Assembly: GCF_030140925.1 (NCBI RefSeq)
Contig: NZ_JARBWD010000001.1
Location: 2,480,001-2,544,000, forward strand
Origin: Parerythrobacter aestuarii
Lineage (GTDB): Bacteria > Pseudomonadota > Alphaproteobacteria > Sphingomonadales > Sphingomonadaceae
Length of the DNA: 64,000 bases
Reading direction: 5' to 3'
In this document: piece by piece, positions 1 to 64,000 of the stretch
Position numbering within the stretch: position 1 is the first letter of the stretch
Layout of the letters: each line of letters starts with the position of its first letter
The notes under the pieces: generated by a model
The model's database searches: none
Told to the model about the DNA's origin: nothing
What the model saw: only the letters and a program-made list of their open reading frames with translations
Program-made: the position numbers and the translations under genes

Positions 1-22
1 CGCAGGACGAAGAGGGGGCGAC

Positions 23-952
23 TCAACCACCTCCTCCAAAGACCGCGCGAATGGCCGGGCTGGCGCGCTCCAGCATGTCCTCTGCCAGCGCCTGCAGTCC
101 GGCGAATTCACCGATGTGGAATGTGCCCTCGCCGTCCACGCGCTCCTTGCCATCCGGACTAAAGATCGCAGCCCTGAGTTTTACGCCCTGGTCGGTCGAA
201 TTTGCCAGCACTGCCACCGGGCTATGACACGTGCCCTGCAGCGCTTCCAGCAAGCCGCGTTCGGCAAGGACTTCGGCTCGGCTATGCCCGTGGTCGAGCG
301 GCGCGAGCAGCTTGCGCACCCGGGCGTCACCGGTACGACATTCCAGCCCGATCGCCCCTTGCGACGGGGCCGGCAGCCAGTCATGCTCGTCGAGTGCTGA
401 CCCGACCTCCAGCTGGCCAAGGCGCTCTAACCCGGCGGCGGCCAGCAGCGTTACATCGGCCTCACCCTCAGACAACTTGCGCAGCCGAGTGGCCACATTG
501 CCGCGAAAGGTCACGACCTTCACATCGGGCCGATGATGCAGCATCTGCGCGGCCCGGCGCGGGGCGCTTGTGCCAACGACGGCATCCTGCGGGATCGCGG
601 CGATGCTCTCGGCCCCCACCAGCATGTCGCGCTTGTCCGCTCGCGGCAGGATCGCGGCGATGGTGAGCCAGTCAGGCCGCAGCGTTTCGACATCTTTCAT
701 GGAATGGACGGAAACATCGATCTCGCCCGCGTGCAGCCAGCCATCGAGTTCCTTGGTCCACAGTGCCTTGCCGCCGACTTCGGCCAGCGGGCGGTCGAGC
801 ACCTTGTCGCCGCTTGCCACCACCGGGACCAGTTCGACCGCGTTTTCCGACCAGCCATGCGCTTCGCACAGTCGGCGGCGGGTTTCCTCCGCCTGTGCCA
901 TGGCAAGCGGGGAATTGCGGGTTCCTAGGCGGAGAACGGGCGTGTCTGTCAT
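23..952 (-). CDS. hemC: Porphobilinogen deaminase (hydroxymethylbilane synthase)
   Basis: This enzyme joins four porphobilinogen units into hydroxymethylbilane in cytoplasmic tetrapyrrole (heme) synthesis. The 309-residue protein has the usual family length. Visible motifs are HSMKD at 83-87, GTSAPRR at 127-133, the arginine-rich FRGNVATRLRKL at 149-160, and the cofactor-attachment cysteine C242 in LQGTCHSP. The ATG start at 952 is followed directly by the typical LRLGTRNSPLAM beta strand. The gene diverges from tsaD across 45 nt, so the two promoters must lie back to back. A hemC/tsaD-gpsA divergence is common in sphingomonads (known context). Heme made by this pathway would serve the bd oxidase encoded further along. 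Confidence 0.96.
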   Translation of the reverse strand: MTDTPVLRLGTRNSPLAMAQAEETRRRLCEAHGWSENAVELVPVVASGDKVLDRPLAEVGGKALWTKELDGWLHAGEIDVSVHSMKDVETLRPDWLTIAAILPRADKRDMLVGAESIAAIPQDAVVGTSAPRRAAQMLHHRPDVKVVTFRGNVATRLRKLSEGEADVTLLAAAGLERLGQLEVGSALDEHDWLPAPSQGAIGLECRTGDARVRKLLAPLDHGHSRAEVLAERGLLEALQGTCHSPVAVLANSTDQGVKLRAAIFSPDGKERVDGEGTFHIGEFAGLQALAEDMLERASPAIRAVFGGGG

Positions 953-997
953 CGGCTGCGCTTGCCCTAGCGCGGCCTTCGTCTAAGGGGAAGCCGC

Positions 998-2032
998 ATG
1001 GCTCTTGTGCTCGGCATAGAAAGCAGTTGCGACGAAACCGCAGCGGCGCTGGTGACGACGGATCGACAGATCCTCGCCCAGCGGATCGCGTCGCAGGACG
1101 AGGCGCATGCGCCTTACGGCGGTGTCGTGCCGGAGATCGCCGCGCGCGCCCATGCCGAACGACTGGCCCCGATGATCGAAGCGGTGATGGCCGATGCGGG
1201 CAAGGATTTCAGCGACCTCGACGCCATCGCTGCCACTGCCGGGCCGGGACTGATCGGCGGAGTGATGGTCGGCCTCGTCAGTGCCAAGGCGCTGGCGATG
1301 GCGGCGGGCAAGCCGCTGCTGGCAATCAACCATCTCGAAGGTCATGCGCTGAGCCCGCGCCTAGCCGATCCAGCGCTGGAGTTTCCCTATGCGCTGCTTC
1401 TGGTCTCCGGCGGGCATTGCCAGATCCTGATGGTCGAGGGAGTCGGGCAGTACCGCCGCCTCGCCACCACGATTGACGATGCGCTGGGCGAAGCGTTCGA
1501 CAAGACCGCCAAGATCCTCGGCCTCGGTTACCCCGGCGGTCCCGCCGTCGAAAAACTCGCGCTGGAAGGCGATCCTGCCGCAGTACCCCTGCCCCGGCCG
1601 CTGGTCGGCAGCGGTGAGCCGCATTTCAGCTTTGCCGGGCTCAAAAGCGCGGTCCTGCGGGCGAAGGAAAGCGAGCAGCACGCAGATGCGGATATCGCGG
1701 CCAGTTTCCAGCAGGCCGCTGTCGACTGCCTGGTTGACCGTCTCGCTATTGCGCTTGGAAAGTCCGACTTGCCCAAGGCGCTGGTCGTCGCCGGCGGCGT
1801 CGCCGCCAACCAGCGTATCCGCAGCGAGCTCGAGAAATTTGCCGCCGAGCGCAGCATGCGTTTCGTCGCCCCGCCCATGGCCCTGTGCACCGATAATGCA
1901 GCAATGATTGGCTGGGCGGGCTGTGAGCGCCTACATATGGGGCAGGACGATCCGCTCGACTTCCGCGCGCGGCCGCGCTGGCCGCTCGATCCCAAGGCCG
2001 AGCCGGTGCGTGGAGCGGGGTATAAGGCATGA
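998..2032 (+). CDS. tsaD: tRNA N6-adenosine threonylcarbamoyltransferase
   Basis: TsaD transfers the threonylcarbamoyl group to A37 of ANN-decoding tRNAs, working with TsaB and TsaE in the cytoplasm. The 344-residue protein starts with the ASKHA-fold GIESSCDET motif (6-14). It carries the metal-binding pair H112 and H116 in NHLEGHA, and the GLGYPGGP nucleotide-binding loop near the middle. An AGGGG ribosome-binding site lies about 7 nt before the ATG. The last codons overlap gpsA by 4 nt (ATGA), so the two genes are probably translationally coupled. Nothing is unusual in the sequence. Confidence 0.96.
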
Positions 2033-3024
2033 GCCACAGCGTAGCAGTGATCGGTGGCGGGGCCTGGGGCACGGCCCTTGCCCAGATGCTCGCCAGCGAC
2101 GGGCGCGAGGTGCTGCTTTGGGCGCGCGAGACCGAGGTGGTCGAGGAAATCAACGCCAGCCACCGCAACACGCACTTTCTGCCCAGCGCGGAACTGTCTC
2201 CGACCATCAGGGCCACGGGTGACATGGCAAATCTCGCCGGCATTCCAGTCGTGCTCGTTGTGACCCCGGCGCAGCATACCGGGGCGGTCCTTCGGACCCT
2301 GCCCACACCTCCACGCGACCTCGTGCTGTGCAGCAAGGGGATCGAGCAGAGCTCTGGCCTGCTGATGAACCATGTCGCCGCCGAGGCATGTCCCGACAGC
2401 GAGCTTGCGATCCTTTCCGGCCCGACCTTCGCGCATGAAGTTGCGGCCGGGCTGCCGACTGCCGTCACGCTCGCATGCAGTGGTGGCGAGGAGCAATGGC
2501 AGCGGCTCAAACCCGTGATCGCGCGCCCGGCCTTCCGCCCCTATTACAGCGACGATGTGACCGGGGCGGAGATTGGCGGCGCGGTAAAGAACGTGCTCGC
2601 CATCGCTTGCGGCGTGGTCGACGGGCTGGGCCTGGGCCAGAACGCACGTGCGGCGCTAATCGCGCGCGGCTATGCCGAAATGCTGCGCTTCGGCGAGGCA
2701 TTGGGGGCAAAGCCCGAGACGCTGGCGGGTCTGTGCGGCCTCGGCGATCTTGTGCTCACTTGCTCGTCTACTTCCAGCCGCAATTTCTCGCTCGGCAAGG
2801 CGCTCGGCGAAGGCCAGTCCGCTTCCGACCTTATGGCTGACCGCCGGACCGTGGCCGAAGGCGCGCATACCGCGCCGGTGCTGGGCGATATGGCTCAATC
2901 GAAGGGCATCGACATGCCAATCGTCGAGGCGGTCAATCGCCTGCTCGACGGCGCACCCGCTGCCGAAGTCGTGCAGCAATTGCTCGCCCGCCCCTTGCGC
3001 GCCGAACAGGGACCCGGCGCGTGA
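2029..3024 (+). CDS. gpsA: NAD(P)-dependent glycerol-3-phosphate dehydrogenase
   Basis: GpsA reduces dihydroxyacetone phosphate to sn-glycerol 3-phosphate, the backbone for phospholipids. The 331-residue protein has the N-terminal Rossmann signature [10 protein letters not shown] (9-18), the catalytic-lysine region [13 protein letters not shown] near residue 190, and the [11 protein letters not shown] helix typical of the C-terminal domain. Its start overlaps tsaD and its end overlaps the next gene by 4 nt each (ATGA, then GTGA). This makes a three-gene transcription unit tsaD-gpsA-flippase. Assignment is secure by motif and by family length. Confidence 0.96.
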
Positions 3025-4541
3025 CCACCGCTGCACCGCCAGACGACCATTCGGGCGACATGGCCGCGCTCGCCAAGGGCGGGCGGACCAATTTCATCGG
3101 CTTCCTGCTGCGGCTCCTGGCGCGGCTACCGTTCCTGTTTCTCGCCGGGCGGCTCTATGGTGCCGATGCCGTCGGTCGATTTGCCTCCGCGCTGATCGTG
3201 GTCGAGCTGCTGGCGCTGGTGTGCTCGATGGGTGAAAAGCGCGGGCTGGCCCAGCGCCTGACAGAAAGCGACGAGCCACAGGCCAACCTTGTGCTCGACG
3301 GATTCCTGCTGGCGCTGGTGTTCTCCGCCATTGTCGCGACGGTATTGTGGTTTTTTCCGGCACCGATGTTCCCCAACGGGATGAACAGCGAGCTCGACAT
3401 CCTTCTGGTTGTCGCCATTCCCGGATATGCGCTGACCGAAATCGCACTGGCGGCGCAAGCCTACAAGTTCGATATCGCCACAACCGTGCGCGCGCGGGCC
3501 GTGGTCGAGCCGTGGACGATCTCCATCATGGCCGGGGTGTTCTATTTCTGGATTCCCGATTCCGGGCTTGCCTTCGCCTATATTGCGTCGATCTATGCCG
3601 GGCTGCTGACGGCGCTGTGGCCGTTTTTCAGGACCTATGGCGCGCCGAAAGGCTGGTATCCGCACCCCAAGCGGATGTGGTCAATGACCCGGCGGGCGCT
3701 GCCATTGGCAGGCACCGATGCGATCGAGTGGGGCACCCGGCGGCTCGACATCTTCATTCTCGGCTTCTTCGCGTCACCGGTAGCGGTCGGGATCTATTAT
3801 ATGGCGCAACAGGTCGCGAGCCTGCCGCAGAAGCTCAAGACCAGCTTCGAGCCGGTGCTGGGCCCCGTCATCACCAAGAACCTCAAGACTCGGAACTACG
3901 AAGCGATTGCGAAGCAGGTCTGCCAGGTCGGTTTCTGGATCATAGCGGCGCAGGCCGGGATCGCGCTCGCGCTGGGCATTCCAGGCGAAGCGGTGATGGG
4001 CCTGATCGGGCCGGAATTCGTCGGCGGTACCGGCGCGCTCGCCTTCCTGTTGCTGGCCGAAGTGGTGGCGGCTACCGCCGTCGTGTCCGAAGCGGCGCTG
4101 GTCTATGTCGCGCGGGTCCGCAATTTCTGGATCTCCATCGGCACCATCACGCTGCAAGGCGCGCTCACCATGGGACTACTCGAATTCATCAGGCGGTCGG
4201 ACATGGGCGAAGGCTTCATGGCGGCCGGCGCAGCGATTTCACTGATGCTGGCACTGGGAATTGCTTCGCTGGTGAAGGCGATGCTGTTGGGCCGCATCCT
4301 CGGCCATTCGATCAACAATTGGCGCTGGGCGCTGGTGTGGGCGGCAGCCCCGGCGGTGGTGGTCGGATACTTCGCCACGCTGATGCCGGAATGGATCGAA
4401 CTGATCGTGGGTATCCCGCTAATCCTCGGCACCTATGGCTATGTCATCTGGCATCGTGGCTTCGGACCGGAAGACCGGGTGCTTTTCCGCAAGAACATCA
4501 GCGGCAGCGGCGAAGACGAAACAGCAAGACCCCAAGCCTGA
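3021..4541 (+). CDS. Wzx-like polysaccharide flippase (MATE/MOP superfamily)
   Basis: This is a polytopic inner-membrane protein of 506 residues with roughly 12-14 hydrophobic segments spread over its whole length. That matches oligosaccharide or lipopolysaccharide flippases of the MOP superfamily (RfbX/MurJ-like). Such proteins move lipid-linked sugars across the inner membrane; the substrate here cannot be read from sequence. The GTG start overlaps the gpsA stop (GTGA), and no better start with a ribosome-binding site is seen downstream. It lies far from the polysaccharide export operon in the last 13 kb, so a link between them is only a possibility. The last 25 residues are charged and probably cytoplasmic. 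Confidence 0.8.
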   Translation: MTTAAPPDDHSGDMAALAKGGRTNFIGFLLRLLARLPFLFLAGRLYGADAVGRFASALIVVELLALVCSMGEKRGLAQRLTESDEPQANLVLDGFLLALVFSAIVATVLWFFPAPMFPNGMNSELDILLVVAIPGYALTEIALAAQAYKFDIATTVRARAVVEPWTISIMAGVFYFWIPDSGLAFAYIASIYAGLLTALWPFFRTYGAPKGWYPHPKRMWSMTRRALPLAGTDAIEWGTRRLDIFILGFFASPVAVGIYYMAQQVASLPQKLKTSFEPVLGPVITKNLKTRNYEAIAKQVCQVGFWIIAAQAGIALALGIPGEAVMGLIGPEFVGGTGALAFLLLAEVVAATAVVSEAALVYVARVRNFWISIGTITLQGALTMGLLEFIRRSDMGEGFMAAGAAISLMLALGIASLVKAMLLGRILGHSINNWRWALVWAAAPAVVVGYFATLMPEWIELIVGIPLILGTYGYVIWHRGFGPEDRVLFRKNISGSGEDETARPQA

Positions 4542-4626
4542 GCCATCCTGACAGCAGCATTCAGAACGCGTTCACGCGGCTGGTCGATGCTGGAACACGG
4601 GTTACAGATTTGGGGAGGACTGCCTG

Positions 4627-6429
4627 ATGCGATTTGCCCGCTATGCCGCCGTGAGTGCGCTGTCCGTTGTGCTGGTGGGTTGTGCCAGCAGCTATGACAC
4701 CGATGATGGGAGCGGTTCTATCGCTTCAGTGCCGCCAGCTCCGGCTCCTGCTCCTGCTCCTGCACCTCCTCCTCCCGCCGGGTATTCCGCCGATGAAGCG
4801 ATTGTGGTGACCGGCACTCGGCTGCCGCAAAGGAATGTCGAGACCGCTACTCCCATCGCGGTCGTCCAGTCAGAAGAGTTCAAGCTCTCCGGTACGGTCA
4901 ATGTCAGCAACGTCGTCAACAATCTGCCGCAAGTGGTCCCAGGGGCTTCGCAGCCCGCCCTGCCTGCGTTCCGTTATGTCCCGCCGGTCGTGGTACCCAC
5001 CGATCCCGGCCGCGAACAGTATGACGGCGAGGAAGTTTCCCCGGTCAAGATTGCCGCGACGACCCCCGTCTCGACCTTCTCCGTCGATGTCGACACCGGT
5101 GCCTATGCCAATGCCCGCCGTTTCCTGACGCAGGGCCAGCTGCCGCCCAAGGCCGCCGTGCGGACCGAGGAGTTCATCAACTACTTCCGCTACGACTACG
5201 ACCGCCCGCTCGACCGGGCCAAGCCGTTCAGCGTCAATTTCGATGCCGCGCAGACGCCGTGGAACGACAACACCCGCCTGCTGCGAATCGGGCTCGCCGG
5301 ATACGACCTGCCGCCCGAAAGCCGCCCTCCCGCGAACCTCGTGTTCCTGCTCGATGTTTCTGGCTCGATGTACAGCGCCGACAAGCTGCCGCTGGTGAAG
5401 ACTGCCATGCTCGGCCTTGCCAATCAGCTGGGCGAGAAGGATCGCGTCTCGATCGTGGTCTATGCCGGGGCCGCCGGGCTTGTGCTCGATGCCACCAACA
5501 ACAAAGGCGAAATCCGCAACGCCATCAACAACCTCACGGCTGGCGGCTCGACAGCGGGGGGTGCGGGGATCCAGCTCGCCTACCAGATCGCCGAAGCCAA
5601 CTGGATCAAGGGCGGCGTCAACCGCGTCATCCTCGCCACCGATGGCGACTTCAACGTCGGCGTTTCGAACCGCGACGCGCTGGTAGAACTGATCGAGAAG
5701 AAGCGCGAGACGGGCATCACGTTGACCACGCTCGGCTTCGGCCAGGGCAATTACAACGAAGCGATGATGGAACAGCTCGCCAACAAGGGTAACGGCAATT
5801 ACGCCTATATCGACAGCGCGCTGGAAGCGAAGAAAGTGCTGGGAGAGGAGATGGGATCGACCATCTTCACCATCGCCAAGGACGTGAAGATCCAGGTCGA
5901 ATTCAACCCGGCCGTCATCAGCCAGTACCGCCTGATCGGCTACGAGAACCGCGCCCTGCGCGATGAGGATTTCGACAATGACAAGGTCGATGCCGGGGAT
6001 ATTGGTGCCGGGCATCAGGTCACCGCGCTCTACGAAGTGGTCCTTGCTGGAGGCAAGGGTTGGGTGCCTGATCGCCGCTATGGCGACGCCTTACCTGCCT
6101 CGGCCATCGAGAAAGCCTCCGAAGCGGCCTATGTGAAGCTGCGCTACAAGATGCCCGATGGCGACACCTCGACGCTGATCGACTATGTCCTGCCTGCGGC
6201 CAAACTGCGTAGTGCCACCGCGCCAAAGGACGATTTTGCCTTTGCAGCGGCGGTCGCCGGGTTCGGCCAGAAGCTGCGCGGCGACCCGATGCTGGGCGGC
6301 TATTCCTTCGACCAACTGGCCAGGCTCGCAGGCAAGCAGAACGATTTCTACCGTCAGGAGTTCGTCAAGCTCGCCGCCGTGGCAGCTGGACTAGGCGAAG
6401 TCCCGCGCGAAGCGCAGGGCGGGAACTGA
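4627..6429 (+). CDS. YfbK-like VWA lipoprotein with a TonB-plug-like N-terminal segment
   Basis: The 600-residue protein has a lipoprotein signal ending in LVGC (lipid-attachment C19), then an Ala-Pro repeat (37-51) encoded by a short GCTCCT-type DNA repeat. Residues 57-106 look like the beginning of a TonB-dependent receptor plug (IVVTGTRLPQ at 59-68, VNNLPQVVPG at 97-106). No beta-barrel follows. The rest is a YfbK-type von Willebrand factor A protein: an N-terminal conserved region near 150-190, then a VWA domain with the metal site DVSGS at 243-247, then the C-terminal DUF3520-type region. The ATG follows a strong GGGGAGG site. VWA lipoproteins of this type are usually placed at the envelope; the ligand is unknown. 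Confidence 0.85.
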   Translation: MRFARYAAVSALSVVLVGCASSYDTDDGSGSIASVPPAPAPAPAPAPPPPAGYSADEAIVVTGTRLPQRNVETATPIAVVQSEEFKLSGTVNVSNVVNNLPQVVPGASQPALPAFRYVPPVVVPTDPGREQYDGEEVSPVKIAATTPVSTFSVDVDTGAYANARRFLTQGQLPPKAAVRTEEFINYFRYDYDRPLDRAKPFSVNFDAAQTPWNDNTRLLRIGLAGYDLPPESRPPANLVFLLDVSGSMYSADKLPLVKTAMLGLANQLGEKDRVSIVVYAGAAGLVLDATNNKGEIRNAINNLTAGGSTAGGAGIQLAYQIAEANWIKGGVNRVILATDGDFNVGVSNRDALVELIEKKRETGITLTTLGFGQGNYNEAMMEQLANKGNGNYAYIDSALEAKKVLGEEMGSTIFTIAKDVKIQVEFNPAVISQYRLIGYENRALRDEDFDNDKVDAGDIGAGHQVTALYEVVLAGGKGWVPDRRYGDALPASAIEKASEAAYVKLRYKMPDGDTSTLIDYVLPAAKLRSATAPKDDFAFAAAVAGFGQKLRGDPMLGGYSFDQLARLAGKQNDFYRQEFVKLAAVAAGLGEVPREAQGGN

Positions 6430-6470
6430 ACCCCTTCCCTTTTGCGGGTGGGAATGGCTAGAGGGGCGGA

Positions 6471-7211
6471 GTGAATATCCGCCCTTCCATCCTGATCCTC
6501 GGTGGCGCGCTGCTGGTTGCCGTTTTGGCGCTGGTTGCAGCCAACCAGACGGCTGAGCCGCTGAGCGATTCGCTGGCCCAAAAAGCGCGGGCGGTGATCG
6601 CCAGCGAAGCGGCAGGCAGCGTAACCGCCGATTTCCGTTCGGCCCAGGGCTGGCCCAGCCGCCATGCCATGCTGACGCCCAAGGGCGATGTTGCCGAGAC
6701 GACCCGCGCCCGCATCGCCCGCGCGGTGGCTGCAATCCCCGGCGTCGGAGGTGTGCACTGGACGGATGGGACAATGCTGGCCGACCCGGGCGAAGCACCG
6801 ATGGAATCGCTGCGCTGCCAGGACGATGTCGCTGCCATCCTCGGTGCGCGGACCATCCGGTTCGAGGAATCGAGCGCTGACCTCGCCGCCGGCGGGACCG
6901 AACTGCTCGACGAAGTCGCGGCCGCCCTGCGCCCCTGCTTCGGAGCACGGATCGCCATCACCGGCCATACCGACAGCTCCGGAGACGAGCTGGCCAACCG
7001 CGAGCTATCCTTGCAGCGGGCAACAACGGTCAAGCGGGCGTTGGTCGCGCGTGGTATTCCCGAACAGAGCCTGCAGACCCGTGGCCTCGGGTCCAGCCTG
7101 CCCGTTTCGGGGCTTGACCCGGCAGACCCGGCCAATCGCCGGATCGAATTCCGCGTTGTTGCCAAGGTACAGGTTGCCCCCACTCCGATAGATACACCGG
7201 GACCGCGTTGA
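6471..7211 (+). CDS. OmpA-family peptidoglycan-binding membrane protein
   Basis: The 246-residue protein begins with one hydrophobic anchor (residues 6-24). It continues with a region resembling a BON-type fold (about 70-100) and ends with an OmpA C-terminal domain. The diagnostic stretch ITGHTDSSGD is followed by LSLQRATTVK and NRRIEF near the end. OmpA domains bind diaminopimelate in peptidoglycan, so the protein probably tethers the envelope to the wall. The start is GTG; no in-frame ATG precedes it. The next gene begins 1 nt after its stop, so the three small genes from here to 7865 look like one transcription unit. Confidence 0.87.
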   Translation: MNIRPSILILGGALLVAVLALVAANQTAEPLSDSLAQKARAVIASEAAGSVTADFRSAQGWPSRHAMLTPKGDVAETTRARIARAVAAIPGVGGVHWTDGTMLADPGEAPMESLRCQDDVAAILGARTIRFEESSADLAAGGTELLDEVAAALRPCFGARIAITGHTDSSGDELANRELSLQRATTVKRALVARGIPEQSLQTRGLGSSLPVSGLDPADPANRRIEFRVVAKVQVAPTPIDTPGPR

Positions 7212-7212
7212 C

Positions 7213-7350
7213 ATGCCGATCTGGTTCGAACTCATCACGCTGTTGCTTTTCACATACATGATCGGCCTTGGTCTCGGCTGGCTGCTGTGGGCGCGTGCGC
7301 CGCAGCCGGGCGGCGAGCCGACGTACACATCAAACAAGGGAGACCTCTAG
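7213..7350 (+). CDS. Small single-span membrane protein (45 aa)
   Basis: This short frame encodes 45 residues. It begins MPIWFELITLLLF and has one hydrophobic helix of about 20 residues rich in Leu, Gly and Trp (GLGLGWLLW), then a short polar tail. The ATG lies 1 nt after the OmpA stop codon and the TAG stop lies 2 nt before the next start, so it fits exactly between two real genes. I do not recognise the family. The tight spacing and the clean membrane-helix composition are the evidence that it is expressed. It may help assemble or place its OmpA or helix-hairpin-helix neighbours. Confidence 0.65.
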   Translation: MPIWFELITLLLFTYMIGLGLGWLLWARAPQPGGEPTYTSNKGDL

Positions 7351-7352
7351 GC

Positions 7353-7865
7353 ATGATCGAAATGATCGAAGCCAACTGGCCACTTTTCCTCGTCGCATTG
7401 CTGATCGGGCTTGCCGTAGCCTGGATTATCTTCGTCGGTTCGCGCCGGACAAAGATAACGCGGGAGAGCGACGGCGGGAGCGATGCTCCTGCTGCGCGCA
7501 ACCAGGCGCTGATCGACGCACCGCCGGTCGCCGCTCCTGCTGTGCCGCCAGCTTCGCCGATGGGCGTCGCAGGTGCCGGCACCGTCGCTGCCGCTGCTGC
7601 GCAGGAAGCTGCGGTTGAGAATGCGGCAGGCGACGACCTGACCCGGATCAAGGGCGTCGGACCCAAGCTGGTGACGCTGCTCAACGAACAGGGCATCACC
7701 ACTTTCGCGCAGGTCGCGGGCTGGAGCGATGCCGATATCGACCGCATCGACAGCCAGCTGGGCCGCTTCGAAGGGCGCATCCGCCGCGACGACTGGGTGA
7801 CGCAGGCAAAGCTGCTAGCGGCCGACGATACGCAAGGCTACGAAGCTCAGTTCGGCAAGCTGTAA
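7353..7865 (+). CDS. Membrane-anchored helix-hairpin-helix protein
   Basis: The predicted product is 170 residues. Residues 11-28 form a membrane span. A linker rich in Ala and Pro follows, then a C-terminal helix-hairpin-helix domain starting at DDLTRIKGVGPKL (about residue 94). This type of domain (DUF4332-like) often appears in proteins labelled NADH-quinone oxidoreductase-like or 50S L21-like, but its function is not known. The frame is open further upstream to 7287, but the ATG at 7353 is preferred. It is preceded by AGGGAG and avoids overlapping the 45-aa gene. It probably belongs to the OmpA operon. Confidence 0.78.
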   Translation: MIEMIEANWPLFLVALLIGLAVAWIIFVGSRRTKITRESDGGSDAPAARNQALIDAPPVAAPAVPPASPMGVAGAGTVAAAAAQEAAVENAAGDDLTRIKGVGPKLVTLLNEQGITTFAQVAGWSDADIDRIDSQLGRFEGRIRRDDWVTQAKLLAADDTQGYEAQFGKL

Positions 7866-7944
7866 AGCGCCGCCGCGCAGGGGGAACCAATCCCCAATAG
7901 TGCCGTTGATTTCCCGCAGGGCCGTGATCTTGGGGGAGATAGCG

Positions 7945-8304
7945 ATGGACATGCCGTTTGTTATGATCGCCGAAGACGAAGCCGTTATCGGTTTCGACTT
8001 GTGCGAAACCGTGGCCGAGGCCGGTTGCGAAGTCGAAGGTCCTCTCCCCGACATTTCTTCCGCCATGCTTTCATACCAGAAACGCAAGCCGGATATCGCC
8101 ATCCTCGACATCAGCCTGGGATCCGAAAACGTCTTTCCACTGGCTGAGAAGCTGATGTCGGAGGATGTGAAGGTGATTTTCCACTCCGGTCACTATGAAC
8201 AGGCGGATGTCGATACCCGTTTCCCAGGCGCAGTGCTGCTATCGAAGCCCTGCCCTCCGCAAACCTTGCTGGAGACAGTGCAGCGTTCGCTCACCAATCC
8301 ATGA
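7945..8304 (+). CDS. Stand-alone response-regulator receiver protein
   Basis: The 119-residue protein is a receiver domain with no output domain. The acidic pocket is E10/D11, the predicted phosphorylation site is D55 in AILDISLG, and the conserved lysine sits in LLSKPCPP near the end. The open frame extends to 7900, but the ATG at 7945 has a GGGGGAG site 6 nt upstream and gives the standard receiver N terminus. Single-domain receivers act in phosphorelays or bind partner proteins. No kinase gene is adjacent, so its partner must be elsewhere. Confidence 0.88.
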   Translation: MDMPFVMIAEDEAVIGFDLCETVAEAGCEVEGPLPDISSAMLSYQKRKPDIAILDISLGSENVFPLAEKLMSEDVKVIFHSGHYEQADVDTRFPGAVLLSKPCPPQTLLETVQRSLTNP

Positions 8305-8380
8305 TTGACGAGGCTTGATGCCCGGGCTCACTCCTGCGAAAGCCGCGAGCAAAGCGAACTAGCCTGATTCAGGAGCACAC

Positions 8381-9565
8381 ATGGCAGGTATGGCCCCCTT
8401 CAGCTGGGACGATCCGTTCCGGCTCGACGAGCAACTCACCGAAGAAGAGCGGATGATCCGCGATGCCGCGCATGGCTTCGCGCAAAACGAGCTCCAGCCG
8501 CGCGTAATCAAGGCCTTCGCCGACGAAATCGACGCCCCTGAACTGTTTCCGTTGATGGGCCAGGCCGGGCTGCTGGGCGCGACTGTGCCGGAGGAATATG
8601 GCGGCGCGGGCGCAAGCTACGTCGCCTATGGCCTGATCGCGCGCGAGATCGAACGGGTGGATTCGGGCTATCGGTCGATGGCCTCGGTGCAGTCGAGCCT
8701 CGTGATGTACCCGATCCATGCCTTCGGGTCGGAAGAACAGCGCCGCAAGTACCTGCCTGGCCTCGCTTCGGGCGAGCTGATCGGTTGCTTCGGTCTGACC
8801 GAACCCGATGCCGGTTCCGACCCTGCGGGCATGAAGACTGTCGCGAAGAAGAACGGTGACGGATACGTGATCTCAGGTTCCAAGACCTGGATTTCCAACG
8901 CGCCCTTTGCCGATGTCTTCGTGGTCTGGGCCAAGAGCGAAGCGCATGGCGGCGGCATTCGCGGCTTCATCCTGGAAAAGGGTATGGAGGGGCTTTCCGC
9001 GCCTAAGATCGAAGGCAAGATTTCGCTGCGCGCCAGCACCACCGGCATGATCGTGATGGACGAGGTAAAGGTCGGTGCCGATGCATTGCTGCCCGATGTG
9101 CAGGGGCTCAAAGGTCCGTTCTCGTGCCTCAACCGCGCCCGCTATGGCATCAGCTGGGGCGCGATGGGGGCGGCCGAGTTCTGCCTCCACGCGGCCCGCC
9201 AGTATGGCTTGGACCGGCACCAGTTCGGCGTACCGCTCGCATCCAAGCAGATCTTCCAGTTGAAACTCGCCAATGCGATGAGCGAGATCGCACTGGGCCT
9301 GCAAAGCAGCTTGCGCGTCGGCCGGATGATGGACGAAGGCACATTTGCGCCGGAGATGATCTCCATCGTCAAGCGCAACAATGTCGGCAAGGCGCTGGAG
9401 ATCGCCCGCCACGCCCGCGACATGCACGGTGGCAACGGTATCAGCGAGGAATACCAGGTCATCCGCCACATGGTGAACCTCGAAACCGTCAACACCTACG
9501 AAGGCACGCATGATGTTCATGCGCTGATCCTGGGCCGGGCCATAACGGGGATCGCGGCGTTCTGA
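8381..9565 (+). CDS. gcdH: Glutaryl-CoA dehydrogenase
   Basis: This FAD enzyme of the acyl-CoA dehydrogenase family oxidises and decarboxylates glutaryl-CoA to crotonyl-CoA in lysine, tryptophan and aromatic breakdown. The 394-residue protein has the GcdH-like N terminus [16 protein letters not shown]. It also has the FAD-binding [13 protein letters not shown] segment and the catalytic glutamate in [10 protein letters not shown] near the C terminus, followed by LILGRAITG. Its length fits the family. It is followed by a 277-nt non-coding stretch and then by aromatic-pathway genes, which fits a catabolic neighbourhood. Confidence 0.92.
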
Positions 9566-9710
9566 TCGCGTTGCCAACGTCTGCGCTGTCCTACACGGCC
9601 CAGTCGTGGCACAAGCGGCTGATGGCTTCGTTTCGCGCGCTTCTCCAGGGTAACACTTCGATTTTGGCCCCGCCCTGTTTTTGTGCGCCAGGACAGTGGT
9701 CCATGCGGTC

Positions 9711-9746
9711 CATGTCTCTGGTCATGTCTCTGGCCATGTCTCCGGC
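9711..9746. repeat. 12-bp tandem repeat, three copies
   Basis: Three head-to-tail copies of CATGTCTCTGGT/C (the third with CCGG) occupy 9711-9746. A partial fourth copy follows at 9747, and a related CATGCGGTC sits just before. They lie in the 277-nt gap between gcdH and maiA (9566-9842). Apart from these repeats I see only a GGAGG at 9826-9830 that probably serves maiA. The repeats could be read as protein in an extended maiA frame, but I treat the region as non-coding. Confidence 0.8.
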
Positions 9747-9842
9747 CATGGCGCACAGGGTCGAGGCTGGGCTGGTCGGAACATCTGTTGCATCGATCCA
9801 TTATTGGTTACAGATGAAACCAGTTGGAGGATTCGCCTACTC

Positions 9843-10487
9843 ATGAAGCTGTTCGCCTATTTCCGCAGCTCGACGAGCTATCGCCTGCGCATTGCGCTGA
9901 ACCTCAAGGGGTTGGAGTACGACATCGTCCCGGTGAATCTCGTGCAAGCAGAACAGAAGGGCGAGGCCTACACCGGGCGTAATCCGTTCGGATCGGTACC
10001 GCTGCTGGAAGCGGATGGGCGCGACCGTGCGCAGTCCATGGCCCAGCTCGAGTGGCTCGACGAAGCCTATCCCGAGCCGGGGCTGCTGCCGAAGGATATC
10101 GAAGACCGCTTCACTGCGCGCGAGCTGGCCTATTCCATCGCGACCGAAACCCATGCGGTGAACAACCTGCCGGTGCTCAAGTATCTCGCCGACCCGCTGG
10201 GCCATTCAAAGGACGAAATCGACACCTGGTATCGCCATTGGCTGAAGCGGACCTTCGATCCGGTTGAACAACGCCTGGCCCAGCTCGGTACCGGGGATTT
10301 CCTGTTCGACGCGCCCGGCCTGTTCGAAGTCGTACTGCTGCCGCAGGTCTATAACGCGCGCCGCTTCGACTATGACTTTGCGGCCTACCCCCACATCAGG
10401 CGGATCGAAGCGGCGTGCCTAGCACTGCCCGCATTCGACCGCGCCTACCCAGACAACCAGATAGACAGCCCGGAGTACAAGGGATGA
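9843..10487 (+). CDS. maiA: Maleylacetoacetate isomerase (zeta-class GST)
   Basis: The enzyme isomerises maleylacetoacetate or maleylpyruvate to the fumaryl form using glutathione, in tyrosine/homogentisate or gentisate breakdown. The 214-residue protein starts MKLFAYFRSSTSYRLRIAL, and the SSTSYR motif is the signature of zeta-class glutathione transferases. NPFGSVPLLEADG follows. The frame is open upstream to 9681, but homology and a GGAGG 12 nt upstream favour ATG 9843. It overlaps the next gene by 4 nt (ATGA), which pairs it with the FAH-family hydrolase that acts on its product. Confidence 0.92.
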   Translation: MKLFAYFRSSTSYRLRIALNLKGLEYDIVPVNLVQAEQKGEAYTGRNPFGSVPLLEADGRDRAQSMAQLEWLDEAYPEPGLLPKDIEDRFTARELAYSIATETHAVNNLPVLKYLADPLGHSKDEIDTWYRHWLKRTFDPVEQRLAQLGTGDFLFDAPGLFEVVLLPQVYNARRFDYDFAAYPHIRRIEAACLALPAFDRAYPDNQIDSPEYKG

Positions 10488-11494
10488 AACTCGCCACCCT
10501 CAATGACGGAACCCGCGACGGCAAACTGGTCGTCGTTTCCAAGGACATCACTCGCTATTGCGCGGCCGACAATATCGCACCGACGATGCAGTACGCGCTC
10601 GACAACTGGGAGCAGGTCGCGCCGAAACTGCAGGCTCTCTATACCGATGTCGAACATCAGACCGTGCCGTGCGAGCGCTTCCACGAGCGCGAGGCGTACA
10701 GCCCGCTGCCGCGCGCCTATCAGTGGGCCGATGGCTCGGCCTATATCAACCACGTCGAACTGGTGCGGAAGGCGCGCGGCGCGGAAGTGCCGGAGAGCTT
10801 CTATCACGACCCGCTGATGTACCAGGGCGGCAGCGACGACTTCCTGCCGCCGCGGGCTTCGATCCCGCTCAAGGACACAGCCTGGGGCTGCGACATGGAA
10901 GGCGAAATTGCCTGCATCACAGATGATGTTCCGATGGGAACGACGCCGGAAGAGGCCGTCGATCACATCAAGCTGCTGATGCTGGTCAACGATGTCTCGC
11001 TGCGCGGGCTGATCCCCGGCGAGCTGGCCAAGGGCTTCGGCTTCTTCCAGTCCAAGCCCGCCACGGCCTTTTCCCCTGTCGCAGTCACACCTGACGAACT
11101 GGGCGACGCCTGGCAGGACAGCGTGATCCACTTGCCTTTGAATGTCGACTACAATGGCGCTCCTTTCGGCCGCGCCAACGTCGGCGTCGATGCAACGTTC
11201 AGCCTCGCCGACCTCGTCAGCCATGCAGCCAAGACCCGCAACCTTGGTGCCGGGGCGATCATCGGCTCAGGCACCATTTCAAATCGCGACGCCGATGGTG
11301 GTCCCGGCAAACCCTGCAGCGAAGGCGGCCTGGGTTACAGTTGCATTGCCGAGATCCGCATGATCGAAACCATCGCCGATGGCGAGCCCAGGACCCGCTT
11401 CATGGCCCCCGGCGACACGGTCAGGATCTGGATGGACGATGGGCACGGGCATTCGATCTTCGGTGCCATCGAACAGGAGGTGGTGCAGGCCTGA
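10484..11494 (+). CDS. Fumarylacetoacetate hydrolase-family protein
   Basis: The 336-residue protein belongs to the FAH superfamily of metal-dependent C-C bond hydrolases. It probably cleaves fumarylacetoacetate or fumarylpyruvate made by the preceding isomerase. The start ATG overlaps the maiA stop. Diagnostic segments include GCDMEGEIACITDDVP, the SLRGLIPGELAKG helix, and the C-terminal GSGTISNRD loop with PGDTVRIWMDD. The length is that of the two-domain FAH-like hydrolases found beside maiA. The exact substrate (homogentisate versus gentisate route) cannot be decided without the ring-cleavage dioxygenase, which is not in this window. Confidence 0.88.
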   Translation: MKLATLNDGTRDGKLVVVSKDITRYCAADNIAPTMQYALDNWEQVAPKLQALYTDVEHQTVPCERFHEREAYSPLPRAYQWADGSAYINHVELVRKARGAEVPESFYHDPLMYQGGSDDFLPPRASIPLKDTAWGCDMEGEIACITDDVPMGTTPEEAVDHIKLLMLVNDVSLRGLIPGELAKGFGFFQSKPATAFSPVAVTPDELGDAWQDSVIHLPLNVDYNGAPFGRANVGVDATFSLADLVSHAAKTRNLGAGAIIGSGTISNRDADGGPGKPCSEGGLGYSCIAEIRMIETIADGEPRTRFMAPGDTVRIWMDDGHGHSIFGAIEQEVVQA

Positions 11495-11543
11495 TCGCTA
11501 CTGCACTCTTCCCTTGTCCGCAGGCCATGCTAACCCTCGCGCT

Positions 11544-12062
11544 GTGAGCACGTCAGGCGACCCCGAAGTTTTCCGCGATGGTGGCGACACGCGCGGCCTG
11601 CGCGATGCCTTCGGCTGCTTTTCCACCGGGGTAACGATCGTTACCACTACAGCGGCAGATGGCGCTCCGGTGGGACTGACGGTCAACAGCTTCTCGTCGG
11701 TGAGTCTCGATCCACCCTTGTTGTTGGTGTGCCCGGCGCTCGAAGCCGGAAGTACGTCAGTGCTTGAAAAGGTCGAGCGTTTCGCCGTGAACGTTCTGGA
11801 AAGCAAAGACAAATCACTCTCGACGCGCTTTGCCCGCAAGGGAGCGGATCGTTTTGCCGAAGGCGATTGGGAGAGCTCCGAACATGGCCTGCCGGTGCTC
11901 AAGCGAGCCTTGGCTGTTTTCGAGTGCACCCGGGAAGCAGTCCACCCAGGCGGCGATCACCTCATCCTCATCGGCCGGATACTGAAGGCCACGTACCACT
12001 TGCACGATGACCCGCTGCTATACTTCCACGGGCGCTATCGCGGCATTCACATCGAGGACTGA
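11544..12062 (+). CDS. Flavin reductase family protein (HpaC/DIM6-like)
   Basis: The predicted 172-residue protein has the flavin-reductase-like split-barrel core. LRDAFGCFSTGVTIVTT is followed by VGLTVNSFSSVSLDPPLLLVC, the FMN-binding part of this family. HPGGDHLILIGRI and the C-terminal YFHGRYRGI are also typical. Such proteins supply reduced flavin to two-component monooxygenases or are oxygenase partners themselves. The start is set at GTG 11544, 49 nt after the hydrolase stop; an upstream in-frame start would run deep into the previous gene. It may be part of the same aromatic-catabolism unit. Confidence 0.86.
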   Translation: MSTSGDPEVFRDGGDTRGLRDAFGCFSTGVTIVTTTAADGAPVGLTVNSFSSVSLDPPLLLVCPALEAGSTSVLEKVERFAVNVLESKDKSLSTRFARKGADRFAEGDWESSEHGLPVLKRALAVFECTREAVHPGGDHLILIGRILKATYHLHDDPLLYFHGRYRGIHIED

Positions 12063-12070
12063 GGACAACG

Positions 12071-12106
12071 AAAAAGGGCGGGAGCCCCAGCCCCCGCCCT
12101 CTTCTC
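12071..12106. terminator. Bidirectional intrinsic terminator
   Basis: A GGGCGGG / CCCGCCC stem (12076-12082 and 12093-12099) closes a 10-nt loop. It has A-rich sequence before it and CTCTTCTC after it. It lies between the stop codons of two convergent genes (flavin reductase ending 12062 and aldehyde dehydrogenase ending 12125), so it can serve both. Confidence 0.8.
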
Positions 12107-12124
12107 AATCATTGCTTCCCAAAA

Positions 12125-13552
12125 TCAGGCGACTTCGGCGTCCTTCTTGACCGTAATCACCTGCGAATAGGTGAACTCCTTGAGACCTTCGATGCCGTAT
12201 TCAGCGCCGAAACCCGACTGTTTGTGGCCACCGAAAGGAGCCAGCGGCGACAAGTGCAGGAACTCGTTGATCCACACAGTGCCGGTTTCCAGCTGTTCGG
12301 CGATCTCGACACCCTTGTCGGGGTCGCCGGTCCACACTGCCCCGGCAAGGCCGTAGTCAGAAGCATTGGCGCGCTCGATGACTTCCTCGGTGGTCGAGAA
12401 CTTCATCAGCGGCATGACCGGGCCGAACTGTTCCTCGGCCACGATCCGCGCATCTTCCGGCGGATTATCGAGGATGGTTATCGGAACGTAGTAGCCCGAA
12501 CCCGACGGATCGACTTCGCCGCCGACGAGGAACTTGTAGCCATTGTCCTTGGCGTCCTCGATCAGTTCACACACGCGGTCGAACTGTTTCTTGTTCTGGA
12601 TCGGACCGACCCCCGTGCCCTGCTCGGACCCGTCGCCGACAACCACACCCTTGGCATATTCGGCCAGGGCCGCGCTCAGCTCGTCATAGATATCCTCGTG
12701 GATATAGATGCGCTTGGCGGCAACGCAGATCTGGCCGGCGTTGGTGAAGCTCGACCAGAACAGCTGCTCGGCAACCTTCTTGGGATCGGCATCGGGCAGC
12801 ACGATCGAGGCGTCATTGCCGCCCAGCTCGAGCGTGATGCGCTTGAGGTCGGCGCTGGCGCCTTCCATGATCTTCTTGCCCGTCGCGGTCGAGCCGGTGA
12901 AGGTGATCTTGTCGATGTCCGGATGCTGCGTGATCATCGGGCCGAGGCTGTCTTCACCGGTGATGATGTTGACGGTGCCGGCGGGCGCGATGTCCTTCCA
13001 CAGCTCGGCGATGCGCAGTGTGGTCAGCGGAGTGAAGGGCGATGGCTTGAGCACGATGGTGCATCCCGAGAGCAGCGCCGGAGCAATCTTCTGCACTGCC
13101 ATAAGCACCGGGAAGTTCCACGGTACGATACCGCCGACCACGCCGACCGGCACCCGTCGGGTGCGGCTGAGGCGGGTGTCGCTGTCTTCGTTGATGGTCT
13201 CTTCCAGCTCGAGCGTGGCCTGCGCCTTCATGATCGCCGGCGCGCCATGCATTTCGCCCTGCGCCTGCGCATGCGGCTTGCCCTGTTCTGCGGTGAGCAG
13301 GCGAAAGAGCTCGTCATGGTTAGCGGCAATGGCGTCGGCCATGGCGTTGATGACCTTGCGACGTTCCTCGACCGGGGTCTTGGACCATGTCTTAAACGCG
13401 CGACGGGCAGCGGCGACGGCGCGATCGAGCTCGTCTTTCCCGCAGGCCGGAACGCGGCCAATGACCTGCTCGTTGGCGGGATTGACGACGTCCATCCATT
13501 CGCCATTGGTGATCATCTCACCATCGATCAGGTTGCTGTATTCGGTTGCCAT
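12125..13552 (-). CDS. NAD(P)-dependent aldehyde dehydrogenase
   Basis: The 475-residue protein is a classic aldehyde dehydrogenase that oxidises an aldehyde to the acid in the cytoplasm. The catalytic-site motifs are intact. PWNFPVLMAVQKIAPAL and LKPSPFTPL bind the cofactor, ITLELGGNDA holds the general-base glutamate, and FTNAGQICVAAKR carries the nucleophilic cysteine (about residue 280). A GAGAGGAG ribosome-binding site precedes the ATG. The substrate is not identifiable; the N terminus resembles the succinate-semialdehyde/betaine-type branch only loosely. It is monocistronic, followed by the shared terminator. Confidence 0.9.
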   Translation of the reverse strand: MATEYSNLIDGEMITNGEWMDVVNPANEQVIGRVPACGKDELDRAVAAARRAFKTWSKTPVEERRKVINAMADAIAANHDELFRLLTAEQGKPHAQAQGEMHGAPAIMKAQATLELEETINEDSDTRLSRTRRVPVGVVGGIVPWNFPVLMAVQKIAPALLSGCTIVLKPSPFTPLTTLRIAELWKDIAPAGTVNIITGEDSLGPMITQHPDIDKITFTGSTATGKKIMEGASADLKRITLELGGNDASIVLPDADPKKVAEQLFWSSFTNAGQICVAAKRIYIHEDIYDELSAALAEYAKGVVVGDGSEQGTGVGPIQNKKQFDRVCELIEDAKDNGYKFLVGGEVDPSGSGYYVPITILDNPPEDARIVAEEQFGPVMPLMKFSTTEEVIERANASDYGLAGAVWTGDPDKGVEIAEQLETGTVWINEFLHLSPLAPFGGHKQSGFGAEYGIEGLKEFTYSQVITVKKDAEVA

Positions 13553-13654
13553 GAGTGTCTCCTCTCTTTGAGTCGTTTGTTAGCAGCACATACTATGTCT
13601 TGTCGCGCAAAAGTTTCTTTCCGCGACCGAATATTGGGCCTCGCAAGGCACGCT

Positions 13655-14173
13655 TCAACCCGCCCGGGGGAGGTCCTGAGGCGTGTTGATGTTGGCCAGC
13701 GGCGGAGCGACCGCTACCGCTCTTGCGCCTGCCAGGTCGGCAAATCCGAACAGTGCGCGACCTCCACCACACAAGTAACTGCCGAGCAGCGGTTGCAGCG
13801 AAGCCGGCCACAGGCCGACAACAGGCTGGTCTGCCGCATAAGCCGCTCCTTCACCGTCCAGCTGTGCGGCAAGGTCCGGTGGTAGATTGGGGATGTCGCA
13901 GCCAGAACTCAAAACCTGGTCGAACCCGTTGGCCTGTGCATGCAAGAGGGCCGCGTTGAGCCCCGCCAGTGGGCCGTGCCCACCCTCGGGCTGGTCGGGA
14001 ATTGACGCAAGACCTGGTTCATCCCTCCCGCAAAAGACCACTGCTTCGCATTGCTTCGCCAGAGCATCGGCAACATGGTCGATCAGGCGCTTGCCATCCA
14101 GCAGCGCATGCGCCTTGTCGCTGCCGAAGCGGCGCGATTGCCCGCCGGCGAGGATCGCCCCGAGCAAGCGCAC
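13655..14173 (-). CDS. mobA: Molybdenum cofactor guanylyltransferase
   Basis: MobA transfers GMP from GTP to molybdopterin, giving the guanine dinucleotide form needed by DMSO-reductase-family enzymes. The 172-residue protein starts at a GTG and carries the nucleotide-binding signature LAGGQSRRFGSDKA (8-21). The PEGGHGPLAGLNAAL segment and the metal-binding SGCDIPNLP follow. The length is slightly short for the family but all motifs are present. It sits 3 nt downstream of an acyl-CoA dehydrogenase gene with which it shares no function. Its product is needed for the molybdoenzyme encoded at 26971-29805. Confidence 0.92.
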   Translation of the reverse strand: MRLLGAILAGGQSRRFGSDKAHALLDGKRLIDHVADALAKQCEAVVFCGRDEPGLASIPDQPEGGHGPLAGLNAALLHAQANGFDQVLSSGCDIPNLPPDLAAQLDGEGAAYAADQPVVGLWPASLQPLLGSYLCGGGRALFGFADLAGARAVAVAPPLANINTPQDLPRAG

Positions 14174-14176
14174 GGA

Positions 14177-15253
14177 TCAGCCCGTCCCGACTTTGCGCAG
14201 GTGGTAAGCGTGCCCGCCGAACTGAGCGTCGAGCGCGAGCAGTCGCTTGTGATAGTGGCTGACGCTGAGCTCATCCGTCATGCCCACGCCGCCGTGGATC
14301 TGGATGGCGGACTCGCCGATCGACTGCCCAAGCTTGCCGGTCTGACCCTTGAGAATGGCGATATCACGCGCGGTCACCGCACCGGTTTCTGCCAATGCAG
14401 TCGTGTAAAGCAGCGTCGCCCGCGCCTTGGTGTGGGCGATCTTCATATCCGCAAGTCGATGAGCGATGGCCTGGAAAGATCCGATCGACACGCCGAACTG
14501 CTTGCGGGTCGCAGCATACTCTCCTGTGATCGCCAGCAATGCGCCCATCGCACCGACGGCCTCGGCGCATTGCACGTTCATGGCATGGGCGAGTATCCGC
14601 TCGAGCGTTTGCGCGTCATCGGAGAGCAATGTTGCTGGCACCCCGTCGAGGGTGATGTTTGCGGCGCTCCGCCCGTCAACAGTGGTGTAGCTGCGTGCCG
14701 AAAGGCCGTCCGCGCCTTGCTCAACCAAGAAGAGCGCAGGGATACCGCTATCACCCTTGGCGACCACGACGAGCACGTCGGCCTCGGCACCCGCCGTGAC
14801 GAGACGCTTCTCTCCGGCCAGTGTGCCGTTTGTCGCAGCCATTGTGACGTGCTCGACTGAAGGTGTCCCGTGGCCTTCCTCATAGGCGAACGCGGCTATG
14901 GCTTCGCCTGACTGGACCTTCTCGAGCCATTCCTGTGCTTCCGGAGCATCGCTCGCCGCCAGTGCCGCAGCGCCGAGCAGGATCGAGGCGACATAGGGTT
15001 CGACCACGAGATGTCGCCCGAACAGTTCGGCCACCGCAACGCAATCGCTGATCGATCCACCAAGGCCGCCTTGTTCCTCGCTGAAGGGCAGTATCAGGAG
15101 GCCAAACTCGGCGAACTGCTGCCACGCTTCGGGCGACCACGGCGCATCCGAGCTCACCAGCTTTTGCCGCGTGTCGAAGTCGTAGCTTTTCTCGAGGAAC
15201 TTGCCGACGCCATTGCGGAGCATTTCCTGCTCTTCAGTGTAGCTGAAATCCAT
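14177..15253 (-). CDS. Acyl-CoA dehydrogenase family protein (short subunit)
   Basis: The 358-residue protein is an acyl-CoA dehydrogenase-fold flavoprotein beginning MDFSYTEEQEMLRNGV. It contains GGLGGSISDCVAVAE, the C-terminal helix FGVSIGSFQAIAHRLADM and the QIHGGVGMTDELSVSHYHKRL ending typical of this family. The usual catalytic-glutamate loop of large ACADs is not obvious. In known pairs (for example sterol or pimeloyl-type degraders) a short ACAD forms a heteromer with a longer neighbour. Here it lies 4 nt after the second ACAD gene, so a heterotetramer with it is a reasonable inference. Confidence 0.88.
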   Translation of the reverse strand: MDFSYTEEQEMLRNGVGKFLEKSYDFDTRQKLVSSDAPWSPEAWQQFAEFGLLILPFSEEQGGLGGSISDCVAVAELFGRHLVVEPYVASILLGAAALAASDAPEAQEWLEKVQSGEAIAAFAYEEGHGTPSVEHVTMAATNGTLAGEKRLVTAGAEADVLVVVAKGDSGIPALFLVEQGADGLSARSYTTVDGRSAANITLDGVPATLLSDDAQTLERILAHAMNVQCAEAVGAMGALLAITGEYAATRKQFGVSIGSFQAIAHRLADMKIAHTKARATLLYTTALAETGAVTARDIAILKGQTGKLGQSIGESAIQIHGGVGMTDELSVSHYHKRLLALDAQFGGHAYHLRKVGTG

Positions 15254-15257
15254 CGCC

Positions 15258-16463
15258 TCAGCTCCCTACCGTACGCGCAATCAGGTCGCGCTGCACTTCA
15301 TTGGAGCCAGCGTAGATCGTGGTCGCCCGGCTGTTGAGATAGAGTGGCATGGAGATCAGATCGAACTCGCTGCCAAGCGGCTCGACATTCGAGCCGACGC
15401 GCAAAGCTTCCAACTGCCGCGCCATGCCGTCGACGCCGGAGACCTGCATCATCATGGTGGAAGCGCGCTGGACGAGCTCCGAATTCATCGTCTTGTTCAT
15501 CGACGGGAATGCCGGATCGCGGGCGATTTCATGGCCACTGATAGCGAGCTTTTCGAAATGGCTCATTGAGGCGATATCGGCTTCCAGGTCGCCGATCTCC
15601 TGCTGGAAGACCGGATCGTCCGCCAGCATACCACCCCATGGTGACGGTGTTTGCGCCGCCGCTTCGCGTGCCCGCTGGCAATAGCGCATCAATGTAGGGC
15701 TGGCCGCATTGCCGCCACCGCGTTCATGCTTGAGCAAGTGCTTGGCGACGCTCCAACCATCGTTTTCTTCACCGACCCGGCCGGACTGCGGGACGCGGCA
15801 ATCCTCGAAGAAAACTTCGCATTGTTCGGGGAAGCCATCGAGGCCGATGATCGGGCGGATTTCCATGCCGGGATAGTCGACACGGTCGAGCAGCAGGAAG
15901 GTGATGCCCTGCTGCTTCTTGCCTTCATTGCTGGTGCGCACCAGCATGAACATGCGGTTGGCGTGGTGGGCGTAGGTGGTCCAGATCTTGGAGCCGTTGA
16001 TGATGTAGTCATCACCATCTGCGTCCGCACGGCAGCTGAGCGAAGCGAGGTCGGAGCCGGAATTGGGCTCCGAATAGCCCTGCGCCCAGAAATCCTCGCC
16101 CTTGAGGATCGGCTCGAGATACTTGGCCTTCTGCTCCTCGGTGCCGAGGTCGATCAGCAGCGGCCCGACCATGCCGAGGCTCTGCGGCAGTAGCGGCGGC
16201 AGGTCGGCCTTGCGGTATTCCTCGGCAAAGATGAAGCGCTGCTCCACGCTCCACCCGGTCCCGCCATATTCCTTCGGCCAATGCGGCGCGGCCCAACCCT
16301 TGTCATAGAGGATCCTGTGCCACTGCATGCACTGCTCGAACGGCGCGAAGACGCTGGTGGTCTTGCGCCCGGCTTCGCGGATGGCGGGCGTCGGAGCAGT
16401 GGCGAAGAACTCCGCCACTTCAGCGCGAAACGCCTCCAGCTCGGGCGCGAAATCGATCTTCAT
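15258..16463 (-). CDS. Acyl-CoA dehydrogenase family protein (long subunit)
   Basis: The 401-residue protein begins MKIDFAPELEAFRAEV and has the flavin-binding QGYSEPNSGSDLASLSCRA segment. KIWTTYAHHANRMFMLVRT follows, as does the C-terminal IYAGSNEVQRDLIARTVG motif, all standard for acyl-CoA dehydrogenases. The open frame extends upstream, but the ATG at 16463 has a GGGAGAGGA site and the correct family N terminus. It is the first gene of a unit ACAD-ACAD-mobA. The acyl substrate is unknown; the paired arrangement resembles enzymes acting on bulky or steroid-like CoA esters. Confidence 0.9.
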   Translation of the reverse strand: MKIDFAPELEAFRAEVAEFFATAPTPAIREAGRKTTSVFAPFEQCMQWHRILYDKGWAAPHWPKEYGGTGWSVEQRFIFAEEYRKADLPPLLPQSLGMVGPLLIDLGTEEQKAKYLEPILKGEDFWAQGYSEPNSGSDLASLSCRADADGDDYIINGSKIWTTYAHHANRMFMLVRTSNEGKKQQGITFLLLDRVDYPGMEIRPIIGLDGFPEQCEVFFEDCRVPQSGRVGEENDGWSVAKHLLKHERGGGNAASPTLMRYCQRAREAAAQTPSPWGGMLADDPVFQQEIGDLEADIASMSHFEKLAISGHEIARDPAFPSMNKTMNSELVQRASTMMMQVSGVDGMARQLEALRVGSNVEPLGSEFDLISMPLYLNSRATTIYAGSNEVQRDLIARTVGS

Positions 16464-16485
16464 TGCTATCCTCTCCCTTGCCCCT

Positions 16486-17451
16486 CTACCTGTCACTCGG
16501 TGGCGCTGCGAGCAAGGCGAGAAGTGCGAAACTCGCAAGCCAATGTTCGCCCATGTAGTCGCCGGTGACATGGGGCAGCGCGGCGTCGAGATGGCACAAA
16601 GCTGGCTCTTGGAAACCAAGTTCGCGCCATGCCCACGCACGACTCAAACATAGACCATCGAGATGCGCAATTTTGCCGTCGCTCCGGTCACTGACTCTTG
16701 CCGGCGTGAACAAGGTAGCTGGCTCAGCCCATTCGAGCCTTGGAAAGAAGGCAGAGAACCAGGGCCGAAAATCCTCTGGCGTCATCACTCGTTTCATCAA
16801 TAGGGCTTCGCTCAACGAAGGCGAAAGGAACTCATCTCCTCCAGGTTCCCATGCCTGACAGCCCCAGTCCCCTTTGAACCAACGCTTGGACGTCGAGCGG
16901 ATCAAATTCCCAAGATCATCATCGTAGGCGCTCGCCCATTCCAGCGAGAGAGTTAAAGCGAAGGCTGAATTAAAATGCGTGCCGGTACGGATCGGATAGG
17001 TCAGTACGCTCAGATAACTCTTGAACATCGTCGCAAAGTGCCGCGCCAGTGGCTCAATTCGGTCGGCCCAAGGCGCTTCATGTCTTGCCGCTTCAAGATG
17101 GAGGTAAAGCAGCCAAGCCCAGCCGTAGGGACGTTCAAAACCCTTGGATTCTGGGCGTCGGGCGTAGGCCAGTTCCACCAAGAGCTTTTCCTCGGTGAAA
17201 GTGGCGTCCGCAAGTTCAGCAATCGCCGCAGCCTCCGGCATATCCGGATAGAGTCGTCGCAGCGTCAGCAAAGTCCACCAGCCGTGGACGCAACTGTGCC
17301 AGTCATAGCTGCCGAAAAAACACGGATGCAGCTGGCGCGGGGTCTGCGCATCACCGTCGCCCGCCATCACATGGTCGAGCTTGTTGGGATATTCGCGCGC
17401 GACATGGCCCAGCGCGGCCTGCGCAAAGCGGCGAGCGATCTCCAGCGTCAT
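16486..17451 (-). CDS. DUF2891 family protein
   Basis: The 321-residue soluble protein matches the DUF2891 family. HPCFFGSYDWHSCVHGWW (about 44-61) is characteristic, and many aromatic residues suggest an alpha/alpha-barrel-like fold. Near the C terminus, GDYMGEHWLASFALL is also conserved-looking. No function is known. The ATG at 17451 overlaps the DUF979 stop by 4 nt (ATGA); an alternative ATG lies two codons upstream. It is the last gene of the 5-oxoprolinase-DUF969-DUF979-DUF2891 series, so a role in using 5-oxoproline or a related peptide-derived compound is inferred from context. Confidence 0.82.
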   Translation of the reverse strand: MTLEIARRFAQAALGHVAREYPNKLDHVMAGDGDAQTPRQLHPCFFGSYDWHSCVHGWWTLLTLRRLYPDMPEAAAIAELADATFTEEKLLVELAYARRPESKGFERPYGWAWLLYLHLEAARHEAPWADRIEPLARHFATMFKSYLSVLTYPIRTGTHFNSAFALTLSLEWASAYDDDLGNLIRSTSKRWFKGDWGCQAWEPGGDEFLSPSLSEALLMKRVMTPEDFRPWFSAFFPRLEWAEPATLFTPARVSDRSDGKIAHLDGLCLSRAWAWRELGFQEPALCHLDAALPHVTGDYMGEHWLASFALLALLAAPPSDR

Positions 17452-18398
17452 TTCCATAGCAGGAACGCCCCGATGTAGATGATCGCGACATTGCAGACCC
17501 ACAGCGGGATCGCAGTGCCGATCTGCTGCTTGATCACGCCGTTCTGGTCCTTCAGTTCGAGCAAGGCCGCTGGCACGATGTTGAAGTTGGCCGCCATCGG
17601 CGTCATCAGCGTACCGCAAAAGCCCGCCAGCATCCCGACCGCGCCGATCACCGCCGGATTGCCGCCATAGCCTTCGACCAGCAGCGGAATGCCGATCGCT
17701 GCCGCCATCACCGGGAAAGCGGCAAAGGCATTGCCCATGATGATCGTGAACAGCGCCATGCCCAGCGCAAACACCACCACGGTCAGGAATATGCTGCCCT
17801 CGGGGATCACCTGCTGCGCTGCGCCGCCGATGATGTCCCCTACCCCAGCCAGCGCGAACACGGCACCGAGCGCTGCCAGCATCTGCGGCAGGATCGCTGC
17901 CCACCCGATCGAGTCGAGCAGCCGCCGCCCCTCCTGCATCGGGGCAAGTGCGGGCGGCTTGAGCCATGCCATCGCATAGGTCAGCGCCAGCAGCACCCCG
18001 ATGGCGAACAGCAGCAAGGTCTCGCGGCGTTCCTCGAACAGCCCGGTCTCCTTGAGCGGGGTGTAGTTGTAGAGCAGCGTCCCGGCGACCGCCGTGACCG
18101 GCACGATCAGCGCGGGTACGAACAGCTTGTTGCCCAGCAAGCTGGAGAAGTTGGAACGCTCCTCCGCGGTGGTCGTCTCAGGATCGCTACGCTTGAGTCC
18201 GCCGAAACCGGCAATGCCGACCAGCGCCAGCACCATCAGCCCGTTGGCGAAATCGCTGACATGGCTGCCGAGGAAGAAACTCGCCGACAGCACACCCCAG
18301 AAGGCGGCATTGCCCCACCGCCCGTCACGCAGGCTGAGCAACGACCAGACAGCGAAGAAAATCCCGGTCAGGACGTAGAGCCATTCGTATGTGATCAT
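17448..18398 (-). CDS. DUF979 membrane protein (putative transporter half)
   Basis: The 316-residue inner-membrane protein has about nine hydrophobic segments and matches the DUF979 family. GNAFAAFPVMAAAIGIPLL and the PMAANFNIVPAALLEL segment are permease-like. DUF979 and DUF969 genes almost always occur together. They have been linked by genome context to 5-oxoproline metabolism (established association; activity not shown here). It overlaps DUF969 by 4 nt and DUF2891 by 4 nt, so the three are probably co-translated. I infer that DUF969 and DUF979 form one transporter. Confidence 0.85.
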   Translation of the reverse strand: MITYEWLYVLTGIFFAVWSLLSLRDGRWGNAAFWGVLSASFFLGSHVSDFANGLMVLALVGIAGFGGLKRSDPETTTAEERSNFSSLLGNKLFVPALIVPVTAVAGTLLYNYTPLKETGLFEERRETLLLFAIGVLLALTYAMAWLKPPALAPMQEGRRLLDSIGWAAILPQMLAALGAVFALAGVGDIIGGAAQQVIPEGSIFLTVVVFALGMALFTIIMGNAFAAFPVMAAAIGIPLLVEGYGGNPAVIGAVGMLAGFCGTLMTPMAANFNIVPAALLELKDQNGVIKQQIGTAIPLWVCNVAIIYIGAFLLWK

Positions 18399-19066
18399 GG
18401 CCGTACCCTCCCCAGTCGCCGGTCGAGCGCGGTGATACGCCAGCCGTGGATCAGGAAAGCACAGATCGCGGTCGGGATAGCCCAGACCGAAAGCTGCAGC
18501 GGTGTGAGCGGATAGCCAGCGCTTTCGAATACGCCCTGGATCAGCAGGATCGAGGCGATGGCAAAGAAGATATCCTCGCCGAAGAACAGGCCGACATTGT
18601 CGGTCGCAGCGGACATGGCGAGCACCTTCTGCCGGTCATCCTCCGCCAGCTCGCCGTGCGACTTGGTGGCGGCGGCCTCGGCCATCGGAGCCACCAGCGG
18701 CCGCACGGCCTGCGGGTGTCCGCCGATATCCTTCATCCCCAACGCGGCGGTGATCTGGCGAAACAACAAGTAGATCACCAGCAGCTTGCCCATGGTCGCG
18801 CCGCGCACGCTTTCGATCACCGCCCGCGCGCGTTGCTGCAGGCCGTATCGTTCGAGCAGGCCGATAACCGGCAGGATGATCCATGTGACAGAGATATAGC
18901 GGTTGTCGTTGAACGCCTTGCCCAGCGCCTCCACCACGGCGACGAAATCCAGCCCGGCCAGCAGCCCGGTCGCCACGGCAGCACTGACCACCACCAGAAG
19001 CGGATTGAACCGCAAGGCAAAGCCGATAACGACGATGGCGATGCCCAGCAATGGCCAGTAGTTCAT
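18395..19066 (-). CDS. DUF969 membrane protein (putative transporter half)
   Basis: The 223-residue inner-membrane protein begins [19 protein letters not shown] and has about six hydrophobic segments. The central [18 protein letters not shown] loop and the [16 protein letters not shown] segment are conserved in DUF969. It is the partner of DUF979 and overlaps it by 4 nt. It also overlaps the 5-oxoprolinase gene by 4 nt. The strict coupling to an oxoprolinase supports uptake of 5-oxoproline or a close analogue; this is inference from neighbours, since no transport assay can be read from sequence. Confidence 0.85.
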
Positions 19067-22000
19067 GCGGCACTCCCCCCAAATCCACCACCACCCGGGG
19101 TTAGGATCACAAATGTGTCGCCCGGCTGCATCTGCGCCGAGGCGGTTGCGGTCAATTCCTCTTTCGAACCATCGACCCGCTCCACCCAGTTGCAGCCGGG
19201 GAGAGCATCGCCGCCTCCGGCAATCCCGCTAGGCGCGATTGTGCGACGATTGGCAAGCATGTTGGCGCGCATCGGGTCGAGGAAAGTGATCCGGCGCTCG
19301 ACGCCGTCTCCGCCCCGATGGATGCCCTCACCGCCTGATCCTAGCCGGATAGCGAAGCGATCGAGCCGCACCGGCAGGCGGGTTTCCAAGATCTCGGGAT
19401 CGGTCAGGCGGCTGTTGGTCATATGCGTCTGCACCGCGCTGGTGCCGTCATGATCGGGCCCCGCACCCGAGCCGCCGGCGATGGTCTCGTAATACTGGTG
19501 ACGCTCATTGCCAAAGGTGAAGTTGTTCATCGTCCCCTGGCTCGGCGCGAGCTTGCCGGTGGCGGCGAACAGCGCATCGGTGATGACCTGGCTGGTCTCG
19601 ACATTGCCCGCCACGACGGCAGCGGGCGGTGCAGGGTTGAGCATCGAGCCTTCGGGCACCACCAGCGTGACCGGACGTAGGCAGCCGTCGTTCATCGGGA
19701 TCGCATCGTCGATCAGCGTGCGCAGGACATAGAGCGATGCAGCCCGAGCAATCGAGCGCGGAGCGTTGAAATTGTTGGGCTGCTGGGCGCTGGTGCCGGT
19801 GAAATCGAACACTGCCGAGCGGCTGTCGCGGTCGATGCGGATGGCCACGGTGACCTGTGCGCCATTGTCCATTGTGCAAGTGGATTGCCCGTCGTCCAGC
19901 CGATCTAACAGGCGGCGCACGCTCTCCTCGGCATTGGCGAGGACATGGCGCATATAGGCAGCGATCACATCGGCTCCGTTGTCGCTGGCGGCCTGGGTCA
20001 GCAATTCCGCGCCTCTTGTGCACGCGGCAACCTGCGCGCGCAGGTCGGAGAGATTGCGATCCGGATTGCGTGCAGGCCACTCGCCGGAAGCCAGCGCGGC
20101 GCGGATATCAGCCTCGCGGAACATGCCTTCATCGACCAGCAGCAGGTTGTCGAGCAGCACGCCTTCCTCGTCGATGGTGGCGCTTTCGGGCGGCATCGAG
20201 CCAGGGGCGATCCCGCCAATATCGGCATGGTGCCCGCGCGCTGCGACGAAAGCATCGGGAGCCTCGTTTGCGTCAGAATAGAAAACCGGCACGATTACGG
20301 TGATATCGGGCAAGTGCGTCCCGCCGCGATAGGGATCGTTGAGCACATAAGCATCGCCGCGCCTGATCCCGCGCCCGTCGGCGGCATCTCCGCGTGCTTC
20401 GAGAATGCGGCGGATACTGTCGGCCATGCTGCCGAGATGCACCGGGATATGCGGCGCATTGGCGATCAGCGCGCCGCCGGCATCGAACAGCGCACACGAG
20501 AAATCGAGCCGCTCCTTGATGTTCACCGAGGTCGCCGTCGATTGCAGCACCACCCCCATTTCCTCGGCAATCGCCATGAAGAGGTTGTTGAAGATCTCGA
20601 GCCGAACGGGATCGACTGCAGTCCCCTCGGCATAGGCGCGCTCAAGCTCTTTGGTGCGGGTCAGGACCAGTGTGGCGTCATCTGCCAGCGTGGCTGACCA
20701 GCCCGGTTCGATCACCGTGGTCGAGCCGGGATCGGTGACAAGCGCAGGCCCCGAAACGGAGCCACTTATCTGCCCGCGATTGAACACTGGCCAGTCACCT
20801 GAGCCGTCAACCGCGGTATCATCCAGCACCAAGGCTTCAGCATCGAACCCGCCCGGCAAGCCGCTTGCCTCGACGCTCAGCGCTTCGACTATGATCTGCC
20901 CCTCGACATCGGAATAGCCGAAGCGGCGGCGGTGTTCGGACTGGAACTGCTCGGCAAGCGCCCTGTCGTCTGCGAGGTCGAGCGTCATAGTGCTGTCGCT
21001 CCCTGCGAAGCGTAGCCGGACACGGCGGGCGAGATCGACCTGTGACGCATCGAGACCATGCCCCTCCATCGCCTCCAGCACCTGCTCTTCAAGAGCCTCG
21101 AGAGCTTGAGAAAAGTCCTCGCCCAGGGGTTGCAGCACGCTCTGCTCGCGGATCGCCTTCACCGGCGCGATACCGATGCCATAGGCGCTCAGCATCCCCG
21201 CCAGCGGGTGCACCAGCACCGTCGTCATTCCCAGCGCATCGGCCACGCGGCAGGCATGCTGTCCGCCCGCGCCGCCAAAGCAGGCCAGCGCATATTGGGT
21301 GACATCGTGCCCGCGCGCGACGCTGATCTTGCGGATCGCATTGGCCATGTTGTCGACCGCGATGGCGAGGAAGCCTTCGGCAATCTCCTCAAGAGTCATG
21401 GAGTTGGGTAGCGAGTCTGCCACCTGTTCGAGCCGCGCCTTCGACGCCGCTGCGTCAAGACGCTGGTCTCCATCAGGCCCGAACACCGCCGGGAACAATG
21501 CCGGATCGATGCGGCCGAGGAACAGGTTGCAGTCGGTCACCGTCAGCGGCCCGCCCTTGCGATAGCAGGCCGGCCCCGGATCGGCCCCGGCGCTCTCCGG
21601 CCCGACGCGGAAGCGCGTCCCGTCAAAGCGGCAGATCGAACCGCCCCCCGCCGCGACGGTGTGGATCTGCATCATCGGCGCGGCGACGCGCACACCCGCA
21701 ACGACGCTGTCGCCGGTCAGCTCGTACTCTCCGGCGTAATGCGCGACATCGGTGCTGGTCCCGCCCATGTCGAAACCGATCAGCTTGTGATGGCCGAGCG
21801 GTTCGCTGGCAGCGACCATGCCGACCACGCCGCCCGCCGGGCCTGACAGGATCGCATCTTTGCCGCGAAACGATCCGGCATGGGCGAGCCCGCCATTGGA
21901 CTGCATGAAGAAAAGCCGGTCGTGGCTCGGCAGGTTCGCTTCAAGACCCGCGACGTAGCGCCCCAGCACCGGCGATAGATAGCCATCGACCACTGTCGTA

Positions 22001-22611
22001 TCTCCACGCGGCACCAGCCGGATCAGCGGCGCGACCTCGTGGCTGACGCTGACCTGCGCAAAGCCGAGTTCGCGCGCCATTTTCGCCAGGCGCTCCTCGT
22101 GCGCGGTGTGGTGCCAGCCGTGCATCAGCACGATGGCGATGGCGTCGAAACCCTCGCTCCGCAGCGCCGCGAATTGCGTCCGTGCGGTGTTTTCGTCGAG
22201 CGGGGTAAGCACCTCGCCATCGACTGCCACCCGCTCGGCAATTTCCACCACCTTTTCAGGCAGCTGTTCGGGCAGGATGATATGCCGTGCGAAGATCTCC
22301 GGCCGCGCCTGCGTGCCGATCCGCAGCGCATCGCCGAACCCTCGCGTGATCGCCAGTGCCAGCCGCTCGCCCTTGCGCTCCAGTAGCGCATTGGTGGCGA
22401 CAGTGGTCCCGATCCGCAGCTCGGCAATCGGGCCTTCGCCATGTTCGGCCATCAGGCGGCGAACCGCCTCGCTGGCAGCGTCAGCATATTGACCGGGATT
22501 TTCCGACAGCAGCTTGTCGGTGACAAGCGCGCCGCCGGGCGTCACTGCGACAATGTCGGTAAAGGTCCCCCCGCGATCGATCGCGAACCGCCAGTGCCCC
22601 AAGCTCTCCAT
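19063..22611 (-). CDS. 5-oxoprolinase (hydantoinase A/B fusion)
   Basis: The 1182-residue enzyme is of the eukaryote-like single-chain 5-oxoprolinase type, which uses ATP to open 5-oxo-L-proline to glutamate. The N-terminal half has the hydantoinase A fold: [16 protein letters not shown] near residue 13, then [13 protein letters not shown] (an ATP-binding ASKHA motif). The C-terminal half is hydantoinase B-like, with [19 protein letters not shown] and a Gly-rich [11 protein letters not shown] segment. The length is close to the usual 1200-1290. N-methylhydantoinase or acetophenone carboxylase are usually split into two chains, so the fused form favours oxoprolinase. The gene starts 24 nt after the DUF2474 gene. 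Confidence 0.9.
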
Positions 22612-22635
22612 GCCGGTTGCCTAGAGCCTGTCAGC

Positions 22636-22758
22636 TCAGGGGGCTAGCCACAACCGCAGGATATATCCGACCGCGCCCAGCGTGGTGACGCTCATCGCCC
22701 AGATTGCGGCCATCCACGCGAGGCGCTTCCAGAGGGGTGCGGAGGATTGTTCGACCAT
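22636..22758 (-). CDS. DUF2474 small subunit of bd-type oxidase
   Basis: This 40-residue protein starts MVEQSSAPLWKRLAWMAAIW and has one membrane span ending in RLWLAP. Small proteins of this size and shape (DUF2474, similar in role to CydX) are encoded after cydB in cyanide-insensitive bd oxidase operons. The ATG overlaps the cydB stop codon by 1 nt (TGATG), strong evidence for translation by coupling. It was too short for a simple length cutoff and is easy to miss. It probably stabilises the heme sites of the CydAB dimer. Confidence 0.85.
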   Translation of the reverse strand: MVEQSSAPLWKRLAWMAAIWAMSVTTLGAVGYILRLWLAP

Positions 22759-23756
22759 CAATGGTAGCCCTCGGCCCCGACCTTGCCACGGAACACCCAG
22801 TAACTCCACGTGGTGTAGCCGAGGATCAGCGGCAAGGTCAGCCCGACGCCCACTAGCATGAAGATCTGGCTGCGATGCGGCGCGGCGGCATCCCAGATGG
22901 TGACGCTATCCGGCACGACGTGCGGCCACATGCTGACCCCAAGCCCCGCCATGCCGAGCAGGAAGATCGCCAGGCTCATCAGGAACGGCATGACGTCCTG
23001 CTGCTTTACGAGGCCCCGGAAAAGGAAAGTGCTGGCGATGGCAGTCAGCAGCGGGACCTGGCTGGCGAACAGTATGTTCGGCATGGCGAACCAACGCTCG
23101 TAATAGGCCGTATCAAGCATTGGCGTGTAAAGGCTCACCGCACCGAGCAAGGCGAGCGTGGCGATGGCGGCGCGGATGGCCAGCTTGCGCGCGTGCGCCT
23201 GCCCTTCGCCGTCGAGCTTCCACACCAGCCAGGTGCTGCCCAAAAGCGCGTAGCCTGCGACCGTACCAAGGCCCGTCAGCAGCGTGTAGGGCGTCAGCCA
23301 GTCCCACCAGCTGCCGGCATAGGCGCGATCGACGACTTCAATGCCCTGCAGCAGCGCGCCCAGCGTCATCCCCTGCGCCATCGCGGCAATGAAGGACCCG
23401 GCGGTGAAGGCGAAGTCCCAGAACTTGCGATGCGCCGGGTCGCGCCAGCGGAACTCGAACGCCACGCCGCGGAACACCAGCCCCAGCAGCATGGCGATGA
23501 TCAGCGGATAGGTCGCAGGCAGGATGATGGCATAGGCCAGCGGGAAGGCAGCGAAGAGACCACCCCCGCCCAGCACCAGCCAGGTCTCGTTGCCGTCCCA
23601 CACCGGCGCTATCGAGTTCATCGCCTTGTCGCGCTCGGGCCCTACATCGAAGGTCGGGAACAGGATCCCGATGCCGAGGTCAAACCCGTCCATCACCACA
23701 TAGGCGAAGACCGCAAAGGCGATGATGAAGGCCCAGATGACAGTGAGGTCGATCAT
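22758..23756 (-). CDS. cydB: Cytochrome bd-type quinol oxidase subunit II
   Basis: The 332-residue membrane protein pairs with CydA in the bd-type quinol oxidase. It starts MIDLTVIWAFIIAFAVFAY and has the hallmark VMDGFDLGIG near residue 22, NSIAPVWDGNETWLVLGGG, and eight or nine membrane spans. The open frame continues upstream, but the ATG at 23756 overlaps the cydA stop by 4 nt (ATGA) and gives the normal N terminus. Subunit II supports heme placement and has no quinol site of its own. The following DUF2474 gene favours the cyanide-insensitive (CioB) subgroup. Confidence 0.94.
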   Translation of the reverse strand: MIDLTVIWAFIIAFAVFAYVVMDGFDLGIGILFPTFDVGPERDKAMNSIAPVWDGNETWLVLGGGGLFAAFPLAYAIILPATYPLIIAMLLGLVFRGVAFEFRWRDPAHRKFWDFAFTAGSFIAAMAQGMTLGALLQGIEVVDRAYAGSWWDWLTPYTLLTGLGTVAGYALLGSTWLVWKLDGEGQAHARKLAIRAAIATLALLGAVSLYTPMLDTAYYERWFAMPNILFASQVPLLTAIASTFLFRGLVKQQDVMPFLMSLAIFLLGMAGLGVSMWPHVVPDSVTIWDAAAPHRSQIFMLVGVGLTLPLILGYTTWSYWVFRGKVGAEGYH

Positions 23757-25177
23757 TGTGCGTCTCCCTCGCTGAGCTGCTCCTTGGCGAGGCCGGCGGT
23801 GATCCCGGCGGTGCGCACCGGGCCGCTCTCGGTCCGCGCGACGCCTTTCTCTCCAGCCTCGGGAGCCTTCTTCATCAGCCGCAGGATGTACCAGGTGCCG
23901 ACCCCGAAGACCGCGAAGTAGACCACCACGAAGGCCAGCAACGAGGCACCCACCGCCGGCGCATCGAGCGGGCTTGCAGCATCGGCGGTGCGCAGCAAGC
24001 CGTAGATCACCCACGGCTGGCGTCCTACCTCAGTGGTGATCCAGCCGGCGATGACTGCGACGAAGCCCGATGGCCCCATGGCAATCGCTGCGCGGTGGAG
24101 CCAGCTCCAGTCGTAGAGCTTGCCCCGGAACCGTGCGAGCAGGCTCCACAGACCGATACCGAGCATGGCGAAGCCGATGCCGACCATAACGCGGAAGGCC
24201 CAGAACACGATGCCGACCGGCGGCTCTTCATCGTCGGGAATGGTGTCCAGACCCGCCAGCGGGGCGTTCGGATCATGCTTGAGGATCAGCGAGGAAGCCT
24301 TTGGAATCTCGACGGCATATCTAACGGTCTTTTCCTCGCTGTCGGGGATGCCGAACAGGATCAGCGGCGCGCCATCGGGGTGGCTCTGGTAGTGACCCTC
24401 CATCGCCATGACCTTCGCCGGCTGGTGCTCCAGCGTGTTGAGCCCATGCATGTCCCCGGCGAAAATCTGGATCGGGGCGACCAGCGCGGCCATCCACATC
24501 GCCATGGAGAACATCTTGCGCGCATGCAGGTTGGCGCGGTCCTTCAGCAAGTGCCACGCGCCGACGGCACCAACCACAAAAGCGGTGGTGAGGTAAGCGG
24601 CAGTGACAGTGTGCACCAGCCGATACGGGAAGCTCGGGTTGAAGACGATATCCCACCAGCTCTCGCCCGGCAGGAACTGGCCGTTCGCGCCTATCTCGAA
24701 CCCGGTCGGGGTCTGCATCCAGCTGTTGACCGAGAGGATCCAGAAGGCGCTGACGAAGGTCCCGCCAGCGACCATCAGCGTGGCCATGAAGTGCAGCCTC
24801 GGCCCGACCTTGTTCATCCCGAACAGCATCACGCCAAGGAACCCCGCCTCCAGGAAGAAGGCGGTCAGCACCTCATAGGCCATCAGCGGCCCGATCACCG
24901 GCCCCGCCTTGTCGGAGAACACCGACCAGTTGGTGCCGAACTGGTAGGACATGACGATGCCCGAGACTACGCCCATGGCAAAGGCGATGGCGAAGATCTT
25001 CAGCCAGTATTTGAACAGGTCGAGATAGAGCTGCTTGCCGGTACGCAACCACAGCCCCTCCAGCACCGCGAGATAGCTCGCCAGCCCGATCGAGAAGGCC
25101 GGGAAGATGAAATGGAAGCTCACCGTAAAGGCGAACTGGATCCGGGCGAGCACGAGCGCGTCGGCTTGGTCGAACAT
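23753..25177 (-). CDS. cydA: Cytochrome bd-type quinol oxidase subunit I
   Basis: This 474-residue membrane subunit oxidises quinol and reduces oxygen to water using hemes b558, b595 and d. The heme-ligand region FTVSFHFIFPAFSIG lies near residue 20. The quinol-loop sequence EHQPAKVMAMEGHY keeps the lysine and glutamate needed for quinol oxidation, and TEVGRQPWVIYGLL is conserved. The quinol loop is short, as in cyanide-insensitive (CioA) enzymes. An AAGGA site lies 7 nt before the ATG. Such oxidases resist sulfide, which fits a position directly downstream of sulfide-oxidation genes. Confidence 0.95.
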   Translation of the reverse strand: MFDQADALVLARIQFAFTVSFHFIFPAFSIGLASYLAVLEGLWLRTGKQLYLDLFKYWLKIFAIAFAMGVVSGIVMSYQFGTNWSVFSDKAGPVIGPLMAYEVLTAFFLEAGFLGVMLFGMNKVGPRLHFMATLMVAGGTFVSAFWILSVNSWMQTPTGFEIGANGQFLPGESWWDIVFNPSFPYRLVHTVTAAYLTTAFVVGAVGAWHLLKDRANLHARKMFSMAMWMAALVAPIQIFAGDMHGLNTLEHQPAKVMAMEGHYQSHPDGAPLILFGIPDSEEKTVRYAVEIPKASSLILKHDPNAPLAGLDTIPDDEEPPVGIVFWAFRVMVGIGFAMLGIGLWSLLARFRGKLYDWSWLHRAAIAMGPSGFVAVIAGWITTEVGRQPWVIYGLLRTADAASPLDAPAVGASLLAFVVVYFAVFGVGTWYILRLMKKAPEAGEKGVARTESGPVRTAGITAGLAKEQLSEGDAQ

Positions 25178-25208
25178 GGTCAGTCCTTAGGCTCTTCCAG
25201 GGAAAACG

Positions 25209-25222
25209 TTGATCGCGAATAA
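25209..25222. promoter_or_regulatory. Possible FNR/ANR-type half-site before cydA
   Basis: TTGAT-CGCG-AATAA resembles the FNR/CRP-type dyad TTGAT-N4-ATCAA, with one perfect half and a degenerate second half. It lies 31 nt upstream of the cydA start in the 82-nt gap after the preceding gene. Oxygen control of bd oxidase by FNR-like proteins is well known, but this match is weak and could be chance. Confidence 0.25.
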
Positions 25223-25259
25223 GGTCACATGTCTTCGACGCGGTGCACTTGCCGACCGG

Positions 25260-26216
25260 TCAGACCGCCTGCTCGCCATAATAGAGCGTCACCACGTGTT
25301 TCGCCTCGGCGAAGAACAGCCAGCGCTCGACGGTGATGCCCGCTTGGCAGGATAGCCAGCAGCCAATCAGCAGTATGAAATTGACGGTCGGATTGATATT
25401 GATGAAGGTCCAGGCAAGCCCCGCGACGGGCAACAGGAAGGCCAGCGCCAGCGCGATCAGGCGCAGCTTCTCGGCGTGCTTGCGGGCGATGCGGAAGCCC
25501 ATCTCGCGAAGCAGGTAGTTGTCGATGTCGTGCGGGCTCGCGGTCATTTCGACCGTTCCTAGATGGCCGAGGCCGGTGGCGGAACCGGCTGTGCTTGTGG
25601 CTGGCGTGGACTGGATATGCCGCCAGTACATGAGCTTGATCACGACGGCAGCGGCAAGGAAAGCAAGCGCCGCGTCTCGCATGAACTGCGTCGCCGCTTC
25701 GAGACTGAAAGCGAACACCAGCAGCAACGCGATGAGCGCTCCGTTCATTGGCCCGAGGACGACATAACCCATAACCGTGTAGCCGTTGCTCCATGCCGGG
25801 ATAGTCTTGAGCGAAGCGTAGATCATCGAGGTGGTGAAGATGGTCAGCAGGCTCATTGCGGCCCCAACCAGACCGATTGCTGCAGCAGGGCCTGAGTTCT
25901 GCCCCAGAACGACCCACGATAGCGCGAACAGCCCGAGAGGGACGAAGGTCAGGATCGCCGCCACCCCTTCGCGCGACAGCCAGCTCGATCGCCATTGCGA
26001 CAGCGCGCGCCAAGCTCTCTCAGGGCGACCCAAATGGAAGGTGGAGGACAGCAGACCGCTAATGATCAGTACAAGGCCGAGGCCCAGTCCGATCGAACCC
26101 AGCACGGGTTCTGCCGGAACCAGTCCAAGCGCGGCCAGCACCGCCAGCCAGATCATCAAGCCATAGCCCGCGCCGCTGGCAGTGGTGAAGAAGATGACGG
26201 ATTTGGCAGGGTGCAT
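25260..26216 (-). CDS. soeC: SoeC-type (DmsC-like) membrane anchor of sulfite dehydrogenase
   Basis: The 318-residue polytopic protein begins MHPAKSVIFFTTASGAGYGL and has about eight hydrophobic segments. STFHLGRPERAWRALSQWRSSW is the hallmark of DmsC-family anchors. It would hold the SoeAB catalytic dimer on the cytoplasmic face of the membrane and pass electrons to quinone. It lies 11 nt after the iron-sulfur subunit gene. Identification as SoeC instead of DmsC rests on the sulfide-oxidation context and on the lack of a Tat signal on SoeA; by family alone it is a DMSO-reductase-type anchor. Confidence 0.82.
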   Translation of the reverse strand: MHPAKSVIFFTTASGAGYGLMIWLAVLAALGLVPAEPVLGSIGLGLGLVLIISGLLSSTFHLGRPERAWRALSQWRSSWLSREGVAAILTFVPLGLFALSWVVLGQNSGPAAAIGLVGAAMSLLTIFTTSMIYASLKTIPAWSNGYTVMGYVVLGPMNGALIALLLVFAFSLEAATQFMRDAALAFLAAAVVIKLMYWRHIQSTPATSTAGSATGLGHLGTVEMTASPHDIDNYLLREMGFRIARKHAEKLRLIALALAFLLPVAGLAWTFININPTVNFILLIGCWLSCQAGITVERWLFFAEAKHVVTLYYGEQAV

Positions 26217-26227
26217 CGCTCAGCGCC

Positions 26228-26974
26228 TCACGACAGGATCTTGTCGACCCAGCGCGCGATCAGGCCGGCGCTGTCGGTGGCTTGGTCGGAATCGGTGAGC
26301 ATTCGCGGCGCCTTTTCGTCGTCACCCCTTTGTCGCGGCCTCGGCGGCAGGTATTTGTTGGTTGGCATGGTCCCCTGCTCGGGCATCAGGCCATAGCCTC
26401 CCCGTTCGGCCACAAGTTTCGACACATCGCTTTCGGGATCCGCAAAATCGCCGAAGTGCCGCGCGCCCGCCGGACAGGTCGAGACGCAAGCCGGGACGCG
26501 GCTCTTTTCCGGCAAGTTCTCGTTGTAGATCTTGTCGACGCACAACGTGCATTTCTTCATCACGCCTTCGGCTTCGTCATATTCGCGCGCGCCATAGGGG
26601 CAGGCCCAGCTGCACAGCTTGCAGCCGATGCAGATATCCTCGTTGACGAGCACGATGCCGTCTTCCGTTCGCTTGTAGCTCGCGCCGGTGGGGCAGACAG
26701 TGACGCAGGGCGCATCCTCGCAATGCAGGCAACTGCGCGGGAAGTGCACGGTCTGGCCATTGCCCGCTGCGTCGCTGGTCTCGAAGGTATGGATGCGGTT
26801 GAACCACACGCCGTCCGGCTTCTTGCCGTAGGGATCGTAGTCGGTCAGCGGCGCGCTCTTGCCCTGGTCGTTCCATTCCTTGCAGTTGACCGCGCAGGCG
26901 TGGCAGCCGACGCAGATGTCGAGATCGACGACGAGGCCAAGCTTCTTTTCGGTGCTGTCGGGCAGGCTGGTCAT
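26228..26974 (-). CDS. soeB: SoeB-type four [4Fe-4S] ferredoxin subunit
   Basis: This 248-residue electron-transfer protein has four cysteine clusters. They begin with CVGCHACAVNCKEWND (about 21-36), then CLHCEDAPCVTVCPTG, CIGCKLCSWACPYG, and a last set split between KKCTLCVDK and PACVSTCPAG. This is the DmsB/NrfC/PhsB ferredoxin pattern and matches SoeB of cytoplasmic sulfite dehydrogenases. It passes electrons between the molybdenum subunit and the membrane anchor. Its ATG overlaps the SoeA stop by 4 nt. There is no signal peptide, consistent with a cytoplasmic location. Confidence 0.88.
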   Translation of the reverse strand: MTSLPDSTEKKLGLVVDLDICVGCHACAVNCKEWNDQGKSAPLTDYDPYGKKPDGVWFNRIHTFETSDAAGNGQTVHFPRSCLHCEDAPCVTVCPTGASYKRTEDGIVLVNEDICIGCKLCSWACPYGAREYDEAEGVMKKCTLCVDKIYNENLPEKSRVPACVSTCPAGARHFGDFADPESDVSKLVAERGGYGLMPEQGTMPTNKYLPPRPRQRGDDEKAPRMLTDSDQATDSAGLIARWVDKILS

Positions 26975-29805
26975 GCGGTCACCCTGTAGTCTGCGCCCGC
27001 ACCAAGCGGCTCGAACATGGGCTCGGTCTCGCCGGCCTCATGCGGAGCGCATTTCTGCAGGCGCACCCGCAAGTCGTACCATGCTGCCTGACCGGTGACG
27101 GGATCGGAGTTGGAGTACACCTTATCTCCCTTCTGCGGCAGCAGCGTCTCAGTGATGATGTGATTGAGCAGGAAGCCCTTCGTGGTCTCCGGGCTGTCCG
27201 GGTGGAGCCCCCAGGCCCCCTTGCGCTTGCCGATAGCGTTCCAGGTCCACACAACGTTCTCATTGACGCCGGTGACGAGCTTGACCTGCGCCTTCACCCG
27301 CCCGCGCGGGTTCTCGATCCACACCCAGTCATCGTCTTCCAGCCCATGCTTCGTTGCCAGCTTGCGGTGCAGGTGCAGCTTGTTGGCACTGGTGATCTGC
27401 CGCAGCCAGGCGTTCTGGCTGCCCCAGCTGTGATACATGTGCATGGGCCGCTGGCTGAGCGCGTGGACGGGAAACTCCTCTCCGCCCTCCTGCTCTTCGA
27501 GGAAAGGCTGGTACCAGATCGGCAGCGGGTCGAAATAGGTCTCGATCCGCTCGCGGTGCTGCTCGGGCGGCTGGATCGCGCCATGGCCCTGCGCGGCCAG
27601 CCGGAACTTCTGCAGGTCCTCGTTGTAGAGCTGGAACACGATCGGGTCGGCATGGCCGATCCAGGCCATTTTCTCGGCGTATTCGAGATATTTGCGGTTG
27701 GCGAACTTGAAGTACTCGGCTCCTTCGGGAAGATCTTCGTACCAGAAGCAGCCGTTTTCAATGTACCGTTCGAGCTGGTTCGGGTTGACCTCGCCCACGC
27801 CCGATTTCTCGCCATCTTTGCCGCGCCAGCCCGACAGCGGGCCGACACCCGGCGCACGCTCGTGGTTGACGATGTAGTCTTCATAGCCGCCCGGAAACTT
27901 GGGCGAACCGTCTTCATTGGTCATGCCCGGCAGGCCCAGCCGCGCGCCAAGGTCGAGCAGCACAGTCTGGAACGGGCGCACATCACGGTCGAGCGCGACC
28001 ACCGGCTGGCGAATGCTGTCCCCGCCGCCATGGGCCGAGCTGATCGGGCGATCGAGCATGGAGATGCAGTCGAAGCGCTCGAGATAGGTTGTGTCGGGCA
28101 GGATCAGGTCACAGTAAGGCACCGTCTCCGACCAGAAGGCATCGGAATAGATGATCTTCGGGATCACATATTCGCCATCTTCGCGCTTCTTGGTGAAATA
28201 CCCCAACGTCTCGGGGATGTTCATTGAGCTGTTCCAGGCCATGTTGGCCATGAACATGAACAGCACGTCGATGCCGTAGGGGTCTTCGGTGGCCGCATTG
28301 TGCAGCACCATGTGCATCAGCCCGTGGAGCGCGAGCGGATGCTCCCAGCTGTAGGCCTTGTCGATCCGCAGCGGTTCGCCATGGTGGTCGACGATCAGGT
28401 CGGCGGGCGACTTGGGGAAGCCCAGCGGCGGGCCTGACAGCGGAGTCGCAGCCTCGGGTTTGGGCCAGGCCGGCTTGATGCCGGGCGGGATCGGCTTGGG
28501 AAACGGCGCCTTGTAGCGCCAGCCACCGGGGCAATCGACACTGCCCAGCAGCGCCTGCAGGATATGGATCGCCCGGCAGGTGTGGAAGCCGTTGGAATGC
28601 GCCGAGATGCCGCGCATGGCGTGGAAGCTGACCGGGCGGCCGATCATCTTGTCGTGCATGCGGCCCCAGCTGTCGGTCCACGGCTGGTCGATGGTAATCT
28701 CTTCCTCGAACGCCACCTGCGCGAGCTCGGCAGCGATCCGCTGCATGGTTGCAGCCGGGACACCCGTGGTCTCCGCCACTGCCTCGGGCGCATATTGCGG
28801 GTCGAGATAGCGCTCAGCAAGGATCTGGAAGCTCGGCACAACCTTGCGGCCATTGACCACGCGCTCGCCGGCAAAGGCGGGGGTACGGTGGACAGCATTG
28901 GCGCGGCGGGCGCGCTTTTCCTCTAGGCACCAGACCAGCGGCTGGCCATCCTCGTGGCGCAGGAACAGGCCGTCATCCTCCGCGCCCGGCTCGCGGATCA
29001 CCAGCCATGGCGCGTTGGAATAACGCGCGAGATAGGGGAAATCGATCTTCTCCGCCCGCAGCAGCTCGTGGATGATCGCGAACAGGAACAGCCCGTCGGT
29101 GCCGGGGCGGATGCCGATCCATTCATCGGCAATCGCGCTGTAGCCGGTGCGGACCGGGTTGACGGAGACGAACTTGGTCCCCTCGCGGGTCTTGAGCTTG
29201 CCCAACCCCATCTTGATCGGGTTGGAGTCGTGATCGTCGGCCACGCCCAACATGACGTGGTATTTGGTCAGCTCCCAGTCGGGCTCGCCGAATTCCCAGA
29301 ACGCCCCGCCCAGCGTGTAGAGCCCGGCGGCGGCCATGTTGACCGAGCAGAAGCCGCCATGGGCAGCGAAATTGTGGGTGCCGAACTGCGTCGCCCACCA
29401 GCCGGTCAGCGATTGCGACTGGTCGCGCCCGGTGAAGAAGGCGAGCTTGCCGGGATCGCGCGCGCGCACCTCGCCGAGCCATTTGGTGGCCAGGCTGAGC
29501 GCCTCGTCCCACTCGATTTCCCTGAACTCGCCCGAACCTCGCTCGCCGGTGCGCAACAAAGGCTTGGTGAGCTTGGCTGGTGAGGACTGGTGCTTGATCC
29601 CCGCAGAACCCTTGGCGCATAGCACGCCCTTGTTGACCGGATGGTCGGGATTGCCCTCGATATAGCGGATCGAGCCGTCCTTCAGATGCACTCTGATTCC
29701 GCAACGGCAAGCACACATGTAGCAGGTCGAGGTCTTAACCTCATCGGAAATCTCCGGCGAGAGATCGATCTCTTCCCGGACAGTTTCGAATGGATTCAGG
29801 CCCAT
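26971..29805 (-). CDS. soeA: Molybdopterin oxidoreductase, SoeA-type sulfite dehydrogenase
   Basis: The 944-residue catalytic subunit is of the DMSO-reductase family with bis-MGD cofactor. It has an N-terminal [4Fe-4S] site (C28, C31, C35 and C63 in TCYMCACRCGI and GVLCAKGSAG), the HGGFCSVNMA segment that may include the molybdenum ligand, and the C-terminal VWIENPRGRVKAQVK dinucleotide-binding domain. There is no Tat signal, so the enzyme is cytoplasmic, as expected for SoeA and unlike DmsA or PhsA. I infer sulfite-to-sulfate oxidation from context: persulfide dioxygenase and SQR upstream make sulfite. The ATG at 29805 follows GGGGGAG at short spacing; GTG 29817 is an alternative. Confidence 0.82.
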   Translation of the reverse strand: MGLNPFETVREEIDLSPEISDEVKTSTCYMCACRCGIRVHLKDGSIRYIEGNPDHPVNKGVLCAKGSAGIKHQSSPAKLTKPLLRTGERGSGEFREIEWDEALSLATKWLGEVRARDPGKLAFFTGRDQSQSLTGWWATQFGTHNFAAHGGFCSVNMAAAGLYTLGGAFWEFGEPDWELTKYHVMLGVADDHDSNPIKMGLGKLKTREGTKFVSVNPVRTGYSAIADEWIGIRPGTDGLFLFAIIHELLRAEKIDFPYLARYSNAPWLVIREPGAEDDGLFLRHEDGQPLVWCLEEKRARRANAVHRTPAFAGERVVNGRKVVPSFQILAERYLDPQYAPEAVAETTGVPAATMQRIAAELAQVAFEEEITIDQPWTDSWGRMHDKMIGRPVSFHAMRGISAHSNGFHTCRAIHILQALLGSVDCPGGWRYKAPFPKPIPPGIKPAWPKPEAATPLSGPPLGFPKSPADLIVDHHGEPLRIDKAYSWEHPLALHGLMHMVLHNAATEDPYGIDVLFMFMANMAWNSSMNIPETLGYFTKKREDGEYVIPKIIYSDAFWSETVPYCDLILPDTTYLERFDCISMLDRPISSAHGGGDSIRQPVVALDRDVRPFQTVLLDLGARLGLPGMTNEDGSPKFPGGYEDYIVNHERAPGVGPLSGWRGKDGEKSGVGEVNPNQLERYIENGCFWYEDLPEGAEYFKFANRKYLEYAEKMAWIGHADPIVFQLYNEDLQKFRLAAQGHGAIQPPEQHRERIETYFDPLPIWYQPFLEEQEGGEEFPVHALSQRPMHMYHSWGSQNAWLRQITSANKLHLHRKLATKHGLEDDDWVWIENPRGRVKAQVKLVTGVNENVVWTWNAIGKRKGAWGLHPDSPETTKGFLLNHIITETLLPQKGDKVYSNSDPVTGQAAWYDLRVRLQKCAPHEAGETEPMFEPLGAGADYRVTA

Positions 29806-29904
29806 AGTCTCCCCCACCGGTTGCCAGACCAGCTTTGCGACACAGGTGCAAGCCTGCTGCGAACTTCAAAGTGGAGAATGCCGCAATTCATCCTCACAGA
29901 TCGC

Positions 29905-30345
29905 TTACTGTCCCCACCTGTTGTCGAGCGAATAGGCCCCGCCCCCGCGTGCGATGAGCAACAGCAACGCGCCCATTATGGCGATGTTCTTGAAAAGCGG
30001 ACCAACGTGGCCGGGGGCGATGTGGACGGAAATGGTGATCGGTATCAGCGTCACCAGGATGAGCAGGGCCGAGAGCCGGGTCATCCAGCCCAGTGCCAGG
30101 GCAATACCAAAGACCACGAAGACAATGCCGCTGAGCCACAGCAGCAATGAGGGATCGCCAATCGCAACCACCAGATCATGCCATGGAGAATCGGCAATAC
30201 GATCGAGCATCATCCGATGCTCGCCAAAGTGCCCAAGGCCGCCGATGATGAAGATCAGGCTGGTCAGGATACGAAACACGGCATCGGCCAGCGCTGACAT
30301 CTTTGGCCCGGGTGTGAGACGCCGATCTATGGATTGCAGGATCAT
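29905..30345 (-). CDS. DoxX family membrane protein
   Basis: The 146-residue protein has four membrane spans and the DoxX-family pattern, including FRILTSLIFIIGGLGHF and the central ALGWMTRLSALLIL helix. DoxX-like proteins occur with thiosulfate:quinone oxidoreductase and with many sulfur and redox-stress operons; the exact function of this branch is unknown. The start overlaps the SulP stop by 4 nt (ATGA). The 99 nt between it and soeA hold no clear terminator, so read-through is plausible. It may act as a quinone-linked redox partner in the membrane. Confidence 0.86.
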   Translation of the reverse strand: MILQSIDRRLTPGPKMSALADAVFRILTSLIFIIGGLGHFGEHRMMLDRIADSPWHDLVVAIGDPSLLLWLSGIVFVVFGIALALGWMTRLSALLILVTLIPITISVHIAPGHVGPLFKNIAIMGALLLLIARGGGAYSLDNRWGQ

Positions 30346-32114
30346 CTACCAGTTTCCCTACTTTCAGGAGTGATGTCAGGCTTCGACAGATAGCCATTGA
30401 CGCCCGCTTCGGGCGCAAGCGCTTCGAAGGCGTCATTTTGCGAGAGGAATATCTCGCCAGTTAGCTCCTTGAGCAAATGCGTGCGCCGCAGGCGGTCCAT
30501 CACCGGGCCCTTCACTTCGGACAGGTGCATGGTGACGCCAGCATCGGCCAACCGGCGATTGAGTGTCTCGAGTACTTCGAGCCCTGATGCATCAACCCCG
30601 TTGACGGCCGAGAACATCAGCACCAGGTGCTCAACCTCGGGATTGCTGGCGATATCGCCCAGCACAGTCTTCTCCAGCCAGCGCGAGTTGAGATAAGTCA
30701 GCGCTTCATCGACACGGATGGTCATCACGTTGGGCGCGCAGATCACCGCATGGCGACGGACATTGCGGAAATGCTCGGTGCCGGGAACCTGCCCGACGAT
30801 CGCGGCATGCGGACGCGATGCGTGGAAGACGAACAATGCAAGGCTGAGCGAAACGCCCGTCAGCACGCCGGTTTCAATGCCGTCGACCAAGGTGAGGATG
30901 ATCGTCGCCATGATGGCGATGAAATCACGCTTTGAGTATTGCCACAATTCGACCGGCTTCTTCAGGTCCACCAGCGTCAATACCGCCACGATGATGGTCG
31001 CCGACAGCGTCGCCAGCGGCAGGTAGTAGAGAAGCGGGGTCAGGAACAGCGAGGCCAGCGCGATCCCCACCGCTGTGAAGGCCCCGGCGGCAGGCGTCGC
31101 GGCACCGGCATCGAAATTGACCACCGAGCGCGAGAAACCGCCGGTCACCGGGAACCCGCCGGAAAAGGACGAAGCAAGATTTGATGCTCCGAGCGCAACC
31201 AGTTCCTGGTCCGGATCTATCCCTTGCCGCCGCTTGGCCGCCAGCGTCTGCGCGACAGAGACCGATTCCACGAAACCGATCACGGAAATGAACAGCGCGC
31301 CAACCAGCAGTTCTCGCCACAGCCCCAGATCAAAATCGGGCAGTGCGAAGGGCGGCAGGCCGACGGGAATTTCTCCAACCGTGCGGACACCCTGCTTGTC
31401 CCAGCCCAGCCCGGCAACGATGGCGGTGGTCGCGACGATCGCCAGCACCGGTCCGGCCTTGGTGGCGAAGTCGGCTGCGGTGGGGCCAAGCCCGATGCGG
31501 CGCAGCAGGGGTTTGAGCCCGTTGCGCACCCAAACGAGAAAACCCAGAGCCCCCAGCCCGATGGCGAGCGTATTGGGATTGGTCTCCGAGACATTCGCGG
31601 CCAGCGCCTCGACAATCTCAACCAGCGATTCCCCGCTCGCGCTGATACCGAGCAGATGCTTGAGCTGGCTGGCAGCGATAATGATCCCGCTGGCGGTAAT
31701 GAATCCGCTGACGACCGGGTGCGACAACAGGTTGGCGAGGAAACCGAGCCGGAATATCCCCATGGTCACCAGCATCAGGCCGGAGATCGCCGCCAGCGCA
31801 ATCGCTGCGGCAAGATACTCGGGCGTCCCGCTCTCAGCGATATTGGCAGCTGCGGCGGCCGTCATCAACGAGACGACCGCGACCGGACCGACCGAGAGCG
31901 TACGACTGGTCCCAAACAGGGCATAGGCCATCAATGGCAGGATCGAGGCATAAAGCCCGACTACCGGTGGCAGGCCAGCAAGCAAGGCATAGGCGAGGCT
32001 TTGCGGGATCAGCATGATAGTGACGATCACCGCCGCCATCATGTCGTTGGAGAGCGCCGCCCCATCATAGCTGCGGCCCCAGTCGAGGATCGGAAGATAA
32101 CGGGACAGCTTCAC
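30342..32114 (-). CDS. SulP family anion transporter with STAS domain
   Basis: The 590-residue protein has a SulP transmembrane core of about 12-14 segments; PQSLAYALLAGLPPVVGLY (37-55) is the family signature. A cytoplasmic C-terminal STAS domain (about 440-560) includes VLMFSAVNGVDASGLEVL. SulP proteins carry sulfate, bicarbonate or other oxyanions. In this operon its most likely job is to move sulfate or sulfite made by the pathway, or to carry another sulfur anion; this is inference. It lies 21 nt after SQR and overlaps DoxX by 4 nt. Confidence 0.92.
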   Translation of the reverse strand: MKLSRYLPILDWGRSYDGAALSNDMMAAVIVTIMLIPQSLAYALLAGLPPVVGLYASILPLMAYALFGTSRTLSVGPVAVVSLMTAAAAANIAESGTPEYLAAAIALAAISGLMLVTMGIFRLGFLANLLSHPVVSGFITASGIIIAASQLKHLLGISASGESLVEIVEALAANVSETNPNTLAIGLGALGFLVWVRNGLKPLLRRIGLGPTAADFATKAGPVLAIVATTAIVAGLGWDKQGVRTVGEIPVGLPPFALPDFDLGLWRELLVGALFISVIGFVESVSVAQTLAAKRRQGIDPDQELVALGASNLASSFSGGFPVTGGFSRSVVNFDAGAATPAAGAFTAVGIALASLFLTPLLYYLPLATLSATIIVAVLTLVDLKKPVELWQYSKRDFIAIMATIILTLVDGIETGVLTGVSLSLALFVFHASRPHAAIVGQVPGTEHFRNVRRHAVICAPNVMTIRVDEALTYLNSRWLEKTVLGDIASNPEVEHLVLMFSAVNGVDASGLEVLETLNRRLADAGVTMHLSEVKGPVMDRLRRTHLLKELTGEIFLSQNDAFEALAPEAGVNGYLSKPDITPESRETGR

Positions 32115-32135
32115 CAGACGTTCTTTCCGCCTGCC

Positions 32136-33365
32136 TTAATGTGAGACCAGATTGGCAGGGCCTGCAAGCCATTCGCGGCCCTTGAGCATGCCGTTCCAGT
32201 AGATCCACGGCAGCACATCGGCCTTGAGCATCCACGACAGGCGCTGCGGCTTGGTGCCGTCGATCAGCCACGTCGGGAAGCTCGGCTGCAACTGCCCGCC
32301 ATAGCCGAATTCAGCGAGCACGATCTTGCCCCGCTCCACTGTCAGCGGACACGAACCATAGCCGTCATAGCCAGCCTTCGGACCATGACCATCAAGCTGC
32401 TGGAGCGCATTGACGGCAACAACCGGAGCCTGCTTGCGCGCTGCCGCCGCAGTCTTGGCATTGGGCATCGAGCCGGCATCGCCAAGGCCGAAGACATTGG
32501 GATAGCGGACGTGCTGCAAGGTGTTCTGGTCGACGTCGCAGAACCCGCTTTCCGCAGCCAGCGGGCTGTCAGCGAGGAATTGCGGCGCGACTTGCGGCGG
32601 CACGACATGGATCGTGTCGAATTCGTGGTTCACTTCGCCGTCTTCGCTCCTGAAGGTCGCCAGCTGGGCCGGACCGTCGATGGCGATGAGGTTGCTGCCC
32701 AACTGCAGACCGATATGATACTTCTCGACATAGTCCATCAGCGCAGGGACATAGTCATGCACTCCGAACAGCACCCCTCCGGCGTTGCGGAATTCCACCT
32801 CGATATCGCCCAGAACACCGGCACGCAGCCAGTGGTCGCAGCTCAGATACATCGCCTTCTGCGGCGCGCCGGCGCATTTGATCGGCATGGGTGGCTGCGT
32901 GAAGATTGCCCGGCCCGATTTCAGCCGCTGGACGAGGTCCCAGGTGTATGGCGCGAGATCGTAGCGGTAATTGGACGTGACGCCGTTCTTGCCCAGCGTC
33001 GCCTCCAGCCCGGAGATCTTTTCCCAGGCCAGCCGGATTCCCGGAGCCACGATCAGCAGGTCGTACGTGACGACAGTGCCATCGGCGAGCGTGACTTCAT
33101 TGTTGTCAGGCTGGAAGCTGGCGGCAGCCTGCCGGATCCAGGTCGCCGCCTGTGGCATGACGCTCGCCATCGAGCGGCGCGTGACAGGAGCATCGAAGAT
33201 GCCGCCGCCCACCATGGTCCAGCCAGGCTGGTAGAAATGCTCGTTGGCCGGCTCGACGATAGCGATATCGAGCGTCGGGCGGCGCTTGAGCAATGATGAC
33301 GCCGTAGCGATCCCCGCTGCGCCTCCCCCGATAATGACGACTTCGTGTTTGATGGCAGAGGTCAT
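32136..33365 (-). CDS. sqr: Type II sulfide:quinone oxidoreductase
   Basis: This 409-residue FAD protein oxidises sulfide at the cytoplasmic membrane face and reduces quinone, giving a persulfide. It has an N-terminal FAD motif VVIIGGGAAGIATA (9-22), the NVFGLGDAGSMPNAKTAAA FAD-contacting helix, and two redox cysteines, C164 in PIKCAGAPQK and C339 in YGSCPLTVE. That pattern is the mitochondrial-like type II SQR. The frame is open upstream to 33413, but ATG 33365 follows an AGGAG site at 8-nt spacing. Products would go to the persulfide dioxygenase encoded two genes upstream; electrons would go to the bd oxidase. Confidence 0.92.
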   Translation of the reverse strand: MTSAIKHEVVIIGGGAAGIATASSLLKRRPTLDIAIVEPANEHFYQPGWTMVGGGIFDAPVTRRSMASVMPQAATWIRQAAASFQPDNNEVTLADGTVVTYDLLIVAPGIRLAWEKISGLEATLGKNGVTSNYRYDLAPYTWDLVQRLKSGRAIFTQPPMPIKCAGAPQKAMYLSCDHWLRAGVLGDIEVEFRNAGGVLFGVHDYVPALMDYVEKYHIGLQLGSNLIAIDGPAQLATFRSEDGEVNHEFDTIHVVPPQVAPQFLADSPLAAESGFCDVDQNTLQHVRYPNVFGLGDAGSMPNAKTAAAARKQAPVVAVNALQQLDGHGPKAGYDGYGSCPLTVERGKIVLAEFGYGGQLQPSFPTWLIDGTKPQRLSWMLKADVLPWIYWNGMLKGREWLAGPANLVSH

Positions 33366-33393
33366 GATCCTACTCCTTACGACACTATCGCGT

Positions 33394-33804
33394 TCAGGCG
33401 ACACGGTCGGCAATCACCATCCCTGCCAGCAGCGCGATCACGAAAATGGCAGCGCCGACCGGCTCGATCACGAGCGCGGCAATGCCCGGCCCGGGGCACA
33501 GGCCGGCGATGCCCCAGCCGATCCCAAACAGGGCAGCGCCGCCAATCAGCTGCGGGGTCAGGTCGCGCCGGTCGGGGATGGCGAATTTTTCTGCGAACAG
33601 CGGCTTGAGCATGCGCGGCTGAATCAGCCAGGCGACCGCCATGACGATCACCGCTCCGCCCATTACGAAAGCGAGTGTGGGGTCCCACGCGCCGAAAATG
33701 TCGAGGAAACCGCGCACCCGGGCCGGATCGGTCATCCCGCCCAGCGCCAAGCCGGCACCGAACAGCGTGCCCGACACCAACGAAGGAACCAGCGCCTTGC
33801 TCAT
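33394..33804 (-). CDS. YeeE/YedE-type sulfur transporter, C-terminal half (DUF6691)
   Basis: The 136-residue membrane protein has about four spans and the signature [12 protein letters not shown] with one conserved cysteine, together with [20 protein letters not shown]. This is the second half of a YeeE/YedE protein, a family that moves thiosulfate or other reduced sulfur through conserved cysteines. The ATG at 33804 overlaps the stop of the first-half gene by 4 nt. In many proteobacteria these halves are separate genes next to BigR-type regulators and persulfide dioxygenase, as here. Confidence 0.88.
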
Positions 33805-34247
33805 GGCAGCACCTCCAGCTCCAGCGCATTCATCACAGCGACTGTAGCAATACCGCAAGTCATGAACGTGGCCGTAGCAACGATCGACCGGGGCGAGAGG
33901 CGGCTCATCCCGCATACCCCGTGGCCACTGGTACACCCGCTTCCGAGACGTGTGCCGAAGCCGACCACCAGCCCGGCAATCGCCAGCGGGATCGGCCCGG
34001 CGAAGCTGGCATCGAGGCCACCTTGCGCCAGTGCGACAATGGCCGCCCCGGCGGGCAAGCCGAGGAGGAAAGCCCATGCCTGGATCCCGGGCATGCCACC
34101 GCCGAGCCCGATGGCCCGGCTGGCGATGCCCGAAACACCGGCAATCCGTCCAGCAAGCAGCAGCATCACTGCCGCCGCAAGGCCTATGAGAATTCCGCCG
34201 CCAAGACCGGCCAGCGGCGTTGCGTCAGGATAACCGGGCGGAATCAT
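33801..34247 (-). CDS. YeeE/YedE-type sulfur transporter, N-terminal half
   Basis: The 148-residue membrane protein has about four spans and the motif [17 protein letters not shown], which holds the cysteines that relay sulfur in this family. It pairs with the next gene to form a full transporter. It overlaps the persulfide dioxygenase stop by 4 nt and the second-half start by 4 nt. Such tight coupling suggests equal production of both halves. The substrate (thiosulfate, sulfide or persulfide) cannot be told from sequence. Confidence 0.9.
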
Positions 34248-35176
34248 ACCGCGTTGACCGGAATCTTGATGTAGCTGACACCATTGGCTTCGGGCTCGGG
34301 CAGGTGTCCGCCACGGATATTCACCTGGACGCTCGGCATGATGAGGTCGGGCATGGCGAGCGTTTGGTCGCGCGCGGTGCGCATCTCGACAAACTCGTCT
34401 TCGGTCACACCGTCACGTACATGGACGTTGCCGGTGCGCTGCAAGCCGACCGTGGTTTCCCACGCGTAGTCATCGCGGCCCGGCGCCTTGTAGTCGTGGC
34501 ACAGGAAGAGGCGGGTATCCTCGGGCAGAGACAGCAGCCGCCGGATCGACCGGAACAGCTGCCGCGCATCGCCGCCCGGGAAGTCCGCACGTGCAGTCCC
34601 GAAATCGGGCATGAAGATAGTGTCGCCGACAAAGGCCGCATCACCAATGATGAAAGCCATATCCGCCGGCGTGTGCCCGGGAACATGCAGCGCGATGCCT
34701 TGCAGCTCGCCGAGTTTGAAAGTCTCGCCATCGGTGAAGAGCTTATCGAACTGCGAGCCATCGCGCTGGAATTCGGTCCCGGCGTTGAACAGTTTGCCGA
34801 AAACGTCCTGCACGCGAATGATATCGGCTCCGATCGCCAGCTTGCCGCCCAGCTTCTCCTGCAAATAGGGCGCAGCCGAGATATGATCGGCATGAGCATG
34901 AGTCTCGATCAGCCATATCACTTTCAAATTATTCGAAGTGACGTATTCGACTATCCGGTCTGCCGACCCGTGCGATGTCCGCCCCGAGGCCGCTTCATAG
35001 TCCAGCACCGAGTCAATGACAGCTGCTTCACCCGTCGCTTCGTCATGCACGACATAGCTGATCGTATTCGTTGATTGATCGAAAAAGCCCGCGATCGTGG
35101 GGCGCAGCGATTCGTTGACCCGCGCCTGCTCGACCTGCTTCGACGCCGCAGCGAGGGGGAGATCTTCCTTGCTCAC
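34244..35176 (-). CDS. Persulfide dioxygenase-like MBL-fold hydrolase
   Basis: The 310-residue metallo-beta-lactamase-fold protein has the metal motif THAHADH (92-98) with H93 and H95, [14 protein letters not shown], and the iron-site aspartate in [22 protein letters not shown]. These features match ETHE1/Blh-type persulfide dioxygenases, which convert glutathione persulfide and oxygen to sulfite. A GTG start at 35176 is chosen because GGAG lies 7 nt upstream; an in-frame ATG at 35191 has no ribosome-binding site and lies inside the palindromic operator. It is the first gene of the leftward sulfide operon. Confidence 0.88.
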
Positions 35177-35187
35177 CTGAGTTCTCC

Positions 35188-35217
35188 ACATAAATTACAC
35201 ATTTTATGTATATGTGT
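35188..35217. promoter_or_regulatory. Overlapping AT-rich palindromes in the divergent promoter (ArsR-type operator)
   Basis: Two interlocked inverted repeats lie between the persulfide dioxygenase and peroxiredoxin genes. ACATAAA (35188-35194) pairs with TTTATGT (35203-35209), and ACACAT (35197-35202) pairs with ATGTGT (35212-35217). The stretch is strikingly AT-rich for this genome. ArsR-family repressors bind such dyads and the ArsR gene is the second gene of the rightward unit, so self-regulation and control of both divergent operons are likely. Binding itself is inferred. Confidence 0.7.
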
Positions 35218-35252
35218 TGATTTTGGAGAGTCAAGCGGTATATCTTGGGGCA

Positions 35253-35894
35253 ATGGATACAAACACGACCCATCACACATCGCCTGCCTTGCGGATCGGC
35301 GATCACTTGCCGGATTTCGAAGCCCGCAGCACCGTCGGACCGGTCAGGTTGTCAGACTTTCGCGGGCGCTGGCTGGTGTTATTTTCGCACCCGGCCGATT
35401 TCACACCGGTTTGCACCACCGAGTTTGTCGAACTGGCCCGCAACGCCGGCGAATTCGAACGGCGCGACTGCGCCCTGATGGCGATTTCCATCGACAGCCT
35501 GTTTTCGCACTTTGCCTGGTTGCGGATGATCCGGGACCGGTTCGATATCGAAGTCCGGTTTCCGATTGTCGAAGACCCGACCATGGTGATCGGTCGCGCG
35601 TTCGGCATGGTCGGGCCGCAGGATCATGACAGTGCCGCAGTGCGGACGACCTTCTTTGTCGATCCCGATGGCGTGATCCGGGCGATGACAAGCTATCCGG
35701 CCAATGTCGGTCGCTCGATCCCGGAAATGCTTCGCACCCTTGATGCTCTGCAGGCTGTTGATCGTGGAGAAGGGCTGGCCCCTGCCAACTGGCAGCAGGG
35801 GGGCACACTTCTCAAAGTGCCGACGACGAGCCTCGACGATGTCTTTGCCGCCAAGGACGGAACTTCGTGGTTCCTGCAGGAGAACAGCAAATGA
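35253..35894 (+). CDS. Peroxiredoxin (1-Cys Prx6-like)
   Basis: The 213-residue thioredoxin-fold protein has the peroxidatic motif HPADFTPVCTTEF with C54. No clear resolving cysteine follows at a standard position (1-Cys type). It removes peroxides or persulfide by-products in the cytoplasm. ATG 35253 gives the normal N terminus but has no good ribosome-binding site; a TTGATT/TATATC promoter-like pair with 16-nt spacing would start RNA almost at the ATG, so the message may be leaderless. It diverges from the sulfide operon and overlaps the ArsR gene by 4 nt. Confidence 0.9.
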   Translation: MDTNTTHHTSPALRIGDHLPDFEARSTVGPVRLSDFRGRWLVLFSHPADFTPVCTTEFVELARNAGEFERRDCALMAISIDSLFSHFAWLRMIRDRFDIEVRFPIVEDPTMVIGRAFGMVGPQDHDSAAVRTTFFVDPDGVIRAMTSYPANVGRSIPEMLRTLDALQAVDRGEGLAPANWQQGGTLLKVPTTSLDDVFAAKDGTSWFLQENSK

Positions 35895-36247
35895 GCAGGA
35901 CCATCCCCGATCCCGACCTCGACATGATCGAACAGCTGAAAGCGGCCGCGCATCCGCTGCGCTACCGCATTATCGCGGCCTTGCAGGGCGGCGAACTGAA
36001 TGTCGGCGAGCTGGAAGAGGTTACCGGCATCGGCCAGCCCGGCCTGTCTCAACAGCTTGGGGTCCTGCGGAAGGCTTCGCTTGTCCGCAATCGCAAGGAA
36101 GCCAAGCTGGTTTTCTATTCACTCGATACCGAAGCCATGGGCCGCCTTGGAGCGTGCTTCGACAAGCTGGCAGGACGCGATGCCCAAGCGACAAACAGGC
36201 CGCGCCGGCCAGCGCCAGGCGCGGCCAATTTCGCCCGCATGTCATGA
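35891..36247 (+). CDS. ArsR-family transcriptional regulator (BigR/SqrR-like context)
   Basis: The 118-residue winged-helix protein has the ArsR fold: HPLRYRIIAALQGGELNVGEL, then the recognition helix GIGQPGLSQQLGVLRKASLV, then the wing RKEAKLVFYSLD. The position beside persulfide dioxygenase, YeeE/YedE and SQR is that of BigR/SqrR, which sense persulfide through two cysteines. Here only one cysteine exists (C89); the first sensor position, in the NVGELEEV stretch, is not a cysteine. The signal may therefore be sensed differently. The ATG overlaps the peroxiredoxin stop. The likely target is the palindrome at 35188-35217. Confidence 0.9.
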   Translation: MSRTIPDPDLDMIEQLKAAAHPLRYRIIAALQGGELNVGELEEVTGIGQPGLSQQLGVLRKASLVRNRKEAKLVFYSLDTEAMGRLGACFDKLAGRDAQATNRPRRPAPGAANFARMS

Positions 36248-36256
36248 CCTGGATTA

Positions 36257-36877
36257 TTATCTCGAAACTTCGAGGTACTGCGTCAGTGCCAACATCGACA
36301 GCGGCTCGGTAAACGCTTCGACAGGATCGTCGAGCGGCTCTGTGCCCGCTTCGAGCATGTCCTCGGACGCCCATTGGAATCTGACCACGGACACGCCTTC
36401 GCCGTCGGCTGTTTGTTCGGCATCGTAGCTTTCCGTCAGCTTGTTCCAGTTGCCATTGTCCATCCATTCGAGCGTAAGGACTGTGAAGCGGGGGCGCGTG
36501 TATTGCGTCATTTCGATGAACCCACCGCATTCAGTAGCCAGGCATTGGACGACCGTTCCACCGCCCTCCCCTTCGGAGCGGATCGCTATGGTGGCCGGGG
36601 CATCGCGTTCACCCGGCGAGGCACAGACGGACAGGCCGAGCCCGAAGTCGTCCAGCACATTGCCACTGAACAATAGCTGCTCTCCAGCCTGGCACAGAGA
36701 CGATGGAGCAGGATCGGCAGCGGTCAAGAACATGGCTGGGGGTGCTTTGGCTGGCACCTCTTCGGCCGGCGGATCGGCGGGCACATTATCCTGTGCCAGT
36801 GCCGGATGTACGGACACCAATGCGGCGGCGGCAGCGACACCGAGGACAGGTGCGAGGCGCGTGGCGGGATGGATCAT
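36257..36877 (-). CDS. Secreted protein of unknown function (206 aa)
   Basis: I do not recognise this family. The 206-residue protein has a signal peptide ending about ALAQDN (residue 28-31), a Pro/Ala-rich stretch, and a compact domain with four cysteines (SSLCQAG, LSVCASPG, VQCLATECGG) that could form two disulfides. It is probably periplasmic. Its stop lies 9 nt from the convergent ArsR stop. A perfect ATGGGG-N6-CCCCAT palindrome sits 52 nt upstream of the start. The same palindrome lies before the kinase and between the regulator gene and a second secreted-protein gene, so the four genes are probably one regulon. Confidence 0.75.
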   Translation of the reverse strand: MIHPATRLAPVLGVAAAAALVSVHPALAQDNVPADPPAEEVPAKAPPAMFLTAADPAPSSLCQAGEQLLFSGNVLDDFGLGLSVCASPGERDAPATIAIRSEGEGGGTVVQCLATECGGFIEMTQYTRPRFTVLTLEWMDNGNWNKLTESYDAEQTADGEGVSVVRFQWASEDMLEAGTEPLDDPVEAFTEPLSMLALTQYLEVSR

Positions 36878-36929
36878 GGTCTGTCTCCTTGTTGCCTGCT
36901 CACCCTAGGCAAGCGAGGAAGCACTCGGC

Positions 36930-36947
36930 ATGGGGCGGATACCCCAT
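36930..36947 (-). promoter_or_regulatory. 18-bp palindrome ATGGGG-N6-CCCCAT, copy 1
   Basis: The two 6-bp arms are perfect inverted repeats. Read toward the leftward gene at 36257-36877, the 6-nt centre is TATCCG, almost the same as copy 3 (TATCGG) read toward its own rightward gene. It lies 52 nt from the start codon, a typical activator or operator position. The probable binder is the LuxR-type regulator at 38986-39615. Confidence 0.75.
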
Positions 36948-36949
36948 CG

Positions 36950-38914
36950 TCAACCGCCTCTCGGTACTGTCAGGACAAAGCGGCAACCTTCACCCACCTT
37001 CGAAGTAATCGCGAGATCGTATCCCGGCTGGGCGGCAAAGGCCCGTACGAGCGCGAGCCCCAGGCCGTGCCCTTCGCTGCCCTCGCCCTTCGCGTAGGGC
37101 TGCAACGCCTCCTGCAACACCTGCGCATCCATTCCGCAGCCGTCATCCTCCACCTGGATAGTGACGCCCCTGTCGCCCTCCTCCGCCGACAGGCTGATAT
37201 TCGAGGCCTGTGCATGCTTCAGGGCGTTTGACACGAGGTTGCTCACGGCTCGCATCAACGCGACCGGCTCGGCCCGAACCAGCGCATCGCTGGGCTGAAC
37301 TTCCAGCGCAACTCCTGCCGCCTTGGCCTCACCGCGGAACATGGCCCGGCAATTGTCAAGGACCACGCCGACCGGGAAGCTCTCTGCGCCTTCATCGGGC
37401 TTTTCCCCGGCAAGGCTGTCATCGGGCGAAGCATCCGCCAGCCCGCTCTCCGTCACGCCTTCGAGGTAATCGAGTGCCGCGGCGAGTTTCCCGGCTGCGG
37501 CTTCGTCTCGCGCAGCAATGTCGCGCAAGCCTTGCCGCAACGACAGCAAGGGCTGCTGCAAGTCATGTGACGTCGATGCGAGCTTGCTACGCAGGCTCTC
37601 TGCCCGGTCGCGTGCAGCATCGTAGCGATCACGGCTTTGCTTCAGCGCATCGGCCAGCGCCAGCTTTTCCCTTGTTGTGGCGACCTCTGCCGCCAGAGAG
37701 CGGTTCAACTCGGCCTGCATCGCCAGCATGCGCACCATGATGGCGACGAAGAACGCCAGTGCTTCGAACAGCAGCGTGGCGTGGAAATAGTCGAGCGCGA
37801 CCGTCATCGGGAATTGCCCCGGCGCAAGCAACACGCCTGCCATTACCGCGACTGTAAACAGGATCGCCAGCGAGCCCGCCATGAATGGCACCGCCCCCAG
37901 AACCCGGTGCCGCCACGCCAGCCACGCAATGCCGAAATAGGCCATTGCCACCACCGGCACGAGCGCGAAGACAAGCCACCGCAGCGCATCACTGGTCCAG
38001 AACACGGCACTTGCCGCCGTCACCACCAGCAACGCACCTTGTAGCACCTTGATCCACCGGTTCGCTTGCGGACTGGTGTCAGGCAGGTTCGAGAACAGCC
38101 GCGCGAACTGCAGCACCGCGATCATCATTCCTGCGAGCAGGATGAGGTTCGCCGGTTCATAAGCCCACATCGCGCCAGGCCATAGGAAACGGTGCAGATA
38201 ACCTTCGTTGTTGGCGACAAACAGCGTGCTGAGACCAACGTAAGCGACGAAGGCCAGAGCCAGCTTCCAACCTACCAGCCGCGCCACTATCAAGGCGACC
38301 AGCGCCAGCGCCAGGATCGCGCCGTTGATCGCCCAGTTCGTGCGTGCTTCCTGCATATGGGCAGTGCGCATCCGCTCAGGCGTAGCGATGGTTATCGGCA
38401 TCCAGCTTCCGGTGGTTGACCGCAGGCCCACCAGGATCTCTGCTGTCTCTCCTGCCGCCATCGACAAGGGGGCGACTAGGTACTGGCTGACAACCGGGCG
38501 CTCGTCAAAGCGGGTCGTCCTGTCGACTGCCAACAACGTCTCTAACGCACCATCCGCCGCGACCTTATCGACCTGCAGCTGCTCGACGAAAGGACGCTGG
38601 ATATCGAGCATCCATTCGCCGGTCTCGCCGGTTCCATTGTGCACCGTGAAGAGCACCCACACCGCCCCTTCCTGGTCGCCGAAATCGATCCAGGGCGAAG
38701 TCACCGGAGCAAATTCAGCCTGCCGTGCCAGCGCCGCAGCCGGATCGAGTGGTCCAGCGTCGGCTATGAGGTAGCGCATGCTCTCAAATGGCTGCGCGTG
38801 GCTATTGCCAGTGGGCAGCTCAACCGGTTGCGAAGTCTGAGCTTGAGCCACAATCGGAACCAGCAGCAGCGCGGCGGCAAGGACGGCGAGGAAACGGGCG
38901 ACGGTCTTTTTCAT
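36950..38914 (-). CDS. 7TMR-DISM sensor histidine kinase
   Basis: The 654-residue kinase begins MKKTVARFLAVLAAALLLVP, a signal peptide. A periplasmic domain of the 7TMR-DISMED2 type follows, then seven membrane spans (about 185-400), a coiled-coil linker, the phospho-acceptor H450 in STSHDLQQPL, and an ATPase domain with NLVSNALKHA (about 559-568), DDGCGMD and GHGLGLALV. It senses an envelope signal, possibly a carbohydrate as in other DISM proteins (inference). It follows the regulator gene on the same strand and has its own upstream palindrome. A longer frame to 38989 exists, but ATG 38914 gives the proper signal peptide. Confidence 0.9.
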   Translation of the reverse strand: MKKTVARFLAVLAAALLLVPIVAQAQTSQPVELPTGNSHAQPFESMRYLIADAGPLDPAAALARQAEFAPVTSPWIDFGDQEGAVWVLFTVHNGTGETGEWMLDIQRPFVEQLQVDKVAADGALETLLAVDRTTRFDERPVVSQYLVAPLSMAAGETAEILVGLRSTTGSWMPITIATPERMRTAHMQEARTNWAINGAILALALVALIVARLVGWKLALAFVAYVGLSTLFVANNEGYLHRFLWPGAMWAYEPANLILLAGMMIAVLQFARLFSNLPDTSPQANRWIKVLQGALLVVTAASAVFWTSDALRWLVFALVPVVAMAYFGIAWLAWRHRVLGAVPFMAGSLAILFTVAVMAGVLLAPGQFPMTVALDYFHATLLFEALAFFVAIMVRMLAMQAELNRSLAAEVATTREKLALADALKQSRDRYDAARDRAESLRSKLASTSHDLQQPLLSLRQGLRDIAARDEAAAGKLAAALDYLEGVTESGLADASPDDSLAGEKPDEGAESFPVGVVLDNCRAMFRGEAKAAGVALEVQPSDALVRAEPVALMRAVSNLVSNALKHAQASNISLSAEEGDRGVTIQVEDDGCGMDAQVLQEALQPYAKGEGSEGHGLGLALVRAFAAQPGYDLAITSKVGEGCRFVLTVPRGG

Positions 38915-38949
38915 GGCTGTCAGATTAACGGAGGCGCTGAGCTGGTGGG

Positions 38950-38967
38950 ATGGGGTCGATTCCCCAT
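38950..38967 (-). promoter_or_regulatory. 18-bp palindrome ATGGGG-N6-CCCCAT, copy 2
   Basis: Perfect 6-bp arms, centre AATCGA when read toward the kinase gene, whose start is 35 nt away. It lies in the 71-nt gap between the regulator stop and the kinase start, so the kinase may have its own regulated promoter inside the operon. Confidence 0.75.
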
Positions 38968-38985
38968 CTGACGCCACGTGCAGTC

Positions 38986-39615
38986 TCACAGTTGGGTATG
39001 CTCGTCGAGCAAGCCCTCGCGCAGGGCATGGACCAGCAGTGCCGAAACCGAGTTCACGCCCAGCTTCGCCATCAGGCTGGCGCGGTGTTTTTCCACCGTC
39101 TTGGGGCTGATGAAGAGCTTCTCACCGATGGCTACATTCTGGTGGCCGGCAGCAATCAGCGCCAGCACTTCACGTTCGCGATCGGTCAGCTGCTCGCGCT
39201 CCGGCTCGGCCGCCAGCTTGTCGGAGACCCCCTGCGCCACATATTTCCCGCCGGCGAGGATTTGGCGAAAGCCCTCACGCATCTCTTCTGGCGCGGCACT
39301 CTTGAGGAACAGGCCGTCGACCCCGGCGGCCATCCAGTCCGCCAACATGCCGGTGGACGTAAATCCGGTGACCACGGCCACCTTGGTCTCGGGCGACCAG
39401 CGCCGCGCTTCGCCATAGACCTGCACACCCCTTGCCAGCGGCATGGCCGCATCGAGCAGCAACAGGTCGGGCTGGTGCTCCTTGACCAGGGCGATGGTTT
39501 CAAGGCCGTTATCGGCCTCCGCCACGATCTCGACATTGCCCAGTTCAGCCAGGATGTCCGCCAACGAGCGGCGCACAATGGCGTGATCGTCGGCAATGAT
39601 GGCGCGATAGCCCAT
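38986..39615 (-). CDS. LuxR/NarL-type response regulator
   Basis: The 209-residue protein has a receiver domain (acidic D9/D10, phosphorylation site D55 in LLLLDAAMP) and a C-terminal LuxR helix-turn-helix (LTDREREVLALIAAG, then KLFISPKTVEKHRASLMAKLGV). It is the partner of the following histidine kinase. The ATG at 39615 has GGGGAGGG just upstream and gives the standard MGYRAIIADDHAIVR start; the frame is open a little further. LuxR-type regulators bind symmetric sites as dimers, and the three ATGGGG-N6-CCCCAT palindromes near these genes are the obvious candidates. Confidence 0.92.
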   Translation of the reverse strand: MGYRAIIADDHAIVRRSLADILAELGNVEIVAEADNGLETIALVKEHQPDLLLLDAAMPLARGVQVYGEARRWSPETKVAVVTGFTSTGMLADWMAAGVDGLFLKSAAPEEMREGFRQILAGGKYVAQGVSDKLAAEPEREQLTDREREVLALIAAGHQNVAIGEKLFISPKTVEKHRASLMAKLGVNSVSALLVHALREGLLDEHTQL

Positions 39616-39672
39616 GACCCTCCCCTGTCTCTGCGAACGCACCTTAGGGTCGCATCCTGCGGAAAAGCAATG

Positions 39673-39690
39673 ATGGGGTATCGGCCCCAT
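39673..39690 (+). promoter_or_regulatory. 18-bp palindrome ATGGGG-N6-CCCCAT, copy 3
   Basis: Perfect 6-bp arms with centre TATCGG on the plus strand. It lies about midway between the divergent regulator gene (start 57 nt away) and the secreted-protein gene (start 56 nt away), so one site could control both. The centre matches copy 1 in gene-relative orientation except for one base. Confidence 0.75.
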
Positions 39691-39746
39691 GGAGCCAGCC
39701 GGGGTTCACTGACACTGTGCAGGGATCACAAACACGGAGGATCACC

Positions 39747-40568
39747 ATGAAAGCCGCATTCATCAAGACATCGTTCGCCAGCATCGCCACCGCCTTGGCG
39801 CTGCAAGCCGGAGCCGCGCAGGCCCGTGTCCAGTATATCTGCCCCGAACTCGACACCGCCAGCAACACGCTGTCGGTTAGCGTCAAGAGCGGCTGCATGA
39901 GCAGTTCCACTAGCTATGTCGGAAATGATCTTTCGATAGCAGTCGACCAGCAACGCGCGCATATTGCCATAACCGGCGATATCGAGTTTGGCGGCGGCGG
40001 GCAGGTCGTGACGGCCGACTGCATGGGGGCAAAGTCGATCGCGCTGACCGCCGAGGGGATCGAGGCCCGGCGCTATACCGTCTCTTATGGCGACGGCTAC
40101 ATCGGCCTCGCCAACCTGCTTGACGATCCGGCGCCAAAGGAATGTTTGCAGACTGCCCAGGCCAAGCTCCCGTACCGCTATCCAACCGTTCACAAGACGG
40201 AATTCCTCGGCTGGTCGACAGACCGGTTCCCGGGCCGCGAGGAATGGCGCTCTGCCACGCCGATGGAACTCGTCTCGAACGTGTTGGGCACCTATCCCGA
40301 GACCGACGAAGGCAATTTCGACATGGAGCTGAGCTTCAAGAAGATGATGTGGGCTGGCTGGCCCGCCCAACGCACAATGCCTCCGCATGAACCGTTCCTC
40401 GCAGTCCGGATCGAGCGCCACGGGCTGCTGGACGATTCGGTCTCCGGCGACCGCTATTTCATCGCCATGCGCTTCGACGGCGAATGGAAGGTCGAGGAAC
40501 TATGGGGCCAATCGATGTGCAGTCGGGGCGAGAATGCCGGACAATGGACCGGAAAGCCTTGCCTCTAG
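39747..40568 (+). CDS. Secreted protein of unknown function (273 aa)
   Basis: I do not recognise this family. The 273-residue protein has a clear signal peptide (MKAAFIKTSFASIATALALQ, cleavage near AQARVQ) and six cysteines outside it, so it is probably periplasmic with disulfides. A conserved-looking C-terminal end (RYFIAMRFDGEWKVEELWG) suggests a compact beta-rich domain. A GGAGG site precedes the ATG. It is transcribed away from the two-component genes behind a palindrome shared with them, and ends head-on with the secretion adaptor gene, the two stops sharing the bases CTAG. Confidence 0.75.
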   Translation: MKAAFIKTSFASIATALALQAGAAQARVQYICPELDTASNTLSVSVKSGCMSSSTSYVGNDLSIAVDQQRAHIAITGDIEFGGGGQVVTADCMGAKSIALTAEGIEARRYTVSYGDGYIGLANLLDDPAPKECLQTAQAKLPYRYPTVHKTEFLGWSTDRFPGREEWRSATPMELVSNVLGTYPETDEGNFDMELSFKKMMWAGWPAQRTMPPHEPFLAVRIERHGLLDDSVSGDRYFIAMRFDGEWKVEELWGQSMCSRGENAGQWTGKPCL

Positions 40569-41716
40569 CGCTCCTGCAAGGACTGCCGCGTCGTCTTGAG
40601 GATCGGCTTGGTGATGTATTCCCACACAGTCTGCGAGCCGGTGAGGATCTCCACACTCGCTGTCATCCCCGGCTGCAGGTCAATCGAGCGATTGTCCTCG
40701 CGCGGGGTCATGGGAGACGTATCGACCTCAAGATTGACCCGGTAGTAGGTTTCTACCGAACCGTCATCGCGTTCCTGTGACAGTGTATCGGGGCTGATGT
40801 AGACCACATCGCCATCGCCTGATCCATAGATCGCGCTGTCGTAAGCATCGAAGTTGACTCTCGCGCGCTGGCCGATCTCGACAAACGCGATATCGCGGGG
40901 TGGCACCTGCGCTTCAACGATCAGGCGTTCGCCGGTGGGCACGATCTGCAGCACTTCGTCGCCGGGCCGCAGCACGCCGCCAACCGTGGTAAGGCGGACG
41001 TATTTGACGATCCCGTCGGTTGGCGCGACCAGTTTTGCCCCTCGCAGGCTGTCCTCGCGCTGGGTAAGGACCTGCTCAGCCCCGACCAATTCTTCCTCGG
41101 TCTTGGCGAATTCAGCCTGTAGCTCGCGGACATAATCCGAACGGATGTTACTGATCTGCCCTTCTGTCTCGACAATGGCGCGCTGCATCCGGATCACTTC
41201 CGAACGCGCGACATCGCCGGTCTCCACCAACGGCAGGTTGAGGTTGAGTTCCTGCTGTTGCAGTTCCACCGTTCGCTGCAGCGAGCGGATCTGCGAGGCC
41301 AGCGCCGCCTTGCGCCGCGCGAACAGCTGGCGCTGGTTGGCGGTAAATTCGGGATAGCCTGAAAGGCTGGCAGGGAAACTCAGTGGCTTGTCGAACAGCT
41401 CGGCATCGATCCGTGCCATGCGGCTCCGCAGTGCAGCGACACGGGCCCGCGCTTCCTCCACCGTGGCAGCCAATTGCACGGTGTCGAGTTCGACCAGCAG
41501 CTGCCCTGCCGTCACCCGGTCCCCTTCACGCACGTAGATCTGGCTAATCGCACCGCCTTCCTCGCTTTGCACCACTTGGACGCGGGCGAAAGGCACAACA
41601 CGCCCTTGCGCCCGAGTGACCTGGTCGAGTTCGGCCCAGTTGGCCCATCCGACAAAGCCGACCAGAGCGAGGCTGATCGCGATAATGATCCAGTGCGAAG
41701 TCCTGATCCGGTTCAT
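40565..41716 (-). CDS. HlyD-family type I secretion adaptor
   Basis: The 383-residue periplasmic adaptor links the inner-membrane ABC transporter to TolC. It has one N-terminal span (IIIAISLALVGFVGWAN), a split lipoyl-type domain with RVVPFARVQVVQSEEGGAI, a long coiled coil (about 90-215), and the C-terminal DAYDSAIYGSGDGDVVYIS beta domain typical of PrsE/HlyD. Its start overlaps the transporter stop by 4 nt. Its stop overlaps the stop of the convergent secreted-protein gene. Together with the next two genes it forms a full type I system. Confidence 0.93.
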   Translation of the reverse strand: MNRIRTSHWIIIAISLALVGFVGWANWAELDQVTRAQGRVVPFARVQVVQSEEGGAISQIYVREGDRVTAGQLLVELDTVQLAATVEEARARVAALRSRMARIDAELFDKPLSFPASLSGYPEFTANQRQLFARRKAALASQIRSLQRTVELQQQELNLNLPLVETGDVARSEVIRMQRAIVETEGQISNIRSDYVRELQAEFAKTEEELVGAEQVLTQREDSLRGAKLVAPTDGIVKYVRLTTVGGVLRPGDEVLQIVPTGERLIVEAQVPPRDIAFVEIGQRARVNFDAYDSAIYGSGDGDVVYISPDTLSQERDDGSVETYYRVNLEVDTSPMTPREDNRSIDLQPGMTASVEILTGSQTVWEYITKPILKTTRQSLQER

Positions 41717-43854
41717 TGAGACGCTTTCCTTGGGCCGCGTGTCGTCACAATGGTGTCCAAGGGTATCTTGCCGCCTGGCTCCGGCCCCTTAGGAGCGCCG
41801 GGAGGTGCCTTGGGCAGGAGATCGCGCAGTACTTCGGCAGTCGGACCATCGCGTACGATCTTGCCGCCGGCCATGGCAATGACCCGATGGAAGCGGGTCA
41901 GCAGCGGCAGCTTGTGCGTCACCATCAACAGGATCGCGTCATCGTCCAGCCGGGCATGGATGGCGTCGAGCGCGGCGTTTTCCGTGTTTTGGTCGAGCGA
42001 AGCGGTCGGCTCGTCGAGCAGCCATACCTTGGGCTGCGACAGCAACAGGCGATTGATGCCGACAAGGCTGCGCTGCCCGCCCGAAAGCCCGCGCCCGCCT
42101 TCCTGGATCGGTAACGCCAAGCCTTCTTCACGCGATGCGATCATGGTCTTGAGCCGGGTTTCTTCAGCCAGAACCATGATTTCGTCGTCGGAAATATCGC
42201 CGACGCCCATTGCCAGGTTGTCACGCAAGGTGCCGTTCACAAGCCGGGCGTCCTGCGCGATATAGCCGACATGACGACGGGCAATGTCTTCCGCCACTTG
42301 CCCCAGGTCGAGCCCTCCAAGTGTCACACTGCCCTGATGTGGGGCGTAGAGGCCGGAAAGCAGCTTGAGCAGGGTCGACTTGCCTGACCCGATGCCTCCG
42401 ACGATAGCGATGCGCTCACCCGGCTGGATCGAGAGTCGGGCAACGTCCAGCGCGGGTTCGGTCGCCTTGGGATACACGAACAGGACATCTTTCAGTTCAT
42501 AGCCGCCATCGATGGCTTGCGGGCGCAGTGCCCCCGCCCCCGACGCCGGATCGAGCGGTAGCTGAATGATTGCATCAAGCGCCTTGAGCGAGGAGCGGGC
42601 ATAACCCCACTGGACGATCAGGTTGGGCAACTGCGCCACCAGCGGGCCATTGATCCGCCCCGAGATGATCGAGCAGGCCAGCAACGCACCGGTGGTGATC
42701 TGTCCGGTGGCCGCCAGATAGGCACCCCAGCCCATGATCGCGACATAGGACACCTGCTGGATGGTCGAGAACAGCGAGCCGGCCACAGCCTGCGCTTTCT
42801 TGACCGGCAACTCGTAGTGATTGACTTCACGTACCAGGCGGTTCCAGCGGCCCATCATGAACCAGCCGCCGCGATTGGCCTTCACTGTCTCGGCCGCATC
42901 GAGCGATTCTACCAGCATGCCGTTCTTGCGGTTGCCGCTGACTTGCGCCCGGTCTGTGCCGGTGCGGATAATCTTCGACAGGGCCAAGGCAAAGAGCAAC
43001 GCGATCGGCAGGCTGACGATCGGCACGAGCGCCAGCTTGCCGCCAATCATGGCAATCACGATGATGAAGAAGATGGCAAACGGCAGGTCGGCCAGCATGA
43101 ACAACGAACCGGAAGACAGCACCTGCCGGATCTGTTCCTGCCCGCGCAATTGCGCCGCCATCGTACCAATCCCCGGTGGCCTGGCATCAAGCCGGATGGC
43201 CTGCGTGCGGGCGAAAAAGAACTCGCTGACCTCGGCATCAATGTCCTGTGCCTCGCGCTCGATCAGCAAGGCCCGCAACGAGCGCAGGCTAAGGTCCAGC
43301 ACCAGCGCGAATGCGACCCCGGCAGTGAGCACGAAAAGCGTGTCGAAACTCGCCAGCGGGATCACCCGGTCATAGAGCTGCATGGAATAAAGCGACGTGG
43401 CCAGTGTCAGCATATTGGCGAAAATCGTCGCCAGTCCGGCCATCACCAAGGCATGCTTGCGGCGCTTGATCGCGCGCCAGAATACCGCCATCGCTCCCCC
43501 GCCTGAGCTGGCGAGCGGATCGGGCAGCTCAAGCGCGAAGAACTCCTGCTCTTCGTTGAACTCCAGGGTATCGCGCGAGCCGGCGAGCTGCATCGCGTGT
43601 TCGCTGTCCCATTGCCGCGCGACCGCCCAGCCATGCACCGGATCATGTACGAGCAGCGGGAACTGGAACGCCCGCGGCTTGCCATTGACCTGCCGGGCCG
43701 GCTCCCAACCAAGCACTGCAGTGAGGCCCGCGAGTGCATCAGCACCGTCAGGCAAGGTCGCCTCCCGCAGATCCGCACGCCATTGCGGTGCCAGAGGTGT
43801 GCCTGTCAGCCGGGCATAATGCTCAATCGCCCGTTCAATCGTGCCGTCGGTCAT
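41713..43854 (-). CDS. Type I secretion ABC transporter (LapB-like)
   Basis: The 713-residue protein has an N-terminal C39-peptidase-like domain (about 1-115) without an obvious catalytic cysteine, so it probably only docks substrates. A six-span membrane domain follows, then an ATPase with Walker A GGIGSGKSTLLKL, signature GRGLSGGQR and Walker B VWLLDEPTAS. This layout is that of LapB-type exporters of RTX adhesins and proteases. It overlaps the adaptor and TolC genes by 4 nt each. The two RTX-type proteins encoded upstream on the same strand are the likely cargo. Confidence 0.93.
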   Translation of the reverse strand: MTDGTIERAIEHYARLTGTPLAPQWRADLREATLPDGADALAGLTAVLGWEPARQVNGKPRAFQFPLLVHDPVHGWAVARQWDSEHAMQLAGSRDTLEFNEEQEFFALELPDPLASSGGGAMAVFWRAIKRRKHALVMAGLATIFANMLTLATSLYSMQLYDRVIPLASFDTLFVLTAGVAFALVLDLSLRSLRALLIEREAQDIDAEVSEFFFARTQAIRLDARPPGIGTMAAQLRGQEQIRQVLSSGSLFMLADLPFAIFFIIVIAMIGGKLALVPIVSLPIALLFALALSKIIRTGTDRAQVSGNRKNGMLVESLDAAETVKANRGGWFMMGRWNRLVREVNHYELPVKKAQAVAGSLFSTIQQVSYVAIMGWGAYLAATGQITTGALLACSIISGRINGPLVAQLPNLIVQWGYARSSLKALDAIIQLPLDPASGAGALRPQAIDGGYELKDVLFVYPKATEPALDVARLSIQPGERIAIVGGIGSGKSTLLKLLSGLYAPHQGSVTLGGLDLGQVAEDIARRHVGYIAQDARLVNGTLRDNLAMGVGDISDDEIMVLAEETRLKTMIASREEGLALPIQEGGRGLSGGQRSLVGINRLLLSQPKVWLLDEPTASLDQNTENAALDAIHARLDDDAILLMVTHKLPLLTRFHRVIAMAGGKIVRDGPTAEVLRDLLPKAPPGAPKGPEPGGKIPLDTIVTTRGPRKASQ

Positions 43855-45248
43855 CGTCCGGCCTCCGTCGCTACGGGCTGCCAGCGACAGGTCCGGGCAA
43901 GGATCCTGGCCGTGCCCTGCGCAATCAGGACCCGTGCATCGCCTTCGGAAATGCGTGCACCGGCAGCTTCGCGTACCGCATTCATCACATCGAGCCAGCT
44001 GCGCCGCCCGGCAATGAACTGGCGCTGGTAGCTCGCGACAATCGCGTCGGCGGCATCGGCAGCGAGCTCGCCTGTCGCGATGCGCGCGCGTGCCGAACGC
44101 ACCTGGACATAGTCTCGCCGCATGTCTTCGCGCACCTGTCGCTCTGCCTCCGCATACCGGGCCAATGCCTGCCGGACGCGGGCATCGGCGCTATCGATAG
44201 CAGAAAATTGCGCGCCGCCATTGCCCAGTTGCATACGCAGGACAATCGCCGCACGCGATCCGGTGATCTCGTTCTGCGACAATTGCAGCAGCACTTGCGG
44301 CAGCAGCTGTGCCCGCGCAAAGTCGCCGTCCGCTTCGGCGGCGGCTACCAGGCTCGTCAGTGCCGCAAGGCTGGGATCGCAGCCCATGGCTTCGGCAACC
44401 GCCATGTCTTCAGGAGGCAAGAGGTCCGCCACACTCGGGAGCGGCAACCCCGGCTGGATTGCCATGCCGCCAGTCAGCTCGACCAGTCGCAATTGCGCGC
44501 TGTCGCGATTCTCGCGCGTCGAAGCAATGTCGAGCTCGACCTGCGCCGTGCGCGACCGGCCCAGCGTCAGGTCGGCCAATGGCGAAACCTCCTGTTGCAC
44601 GCGCCGTCCGATCGAGGCCAGCAGTTCGTTGTGCTGGTCGAGGCTGTCTTCCAGCACCGCCAGCCGCTGGTCCGCTAGGACGATTTGGTAGTACGCCTGC
44701 ACAACATCCAGCACGATCTGGCGGCGCGCCAGTTCCACGCGGTCTTCCCCCGCGCGCAAGGAGGCTTTGGCCCGCTGGATCTCGCTGCTGATCCGCCCAC
44801 CTAGCCAGATCGGCTGTTCGAGCGCAGCATTGAGGGCAATTCCGTCCTGATCGGCAATGGTCGAACCGCGCGTCGAGCTTAGCACTTCGACCGACAGGCT
44901 AGGGAAGCGTCGCCACTTCGCCCCTCGGTATTCGGCCGCGAGGGCCTCCGCTTCGGCCTCTGCACCATCTACCGCCGGATGCGTCTGCGCTGCCGAGGCA
45001 GCGGCAAGATCGAGCGGCTGCGGGATAGCGATAGGCGTCGCCGGGCGGACAACCGTCGCATCTTCAGACGGCGGGCCGTAGACGGGAGGAGCCTCTGAAC
45101 CGGTCGCAGTCGGCATGCTTGCCGCCGTTTCGCTCTCCCTATCCTGCGGACGCAGCACAGCAGGGTTGACCGTGAAACACGCCAGCATCGCCACGCAGGC
45201 TGCATGACGCATTGCTGGGGCCGGAACGGGGCTGCGGGAAAGGATCAT
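43851..45248 (-). CDS. TolC-family outer-membrane efflux protein
   Basis: The protein (465 residues from ATG 45248) has an N-terminal hydrophobic signal (about MRHAACVAMLACFTV). A Pro-rich linker follows, then the repeated long-helix pattern of TolC proteins, for example VLDVVQAYYQIVLADQRLAV and the C-terminal SYQRQFIAGRRSWLDVMNAV. It forms the outer-membrane exit duct. No start has a strong ribosome-binding site; ATG 45212 would give a cleaner signal peptide. It is the first gene of the three-gene secretion operon; 183 nt without a recognisable feature separate it from the metallopeptidase gene. Confidence 0.9.
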   Translation of the reverse strand: MILSRSPVPAPAMRHAACVAMLACFTVNPAVLRPQDRESETAASMPTATGSEAPPVYGPPSEDATVVRPATPIAIPQPLDLAAASAAQTHPAVDGAEAEAEALAAEYRGAKWRRFPSLSVEVLSSTRGSTIADQDGIALNAALEQPIWLGGRISSEIQRAKASLRAGEDRVELARRQIVLDVVQAYYQIVLADQRLAVLEDSLDQHNELLASIGRRVQQEVSPLADLTLGRSRTAQVELDIASTRENRDSAQLRLVELTGGMAIQPGLPLPSVADLLPPEDMAVAEAMGCDPSLAALTSLVAAAEADGDFARAQLLPQVLLQLSQNEITGSRAAIVLRMQLGNGGAQFSAIDSADARVRQALARYAEAERQVREDMRRDYVQVRSARARIATGELAADAADAIVASYQRQFIAGRRSWLDVMNAVREAAGARISEGDARVLIAQGTARILARTCRWQPVATEAGR

Positions 45249-45431
45249 CGACCTGCGATCTGCGTGTACCAAGGAGCCGGTCGTCAGGCGTCCAAACCCT
45301 TGCTTCTGCTGTGCTTAAAGGCAAGAATTAGGCCGGAAGAGCCATTTTGACAATGTGTCGTCGTGGAAGGCACCGGACCGGGGCAGGCCTCCGACCCACC
45401 CCGGCAACCGGTCGCTTCCTGCCGAATTGCG

Positions 45432-48203
45432 TCAGGCAAAGCTCTCAACAGGCTGGACATGGGCCATTTCGAGCAGGTTTGCCTGGAAGAAGCTACCGCT
45501 TAGAGGCGCTTGATCGGCGAGCTCTTGCCAGGGATCGAATGCACCCACGGCAGCAAAGTCGAGTCCCTGGAAGGCCTGGCTTTCCTGCGATGCCTGATCC
45601 GCACCCTTGTCCACTGGCTCTTCCTGCGTGGAGGGGAACCAGTCGGCCCAGGTGCTGGCGTCGTAGCCATTGGCGGTGAGGTAATCGATCACCTGCTGCT
45701 GCGACTGGTAGTTGGCATAGCGGATGTTGCCGTCGGCATGCATGTACATGTGCAGATAGGCCGTGCCGTCAGTCAGTGCGAGGTACACCTCCTGCAACCC
45801 GTCGCCGTCATAGTCGTCAGCCCCCAGCACGCGGTTGATGTTCTCGATCTGCAGATCGTTCTGGAACCGCCGCTGGCTGTCCTGGTCGCTGCCTGCGACG
45901 ACGTCGCCGCTTTCGACGAGCGGGTCGATATAGATGCCGACCACGCGGGTTTCACCGGCCCAGCTGTAGTCGTCGAAGTAGGAAAGCCCATCGGCATTGC
46001 CGCCAACCGTCGCAAACCGCCCGATGGCATCGTTGACGAGGATCTGGTCGATATCGCCATCCCCATCGACATCGGCGCTGCCGATCCGCAGCCACGAGCC
46101 ATTCCCGCCCAACGCATTGCCGTCGAAGTCGCGAATGTTGTTCATCGCCGCCTGGTAGACCGAGGGATCGGCGGTCTCGAAGTTCACTGAAACCCCGGTG
46201 CCGGGCAACAGGCGGATGGTGGTGTTGTCGAACTGGAGATACTCGACGCCGGTCAGCGTGTCAGTGCCGTCAGCCCCGACGATCTGGAAGACCCCCGTCA
46301 AGGTCTGCGTGATCGTATAGGCCGATCGGTTACCTGAAACGACCGCAGTATCGATATTGCTGCCACCGTCGATGCTGTCGTTACCGAGACCACCGGTGAG
46401 AACATTCGCGACATCGTTCCCGATCAGATCGTCATTACCCGAACCGCCGACGGCATTCTCGATCACGGTGCCGCGGGCGATCGTCATGTTACCGATGCTC
46501 CCGCCGACGCTGGAGAACACTTCCTGGTTGAGGTTGATGACCTGGTCGGCAGAGAAGCTGGAATAGTTCAGCGTGTCCACTCCACCGTGATCGACGATGG
46601 TAAAGGACAACAAGTTGCCTGCGGCATTGGTCGCATTTCCGCCGACACCGTAGATGGCGCGACCGGTATCGTTGCCAACGCCATATGTATTGTCGCCGGT
46701 CCGCGTGCTGGTGGCTACCCCGTAGAGTTGCTGGATGGCTACGATGTCTGCCACGCGCGGCGATACGGCGAACACGCGGCTGAACCCCTGATCGGAGAAG
46801 AAGGTGTTCTCCGACTGGTCGAAATACGACATGACAGTCGTCGCCCAAGAATCGTTCAGGTAATTGGCATCCTGCGTATAATTCGCCGACGAATTGTAGT
46901 TTCCGGCATGACCCAGGCCGAGGGCATGACCGATTTCGTGCAGGTAAGTCTGGAACGAATAGCTGTCGATTGTCGTGCCTGAATTGGTGAGCCAGGTCTC
47001 CGACACATTGACCTGGGACTCTGTGATAAACCCGCCGGACCTCGTGGAGGTCGAAAATGCCCCATCTTCATCGTCGGTGAAGGTGATCTGCGCCGCGCCG
47101 GTCACCTCTACAAAGCGAATGCCTGAAACATCGCTCCACAAACGCAAGGCCTGGCGGGCCAGGAATTGGCCGTCGGTCGTCAACGCGGTGATATCGACAG
47201 TCAATGAGTCGCCCGGAGAGACATCGAAACGGCGCGAAGCTCCTGCGCCGCCCCAATAACCATTGACCAGCTGGTCGGCGATCTGGTCATTGCTGTACTC
47301 CTGCAGCGGTTCAGCAACAACGGCCTGCAACTGGTAGGCCCCGGCTTCGGAATCGGCCCAGCCGCCCAGATCGATATAATACGTCCCGCTGGTCGTCGCC
47401 TGGAACCGGATCCGCGAATACGTGCCCGAACTGTCGTCATTGTAGGCGAGGACCCCGCCCGAGGAATCGCGCAAGGTCAGCGTGGTATCGGCATCACCGG
47501 TGGCGCCGGTGGCAAAGGTCGTGAACTCATAGGTCTCGCCCGCCTCGAGAGTGACTGCAAACCAGTCGTGATCCCCGGTCTCGTCGAGCGTACTGCTGAT
47601 GACCGGCCCACCAATCGTCAGCGTGCCGGCACTGCCTGCATCATCGCCATAATTGTCAGCCACCGGGCGCGAGCTGGACAGGAAATATTGCCCGGTCGCG
47701 GTCGAATAGCCCGTAACATCGAGATAATAGGTCCCACTCGTGGGTGCGGTGAAGATGATCTCGGAATAATATAGCCCTGCCGCCGTATTGGCGTCGTCGT
47801 TGGTGGTGATCTGAGCGCCGGTGGAATCGCGCAGGGTCAGGATACTGTCAGGCAGCCCACCAGCAGGCAGATAGACCGTGAAGGTATAGGTCTCGCCGGC
47901 CTGGAGGGTGATGCTGAACCAATCGCTGTCGCCCGAAGTATCGATCGCGCTGGTCTGGAAGCTACCCGGTGAAAGCGTGGCGGTAGTCGCCGTCGATCCC
48001 GGGATGGTGTCTTCTGCCGCCGTGGCACCATTGCCCGGCTGGAATTCCTTGCCGTCGTCTTCATGCGCCAGGCAGGCGGGGCAGTTGCAGCCGCCGATAT
48101 AGAATGAATCCTTTTCCGGACCGGCATGTTCGACCACAAAATCAAGATTGCGGCTGAACCAATTGTCGCCAATCAGCGATCCACGTTCCAGAAACAGTCC
48201 CAT
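45432..48203 (-). CDS. Secreted M10-type metallopeptidase with PPC and RTX modules
   Basis: The 923-residue protein is a predicted type I secretion substrate. It has a short N-terminal segment with an unusual CNCPACLAHEDD cluster, two pre-peptidase C-terminal domains (about 90-290, each with DSDWFSITLQAGETY-like cores), and a zinc peptidase domain with HEIGHALGLGH and the Met-turn VMSYFDQ. A short RTX-like GGLGNDSIDGG run comes next. A C-terminal module rich in DxDxDG (VDGDGDIDQILV) follows, and the tail ends QPVESFA. The last about 230 residues nearly match the next substrate. No Sec signal is present. ATG 48203 follows GGAAG; GTG 48212 is possible. Confidence 0.87.
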   Translation of the reverse strand: MGLFLERGSLIGDNWFSRNLDFVVEHAGPEKDSFYIGGCNCPACLAHEDDGKEFQPGNGATAAEDTIPGSTATTATLSPGSFQTSAIDTSGDSDWFSITLQAGETYTFTVYLPAGGLPDSILTLRDSTGAQITTNDDANTAAGLYYSEIIFTAPTSGTYYLDVTGYSTATGQYFLSSSRPVADNYGDDAGSAGTLTIGGPVISSTLDETGDHDWFAVTLEAGETYEFTTFATGATGDADTTLTLRDSSGGVLAYNDDSSGTYSRIRFQATTSGTYYIDLGGWADSEAGAYQLQAVVAEPLQEYSNDQIADQLVNGYWGGAGASRRFDVSPGDSLTVDITALTTDGQFLARQALRLWSDVSGIRFVEVTGAAQITFTDDEDGAFSTSTRSGGFITESQVNVSETWLTNSGTTIDSYSFQTYLHEIGHALGLGHAGNYNSSANYTQDANYLNDSWATTVMSYFDQSENTFFSDQGFSRVFAVSPRVADIVAIQQLYGVATSTRTGDNTYGVGNDTGRAIYGVGGNATNAAGNLLSFTIVDHGGVDTLNYSSFSADQVINLNQEVFSSVGGSIGNMTIARGTVIENAVGGSGNDDLIGNDVANVLTGGLGNDSIDGGSNIDTAVVSGNRSAYTITQTLTGVFQIVGADGTDTLTGVEYLQFDNTTIRLLPGTGVSVNFETADPSVYQAAMNNIRDFDGNALGGNGSWLRIGSADVDGDGDIDQILVNDAIGRFATVGGNADGLSYFDDYSWAGETRVVGIYIDPLVESGDVVAGSDQDSQRRFQNDLQIENINRVLGADDYDGDGLQEVYLALTDGTAYLHMYMHADGNIRYANYQSQQQVIDYLTANGYDASTWADWFPSTQEEPVDKGADQASQESQAFQGLDFAAVGAFDPWQELADQAPLSGSFFQANLLEMAHVQPVESFA
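45644..45700 (-). repeat. 57-nt exact direct repeat, copy A (in metallopeptidase C-terminal module)
   Basis: These 57 bases are identical to 48954-49010 in the second substrate gene, and similarity continues on both sides. The identical stretch encodes part of YLTANGYDASTWA. Exact identity over this length, including third codon positions, points to recent duplication or gene conversion between the two C-terminal modules. Confidence 0.9.
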
Positions 48204-48257
48204 TTTCTTCACTTCCAGTTCGTGGCCTAACCTTGATCCAGGCGGCCTGGTTTCAGA

Positions 48258-48650
48258 CTAAGTGTCCATCAACATCTTCGCCACGGCATCCGCCAGTCTG
48301 TCGAGATCACGCATGGCAAGTGATCTATCTACCACATCGATGGCGATCGGCGGATAGGCCTTGTCACCGTTCGTCGCGACAATACTCGCTTCCATCGTTC
48401 CCCGCTTTTGGAACCGGAGTGTTACGGAAAGGTTGTCTGCCTTCGCGCTGGCATCACCCTGTTGGAGAGCCTCGCTCACACGGCGTTCGAATGCCGCACA
48501 CACGCTCGCTTCCGTGGCTTCGGAAGAAAGATACTGCACACCTTCGGCCGAACAGTTCGCCAAACCACCGTTACTCACACAAGCCACCAGCAGCGGCGCA
48601 GTCAGGATCGAAAACGCTGGGCGCAAGGGGATAGGCACTCGATAGGACAC
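48258..48650 (-). CDS. Small lipoprotein of unknown function (130 aa)
   Basis: The 130-residue protein has a lipoprotein signal with lipobox LLVAC (cysteine near residue 24), then a small soluble domain with two more cysteines and a charged C-terminal helix (DLDRLADAVAKMLM). I do not recognise the family. The GTG start has AGGAGGAGG about 11 nt upstream. It lies between the two secretion substrates on the same strand, so it may help secretion or fold the cargo at the envelope; nothing in the sequence proves that. Confidence 0.7.
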   Translation of the reverse strand: MSYRVPIPLRPAFSILTAPLLVACVSNGGLANCSAEGVQYLSSEATEASVCAAFERRVSEALQQGDASAKADNLSVTLRFQKRGTMEASIVATNGDKAYPPIAIDVVDRSLAMRDLDRLADAVAKMLMDT

Positions 48651-48678
48651 GCTGCATCAATCCTCCTCCTGTGCGATC

Positions 48679-48702
48679 TGCCCCGGGGCAGGGCTCCGGG
48701 GC
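48679..48702 (-). terminator. GC-rich hairpin between RTX protein and lipoprotein genes
   Basis: GCCCCGG (48680-48686) pairs with CCGGGGC (48696-48702) around a 9-nt loop, and TGCCCCGGGGCA (48679-48690) is itself a palindrome. It lies just after the 48742-51399 gene and before the lipoprotein start. There is no T-run, so it could be a weak terminator or an RNA-stabilising hairpin. Confidence 0.45.
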
Positions 48703-48741
48703 ACGATAACGCAAGGCTGGTATTTTGTCGCGTCAGCCTAG

Positions 48742-51399
48742 TCAGGCAAAGCTGTCTGCAAGCTGGACAAAAGGCAGTTCGATCTGGTTGGCTTGCAGGA
48801 AGCTCGGGTTGGGCAAACCTTCGCCAGCCGCCTGGTGCCAAGGATCGAAGCCGAACACTGCCGCCGGATCGAGACCCAGATCGGCCCCTGAACCAATTTC
48901 GCCGTTCTCAGCCGCCTTGTCACCTGATCCTTCCTGAGTGCTCGGGAACCAGCCGGCCCAGGTGCTGGCGTCGTAGCCATTGGCGGTGAGGTAATCGATC
49001 ACCTGCTGCTCCGACTGGTAGTTGGCGTACTGGATATTGCCATCGGCGTGCATATAGGCGTGAAGGTATGCCGTACCGTCAGTGAGCGCGAAATACACTT
49101 CCTGCAAACCGTCGCCATCGTAGTCGTCAGCGCCAAGGATCTGGTTGATGTTGCCGATCTCAAGGTCGTTCTGGAAACGCCGCTGACTGTCTTCATCGCT
49201 TCCGGCAACGACATCCCCGCTTTGCACCAGCGGATCGACATAGATCCCGGCAATGCGGGTTTCGCCGGCCCAGCCATAGTCGTCGAAATAGATCATGCCG
49301 TCTTCAGCCGTCCCGACTGTGGCGAAACGCCCAATGTCGCGATTGACCAGGATCTGGTCGAGATCGCCATCCCCGTTGACGTCCGCCTCGCCGAGCCACA
49401 CCCACGCACCGGCCCCGCCCAGATCGTTGCCGTCGAAGTCACGGATGCTTTCCATAAACGACTGGAAATCAGCGCTGAAGTCGACGGTGACGCCTTCACC
49501 CGGCATCAAGCGGATCGTCGCATCGTCGAACTGGAGATATTCGATCGCCGTCAATGTGTCGGTACCATCAGGTCCACTCACTTCGAACACGCCGGTCGAA
49601 GTCTGGGTCACCGTGTAGTCGGCCTGGTTGCCGTTCACGACCGCAGTATCGACATTTGCACCACCATCGAGCGTGTCGTCGCCGCCGAGGCCGGTGAGAA
49701 TATTGGCTTGATCCGAACCAATCAGCGTATTGGCAGCGAAGTTGCCGGTGGCATTGTAAGCACCTTCCATGATGACCAGTGTCTCAACGGCCGAAGCAAT
49801 CGTCGCATTGAAACCATAGACCCGCATGGTGTCGTTACCGCCACTGGCGGTTTCAATGATCTGGTCACCTTCGTTGTCGACGATATAAATGTCGTCGCCA
49901 TTGCCGCCTTCCAGCCGGTCAGCGCCGACCCCGCCATCGAGCAAGTCGTTGCCGTTTCCGCCGAACAACCAGTCGACACCCCAGCCACCGTACAGCTCGT
50001 CATTGCCGCCTTCACCATAGAGGTCGTCGTCGCCTTCACGCCCGCGGATGATATCATTGCCGCTGAAGCCGAAGATGAGGTTGCTGCCAGCATCGCCAGT
50101 CAGGCGGTCATCGTAACCGGAGCCGTGGAGCCCCTCGATGGAATTCAGCGTATCGCTGCCCGCCCCGCCGGTTGCCTGCGAGCCGGTCGTCGAAAGGTTG
50201 ACGACGACGCCGGAATCGGAGGTCTCGTAGCTGGCAATATCGAAACCCACGCCGCCAAAGAGCCGGTCGTTGTCAGGACCGCCAATCAGCCAATCGTTCC
50301 CTTCGTAGCCATAGATGACATCAGCACCGGCCATGCCGTCGATAATGTCATCACCAGAAGTACCGCGCAGGATATCGTCGCCGTCGGTGCCGAGGTCAGG
50401 CAGGTCGATCGATACATAGGCAATGCCGCTTGAAGTATTGTAATAAATACCCTCGCCATCGTCAGCGATGATCAGCTCTTCGCCCAGCTGCAGCGTTTCG
50501 AAATTCACGCCCGGAAGCTCGGCCGTGCCAACCAGCGAAAAATTGTAGGCATCAATGACGACGATTGTCTGGTTCTGCGTGTCCATGAAGAACATACGCT
50601 GACCGTCCGGGCTGAAAGCCACACCGCGTGAATTGCCCAGAGTAGGATAGTAGTTGGTGAGGGTATCGATGTATTGCATCGTCCCGTCGTAGACGTGCAC
50701 ATCGCCACCTGTGACGATCACGATCCGGTCGTCCTCGGTCACGCCCGATGCCGCTTCGATACCCTCGGCATAGCCATAGACGCCGTTGTCGTAGATACCA
50801 TTGCTGGTAATCGAAGTGCCATCCGGAGAGATGAGAAAATATTCAGCCGACGAGAGGCCCAGCTGGCCGAGCAGGACAGTGTCGGACCGCGGAATTGTAA
50901 GCAGCGAGGCGGCACTGCCGAGACCGGCGTAGTAGCTGCCATTCTGGGTAATCTCACCACTGATCAGCTCAAACGTGCTCAGCGGCGCCCATCCGCTCCA
51001 TCCCGGCAGGATGTTCTGCGAGATTTGCAGCGTGTCCTCGTCGCTCCAGGTGATGTCGGCAAAGGTGTAGTCACTTCCTGTGACCGTAAACACATATTCA
51101 TCCGCACCGAATGTGCTCAGGTCGACAATGTAGAAGCTGACATCCGCCGTGTTGCTGGTCCACGAGTTGGATTGGCTCACATTCGCCGCAACTTCTTCGA
51201 CGATTGCCAGCTGTGTACCGTCAGGTGAAAGCGAGAGCGCCCCGAGATCGTGGCCCACCTCGACTTCGTAAAGCAGATCGCCGCTCTGCGCATCGTAGAC
51301 CCGCAGGAAGCCATCATTACCGGCGACATAAATTACCGTACCATCGGGACTCAATACCCAGTTCTCATCACCATCGGTGGCGATCAGGACGTCGACCAT
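48742..51399 (-). CDS. Beta-propeller/RTX calcium-binding secreted protein
   Basis: The 885-residue protein begins MVDVLIATDGDENWVLSPDG. Its first about 330 residues show repeated WD40/YVTN-like blades (LSPDGT, FSPDGQRMFF). Nonapeptide RTX repeats follow (GGPDNDRLFGG, FSGNDIIRGREGDDDLYG, GGNGNDLLDGG). The final module is shared with the metallopeptidase (VNGDGDLDQILV, DYDGDGLQEV), ending FVQLADSFA. No Sec signal is present, so export by the adjacent type I system is expected; calcium binds the RTX repeats outside the cell. ATG 51399 has GGAG 7 nt upstream. No enzymatic domain is visible; a binding or adhesive role is possible. Confidence 0.87.
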   Translation of the reverse strand: MVDVLIATDGDENWVLSPDGTVIYVAGNDGFLRVYDAQSGDLLYEVEVGHDLGALSLSPDGTQLAIVEEVAANVSQSNSWTSNTADVSFYIVDLSTFGADEYVFTVTGSDYTFADITWSDEDTLQISQNILPGWSGWAPLSTFELISGEITQNGSYYAGLGSAASLLTIPRSDTVLLGQLGLSSAEYFLISPDGTSITSNGIYDNGVYGYAEGIEAASGVTEDDRIVIVTGGDVHVYDGTMQYIDTLTNYYPTLGNSRGVAFSPDGQRMFFMDTQNQTIVVIDAYNFSLVGTAELPGVNFETLQLGEELIIADDGEGIYYNTSSGIAYVSIDLPDLGTDGDDILRGTSGDDIIDGMAGADVIYGYEGNDWLIGGPDNDRLFGGVGFDIASYETSDSGVVVNLSTTGSQATGGAGSDTLNSIEGLHGSGYDDRLTGDAGSNLIFGFSGNDIIRGREGDDDLYGEGGNDELYGGWGVDWLFGGNGNDLLDGGVGADRLEGGNGDDIYIVDNEGDQIIETASGGNDTMRVYGFNATIASAVETLVIMEGAYNATGNFAANTLIGSDQANILTGLGGDDTLDGGANVDTAVVNGNQADYTVTQTSTGVFEVSGPDGTDTLTAIEYLQFDDATIRLMPGEGVTVDFSADFQSFMESIRDFDGNDLGGAGAWVWLGEADVNGDGDLDQILVNRDIGRFATVGTAEDGMIYFDDYGWAGETRIAGIYVDPLVQSGDVVAGSDEDSQRRFQNDLEIGNINQILGADDYDGDGLQEVYFALTDGTAYLHAYMHADGNIQYANYQSEQQVIDYLTANGYDASTWAGWFPSTQEGSGDKAAENGEIGSGADLGLDPAAVFGFDPWHQAAGEGLPNPSFLQANQIELPFVQLADSFA
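48954..49010 (-). repeat. 57-nt exact direct repeat, copy B (in RTX protein C-terminal module)
   Basis: This copy is identical to 45644-45700; the wider module is similar over roughly 900 nt (about 45440-46370 versus 48750-49700). The duplicated part is the likely secretion module of two proteins that otherwise differ. Confidence 0.9.
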
Positions 51400-51513
51400 T
51401 CGCAAACTCCATGAATGGCGCTGCCGCGCGCAATGTGGTTGAATTTTTCAGGATGCGACCCTGCTCTGTCTTTAGGGAAAGGGCTAACACAAAAAAGCCT
51501 GTGGTCAATCCAG

Positions 51514-51530
51514 ATAATTCAATGAATTAT
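51514..51530. promoter_or_regulatory. 17-bp AT-rich palindrome upstream of the RTX protein gene
   Basis: ATAATTCA (51514-51521) and TGAATTAT (51523-51530) are perfect inverted repeats around one base. The site lies about 115 nt upstream of the ATG at 51399 in the 195-nt gap after the polysaccharide-export gene. It has the symmetry of an operator for a dimeric regulator (inference). Confidence 0.55.
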
Positions 51531-51549
51531 GAACAATTCACAACAAGCC

Positions 51550-51563
51550 GAAACCGCGGTTTC
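51550..51563. promoter_or_regulatory. 14-bp palindrome GAAACCGCGGTTTC
   Basis: A perfect 14-bp dyad lies 19 nt beyond the AT-rich palindrome and 31 nt from the stop of the export lipoprotein gene. With no loop it is a poor hairpin, so it is more likely a protein-binding site. Which gene it controls is unknown. Confidence 0.45.
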
Positions 51564-51594
51564 TTGCCGCTGGCGCTGGACTATCTTCGCAAAC

Positions 51595-52767
51595 CTACAG
51601 CGAATTCTTGATCGCGATAGTCGACAGCGCGACATTCGAAAGCGTGGACAGGAACTTTTGCAGGTCAGCCCCCGGCGCGCTGGACACATAGAGCACATCG
51701 TCATCGCGAATGGCAAAATCCTGCGCTGCAAAGAAGCCAGCGGCATCGGACAAGTCCAGGCGATAGACCACCGGAATCCTGCCTTCCTGTGTCGCTTGCG
51801 CCGAGGCCGCCACCGCCGGATCGAGCGCGCCGGCTTCTTCGAAGCGGAACACGAACACACCGCGAATATCAGCACGATCATCGCGCAAGCCGCCAATGCG
51901 GCCGAGCGCCTGCGCCAGCGAAAGGCCGGAGCCTTCAAACGGCACCTCGGCATTGCGCGCCACCGCACCCAACGCGATGAAGCTGTAGGGCTGGTGGATC
52001 ACCGTCAGCACGTCATTGGCCCGCAAGGTGACGTTCTGGGCAGGATCGAGGATCACGGCATCCAGCGCCATGGTCGCAGCCTTGGCACCGCGGGTCAGGC
52101 GCACGGTCGTCTTCTCGACATCCTCGGTTGGGCCGCCGGCTTCGGCCAGCACATCGAGCAGCCTCTCACCGCGCGCGGTCAGCGGCACGCGCTGGCTAGT
52201 GGCAACCTTCCCAAGCACAGTCACGGTACTGGCTTCATTGTCGACCACACGGACGATTGCCTGCGGATCGTGGGCTTTGCCCCGCAGGCGACCGACGATG
52301 GCGTCCTGCACCTGCGACGGAGTGCGGCCTGCCACTGCAACCTTGCCTGCAAAGGGTACCGCGATGGTGCCGTCTTCATCGACCCGCTGGTCAGGAAGGA
52401 CCTCCGCTTCTGCCACCGTGCCGCCTGCGCTTGCCCGTGGGTCCGCTGCAGCGCCGAACAGGACCGCCGGCGGCGCTTCCCACAAGGTCACGCTGACGAC
52501 ATCGCCGCGTTCGATGAGCGGCGCGCCAACCCCGGCATCACCAAAAACTTCGGCAAAGCTGGTCGCACGCGAAAAAGCGGTGATACGGCTGGTCGTTGCC
52601 CGGTCAAGCTCGACCACAGCGATGTCGGTTCCGGCGTAGCTTTCCTGCCCGGCGTTGCTGATTGTATCCGTCCCCGGCCCTGCCGCACCGAAAGACGAGC
52701 AACCCGCCATCAGGGCAGCGCTACCGGCCAGCAGGGCAAGGCGGAGCGATTGAGCGGTGTTTTCCAT
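51595..52767 (-). CDS. Wza-like polysaccharide export lipoprotein
   Basis: The 390-residue outer-membrane lipoprotein (lipobox LMAGC) has a polysaccharide-export domain containing RGDVVSVTLWEAPP and GTIAVPFAGKVAVAGRT. SLBB-type domains follow (for example VTVLGKVATSQRVPLTARG). Such proteins form the outer-membrane channel for capsule or exopolysaccharide. A 1-nt overlap (TGATG) or a 4-nt GTGA overlap links it to the glycosyltransferase gene before it. It is the last gene of the operon that starts with inositol-1-phosphate synthase. Confidence 0.9.
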   Translation of the reverse strand: MENTAQSLRLALLAGSAALMAGCSSFGAAGPGTDTISNAGQESYAGTDIAVVELDRATTSRITAFSRATSFAEVFGDAGVGAPLIERGDVVSVTLWEAPPAVLFGAAADPRASAGGTVAEAEVLPDQRVDEDGTIAVPFAGKVAVAGRTPSQVQDAIVGRLRGKAHDPQAIVRVVDNEASTVTVLGKVATSQRVPLTARGERLLDVLAEAGGPTEDVEKTTVRLTRGAKAATMALDAVILDPAQNVTLRANDVLTVIHQPYSFIALGAVARNAEVPFEGSGLSLAQALGRIGGLRDDRADIRGVFVFRFEEAGALDPAVAASAQATQEGRIPVVYRLDLSDAAGFFAAQDFAIRDDDVLYVSSAPGADLQKFLSTLSNVALSTIAIKNSL

Positions 52768-54104
52768 CACAGGAACCTCGAATAGACCGCGCTGAGACGA
52801 TCGCGATACTTGTCGGGACTATAGCGCTCCGCCTGGGCAATGCCACGTTCGACCAGCTCGGCGCGCAGGTCCGCATCGGCGTCAAGCTCGCGGATCGCGG
52901 CGGTGATGGCCTGCGTATCATAGGGGTCGACCATCCGTGCGGCATCGCCGGCGACTTCGGGGAGCGAGCTGGTGTTCGAACAGATTACCGGGGTCTGGAG
53001 CAGCATCGCTTCCAGCGCAGGCAGGCCGAATCCTTCGTAGAGCGAAGGAAACAGCGCCCCCTTGGCACCGCGAATGAGGCTGACCAGCAGGCTGAACGGC
53101 GCATAATCCAGTCGGATGATTCGCTTGCGCGCGCCGCGGCGACGCTCGACATTGCTGGACGCAACAAAGGTATCCTGTTCCCACTTGCCTTCATTCAGCA
53201 GCGCAAGTTCCTTTTCCGCCTTCCAAGCCTGCGCGCCGATAATCACAAGCGGCGTTTTCACTTCGCTCGCCATGTAGGCTTCGATCATGCGGCCGATGTT
53301 CTTCTTGGGCTCAAGCGAGCCCCAAAACAGGAAATAGCCCTTATAGCCAAAACCCGTGATCCCCTCGACTTCGCGGGCGACCTGCTCTTCGGGCTTGTCG
53401 CGATACTTGGCGGGGATCTGCACCGACTGGTAGGTGTTGGTGATCCGCTCTTCAGGGATACCGACCAGCTCGACCAGGTCGCGCTTCGAATTTTCCGAGA
53501 CTGTCACGACGTGCTCGGCCCGCTCGCCGATCAGCTTCATCAAGCGCAAGTACCGCCGCTTGTTGTCGAGCGTGGTGTAAGGCAGCTTCAGCGGCACGAG
53601 GTCGTGCATGGTGTAGATATTGGGCACCTTGGGCACCCGCACCGGCAGCGGATAGGTCCAGTGCGCAAGATCGGGCCGCTGGGGCAGGTTGACGTTGAGC
53701 AGCTTCTTCCACAGCCAGAATACCGCCTGCCCGTTCTGGAATACCTCGCTGGCGTTGTAGATGGCATCGAAATAGGGCAATCGCGCGCTGAAGGTGCGGC
53801 TGACGACGCGCCCGGTGATCGGCACTTGCTTGGCCTTGTAGCTCAGCGGGAAGCGCAGGGCCTGCTTGGCCCGTTCCAGCAGTTCGAAGATGCGCGCCTG
53901 TTCGACCGGCCCATCGAAAAACGAGATTTCGTGCAGCAGATCATCGCGCACATGGGTCCCGCGATTGCCATAGAGCACTGCGACCTGATGACCGAGGGCG
54001 TTGAGTTCGTAGCTTAGATTGCGGGCATAGGTGGCAACCCCGGTGCCCTTCTCGAGCCCGAGGTTATAGCCGTCGATGAGAATGGTCTTTCTAGTGTCCG
54101 GCAT
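52767..54104 (-). CDS. Glycosyltransferase family 4 protein
   Basis: The 445-residue GT-B enzyme begins with [20 protein letters not shown], the acceptor-side motif of GT4. It has the donor-binding ExxE-type [20 protein letters not shown] segment near the C terminus, followed by NTSSLPEV. It would add a sugar from a nucleotide or lipid donor to the growing polymer at the cytoplasmic face. It lies 2 nt after the ABC ATPase gene, within the export operon. The sugar specificity cannot be told. Confidence 0.9.
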
Positions 54105-54106
54105 AG

Positions 54107-55489
54107 TCAGTGAACCAAGGCGCTGCCCGCCCCTGTCCGTTGGGGAGCGATTTCGAGGGCGGCTACGGTCTTTGGCCAGTCAGCGAACGCACCGGCACTT
54201 CTGAGCCTGTGCAAGAGCTCTGCCGGGGTATCTTGGTCGAGCACTGGCTGCGCAAAGATGCAGCAGACGCGGCGGGCCATTGCTTCGGACGGTTGTGCAA
54301 CCGCTCTGCGAGTGTTCGGCCCGGCAGCGAGAATAGCGCCGAGCGCGTCCAGTGTATCGCACGCGCGCATGACCTCCAGAGAGCCCACCGGGGCTGCCTG
54401 GAACAGCCACCCTAGCGCCTGGACATCCGGCATTGCCGGTGGCTGCAATGATGCCTTGCCGGCCAGCGGCCCGCGCAGCGGTGCCGCCTCGGCATCGCCC
54501 AGCCGCTCCATCACGAACACCGCGTGCTCTTCCACATCGGCCAATGGCTCGCCCAGCGCGATCGCAGTGCGATAGGCGGTCTCTGCCTCGGCAAAGTGGC
54601 CTTGCTCCTTCTCCATGTGGCCAAGCTGGGTCCAGTAGCTGCGCTGATACGGATAGAGCGCCAGCGCGCGGGTGTAGTCCTCGGCCGCCTCGGCCCACTT
54701 GCGTTCATCGCGGGCCCAGTCGCCCTGCTGCACCAGCGCCCGGAACCGCTCGTCGCTGAGCGCCGAATGCTGCGAGGAATCGATCATCCGCGCTCGGTTC
54801 GATGTGTCGACGGGCACTGGATCAGCCTCTGTATCGGCCCCGATCAGTTCCTTGTAAGTGGCATAAGCCTGCTCGAAATCGCCGAACTGCTGCAACCTGC
54901 CTTCGTGCAGGATCGCCCAGCGGTTGCAGTGTTCTCGCAAGTATCCGGCATCGTGCGAGATGATGATCATCGCCCGGTCGCTGCGCACCTCGAAAAGCTC
55001 GCGATTGCAGCGATCATGGAAGCGCGCGTCACCGACGGCCCCGATTTCGTCGATGAGGAAACAGTCGAACTCGATGATCATGGAAATGGCAAACGCCAGC
55101 CTCGCGCGCATGCCGGACGAATAAGTCCGCACCGGTTCGCGCAGATAGGGCCCCAGTTCGGCGAAATCCTCGACGAAGGCGAGGTTGCGTGCGAAATCCT
55201 GGTCGTAGACCGAGGTGATGAAACGGACGTTGTCGATACCGGTAAGCTGCGGCTGGAATGCACCGCCGAAGGCCAGCGGCCACGAGACCGACATGCTGCG
55301 TTCGATTGAACCCGAAGTTGGCTTTTCCGCTCCGCTGACCAGCCGGATTAGAGTCGACTTGCCCGCGCCGTTGCGACCGAGGATGCCTAACCGTTCACCC
55401 TTTGCCAGCTCGAAGTCGATCCCTTCGAGCACGCGCTTCTGGCCGAACCGGGTCGGATAACTCTTATGGAGGTCGCGGACACGGATCAT
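54107..55489 (-). CDS. KpsT/Wzt-like polysaccharide ABC ATPase with C-terminal TPR region
   Basis: The 460-residue protein has an ATPase domain of about 220 residues with Walker A GRNGAGKST (38-46), signature YSSGMRARLAFA, and the DEIGAVGDARF Walker B typical of KpsT/Wzt. A C-terminal extension then carries TPR-like helices (for example AAEDYTRALALYPYQRSYW and FAEAETAYRTAIALG). KpsT proteins usually end after the ATPase, and Wzt extensions usually bind glycan by a beta fold, so a TPR extension is unusual. It overlaps the permease gene by 4 nt and powers export across the inner membrane. Confidence 0.9.
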   Translation of the reverse strand: MIRVRDLHKSYPTRFGQKRVLEGIDFELAKGERLGILGRNGAGKSTLIRLVSGAEKPTSGSIERSMSVSWPLAFGGAFQPQLTGIDNVRFITSVYDQDFARNLAFVEDFAELGPYLREPVRTYSSGMRARLAFAISMIIEFDCFLIDEIGAVGDARFHDRCNRELFEVRSDRAMIIISHDAGYLREHCNRWAILHEGRLQQFGDFEQAYATYKELIGADTEADPVPVDTSNRARMIDSSQHSALSDERFRALVQQGDWARDERKWAEAAEDYTRALALYPYQRSYWTQLGHMEKEQGHFAEAETAYRTAIALGEPLADVEEHAVFVMERLGDAEAAPLRGPLAGKASLQPPAMPDVQALGWLFQAAPVGSLEVMRACDTLDALGAILAAGPNTRRAVAQPSEAMARRVCCIFAQPVLDQDTPAELLHRLRSAGAFADWPKTVAALEIAPQRTGAGSALVH

Positions 55490-56289
55490 TCGGGCACCAC
55501 CCGGCGAGCAACCCAGCGTTCTGTCAGCAAGGCTGCCACCGACAGCGTGAGGTTGACGCTGACGAGATAGCCGATGTCGTAGATCGCCCGCGCCTGCGAT
55601 CCGAACCAGCCTTCACGTACCAGCTCGACGCCGTGCACCGTCGGGATCCACAGCACGATTTCCTGCGCAAACACAGGCAGTGCATCGACCAGGAAGGCCG
55701 CCCCGGAAAGCGGGAAAAGCAGGTAGGAAAACGGGTGCCACAGCTTGTCCACCAGCTCGCTCTCATGCGAAAGCGCGCCAAGGAAAGTCGCCAGAGCGGA
55801 GCCAAACCATGCCAGCAGCAACCAACCGCCAGCAACAGTCAGGAAGTCCTCCGGCGGGGTCAACATCCCGACGGACATAAGAACGAGCGCAAGCACCGCG
55901 AAGGAAATGGTCGCTCCGCCGAATTCCAGCAGCAGCCGCGCAAAGTAGACGTCCAGCACCTTGATGTTGCGGTGGTACATCAGCGACAGGTTCGCCCACA
56001 GCGCGCCGATGCAGCGGCCCGGCATGTTCCGCCACAGCAGCACACTGGAATAGCCGGTCAACGCGAAGGCGACGATCGGCAGGTCGCTGCCGTGGACGGA
56101 TTTGGTCGCAGTCCACAACGCAGTGACACCGAGCGTGAACAGCATGGGTTCCACGAACAGCCACAGGAAGCCGATGTTGTGCCGGCCGTAGCGCGTGAGC
56201 ATCTCGCGTACGAGCAACGCACCGATAATGCGCTTGTTGCTTCGCAGGCTATCGACCAGCGTGGCCGGGCGAGGTGCGCTGCTCGCCAT
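55486..56289 (-). CDS. KpsM/Wzm-like polysaccharide ABC permease
   Basis: The 267-residue membrane protein has six spans and the ABC-2-type pattern, with REMLTRYGRHNIGFLWLFVEPM near residue 30 and the NIKVLDVYFARLLLEF segment. It forms the inner-membrane channel for the polymer, with the KpsT-like ATPase encoded next. Its ATG overlaps the preceding stop by 1 nt (TGATG) and its end overlaps the ATPase start by 4 nt. Confidence 0.92.
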   Translation of the reverse strand: MASSAPRPATLVDSLRSNKRIIGALLVREMLTRYGRHNIGFLWLFVEPMLFTLGVTALWTATKSVHGSDLPIVAFALTGYSSVLLWRNMPGRCIGALWANLSLMYHRNIKVLDVYFARLLLEFGGATISFAVLALVLMSVGMLTPPEDFLTVAGGWLLLAWFGSALATFLGALSHESELVDKLWHPFSYLLFPLSGAAFLVDALPVFAQEIVLWIPTVHGVELVREGWFGSQARAIYDIGYLVSVNLTLSVAALLTERWVARRVVPE

Positions 56290-57404
56290 CAGTCGCGGTG
56301 CTCGCGAATACCCACCAGCAACATGGACAGCACGCCCCAGGCCAGCAGGCCCAGCAGCAAGGTAGCGAAGATATTACGCCAGCGGCGGGGATAGGTGGCG
56401 TAGTCAGGCAGCGAGGGGTTGGCGATCCGTTCGACATAGGCCTGCTTGCGCCGCGCCTCGGCTTGGGCATCCTGCAGAGAGGCCAGCGCTATGGCGAGCT
56501 GCTGTTCGGCAAATTGCGAGGCCAGCGTCAGCTCCTGATAACGCGCGGCATTGGCGGAGAGCGAACCCGATCCGCCGGCGATACGCTTGGTCTGCCGCGC
56601 AATTTCGCGCTCCAACTCAGCGACCTGGGTCTTGAGGAAGGGAATTTGCGATGCGCGCGGGGTGTAGGTCCGCATCTGCAGCAACTGGGTGCGGGTCGCG
56701 ATCAGCTCTTCCTGGAGTTGGGAGATAGTTTGCAGGCCCACTTTGGCCTGCATTTCAGGGTCGATAACGCCTTGCCGATCACGAAATGTGGCCAGAGCCA
56801 ACGAAGCGCTCTTCGCTTCCCTGCGGGCGTCGATCACCTCCAGCTCCGAGAAGCTGATAGCGTCGGTCCGCGCCCGCTCAGAAAGCAAGTTGACCAGCGC
56901 TTCGGATCGCCGCAGCAAACGCTCATTGATCTCCTTGGCGGCCTGCGGATCGAAGGCTTCGACCCGCAGCCGCAGAACCAGCACGCTCTGGCCATCCTCG
57001 ATCGCCAGCTTCTCGCCGAAATATTCGTACAGCTCTTCGAAGCTGTCACCACCGAGGCCGCCGAAGCGATCGACGAAGAAGATGTCGCCCTTGCCATATG
57101 CATTGCGGACAAAGCCGTCCTTGTCGATCTCCTCCAGCGCTGCGCGCGAGCGGAGGAATTCGCGCACGGCGTTGCTTTCCTCTGTCGCCCCGGTGATCGC
57201 ACTGGCGCCGAAGACAGAGCCGAGTGGCGAGGTATCGGGCTTCGACGGGCTACGCACGATGATGCGCGATTCGGAGACATAGATGTCCTCCGCCAGTGCA
57301 CCGAAATAGACCACCGCCAACAAGGTCGGCAGCGCTACCACCGCCAGGAATAGCGGGCTGATGGATTTTAACCTGTCCAGCACTGTGATTCTCGACCCCG
57401 TCAT
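56289..57404 (-). CDS. KpsE/Wzc-like capsule export inner-membrane protein
   Basis: The 371-residue protein has one N-terminal and one C-terminal membrane span. A long periplasmic coiled-coil region lies between them (about 150-320), with SESRIIVRSP near residue 50, the layout of KpsE/RkpR polysaccharide co-polymerases. It links the permease to the outer-membrane channel. ATG 57404 overlaps the glycosyltransferase stop by 4 nt; a GTG three codons earlier is less likely. There is no kinase domain, consistent with ABC-dependent instead of Wzy-dependent export. Confidence 0.9.
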   Translation of the reverse strand: MTGSRITVLDRLKSISPLFLAVVALPTLLAVVYFGALAEDIYVSESRIIVRSPSKPDTSPLGSVFGASAITGATEESNAVREFLRSRAALEEIDKDGFVRNAYGKGDIFFVDRFGGLGGDSFEELYEYFGEKLAIEDGQSVLVLRLRVEAFDPQAAKEINERLLRRSEALVNLLSERARTDAISFSELEVIDARREAKSASLALATFRDRQGVIDPEMQAKVGLQTISQLQEELIATRTQLLQMRTYTPRASQIPFLKTQVAELEREIARQTKRIAGGSGSLSANAARYQELTLASQFAEQQLAIALASLQDAQAEARRKQAYVERIANPSLPDYATYPRRWRNIFATLLLGLLAWGVLSMLLVGIREHRD

Positions 57405-58624
57405 CCCGCCCACAAGGTGACTTTGTAGGGGCGATTGCGGTCAGGGGCAAAACCCTTCGCTTCGATTCCGCTTTGCAGACCTTCCAGCCAGGCGTCGAGG
57501 CTCGTGAAGTGCTCCGACCAGCTCGGAGGATGGAACTGCGCCATCAGTCCCATTTGCCGTTTGCGTCCAGGGCCGTCCTCGCAAAACTCCGCAATCGCAT
57601 CGGTCCAGCCATCGACATCATGGGAAGCGAGCAGCCTGGGTATCCCTTGTCCGATTTCGCGAAAGCTCGGCAAGTCGCTGGCAATCACCGGAACCCGCAG
57701 CTTGAGCGCTTCAACCATCGGCAGGCCGAAACCCTCGGCCATGGTCGGCAACAAGGCTGCGCGCGCGCTGACCAAAAGCCGCGCGAGTTCGCCGTCGTCA
57801 AGGTTGGTCCTGACTTCCACAACCCGGCGCAGGCGCAGGTCCGTCGCCAACTTGGCGCGCACCTCGCCCGATCCGATCCCCCAATTCCCGGCGAGGACCA
57901 GCTTCGGAGCATGATTGCCCATTCTGGCAACAAGCTGCGACCATACCTTGAGCAACAAGTGATGGTTCTTGCGCCTTTCGATCGTGCCAATGGCAACGAA
58001 AGTCGGAATGCGACTTGGCGAAGACCGCAGCGGCACTGGCAACCGCGCCCCGGCAATGGGTGCTGCCAGCATCGGTGGCAGCGACAAACCTTCGCGGGTA
58101 GCAAAGCCCCTGACTTCGGCCGCAGTGGCGTTGGAATTGACGATTATCCCGGCCGCTTCCTGCAAGGCGCGAACCACCCTTCCTCGATGGCGCGCGGTCT
58201 TGTGCGGCGTTGTCACGTGCGGATGAGTGACCGGAATCAAGTCGTGCAGCAGGTAGATCGGACGAAGACCTCGACGCTCCACCCAACGCCAATGGGCGTC
58301 GAGATCGAAATCGGAGTGCCCGACGTTGAGATAGAGTGAGCCGCGTGTAAGCTCCCGATCGACCGGGCGAGCCAGCTGCCGCAGGTGCAACGCCGCGAAT
58401 GTACGGCGGAATTGGCTCGTTGGGGCATCCAGCGCTGCAAAGAGGCGGATGGAGGCTGCGCGATCAAACACGATCGGGCGTCCGCGCACTTGCAACACTG
58501 CCAAGGCTTCGCCTGCAAAATGTGCGGCATAGGCATCGCACACGCGATCGATACCACTGGGTGTGCGCCCGCTCCACCGGCGCCCTGCCGAACGGGTCAG
58601 ATCAAGGAGCAGCGGGGCCGTCAT
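57401..58624 (-). CDS. Glycosyltransferase family 4 protein
   Basis: The 407-residue GT-B enzyme has the N-terminal SGRTPSGIDRVCDAYAAHF segment, the GTIERRKNHHLLLKVW nucleotide-site loop and AEGFGLPMVEALKLRVPVIA near the donor site, all standard for GT4. It overlaps the inositol-phosphate cytidylyltransferase by 4 nt on one side and the KpsE-like gene by 4 nt on the other. It may act early, for example on an inositol-containing acceptor, but that is inference from gene order. Confidence 0.9.
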   Translation of the reverse strand: MTAPLLLDLTRSAGRRWSGRTPSGIDRVCDAYAAHFAGEALAVLQVRGRPIVFDRAASIRLFAALDAPTSQFRRTFAALHLRQLARPVDRELTRGSLYLNVGHSDFDLDAHWRWVERRGLRPIYLLHDLIPVTHPHVTTPHKTARHRGRVVRALQEAAGIIVNSNATAAEVRGFATREGLSLPPMLAAPIAGARLPVPLRSSPSRIPTFVAIGTIERRKNHHLLLKVWSQLVARMGNHAPKLVLAGNWGIGSGEVRAKLATDLRLRRVVEVRTNLDDGELARLLVSARAALLPTMAEGFGLPMVEALKLRVPVIASDLPSFREIGQGIPRLLASHDVDGWTDAIAEFCEDGPGRKRQMGLMAQFHPPSWSEHFTSLDAWLEGLQSGIEAKGFAPDRNRPYKVTLWAG

Positions 58625-59373
58625 GACACCGCCGCCTCCGCAGCGAAAATCTCCGGCAACTCGGCTCGGACCTGCGATGTCGCCATCTCCAGCATCGGCG
58701 GATCATCGATATCAATCCACCACGCTTCGCCAATATCGACACTCGCAGCCTGACCCCTATCAGCGAGCCGCTGCATACCGTCCGACAATGACCCCGGCAT
58801 TCCGTCATGGATCGCCGACTGGATGGCCTCCGGCAGCGCCTGCGAAGCGCGGAACACCCCGCAGTCGACAGCATCATAAGTTGTCAGGTGTTTGCCGATC
58901 CGGTCGATCGTGCCGTCAATACGGGTTGCCACCCAGGTCGCATCGTCGGGATCGATCAATGGCGAGGTCAAGCGGCGATCGATGGCCAGCAACGCGCGAT
59001 CCTCCACCGGCCCAGCTGCCATCATCTTCGCCAGGATCGAGCGAGCAAAGACGTGATCTGCCATTTGCAGCAGGAATTCGCCCTTGAAATCCGCAGCACC
59101 GGCAATGACCGAATAGCCATTGGGCCTGCCATGGTCGGCGACCCGTCGCGCCTCCACTGCGATACCCGACCTGCGCGCTATGGCAGGTAGCTCCGCTTCG
59201 ATCTCCTCGGCGTGGTAGCCGGTGGCGACGACGACCCGCTTAACTCCGACACTCGCCAGCTGGCGCACGCCGATCTCCAGCAAGGACAATCCATGCAGCT
59301 GCGTGAGCGGCTTGCAAGGCTCGACCCGCCTGAGGCGGCTGCCAAGTCCGGCGGCGAGGATCAGCGCGTCCAT
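58621..59373 (-). CDS. Probable CTP:inositol-1-phosphate cytidylyltransferase
   Basis: The 250-residue nucleotidyltransferase-fold protein has LILAAGLGSRLRR (4-16) with CKPL after it, then RPNGYSVIAGAADFKGEFLL and MADHVF (metal aspartate), and WWIDIDDP near the end. The NGYS...DHV pattern is that of IPCT enzymes, which make CDP-inositol from CTP and inositol 1-phosphate in di-myo-inositol-phosphate synthesis. It lies directly after inositol-1-phosphate synthase (17 nt), which would supply its substrate. Other sugar-1-phosphate nucleotidyltransferases are the main alternative. Unlike the fused IPCT/DIPPS enzymes it has no membrane domain. Confidence 0.75.
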   Translation of the reverse strand: MDALILAAGLGSRLRRVEPCKPLTQLHGLSLLEIGVRQLASVGVKRVVVATGYHAEEIEAELPAIARRSGIAVEARRVADHGRPNGYSVIAGAADFKGEFLLQMADHVFARSILAKMMAAGPVEDRALLAIDRRLTSPLIDPDDATWVATRIDGTIDRIGKHLTTYDAVDCGVFRASQALPEAIQSAIHDGMPGSLSDGMQRLADRGQAASVDIGEAWWIDIDDPPMLEMATSQVRAELPEIFAAEAAVS

Positions 59374-59390
59374 GTTTCGCCAGGCCTCGC

Positions 59391-60491
59391 CTATTCAGCC
59401 GCCTGGACGTGACGCGCGACATATTCGTCTAGCATGCGGCCTGCGGTATCTTCGTCAATCTGCTGCGGCGGGTGCTTGCAGTAATAGGCGCTCGGCGCGA
59501 TCAGTGCGCCGCTATCGCCATTGTCGAGCGCAAACTTGCAGAAGCGGATCGCATCCATCACGCAAGCTGCGGCATTGGGGCTGTCCTCAACCGCGAGCCG
59601 CAACTCCAGCTCAACCGGGACATCGCCCCACTGCGTGCCCTCCAGCCGCAGGAAACACAGCTTGTTGTCCTTCTGCCACGGGACATACTCGGACGGGCCG
59701 ATCTGGATATTCTCGTCGGCAAGGCGTTGAGCGAGCGCTGCCTGCACAGCCTCGGTCTTCGATTCCTTCTTACTCGTCAGCCGCTGGCGATCGAGCATGT
59801 TCATGAAATCGGTATTGCCGCCGGTATTGAGCTGGTAGGTCCGTTCCACTGTCACACCGCGAGTGGTGAAGAGGCTGGACAGTGTTCGGTGGACGATAGT
59901 GGCCCCGATCTGGGCCTTGATATCGTCACCCACGATCGGGAGTCCGCGTTCGCGGAACCGTGCTTCCCATTCCGGGTCACTGGCAACGAAGACCGGGATG
60001 CAGTTAACCACCGCAACACCGGCTTCGAGCGCGCATTCCATGTAGAATTCGCTCGCATCTTGCGAGCCGACCGGGAGGAAATTCAAAAGGATTTCGGCTT
60101 TCGTATCCCGTAGGGCCGCGACCATTTCGGCTTGCGTCGCATCGGGACCGTCGGCGATCATGAAACCACGCTCACCGGCCTCGGTCATGTGGTCCGCGAC
60201 GCCATCGAGCACACGTCCACGGATAACTCTAGCTCCGGTCTTGGGCACGTCGCTACAAAAGACCTTGGTGTTGTTGGGTGCAGCAAAGATCGCTTCGGCA
60301 ATGTCCTTGCCGACCTTGCGGGCATCAACGTCGACACCAAGCACAAATGCCACGTCGCCGGCGGAATAGCCGCCGATATAATCGTGTATCAGACCCTGGG
60401 TCGAAGTGCCGCGCGCATAATGCGCTGCACCCTGCACAAGCGAACTTGCGCAGTTGCCGATGCCGACAATGGCAACCCGAATTGCTGTCAT
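59391..60491 (-). CDS. ino1: Myo-inositol-1-phosphate synthase
   Basis: The 366-residue NAD-dependent enzyme converts glucose 6-phosphate to inositol 1-phosphate. The Rossmann motif GIGNCASSLVQG (11-22) opens the protein. The conserved NFLPVGSQDASEFYMECAL, GDDIKAQIGATIVHR and LNTGGNTDFMNM segments follow, then SKKESKTEAV with the catalytic lysines. The length matches the short bacterial and archaeal form. It is the first gene of the leftward inositol/capsule-export operon; a GAGG lies about 11 nt upstream of the ATG. Finding it here in a Gram-negative polysaccharide operon is unusual. Confidence 0.94.
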   Translation of the reverse strand: MTAIRVAIVGIGNCASSLVQGAAHYARGTSTQGLIHDYIGGYSAGDVAFVLGVDVDARKVGKDIAEAIFAAPNNTKVFCSDVPKTGARVIRGRVLDGVADHMTEAGERGFMIADGPDATQAEMVAALRDTKAEILLNFLPVGSQDASEFYMECALEAGVAVVNCIPVFVASDPEWEARFRERGLPIVGDDIKAQIGATIVHRTLSSLFTTRGVTVERTYQLNTGGNTDFMNMLDRQRLTSKKESKTEAVQAALAQRLADENIQIGPSEYVPWQKDNKLCFLRLEGTQWGDVPVELELRLAVEDSPNAAACVMDAIRFCKFALDNGDSGALIAPSAYYCKHPPQQIDEDTAGRMLDEYVARHVQAAE

Positions 60492-60848
60492 AGACCCAAA
60501 AACCTCAACTCAATTCACAGCGAAGCATGCTCGCCAAAAGGCGCTGACAGACGCATAACGTCCAACCCCGGTTTTTCTTTCGTCAGCCCCGTATTTCCTG
60601 CGGGTGCCGCGATGCGACCTTTTGCCACTAGTCGAAAATCATTTGGCGAAGGGACCGTTCCGTTAGCCATGAATCACCCAATCGCCAATGCCTTCATAGC
60701 GCCTGGAACGCGTTTCAACTCGACTATGGCGCAAATTCGGCCCGGTCAGTCTTCTTCACCGCCGGATACTCCGACAGCCGCGAATGTCTGCCGACTATTG
60801 CATGAGCGGACGATGAATTGCCACTTGCGCCTGCTTCGCCGAGCCGCG
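60492..60848. other. Intergenic region between ino1 and a divergent glycosyltransferase
   Basis: About 357 nt lie between the divergent starts. I see a small CGCC-AAAA-GGCG hairpin at 60532-60543 about 40 nt upstream of ino1, and no clear promoter hexamers or operators. The downstream part is open in the frame of the glycosyltransferase and could be a longer N terminus of that protein (ATG 60813 is one option). Confidence 0.5.
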
Positions 60849-61988
60849 ATGGCTGCGTGTTGCATGCCGTCCGTCTGCCTCGACTGCCGCTATATCAGAC
60901 CCCGCCCCAGCGGGATTGGAGCCGTTGTGCAGGCGCTGGTCGAATATTTGCCGGACCTGGCACCGGACTGGCACTTTACTTTCCTACGCCATTCCTCGCA
61001 CGGTGCACGATTGTCGCTCGCACCGAATGTCAGCGAGATTGAGCTAAGGGCCGGGGCCAACAGCCCGACAACCATGTGGTGGCTTCCACGGATGGTCGAA
61101 TTTGATCGGTTCGACCTGTTCCACGGCCCTGCCAACATTCTCCCGCGCGGGGTACCGATCCCGTGCGTTACAACGATCCACGATATCATGTGGCTGGATG
61201 ACCCGGCCTTGTGCAAACCCGGTCTGAAGAGACGCATCCAGGGGGCATTCTATCGCCATGGTATCCGCCGGGCGCTGGATCACTCGGCCGCCTTGGTGAC
61301 TGTCAGTGAAGCTACTCGCCGCGCGATCCTCGCCCACCGTCCGGAGTTGGCGGAGCGCATTTTCACGGCCCCACCGGGCGTGTCCAATCGCTTTCGCCCG
61401 CACACCAGCTGTTCAGACAGGCTGCCCAACGTCGGCACCCCGATCTCTGATTATGTTCTCACAGTGGGTCAGTCTGCACCCTACAAGAACCACGTCGGTG
61501 CTGTGCGCGGTTTCGCCGCAGCCTTTGCGGACAGACCGGAGATACATCTCATTATTGTCCAGCGGCAGGGAGCAGGCGCGAGCCAATTGACCAGTCTTGC
61601 TCACGATCTTGGCGTTGGCGGTCGGGTCCATTGCCTCTCACCACAGGATGATGACGCTCTTGCGGCCTTGTATGCCGGGGCGCTTGCCCTGCTGCACCCT
61701 TCGCTCTGCGAAGGATTTGGCATGCCACTGGCCGAAGCCATGGCGAGCGGGTGCCCGATAGTGACCAGCAATGTCTCCGCCATGCCGGAAGTGACCGCCG
61801 GAGCCGCCCTGCTTGTCGATCCCCGCGACCCTGCAACCATCGGAGCCGCTCTGCGCAGGATCCTCGACGAACCGGGATTGGCTGTATCGCTTCGGGAAAG
61901 AGGGCTCGTTCGGGCCAGACAGATGGACCGACGCAAGTTCGCGCAAGCCAATCTGGAAATCTATCGCCGTATCCTTGCCGGGAGTTAG
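60849..61988 (+). CDS. Glycosyltransferase family 4 protein
   Basis: The protein (379 residues from ATG 60849) has the GT4 start VCLDCRYIRPRPSGIGAVV, the central VGQSAPYKNHVGAVRGFAAA nucleotide-site loop, and CEGFGMPLAEAMASGCPIV followed by NVSAMPEV at the donor site. No start codon has a good ribosome-binding site; ATG 60813 and ATG 60864 are alternatives, the last fitting the family N terminus best. It diverges from the inositol/capsule operon. Its stop shares bases with the stop of the convergent CDP-alcohol transferase (TTAG, 4-nt overlap). It may glycosylate the inositol-containing product (inference). Confidence 0.85.
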   Translation: MAACCMPSVCLDCRYIRPRPSGIGAVVQALVEYLPDLAPDWHFTFLRHSSHGARLSLAPNVSEIELRAGANSPTTMWWLPRMVEFDRFDLFHGPANILPRGVPIPCVTTIHDIMWLDDPALCKPGLKRRIQGAFYRHGIRRALDHSAALVTVSEATRRAILAHRPELAERIFTAPPGVSNRFRPHTSCSDRLPNVGTPISDYVLTVGQSAPYKNHVGAVRGFAAAFADRPEIHLIIVQRQGAGASQLTSLAHDLGVGGRVHCLSPQDDDALAALYAGALALLHPSLCEGFGMPLAEAMASGCPIVTSNVSAMPEVTAGAALLVDPRDPATIGAALRRILDEPGLAVSLRERGLVRARQMDRRKFAQANLEIYRRILAGS

Positions 61989-62824
61989 AGCATTGCGCGC
62001 AGGCTCGAGAGTATCTTGCGAGATCGAACCACAGTCGCAAGCAGGAGCAGGTTGAGCACCACCAACTCGAAGGCAAAATACCACAGGGGCGAGCCGGCGA
62101 ACATGGAGAGCCCCAGCGCGATCGTACGGTAATTCGACCCCAGCAGCGTGCTTCCTGAGAGTGGTTCCGGCCCCAGCTCAAGTATCCTCGCGCGCAGCGC
62201 CTCGCCGCGGACGGGGTCGGTCAAGGCGGCTTCAACCTCCTGGTCGTACGGCGCAAACCAGCCGGACACCACGAGGTAGGCCCGACCCAACCTGCCAAGG
62301 CCTTTCCCCGCAGCGCTTTCGCCCGTGGAGCCCAGCCAAGGCACGCCGTGGATCCAGTTCAAATAGCGCCGCCGCTGCGACTGATGGAAGCTGGCCTGCA
62401 ATATGTGGCTAACCCCTCCACCCAGCATCAGCGCCCACGCTAGCCACCCGGCGTCCTGCGCGGCCATGCTGCCCAACATCAGGTATAGGACGAGGTGCCC
62501 GCTATAATCGCACAAACCGTCGACGATCTCCCCGGTGGGGCTGGCCTTTCCCGTCAGCCGCGCAAGATCGCCGTCGGCCCCGTCCAGTACATGCCAAGAC
62601 ATATGCAGCACCAACCCCAGCAGTGCCGTCCAGGGCCAGCCAGGCTGCACATAGGCAATACCCGCCAGGACAATCGCCATCCCTCCTCCGACCGACACCA
62701 TGTTGGGTGTCACGGGTGTGCGCGCCAGCAGGCGCGCCAGCCGGGCCGCAAGCGGATGGTAAAGCGCCCGGTCGAGCGGGTTCTGCAGCGCCTTCACGCG
62801 GGTCTGAAGAGCTGTCGTCATCAT
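61985..62824 (-). CDS. CDP-alcohol phosphatidyltransferase family protein
   Basis: The 279-residue membrane protein has the full family motif: D81, D84, G85, A88-R89, G98, D102 and D106 (DGADGDLAR ... GEIVDGLCD). At least six membrane spans are visible. These enzymes transfer a phospho-alcohol between a CDP-activated donor and an alcohol acceptor at the membrane. Next to a CDP-inositol-forming enzyme, the likely reaction is transfer of inositol phosphate to a lipid or to inositol 1-phosphate, or use of CDP-diacylglycerol with inositol phosphate. The ATG pair 62824/62821 has no clear ribosome-binding site. It diverges from the next gene across 119 nt. Confidence 0.88.
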   Translation of the reverse strand: MMTTALQTRVKALQNPLDRALYHPLAARLARLLARTPVTPNMVSVGGGMAIVLAGIAYVQPGWPWTALLGLVLHMSWHVLDGADGDLARLTGKASPTGEIVDGLCDYSGHLVLYLMLGSMAAQDAGWLAWALMLGGGVSHILQASFHQSQRRRYLNWIHGVPWLGSTGESAAGKGLGRLGRAYLVVSGWFAPYDQEVEAALTDPVRGEALRARILELGPEPLSGSTLLGSNYRTIALGLSMFAGSPLWYFAFELVVLNLLLLATVVRSRKILSSLRAML

Positions 62825-62943
62825 GCAGTTGGTTCGCAGTACCCTTGCGGCCTGTCCGGCTTGCGCTTGGCAGCCTCGCCTGTAGATGGCGATGCAACCG
62901 CCAACGCGAATTTGCAAGCTGCTTGAAAGGCCAGCTCAAGGCC

Positions 62944-63993
62944 ATGTCCGCAACCGCCCCTTTATGCATTCTGTTCGCGAGCGAGCGAGCGGCCAACAGC
63001 CTTGTTGCCGGTATTCCAGCGGCTGCAAGGGGCATGATGCAGTTGCACAAGTCCAATGCCAAGCACCCCGTCGTCATCGCTGTTCCGGGCGGCTGGGAAC
63101 CCAGCAGCCTCTGCCGCAGCGAGTTGGAGCGGCTCGCACCTGGCACTGTCCTCCATCCGACCGATAGCGACATTGTGGAGGCGGCAGGATGGATTGGCGG
63201 CGCTGCAGTGCAGAGCATGACGGACGACGAAATGCGCAACATCGCCGACAGTTGGACCGACGTTGTCGCCGCTGATGTCGCCGGGCTCAATCAGGCTGCC
63301 CACCGGATCGTAGCATCGACCGGGAAGCCAGGCGACGGGATCGTCTCGCGGCATCTCAACCGCCCGATTTCGCAGGCCATCACCCGGATCGTCCTGCGCT
63401 GGCCGGGTGCCCGCCCCTGGCACGCGACCTTGGCAGCTGGGCTGGTCGGCCTGATCATGCTGGCATGCCTGCTGTTTGGCGGAGCAGCCGGGCTGCTGGC
63501 CGGTGCCGCGCTATTCCAGCTGGCTTCGATCATCGACGGTGTCGATGGGGAGATGGCCCGGGCTACATTCCGCAGCTCGGCCCGAGGCGCGATGATGGAC
63601 AGCCTGACCGACGCCGCAACCAATCTCGGGTTCGTCGGCGGTGTCAGCTACAATGTCTACATGAACGGTGACCAGTCGGCAGGTTTGGCAGGCGCACTGG
63701 CCTGCCTCATCCTTGCCAATGGCAGCGCCATGCTCGGCTGGCAATCGCGCCGCGATGACGCCAACTTCACCTTCGATGGCCTCAAGCATCGGTTCGGGGC
63801 ACGGCCATCGCGGATCCGGCAATGGCTCACATGGATCGCCATGCGCGACTTCTATGCCTTTGCCGCGTTTGTCATGATCATGCTGGGAGGTGCGACCTTG
63901 CTGCTTTATGCCTTCGCCATAATTACTGCCGGCTGGTTCGCGGTGCTGTGTGCATTCCTTCCGAATTGGAAGAAACCGGGCGAGAGTTCATAG
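62944..63993 (+). CDS. CDP-alcohol phosphatidyltransferase with extra N-terminal domain
   Basis: The 349-residue protein has an N-terminal soluble domain of about 130 residues, then SRHLNRPISQAITR (135-148), and a membrane CDP-alcohol transferase domain. The motif is complete: D198, D201, G202, A205-R206, G215, D219 and D223. The N-terminal domain plus the RHLNRPIS linker looks like a shortened relative of the nucleotidyltransferase half of fused IPCT/DIPPS enzymes, but it lacks the LAAGxGxR motif. It would use the CDP-inositol made by the neighbouring enzyme to form a phosphodiester product (inference). The window ends 7 nt after its stop. Confidence 0.82.
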   Translation: MSATAPLCILFASERAANSLVAGIPAAARGMMQLHKSNAKHPVVIAVPGGWEPSSLCRSELERLAPGTVLHPTDSDIVEAAGWIGGAAVQSMTDDEMRNIADSWTDVVAADVAGLNQAAHRIVASTGKPGDGIVSRHLNRPISQAITRIVLRWPGARPWHATLAAGLVGLIMLACLLFGGAAGLLAGAALFQLASIIDGVDGEMARATFRSSARGAMMDSLTDAATNLGFVGGVSYNVYMNGDQSAGLAGALACLILANGSAMLGWQSRRDDANFTFDGLKHRFGARPSRIRQWLTWIAMRDFYAFAAFVMIMLGGATLLLYAFAIITAGWFAVLCAFLPNWKKPGESS

Positions 63994-64000
63994 CAGGCGC

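What the first reader, a model, noticed from the sequence alone, without database searches (positions are those of the whole stretch)
36930..39690. Three copies of an 18-bp palindrome define a small regulon around a two-component system
ATGGGG-N6-CCCCAT occurs exactly at 36930-36947, 38950-38967 and 39673-39690. All three are in non-coding DNA, each 35-57 nt from a start codon: secreted protein 1, the kinase, and the divergent regulator/secreted protein 2. In gene-relative orientation the centres are TATCCG, AATCGA and TATCGG, so the consensus goes beyond the arms. A 12-base arm match three times in 2.8 kb, always before a gene, is far from chance. The two secreted proteins are the probable outputs.
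Basis: partly seen in the sequence, partly recalled or inferred. Interest (0 to 1): 0.8.

Follow-up and report, generated by a model that had tools for sequence, protein, structure and literature searches.

The report
Two-component switch for secreted-protein genes
Three identical 18-letter DNA signs mark the start points of a sensor gene and two secreted-protein genes; the same sign, tied to the same sensor-regulator pair, recurs across many Alphaproteobacteria, usually in front of secreted proteins that include pore-forming-toxin types, so it looks like one dedicated, undescribed switch for an outward-facing arsenal.

Summary
Observation confirmed. ATGGGG-N6-CCCCAT occurs at 36930, 38950 and 39673. 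Only one more perfect copy exists in the 3.02-Mb genome, before another secreted-protein gene; two one-mismatch intergenic copies also precede secreted-protein genes.

Orthologous kinase/regulator loci carry the motif across Erythrobacteraceae, Roseibium and Rhodobacteraceae. From 70 non-redundant sites the element is WTGGGG-KATYNN-CCCCAT, asymmetric, pointing at the target gene, with no -35 box and a -10 (TANNNT) locked 22 nt downstream. That is the geometry of an activator site centred near -43.

In 401 family genomes, clustered motif copies coincide with the kinase (6/6 against 1/395). Motif presence follows the regulator's recognition helix ([KR]HR 51/59, others 2/21). Chance copies elsewhere mostly lie inside genes.

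In relatives the motif precedes MACPF operons or RTX/HlyC genes; the window's genome has no MACPF. Best reading: an undescribed 7TMR-DISM kinase/NarL-type system activating its own kinase gene and an exchangeable secreted arsenal. DNA binding by this regulator is inferred, not shown.

The parts
36930..36947 (-). Site A: ATGGGGTATCCGCCCCAT, promoter element of secreted protein 1 (52 nt before ATG)
   Evidence: forward spacer TATC; also precedes the secreted-protein-1 homologue in L042, L050, L051, L053-L055
36902..36907 (-). Predicted -10 TAGGGT, 22 nt after site A
   Evidence: 0 mismatches to the motif + -10 pattern
36257..36877 (-). Secreted protein 1 (206 aa, P0003), no Pfam or NCBIfam family
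   Evidence: homologues beside the kinase in relatives
38950..38967 (-). Site B: ATGGGGAATCGACCCCAT, promoter element of the kinase gene (35 nt before ATG)
   Evidence: 34-35 nt before the kinase in many relatives
38922..38927 (-). Predicted -10 TAATCT, 22 nt after site B
36950..38914 (-). Sensor histidine kinase: signal peptide, 7TMR-DISMED2, 7TMR-DISM_7TM, H-box SHDLQQPL, HATPase_c (654 aa, P0001)
38986..39615 (-). Response regulator, NarL/FixJ type: receiver (D9, D10, D55, T83, K105 conserved) + LuxR/GerE HTH with recognition helix KTVEKHR (209 aa, P0002)
39673..39690 (+). Site C: ATGGGGTATCGGCCCCAT, promoter element of secreted protein 2 (56 nt before ATG); shared intergenic region with the regulator but oriented away from it
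39713..39718 (+). Predicted -10 slot CACTGT, 22 nt after site C
39747..40568 (+). Secreted protein 2 (273 aa, P0004), cysteine-containing family of unknown fold
   Evidence: predicted model not confident (pTM 0.50) and no fold match

Best explanation
The palindrome is the operator of the adjacent NarL/FixJ-type response regulator, used as an activator site that stands in for the -35 box. A periplasmic signal perceived by the DISMED2/7TM kinase leads to phosphorylation of the regulator at D55. A regulator dimer then binds WTGGGG-KATYNN-CCCCAT and recruits sigma70-type RNA polymerase to a -10 (TANNNT) fixed 22 nt downstream, so the site spans about -52 to -35. Targets are the kinase gene itself (positive feedback) and genes for secreted proteins. 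In this genome these are secreted proteins 1 and 2 and the unlinked P0005, P0006 and P0007. In relatives the same promoters drive operons of secreted MACPF-domain and LamG proteins (Erythrobacteraceae) or RTX proteins with an HlyC acyltransferase (Roseibium, Rhodobacteraceae). Shown by sequence: motif, -10 lock, orientation, target set, co-occurrence, helix correlation. Inferred: phosphorylation, binding, activation, signal, and that the secreted set acts against membranes or other cells.
For: Genome-wide: 4 perfect copies in 3.02 Mb. The motif + -10 pattern has 0-mismatch hits only at the kinase, secreted-1 and secreted-2 promoters. Unlinked copies precede secreted P0005, P0006 and P0007. A P0005 orthologue, 68% identical, has the motif and lies near rplJ in a second genome. 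P0005 homologues sit with motif beside the regulator in Roseibium. A P0006 homologue, 44% identical, lies in the regulator locus of L043. 70 non-redundant sites: asymmetric consensus, TA at offset 23 in 29/70 against a background of 1.6% (p=4e-33), A24/T28 in 39/70. Kinase and multi-copy motif: 6/6 against 1/395 genomes, p=1e-12. Recognition helix [KR]HR 51/59 with motif, others 2/21, p=3e-10; variant helix RTAEKHR goes with variant operator ATGGGT-N6-ACCCAT. Whole-genome scan of 22 genomes: 33 hits, reversed control 0; in Nioella, whose regulator locus has no site, the two genome-wide sites precede a P0005 homologue and another small secreted protein. In genomes without the kinase, chance copies lie inside genes 22/27 and 1/27 has the spacer consensus.
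Against: No binding, expression or phenotype data. The Fisher tests are not corrected for phylogeny. Eight of 59 [KR]HR loci show no ATGGGG-N6-CCCCAT copy within one mismatch and 8 kb; two of these carry the variant operator and one has sites elsewhere. Site C's -10 (CACTGT) is weak. P0006 and P0007 sites have a one-base mismatch or a shifted -10. The signal-peptide and gene calls in the site survey were made by simple scripts. The window's own genome has no MACPF gene, so the 'arsenal' reading comes from relatives.
Confidence: 0.85

Rival explanations
1. The motif is bound by a different DNA-binding protein encoded elsewhere, and its presence beside this two-component system is secondary.
For: No direct binding data. 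NarL-type sites are not predictable with certainty from the protein sequence.
Against: Multi-copy motif occurs only with this kinase/regulator pair across 401 genomes save one. Motif presence tracks the regulator's recognition helix even among 45-60% identical regulators: the KTVDNHR type lacks it, 9 of 10. A variant helix goes with a variant operator.
Confidence: 0.08
2. The palindrome works as RNA (hairpin, terminator or 5'-leader element) rather than as a protein-binding site.
For: G-rich/C-rich arms could pair in RNA, and two copies lie between co-directional genes.
Against: It lies upstream of a position-locked -10, so outside the transcript it would control. Arms are invariant in sequence with no compensatory change; the first base is T in 22 of 70 sites, breaking the outer pair on one side only. 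The orientation is asymmetric. No T-run follows in the sites read.
Confidence: 0.03
3. The regulator is a repressor of these genes, the site blocking polymerase at the -35 region.
For: A site spanning about -52 to -35 could occlude polymerase. Kinase autoregulation can be negative.
Against: There is no -35 consensus to repress (columns 1-6 after the motif carry no information), and the fixed spacing to a bare -10 is typical of class II activation.
Confidence: 0.07

Closest known systems
NarL/FixJ-family two-component regulons (NarL, GacA/UvrY, MctR)
   Same: Receiver + GerE HTH regulator, palindromic operator near -40, kinase encoded beside it
   Different: Operator ATGGGG-N6-CCCCAT is not, from general knowledge, the NarL heptamer 7-2-7 or a GacA box. 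NCBIfam cut-offs for MctR (118.7 of 300) and UvrY/GacA (108.4 of 280) are far from met.
LadS/RetS 7TMR-DISMED2 kinases of Pseudomonas (PMC7695008)
   Same: DISMED2 periplasmic domain + 7TM + kinase core. LadS senses calcium through DISMED2 (PMC7695008).
   Different: Here the kinase has no receiver domain, has its own cognate regulator gene next to it and (inferred) acts directly on promoters, not through Gac/Rsm.
Bacterial MACPF proteins (e.g. BT_3439, PMC2954219)
   Same: PF01823 domain in a secreted bacterial protein
   Different: In the relatives studied here it sits in an operon with LamG under the two-component system's motif. The held library has no paper on such control or on MACPF in Erythrobacter.
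RTX toxin operons (hlyC-hlyA type)
   Same: HlyC acyltransferase followed by an RTX-repeat protein
   Different: Preceded by the ATGGGG-N6-CCCCAT promoter next to this kinase/regulator pair.

Membership tests
NarL/FixJ (LuxR-type) response regulators | Response_reg receiver with phospho-acceptor Asp and acidic pocket, plus C-terminal GerE HTH | tested here: met
   PF00072 4.5e-20, PF00196 1.4e-18; D9, D10, D55, T83, K105 invariant in six orthologues
7TMR-DISM sensor kinases | 7TMR-DISM extracellular domain + 7TM + signalling output domain | tested here: met
   PF07696, PF07695, PF02518 all above cut-off
LadS/RetS hybrid kinases | Hybrid kinase with C-terminal receiver(s) | tested here: not met
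   HATPase_c ends at residue 652 of 654; no receiver matched
MctR / GacA-UvrY equivalogs | NCBIfam score above curated cut-off | tested here: not met
   118.7 vs 300 (MctR), 108.4 vs 280 (UvrY/SirA/GacA)
Class II activator-dependent sigma70 promoter | Activator site abutting or overlapping -35 at fixed distance from a -10, with no -35 consensus | tested here: met
   -10 TANNNT locked 22 nt after the site; no information in the -35 position
Class II activator-dependent sigma70 promoter | Regulator binds the site and raises transcription | not testable with these tools
   needs gel shift, footprinting, transcription-start mapping
MACPF-encoding regulon | MACPF gene present under the motif | tested here: not met
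   No PF01823 match in the window's genome; MACPF-type genes at the relatives' loci L039-L043, L050-L055 and L058 (Pfam itself run on L039, L042 and L061 only)
Aegerolysin family (P0005 homologues) | Aegerolysin fold or sequence similarity | tested here: inconclusive
   Model of a Roseibium homologue (pLDDT above 80 outside the signal peptide) hits ostreolysin A, PUD-1 and CDC domain 4 only weakly, E 6e-3 to 0.1, TM 0.3-0.4; no sequence match in PDB for P0005

The most novel reading that the evidence does not exclude
A widespread alphaproteobacterial attack switch: one 7TMR-DISM kinase/NarL-type pair wired to a spacing-locked, -35-less promoter whose secreted cargo is exchangeable between lineages (MACPF + LamG, RTX + HlyC, lectin-like and possible membrane-binding proteins). 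The regulon element would be a reliable marker for finding new secreted pore-forming or lectin proteins of unknown families.
Probability: 0.5. Interest if true: 0.75.

Novelty: new member of a known kind. Interest (0 to 1): 0.62.

Why it matters
It gives a concrete operator and promoter, testable regulator and target genes for a two-component system that seems undescribed, and it links several orphan families of secreted proteins (secreted 1, secreted 2, P0005, P0006) to MACPF and RTX pore-forming-type proteins by shared control. The element is specific enough (zero reversed-control hits in 22 genomes) to list further members of the arsenal in marine Alphaproteobacteria, many of which live with algae, sponges and corals.

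Tried and rejected
Autoregulation of the regulator from site C: rejected as the main function, because regulator-facing sites are reversed and have no -10 in register, 0/6. Chance palindrome: rejected. RNA hairpin: rejected. MACPF elsewhere in the genome: none. The replicon of the fourth copy: contig C2 carries genes that read as groEL, rplJ, rplL and rpoB, so it is probably chromosomal and not a plasmid. Fold of secreted protein 2: model not confident and no PDB match. Fold of the P0005 family: only a weak aegerolysin/actinoporin-like lead. Alternative palindrome for KTVDNHR regulators: none found, although an ATGGGT-N6-ACCCAT variant surfaced in L115/L116. Literature: no paper in the held library combines MACPF with two-component systems in Alphaproteobacteria or with Erythrobacter, or was seen to describe this regulon.

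Full report
OBSERVATION. The three perfect copies are real and exactly placed. Reading the region and translating the genes from the start codons used here puts site A (36930-36947) 52 nt before secreted protein 1, site B (38950-38967) 35 nt before the kinase, and site C (39673-39690) between the regulator (57 nt) and the divergent secreted protein 2 (56 nt). The whole genome of 3.02 Mb has four perfect copies. The fourth, on contig C2, lies 84 nt before a small secreted protein, P0005. Of the four further copies with one mismatch, two lie inside ORFs and two lie 67 and 59 nt before secreted proteins P0006 (DUF1036, marginal) and P0007.

GENES. The kinase has 7TMR-DISMED2, 7TMR-DISM_7TM and HATPase_c domains; the regulator is a receiver plus GerE/LuxR HTH protein; secreted proteins 1 and 2 match no Pfam or NCBIfam family.

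RELATIVES. In 401 genomes of the family the motif occurs in 56, mostly once. Genomes with two or more copies are the six that carry the orthologous kinase plus one; Fisher p=1e-12. In kinase-less genomes the single copies lie inside genes in 22 of 27 examined and lack the spacer consensus in 26, so they are background. Four other genomes of the window's own genus lack the kinase, so distribution is patchy. A scan of named genomes gave close loci (Erythrobacter, Pontixanthobacter, Novosphingobium; regulator 73-87% identical) and distant ones (Roseibium/Labrenzia, Ruegeria, Sphingorhabdus, Afifella, Nioella and others; 43-62%). Most carry the motif beside kinase, regulator and secreted-protein genes.

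PROMOTER ANATOMY. From 70 non-redundant sites with a secreted-type or kinase gene downstream, the element read towards the gene is W-TGGGG-K-A-T-Y-N-N-CCCC-A-T. It is asymmetric: column 1 is A or T, column 18 is T in 97%, and the AT of the spacer is at 8-9 in 50 sites against 3 in the reverse position. Nothing resembling a -35 follows. At offset 23-28 there is T-A-N-N-N-T (A 80%, T 63%). TA at offset 23 occurs in 29/70 against 1.6% background (p=4e-33). With a -10 at -12..-7 the site spans about -52 to -35, centre -43.5. In the window's genome the composite pattern has 0-mismatch hits only at the secreted 1, kinase and secreted 2 promoters, one mismatch at P0005 and two at P0006 and P0007, among a few chance hits at that level. 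Seen from the regulator gene the -10 slot is empty in all six loci examined, and the spacer is reversed in five and ambiguous in one. Site C therefore belongs to secreted protein 2, and the regulator is probably not activated from it.

WHO BINDS. Regulators with [KR]HR in the recognition helix have the motif within 8 kb in 51 of 59 loci; others (mostly KTVDNHR and KTVD/E-T/A-HR types) in 2 of 21. An unbiased search for palindromes finds ATGGGG-N6 as the leading one in the [KR] group, a variant ATGGGT-N6-ACCCAT with the RTAEKHR helix, and none in the KTVDNHR group. A genome-wide scan with the refined motif in 22 genomes gave 33 hits and no hits for the reversed control. In six KTVDNHR genomes the single hit lies inside a gene. 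In Nioella, whose regulator locus has no site, the two genome-wide hits precede a P0005 homologue and another small secreted protein: an unplanned prediction that came true. P0005 also has a motif-bearing orthologue near rplJ in a second Erythrobacter genome, and Roseibium loci carry its homologues beside the regulator with motif. P0006 has a homologue inside the regulator locus of another genus.

WHAT IT CONTROLS. In close relatives the motif-flanked neighbour operon encodes a secreted MACPF protein and a LamG protein. In Roseibium/Rhodobacteraceae relatives it precedes RTX-repeat proteins, three of them with an HlyC acyltransferase. Other targets carry ricin-type lectin, SH3 or pentaxin/LamG domains. 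The window's genome has no MACPF gene, so its version holds the switch and small secreted proteins but not the pore-former. A model of the P0005 family is a beta-sandwich with weak similarity to aegerolysins and other membrane-binding domains; this is a lead only. Secreted protein 2 gave no confident fold.

MECHANISM. The most likely chain is signal, 7TMR-DISM kinase, phospho-regulator, class II activation of kinase and secreted-protein promoters. Sequence shows the sites, the promoter geometry, the targets and the co-evolution. Phosphotransfer, binding, direction of control and the signal are inferred. DISMED2 in LadS binds calcium (PMC7695008), which suggests but does not show a similar input.

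KNOWN OR NEW. The kind of system (NarL-family two-component regulon) is well known. This particular regulon, operator and toxin-type cargo were not found in the held literature. Filed as a new member of a known kind, with an unusual cross-lineage exchange of cargo.

Noticed in passing
window 40565-51405 (-): A type I secretion system (HlyD-like adaptor 40565-41716, LssB-type ABC 41713-43854, TolC-like 43851-45272) lies beside secreted protein 2, followed by an M10/PPC metallopeptidase (45432-48212) and an 887-aa RTX-repeat protein (48742-51405). No copy of the motif is there.
   Followed up: partly
window 32136-36247: Sulfide-oxidation-like cluster: sulfide:quinone-reductase-like oxidoreductase, YeeE/YedE-type transporter, Blh-like persulfide dioxygenase, peroxiredoxin and a BigR-like ArsR repressor.
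   Followed up: partly
L050:6331 and L042:7615: A small secreted protein (151-162 aa, sequence ...KGNKSAKK.../...NKGSTAKSAKK...) lies divergently from the regulator under the motif in two relatives; it was not looked for in the window's genome.
   Followed up: no
L089:12485-14332, L081:12957-14774: YfbK-type VWA protein conserved beside the Roseibium version of the locus, between the regulator and the P0005 homologue.
   Followed up: no
L115, L116: Variant operator ATGGGT-N6-ACCCAT in two MAGs with an RTAEKHR recognition helix; a natural pair for testing operator/helix co-evolution.
   Followed up: partly
L062, L063, L068, L070, L072, L073, L076, L090, L096, L118: Sister regulators with a KTVDNHR helix next to a similar kinase but without the motif (L076 has one single-mismatch copy before an RTX/lipase-type gene); their operator is unknown.
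   Followed up: partly
L163:1501 and L045:4670: A refined-motif site conserved in two genomes before a 144-aa lipoprotein next to a DUF885-like peptidase; a possible further regulon member.
   Followed up: partly
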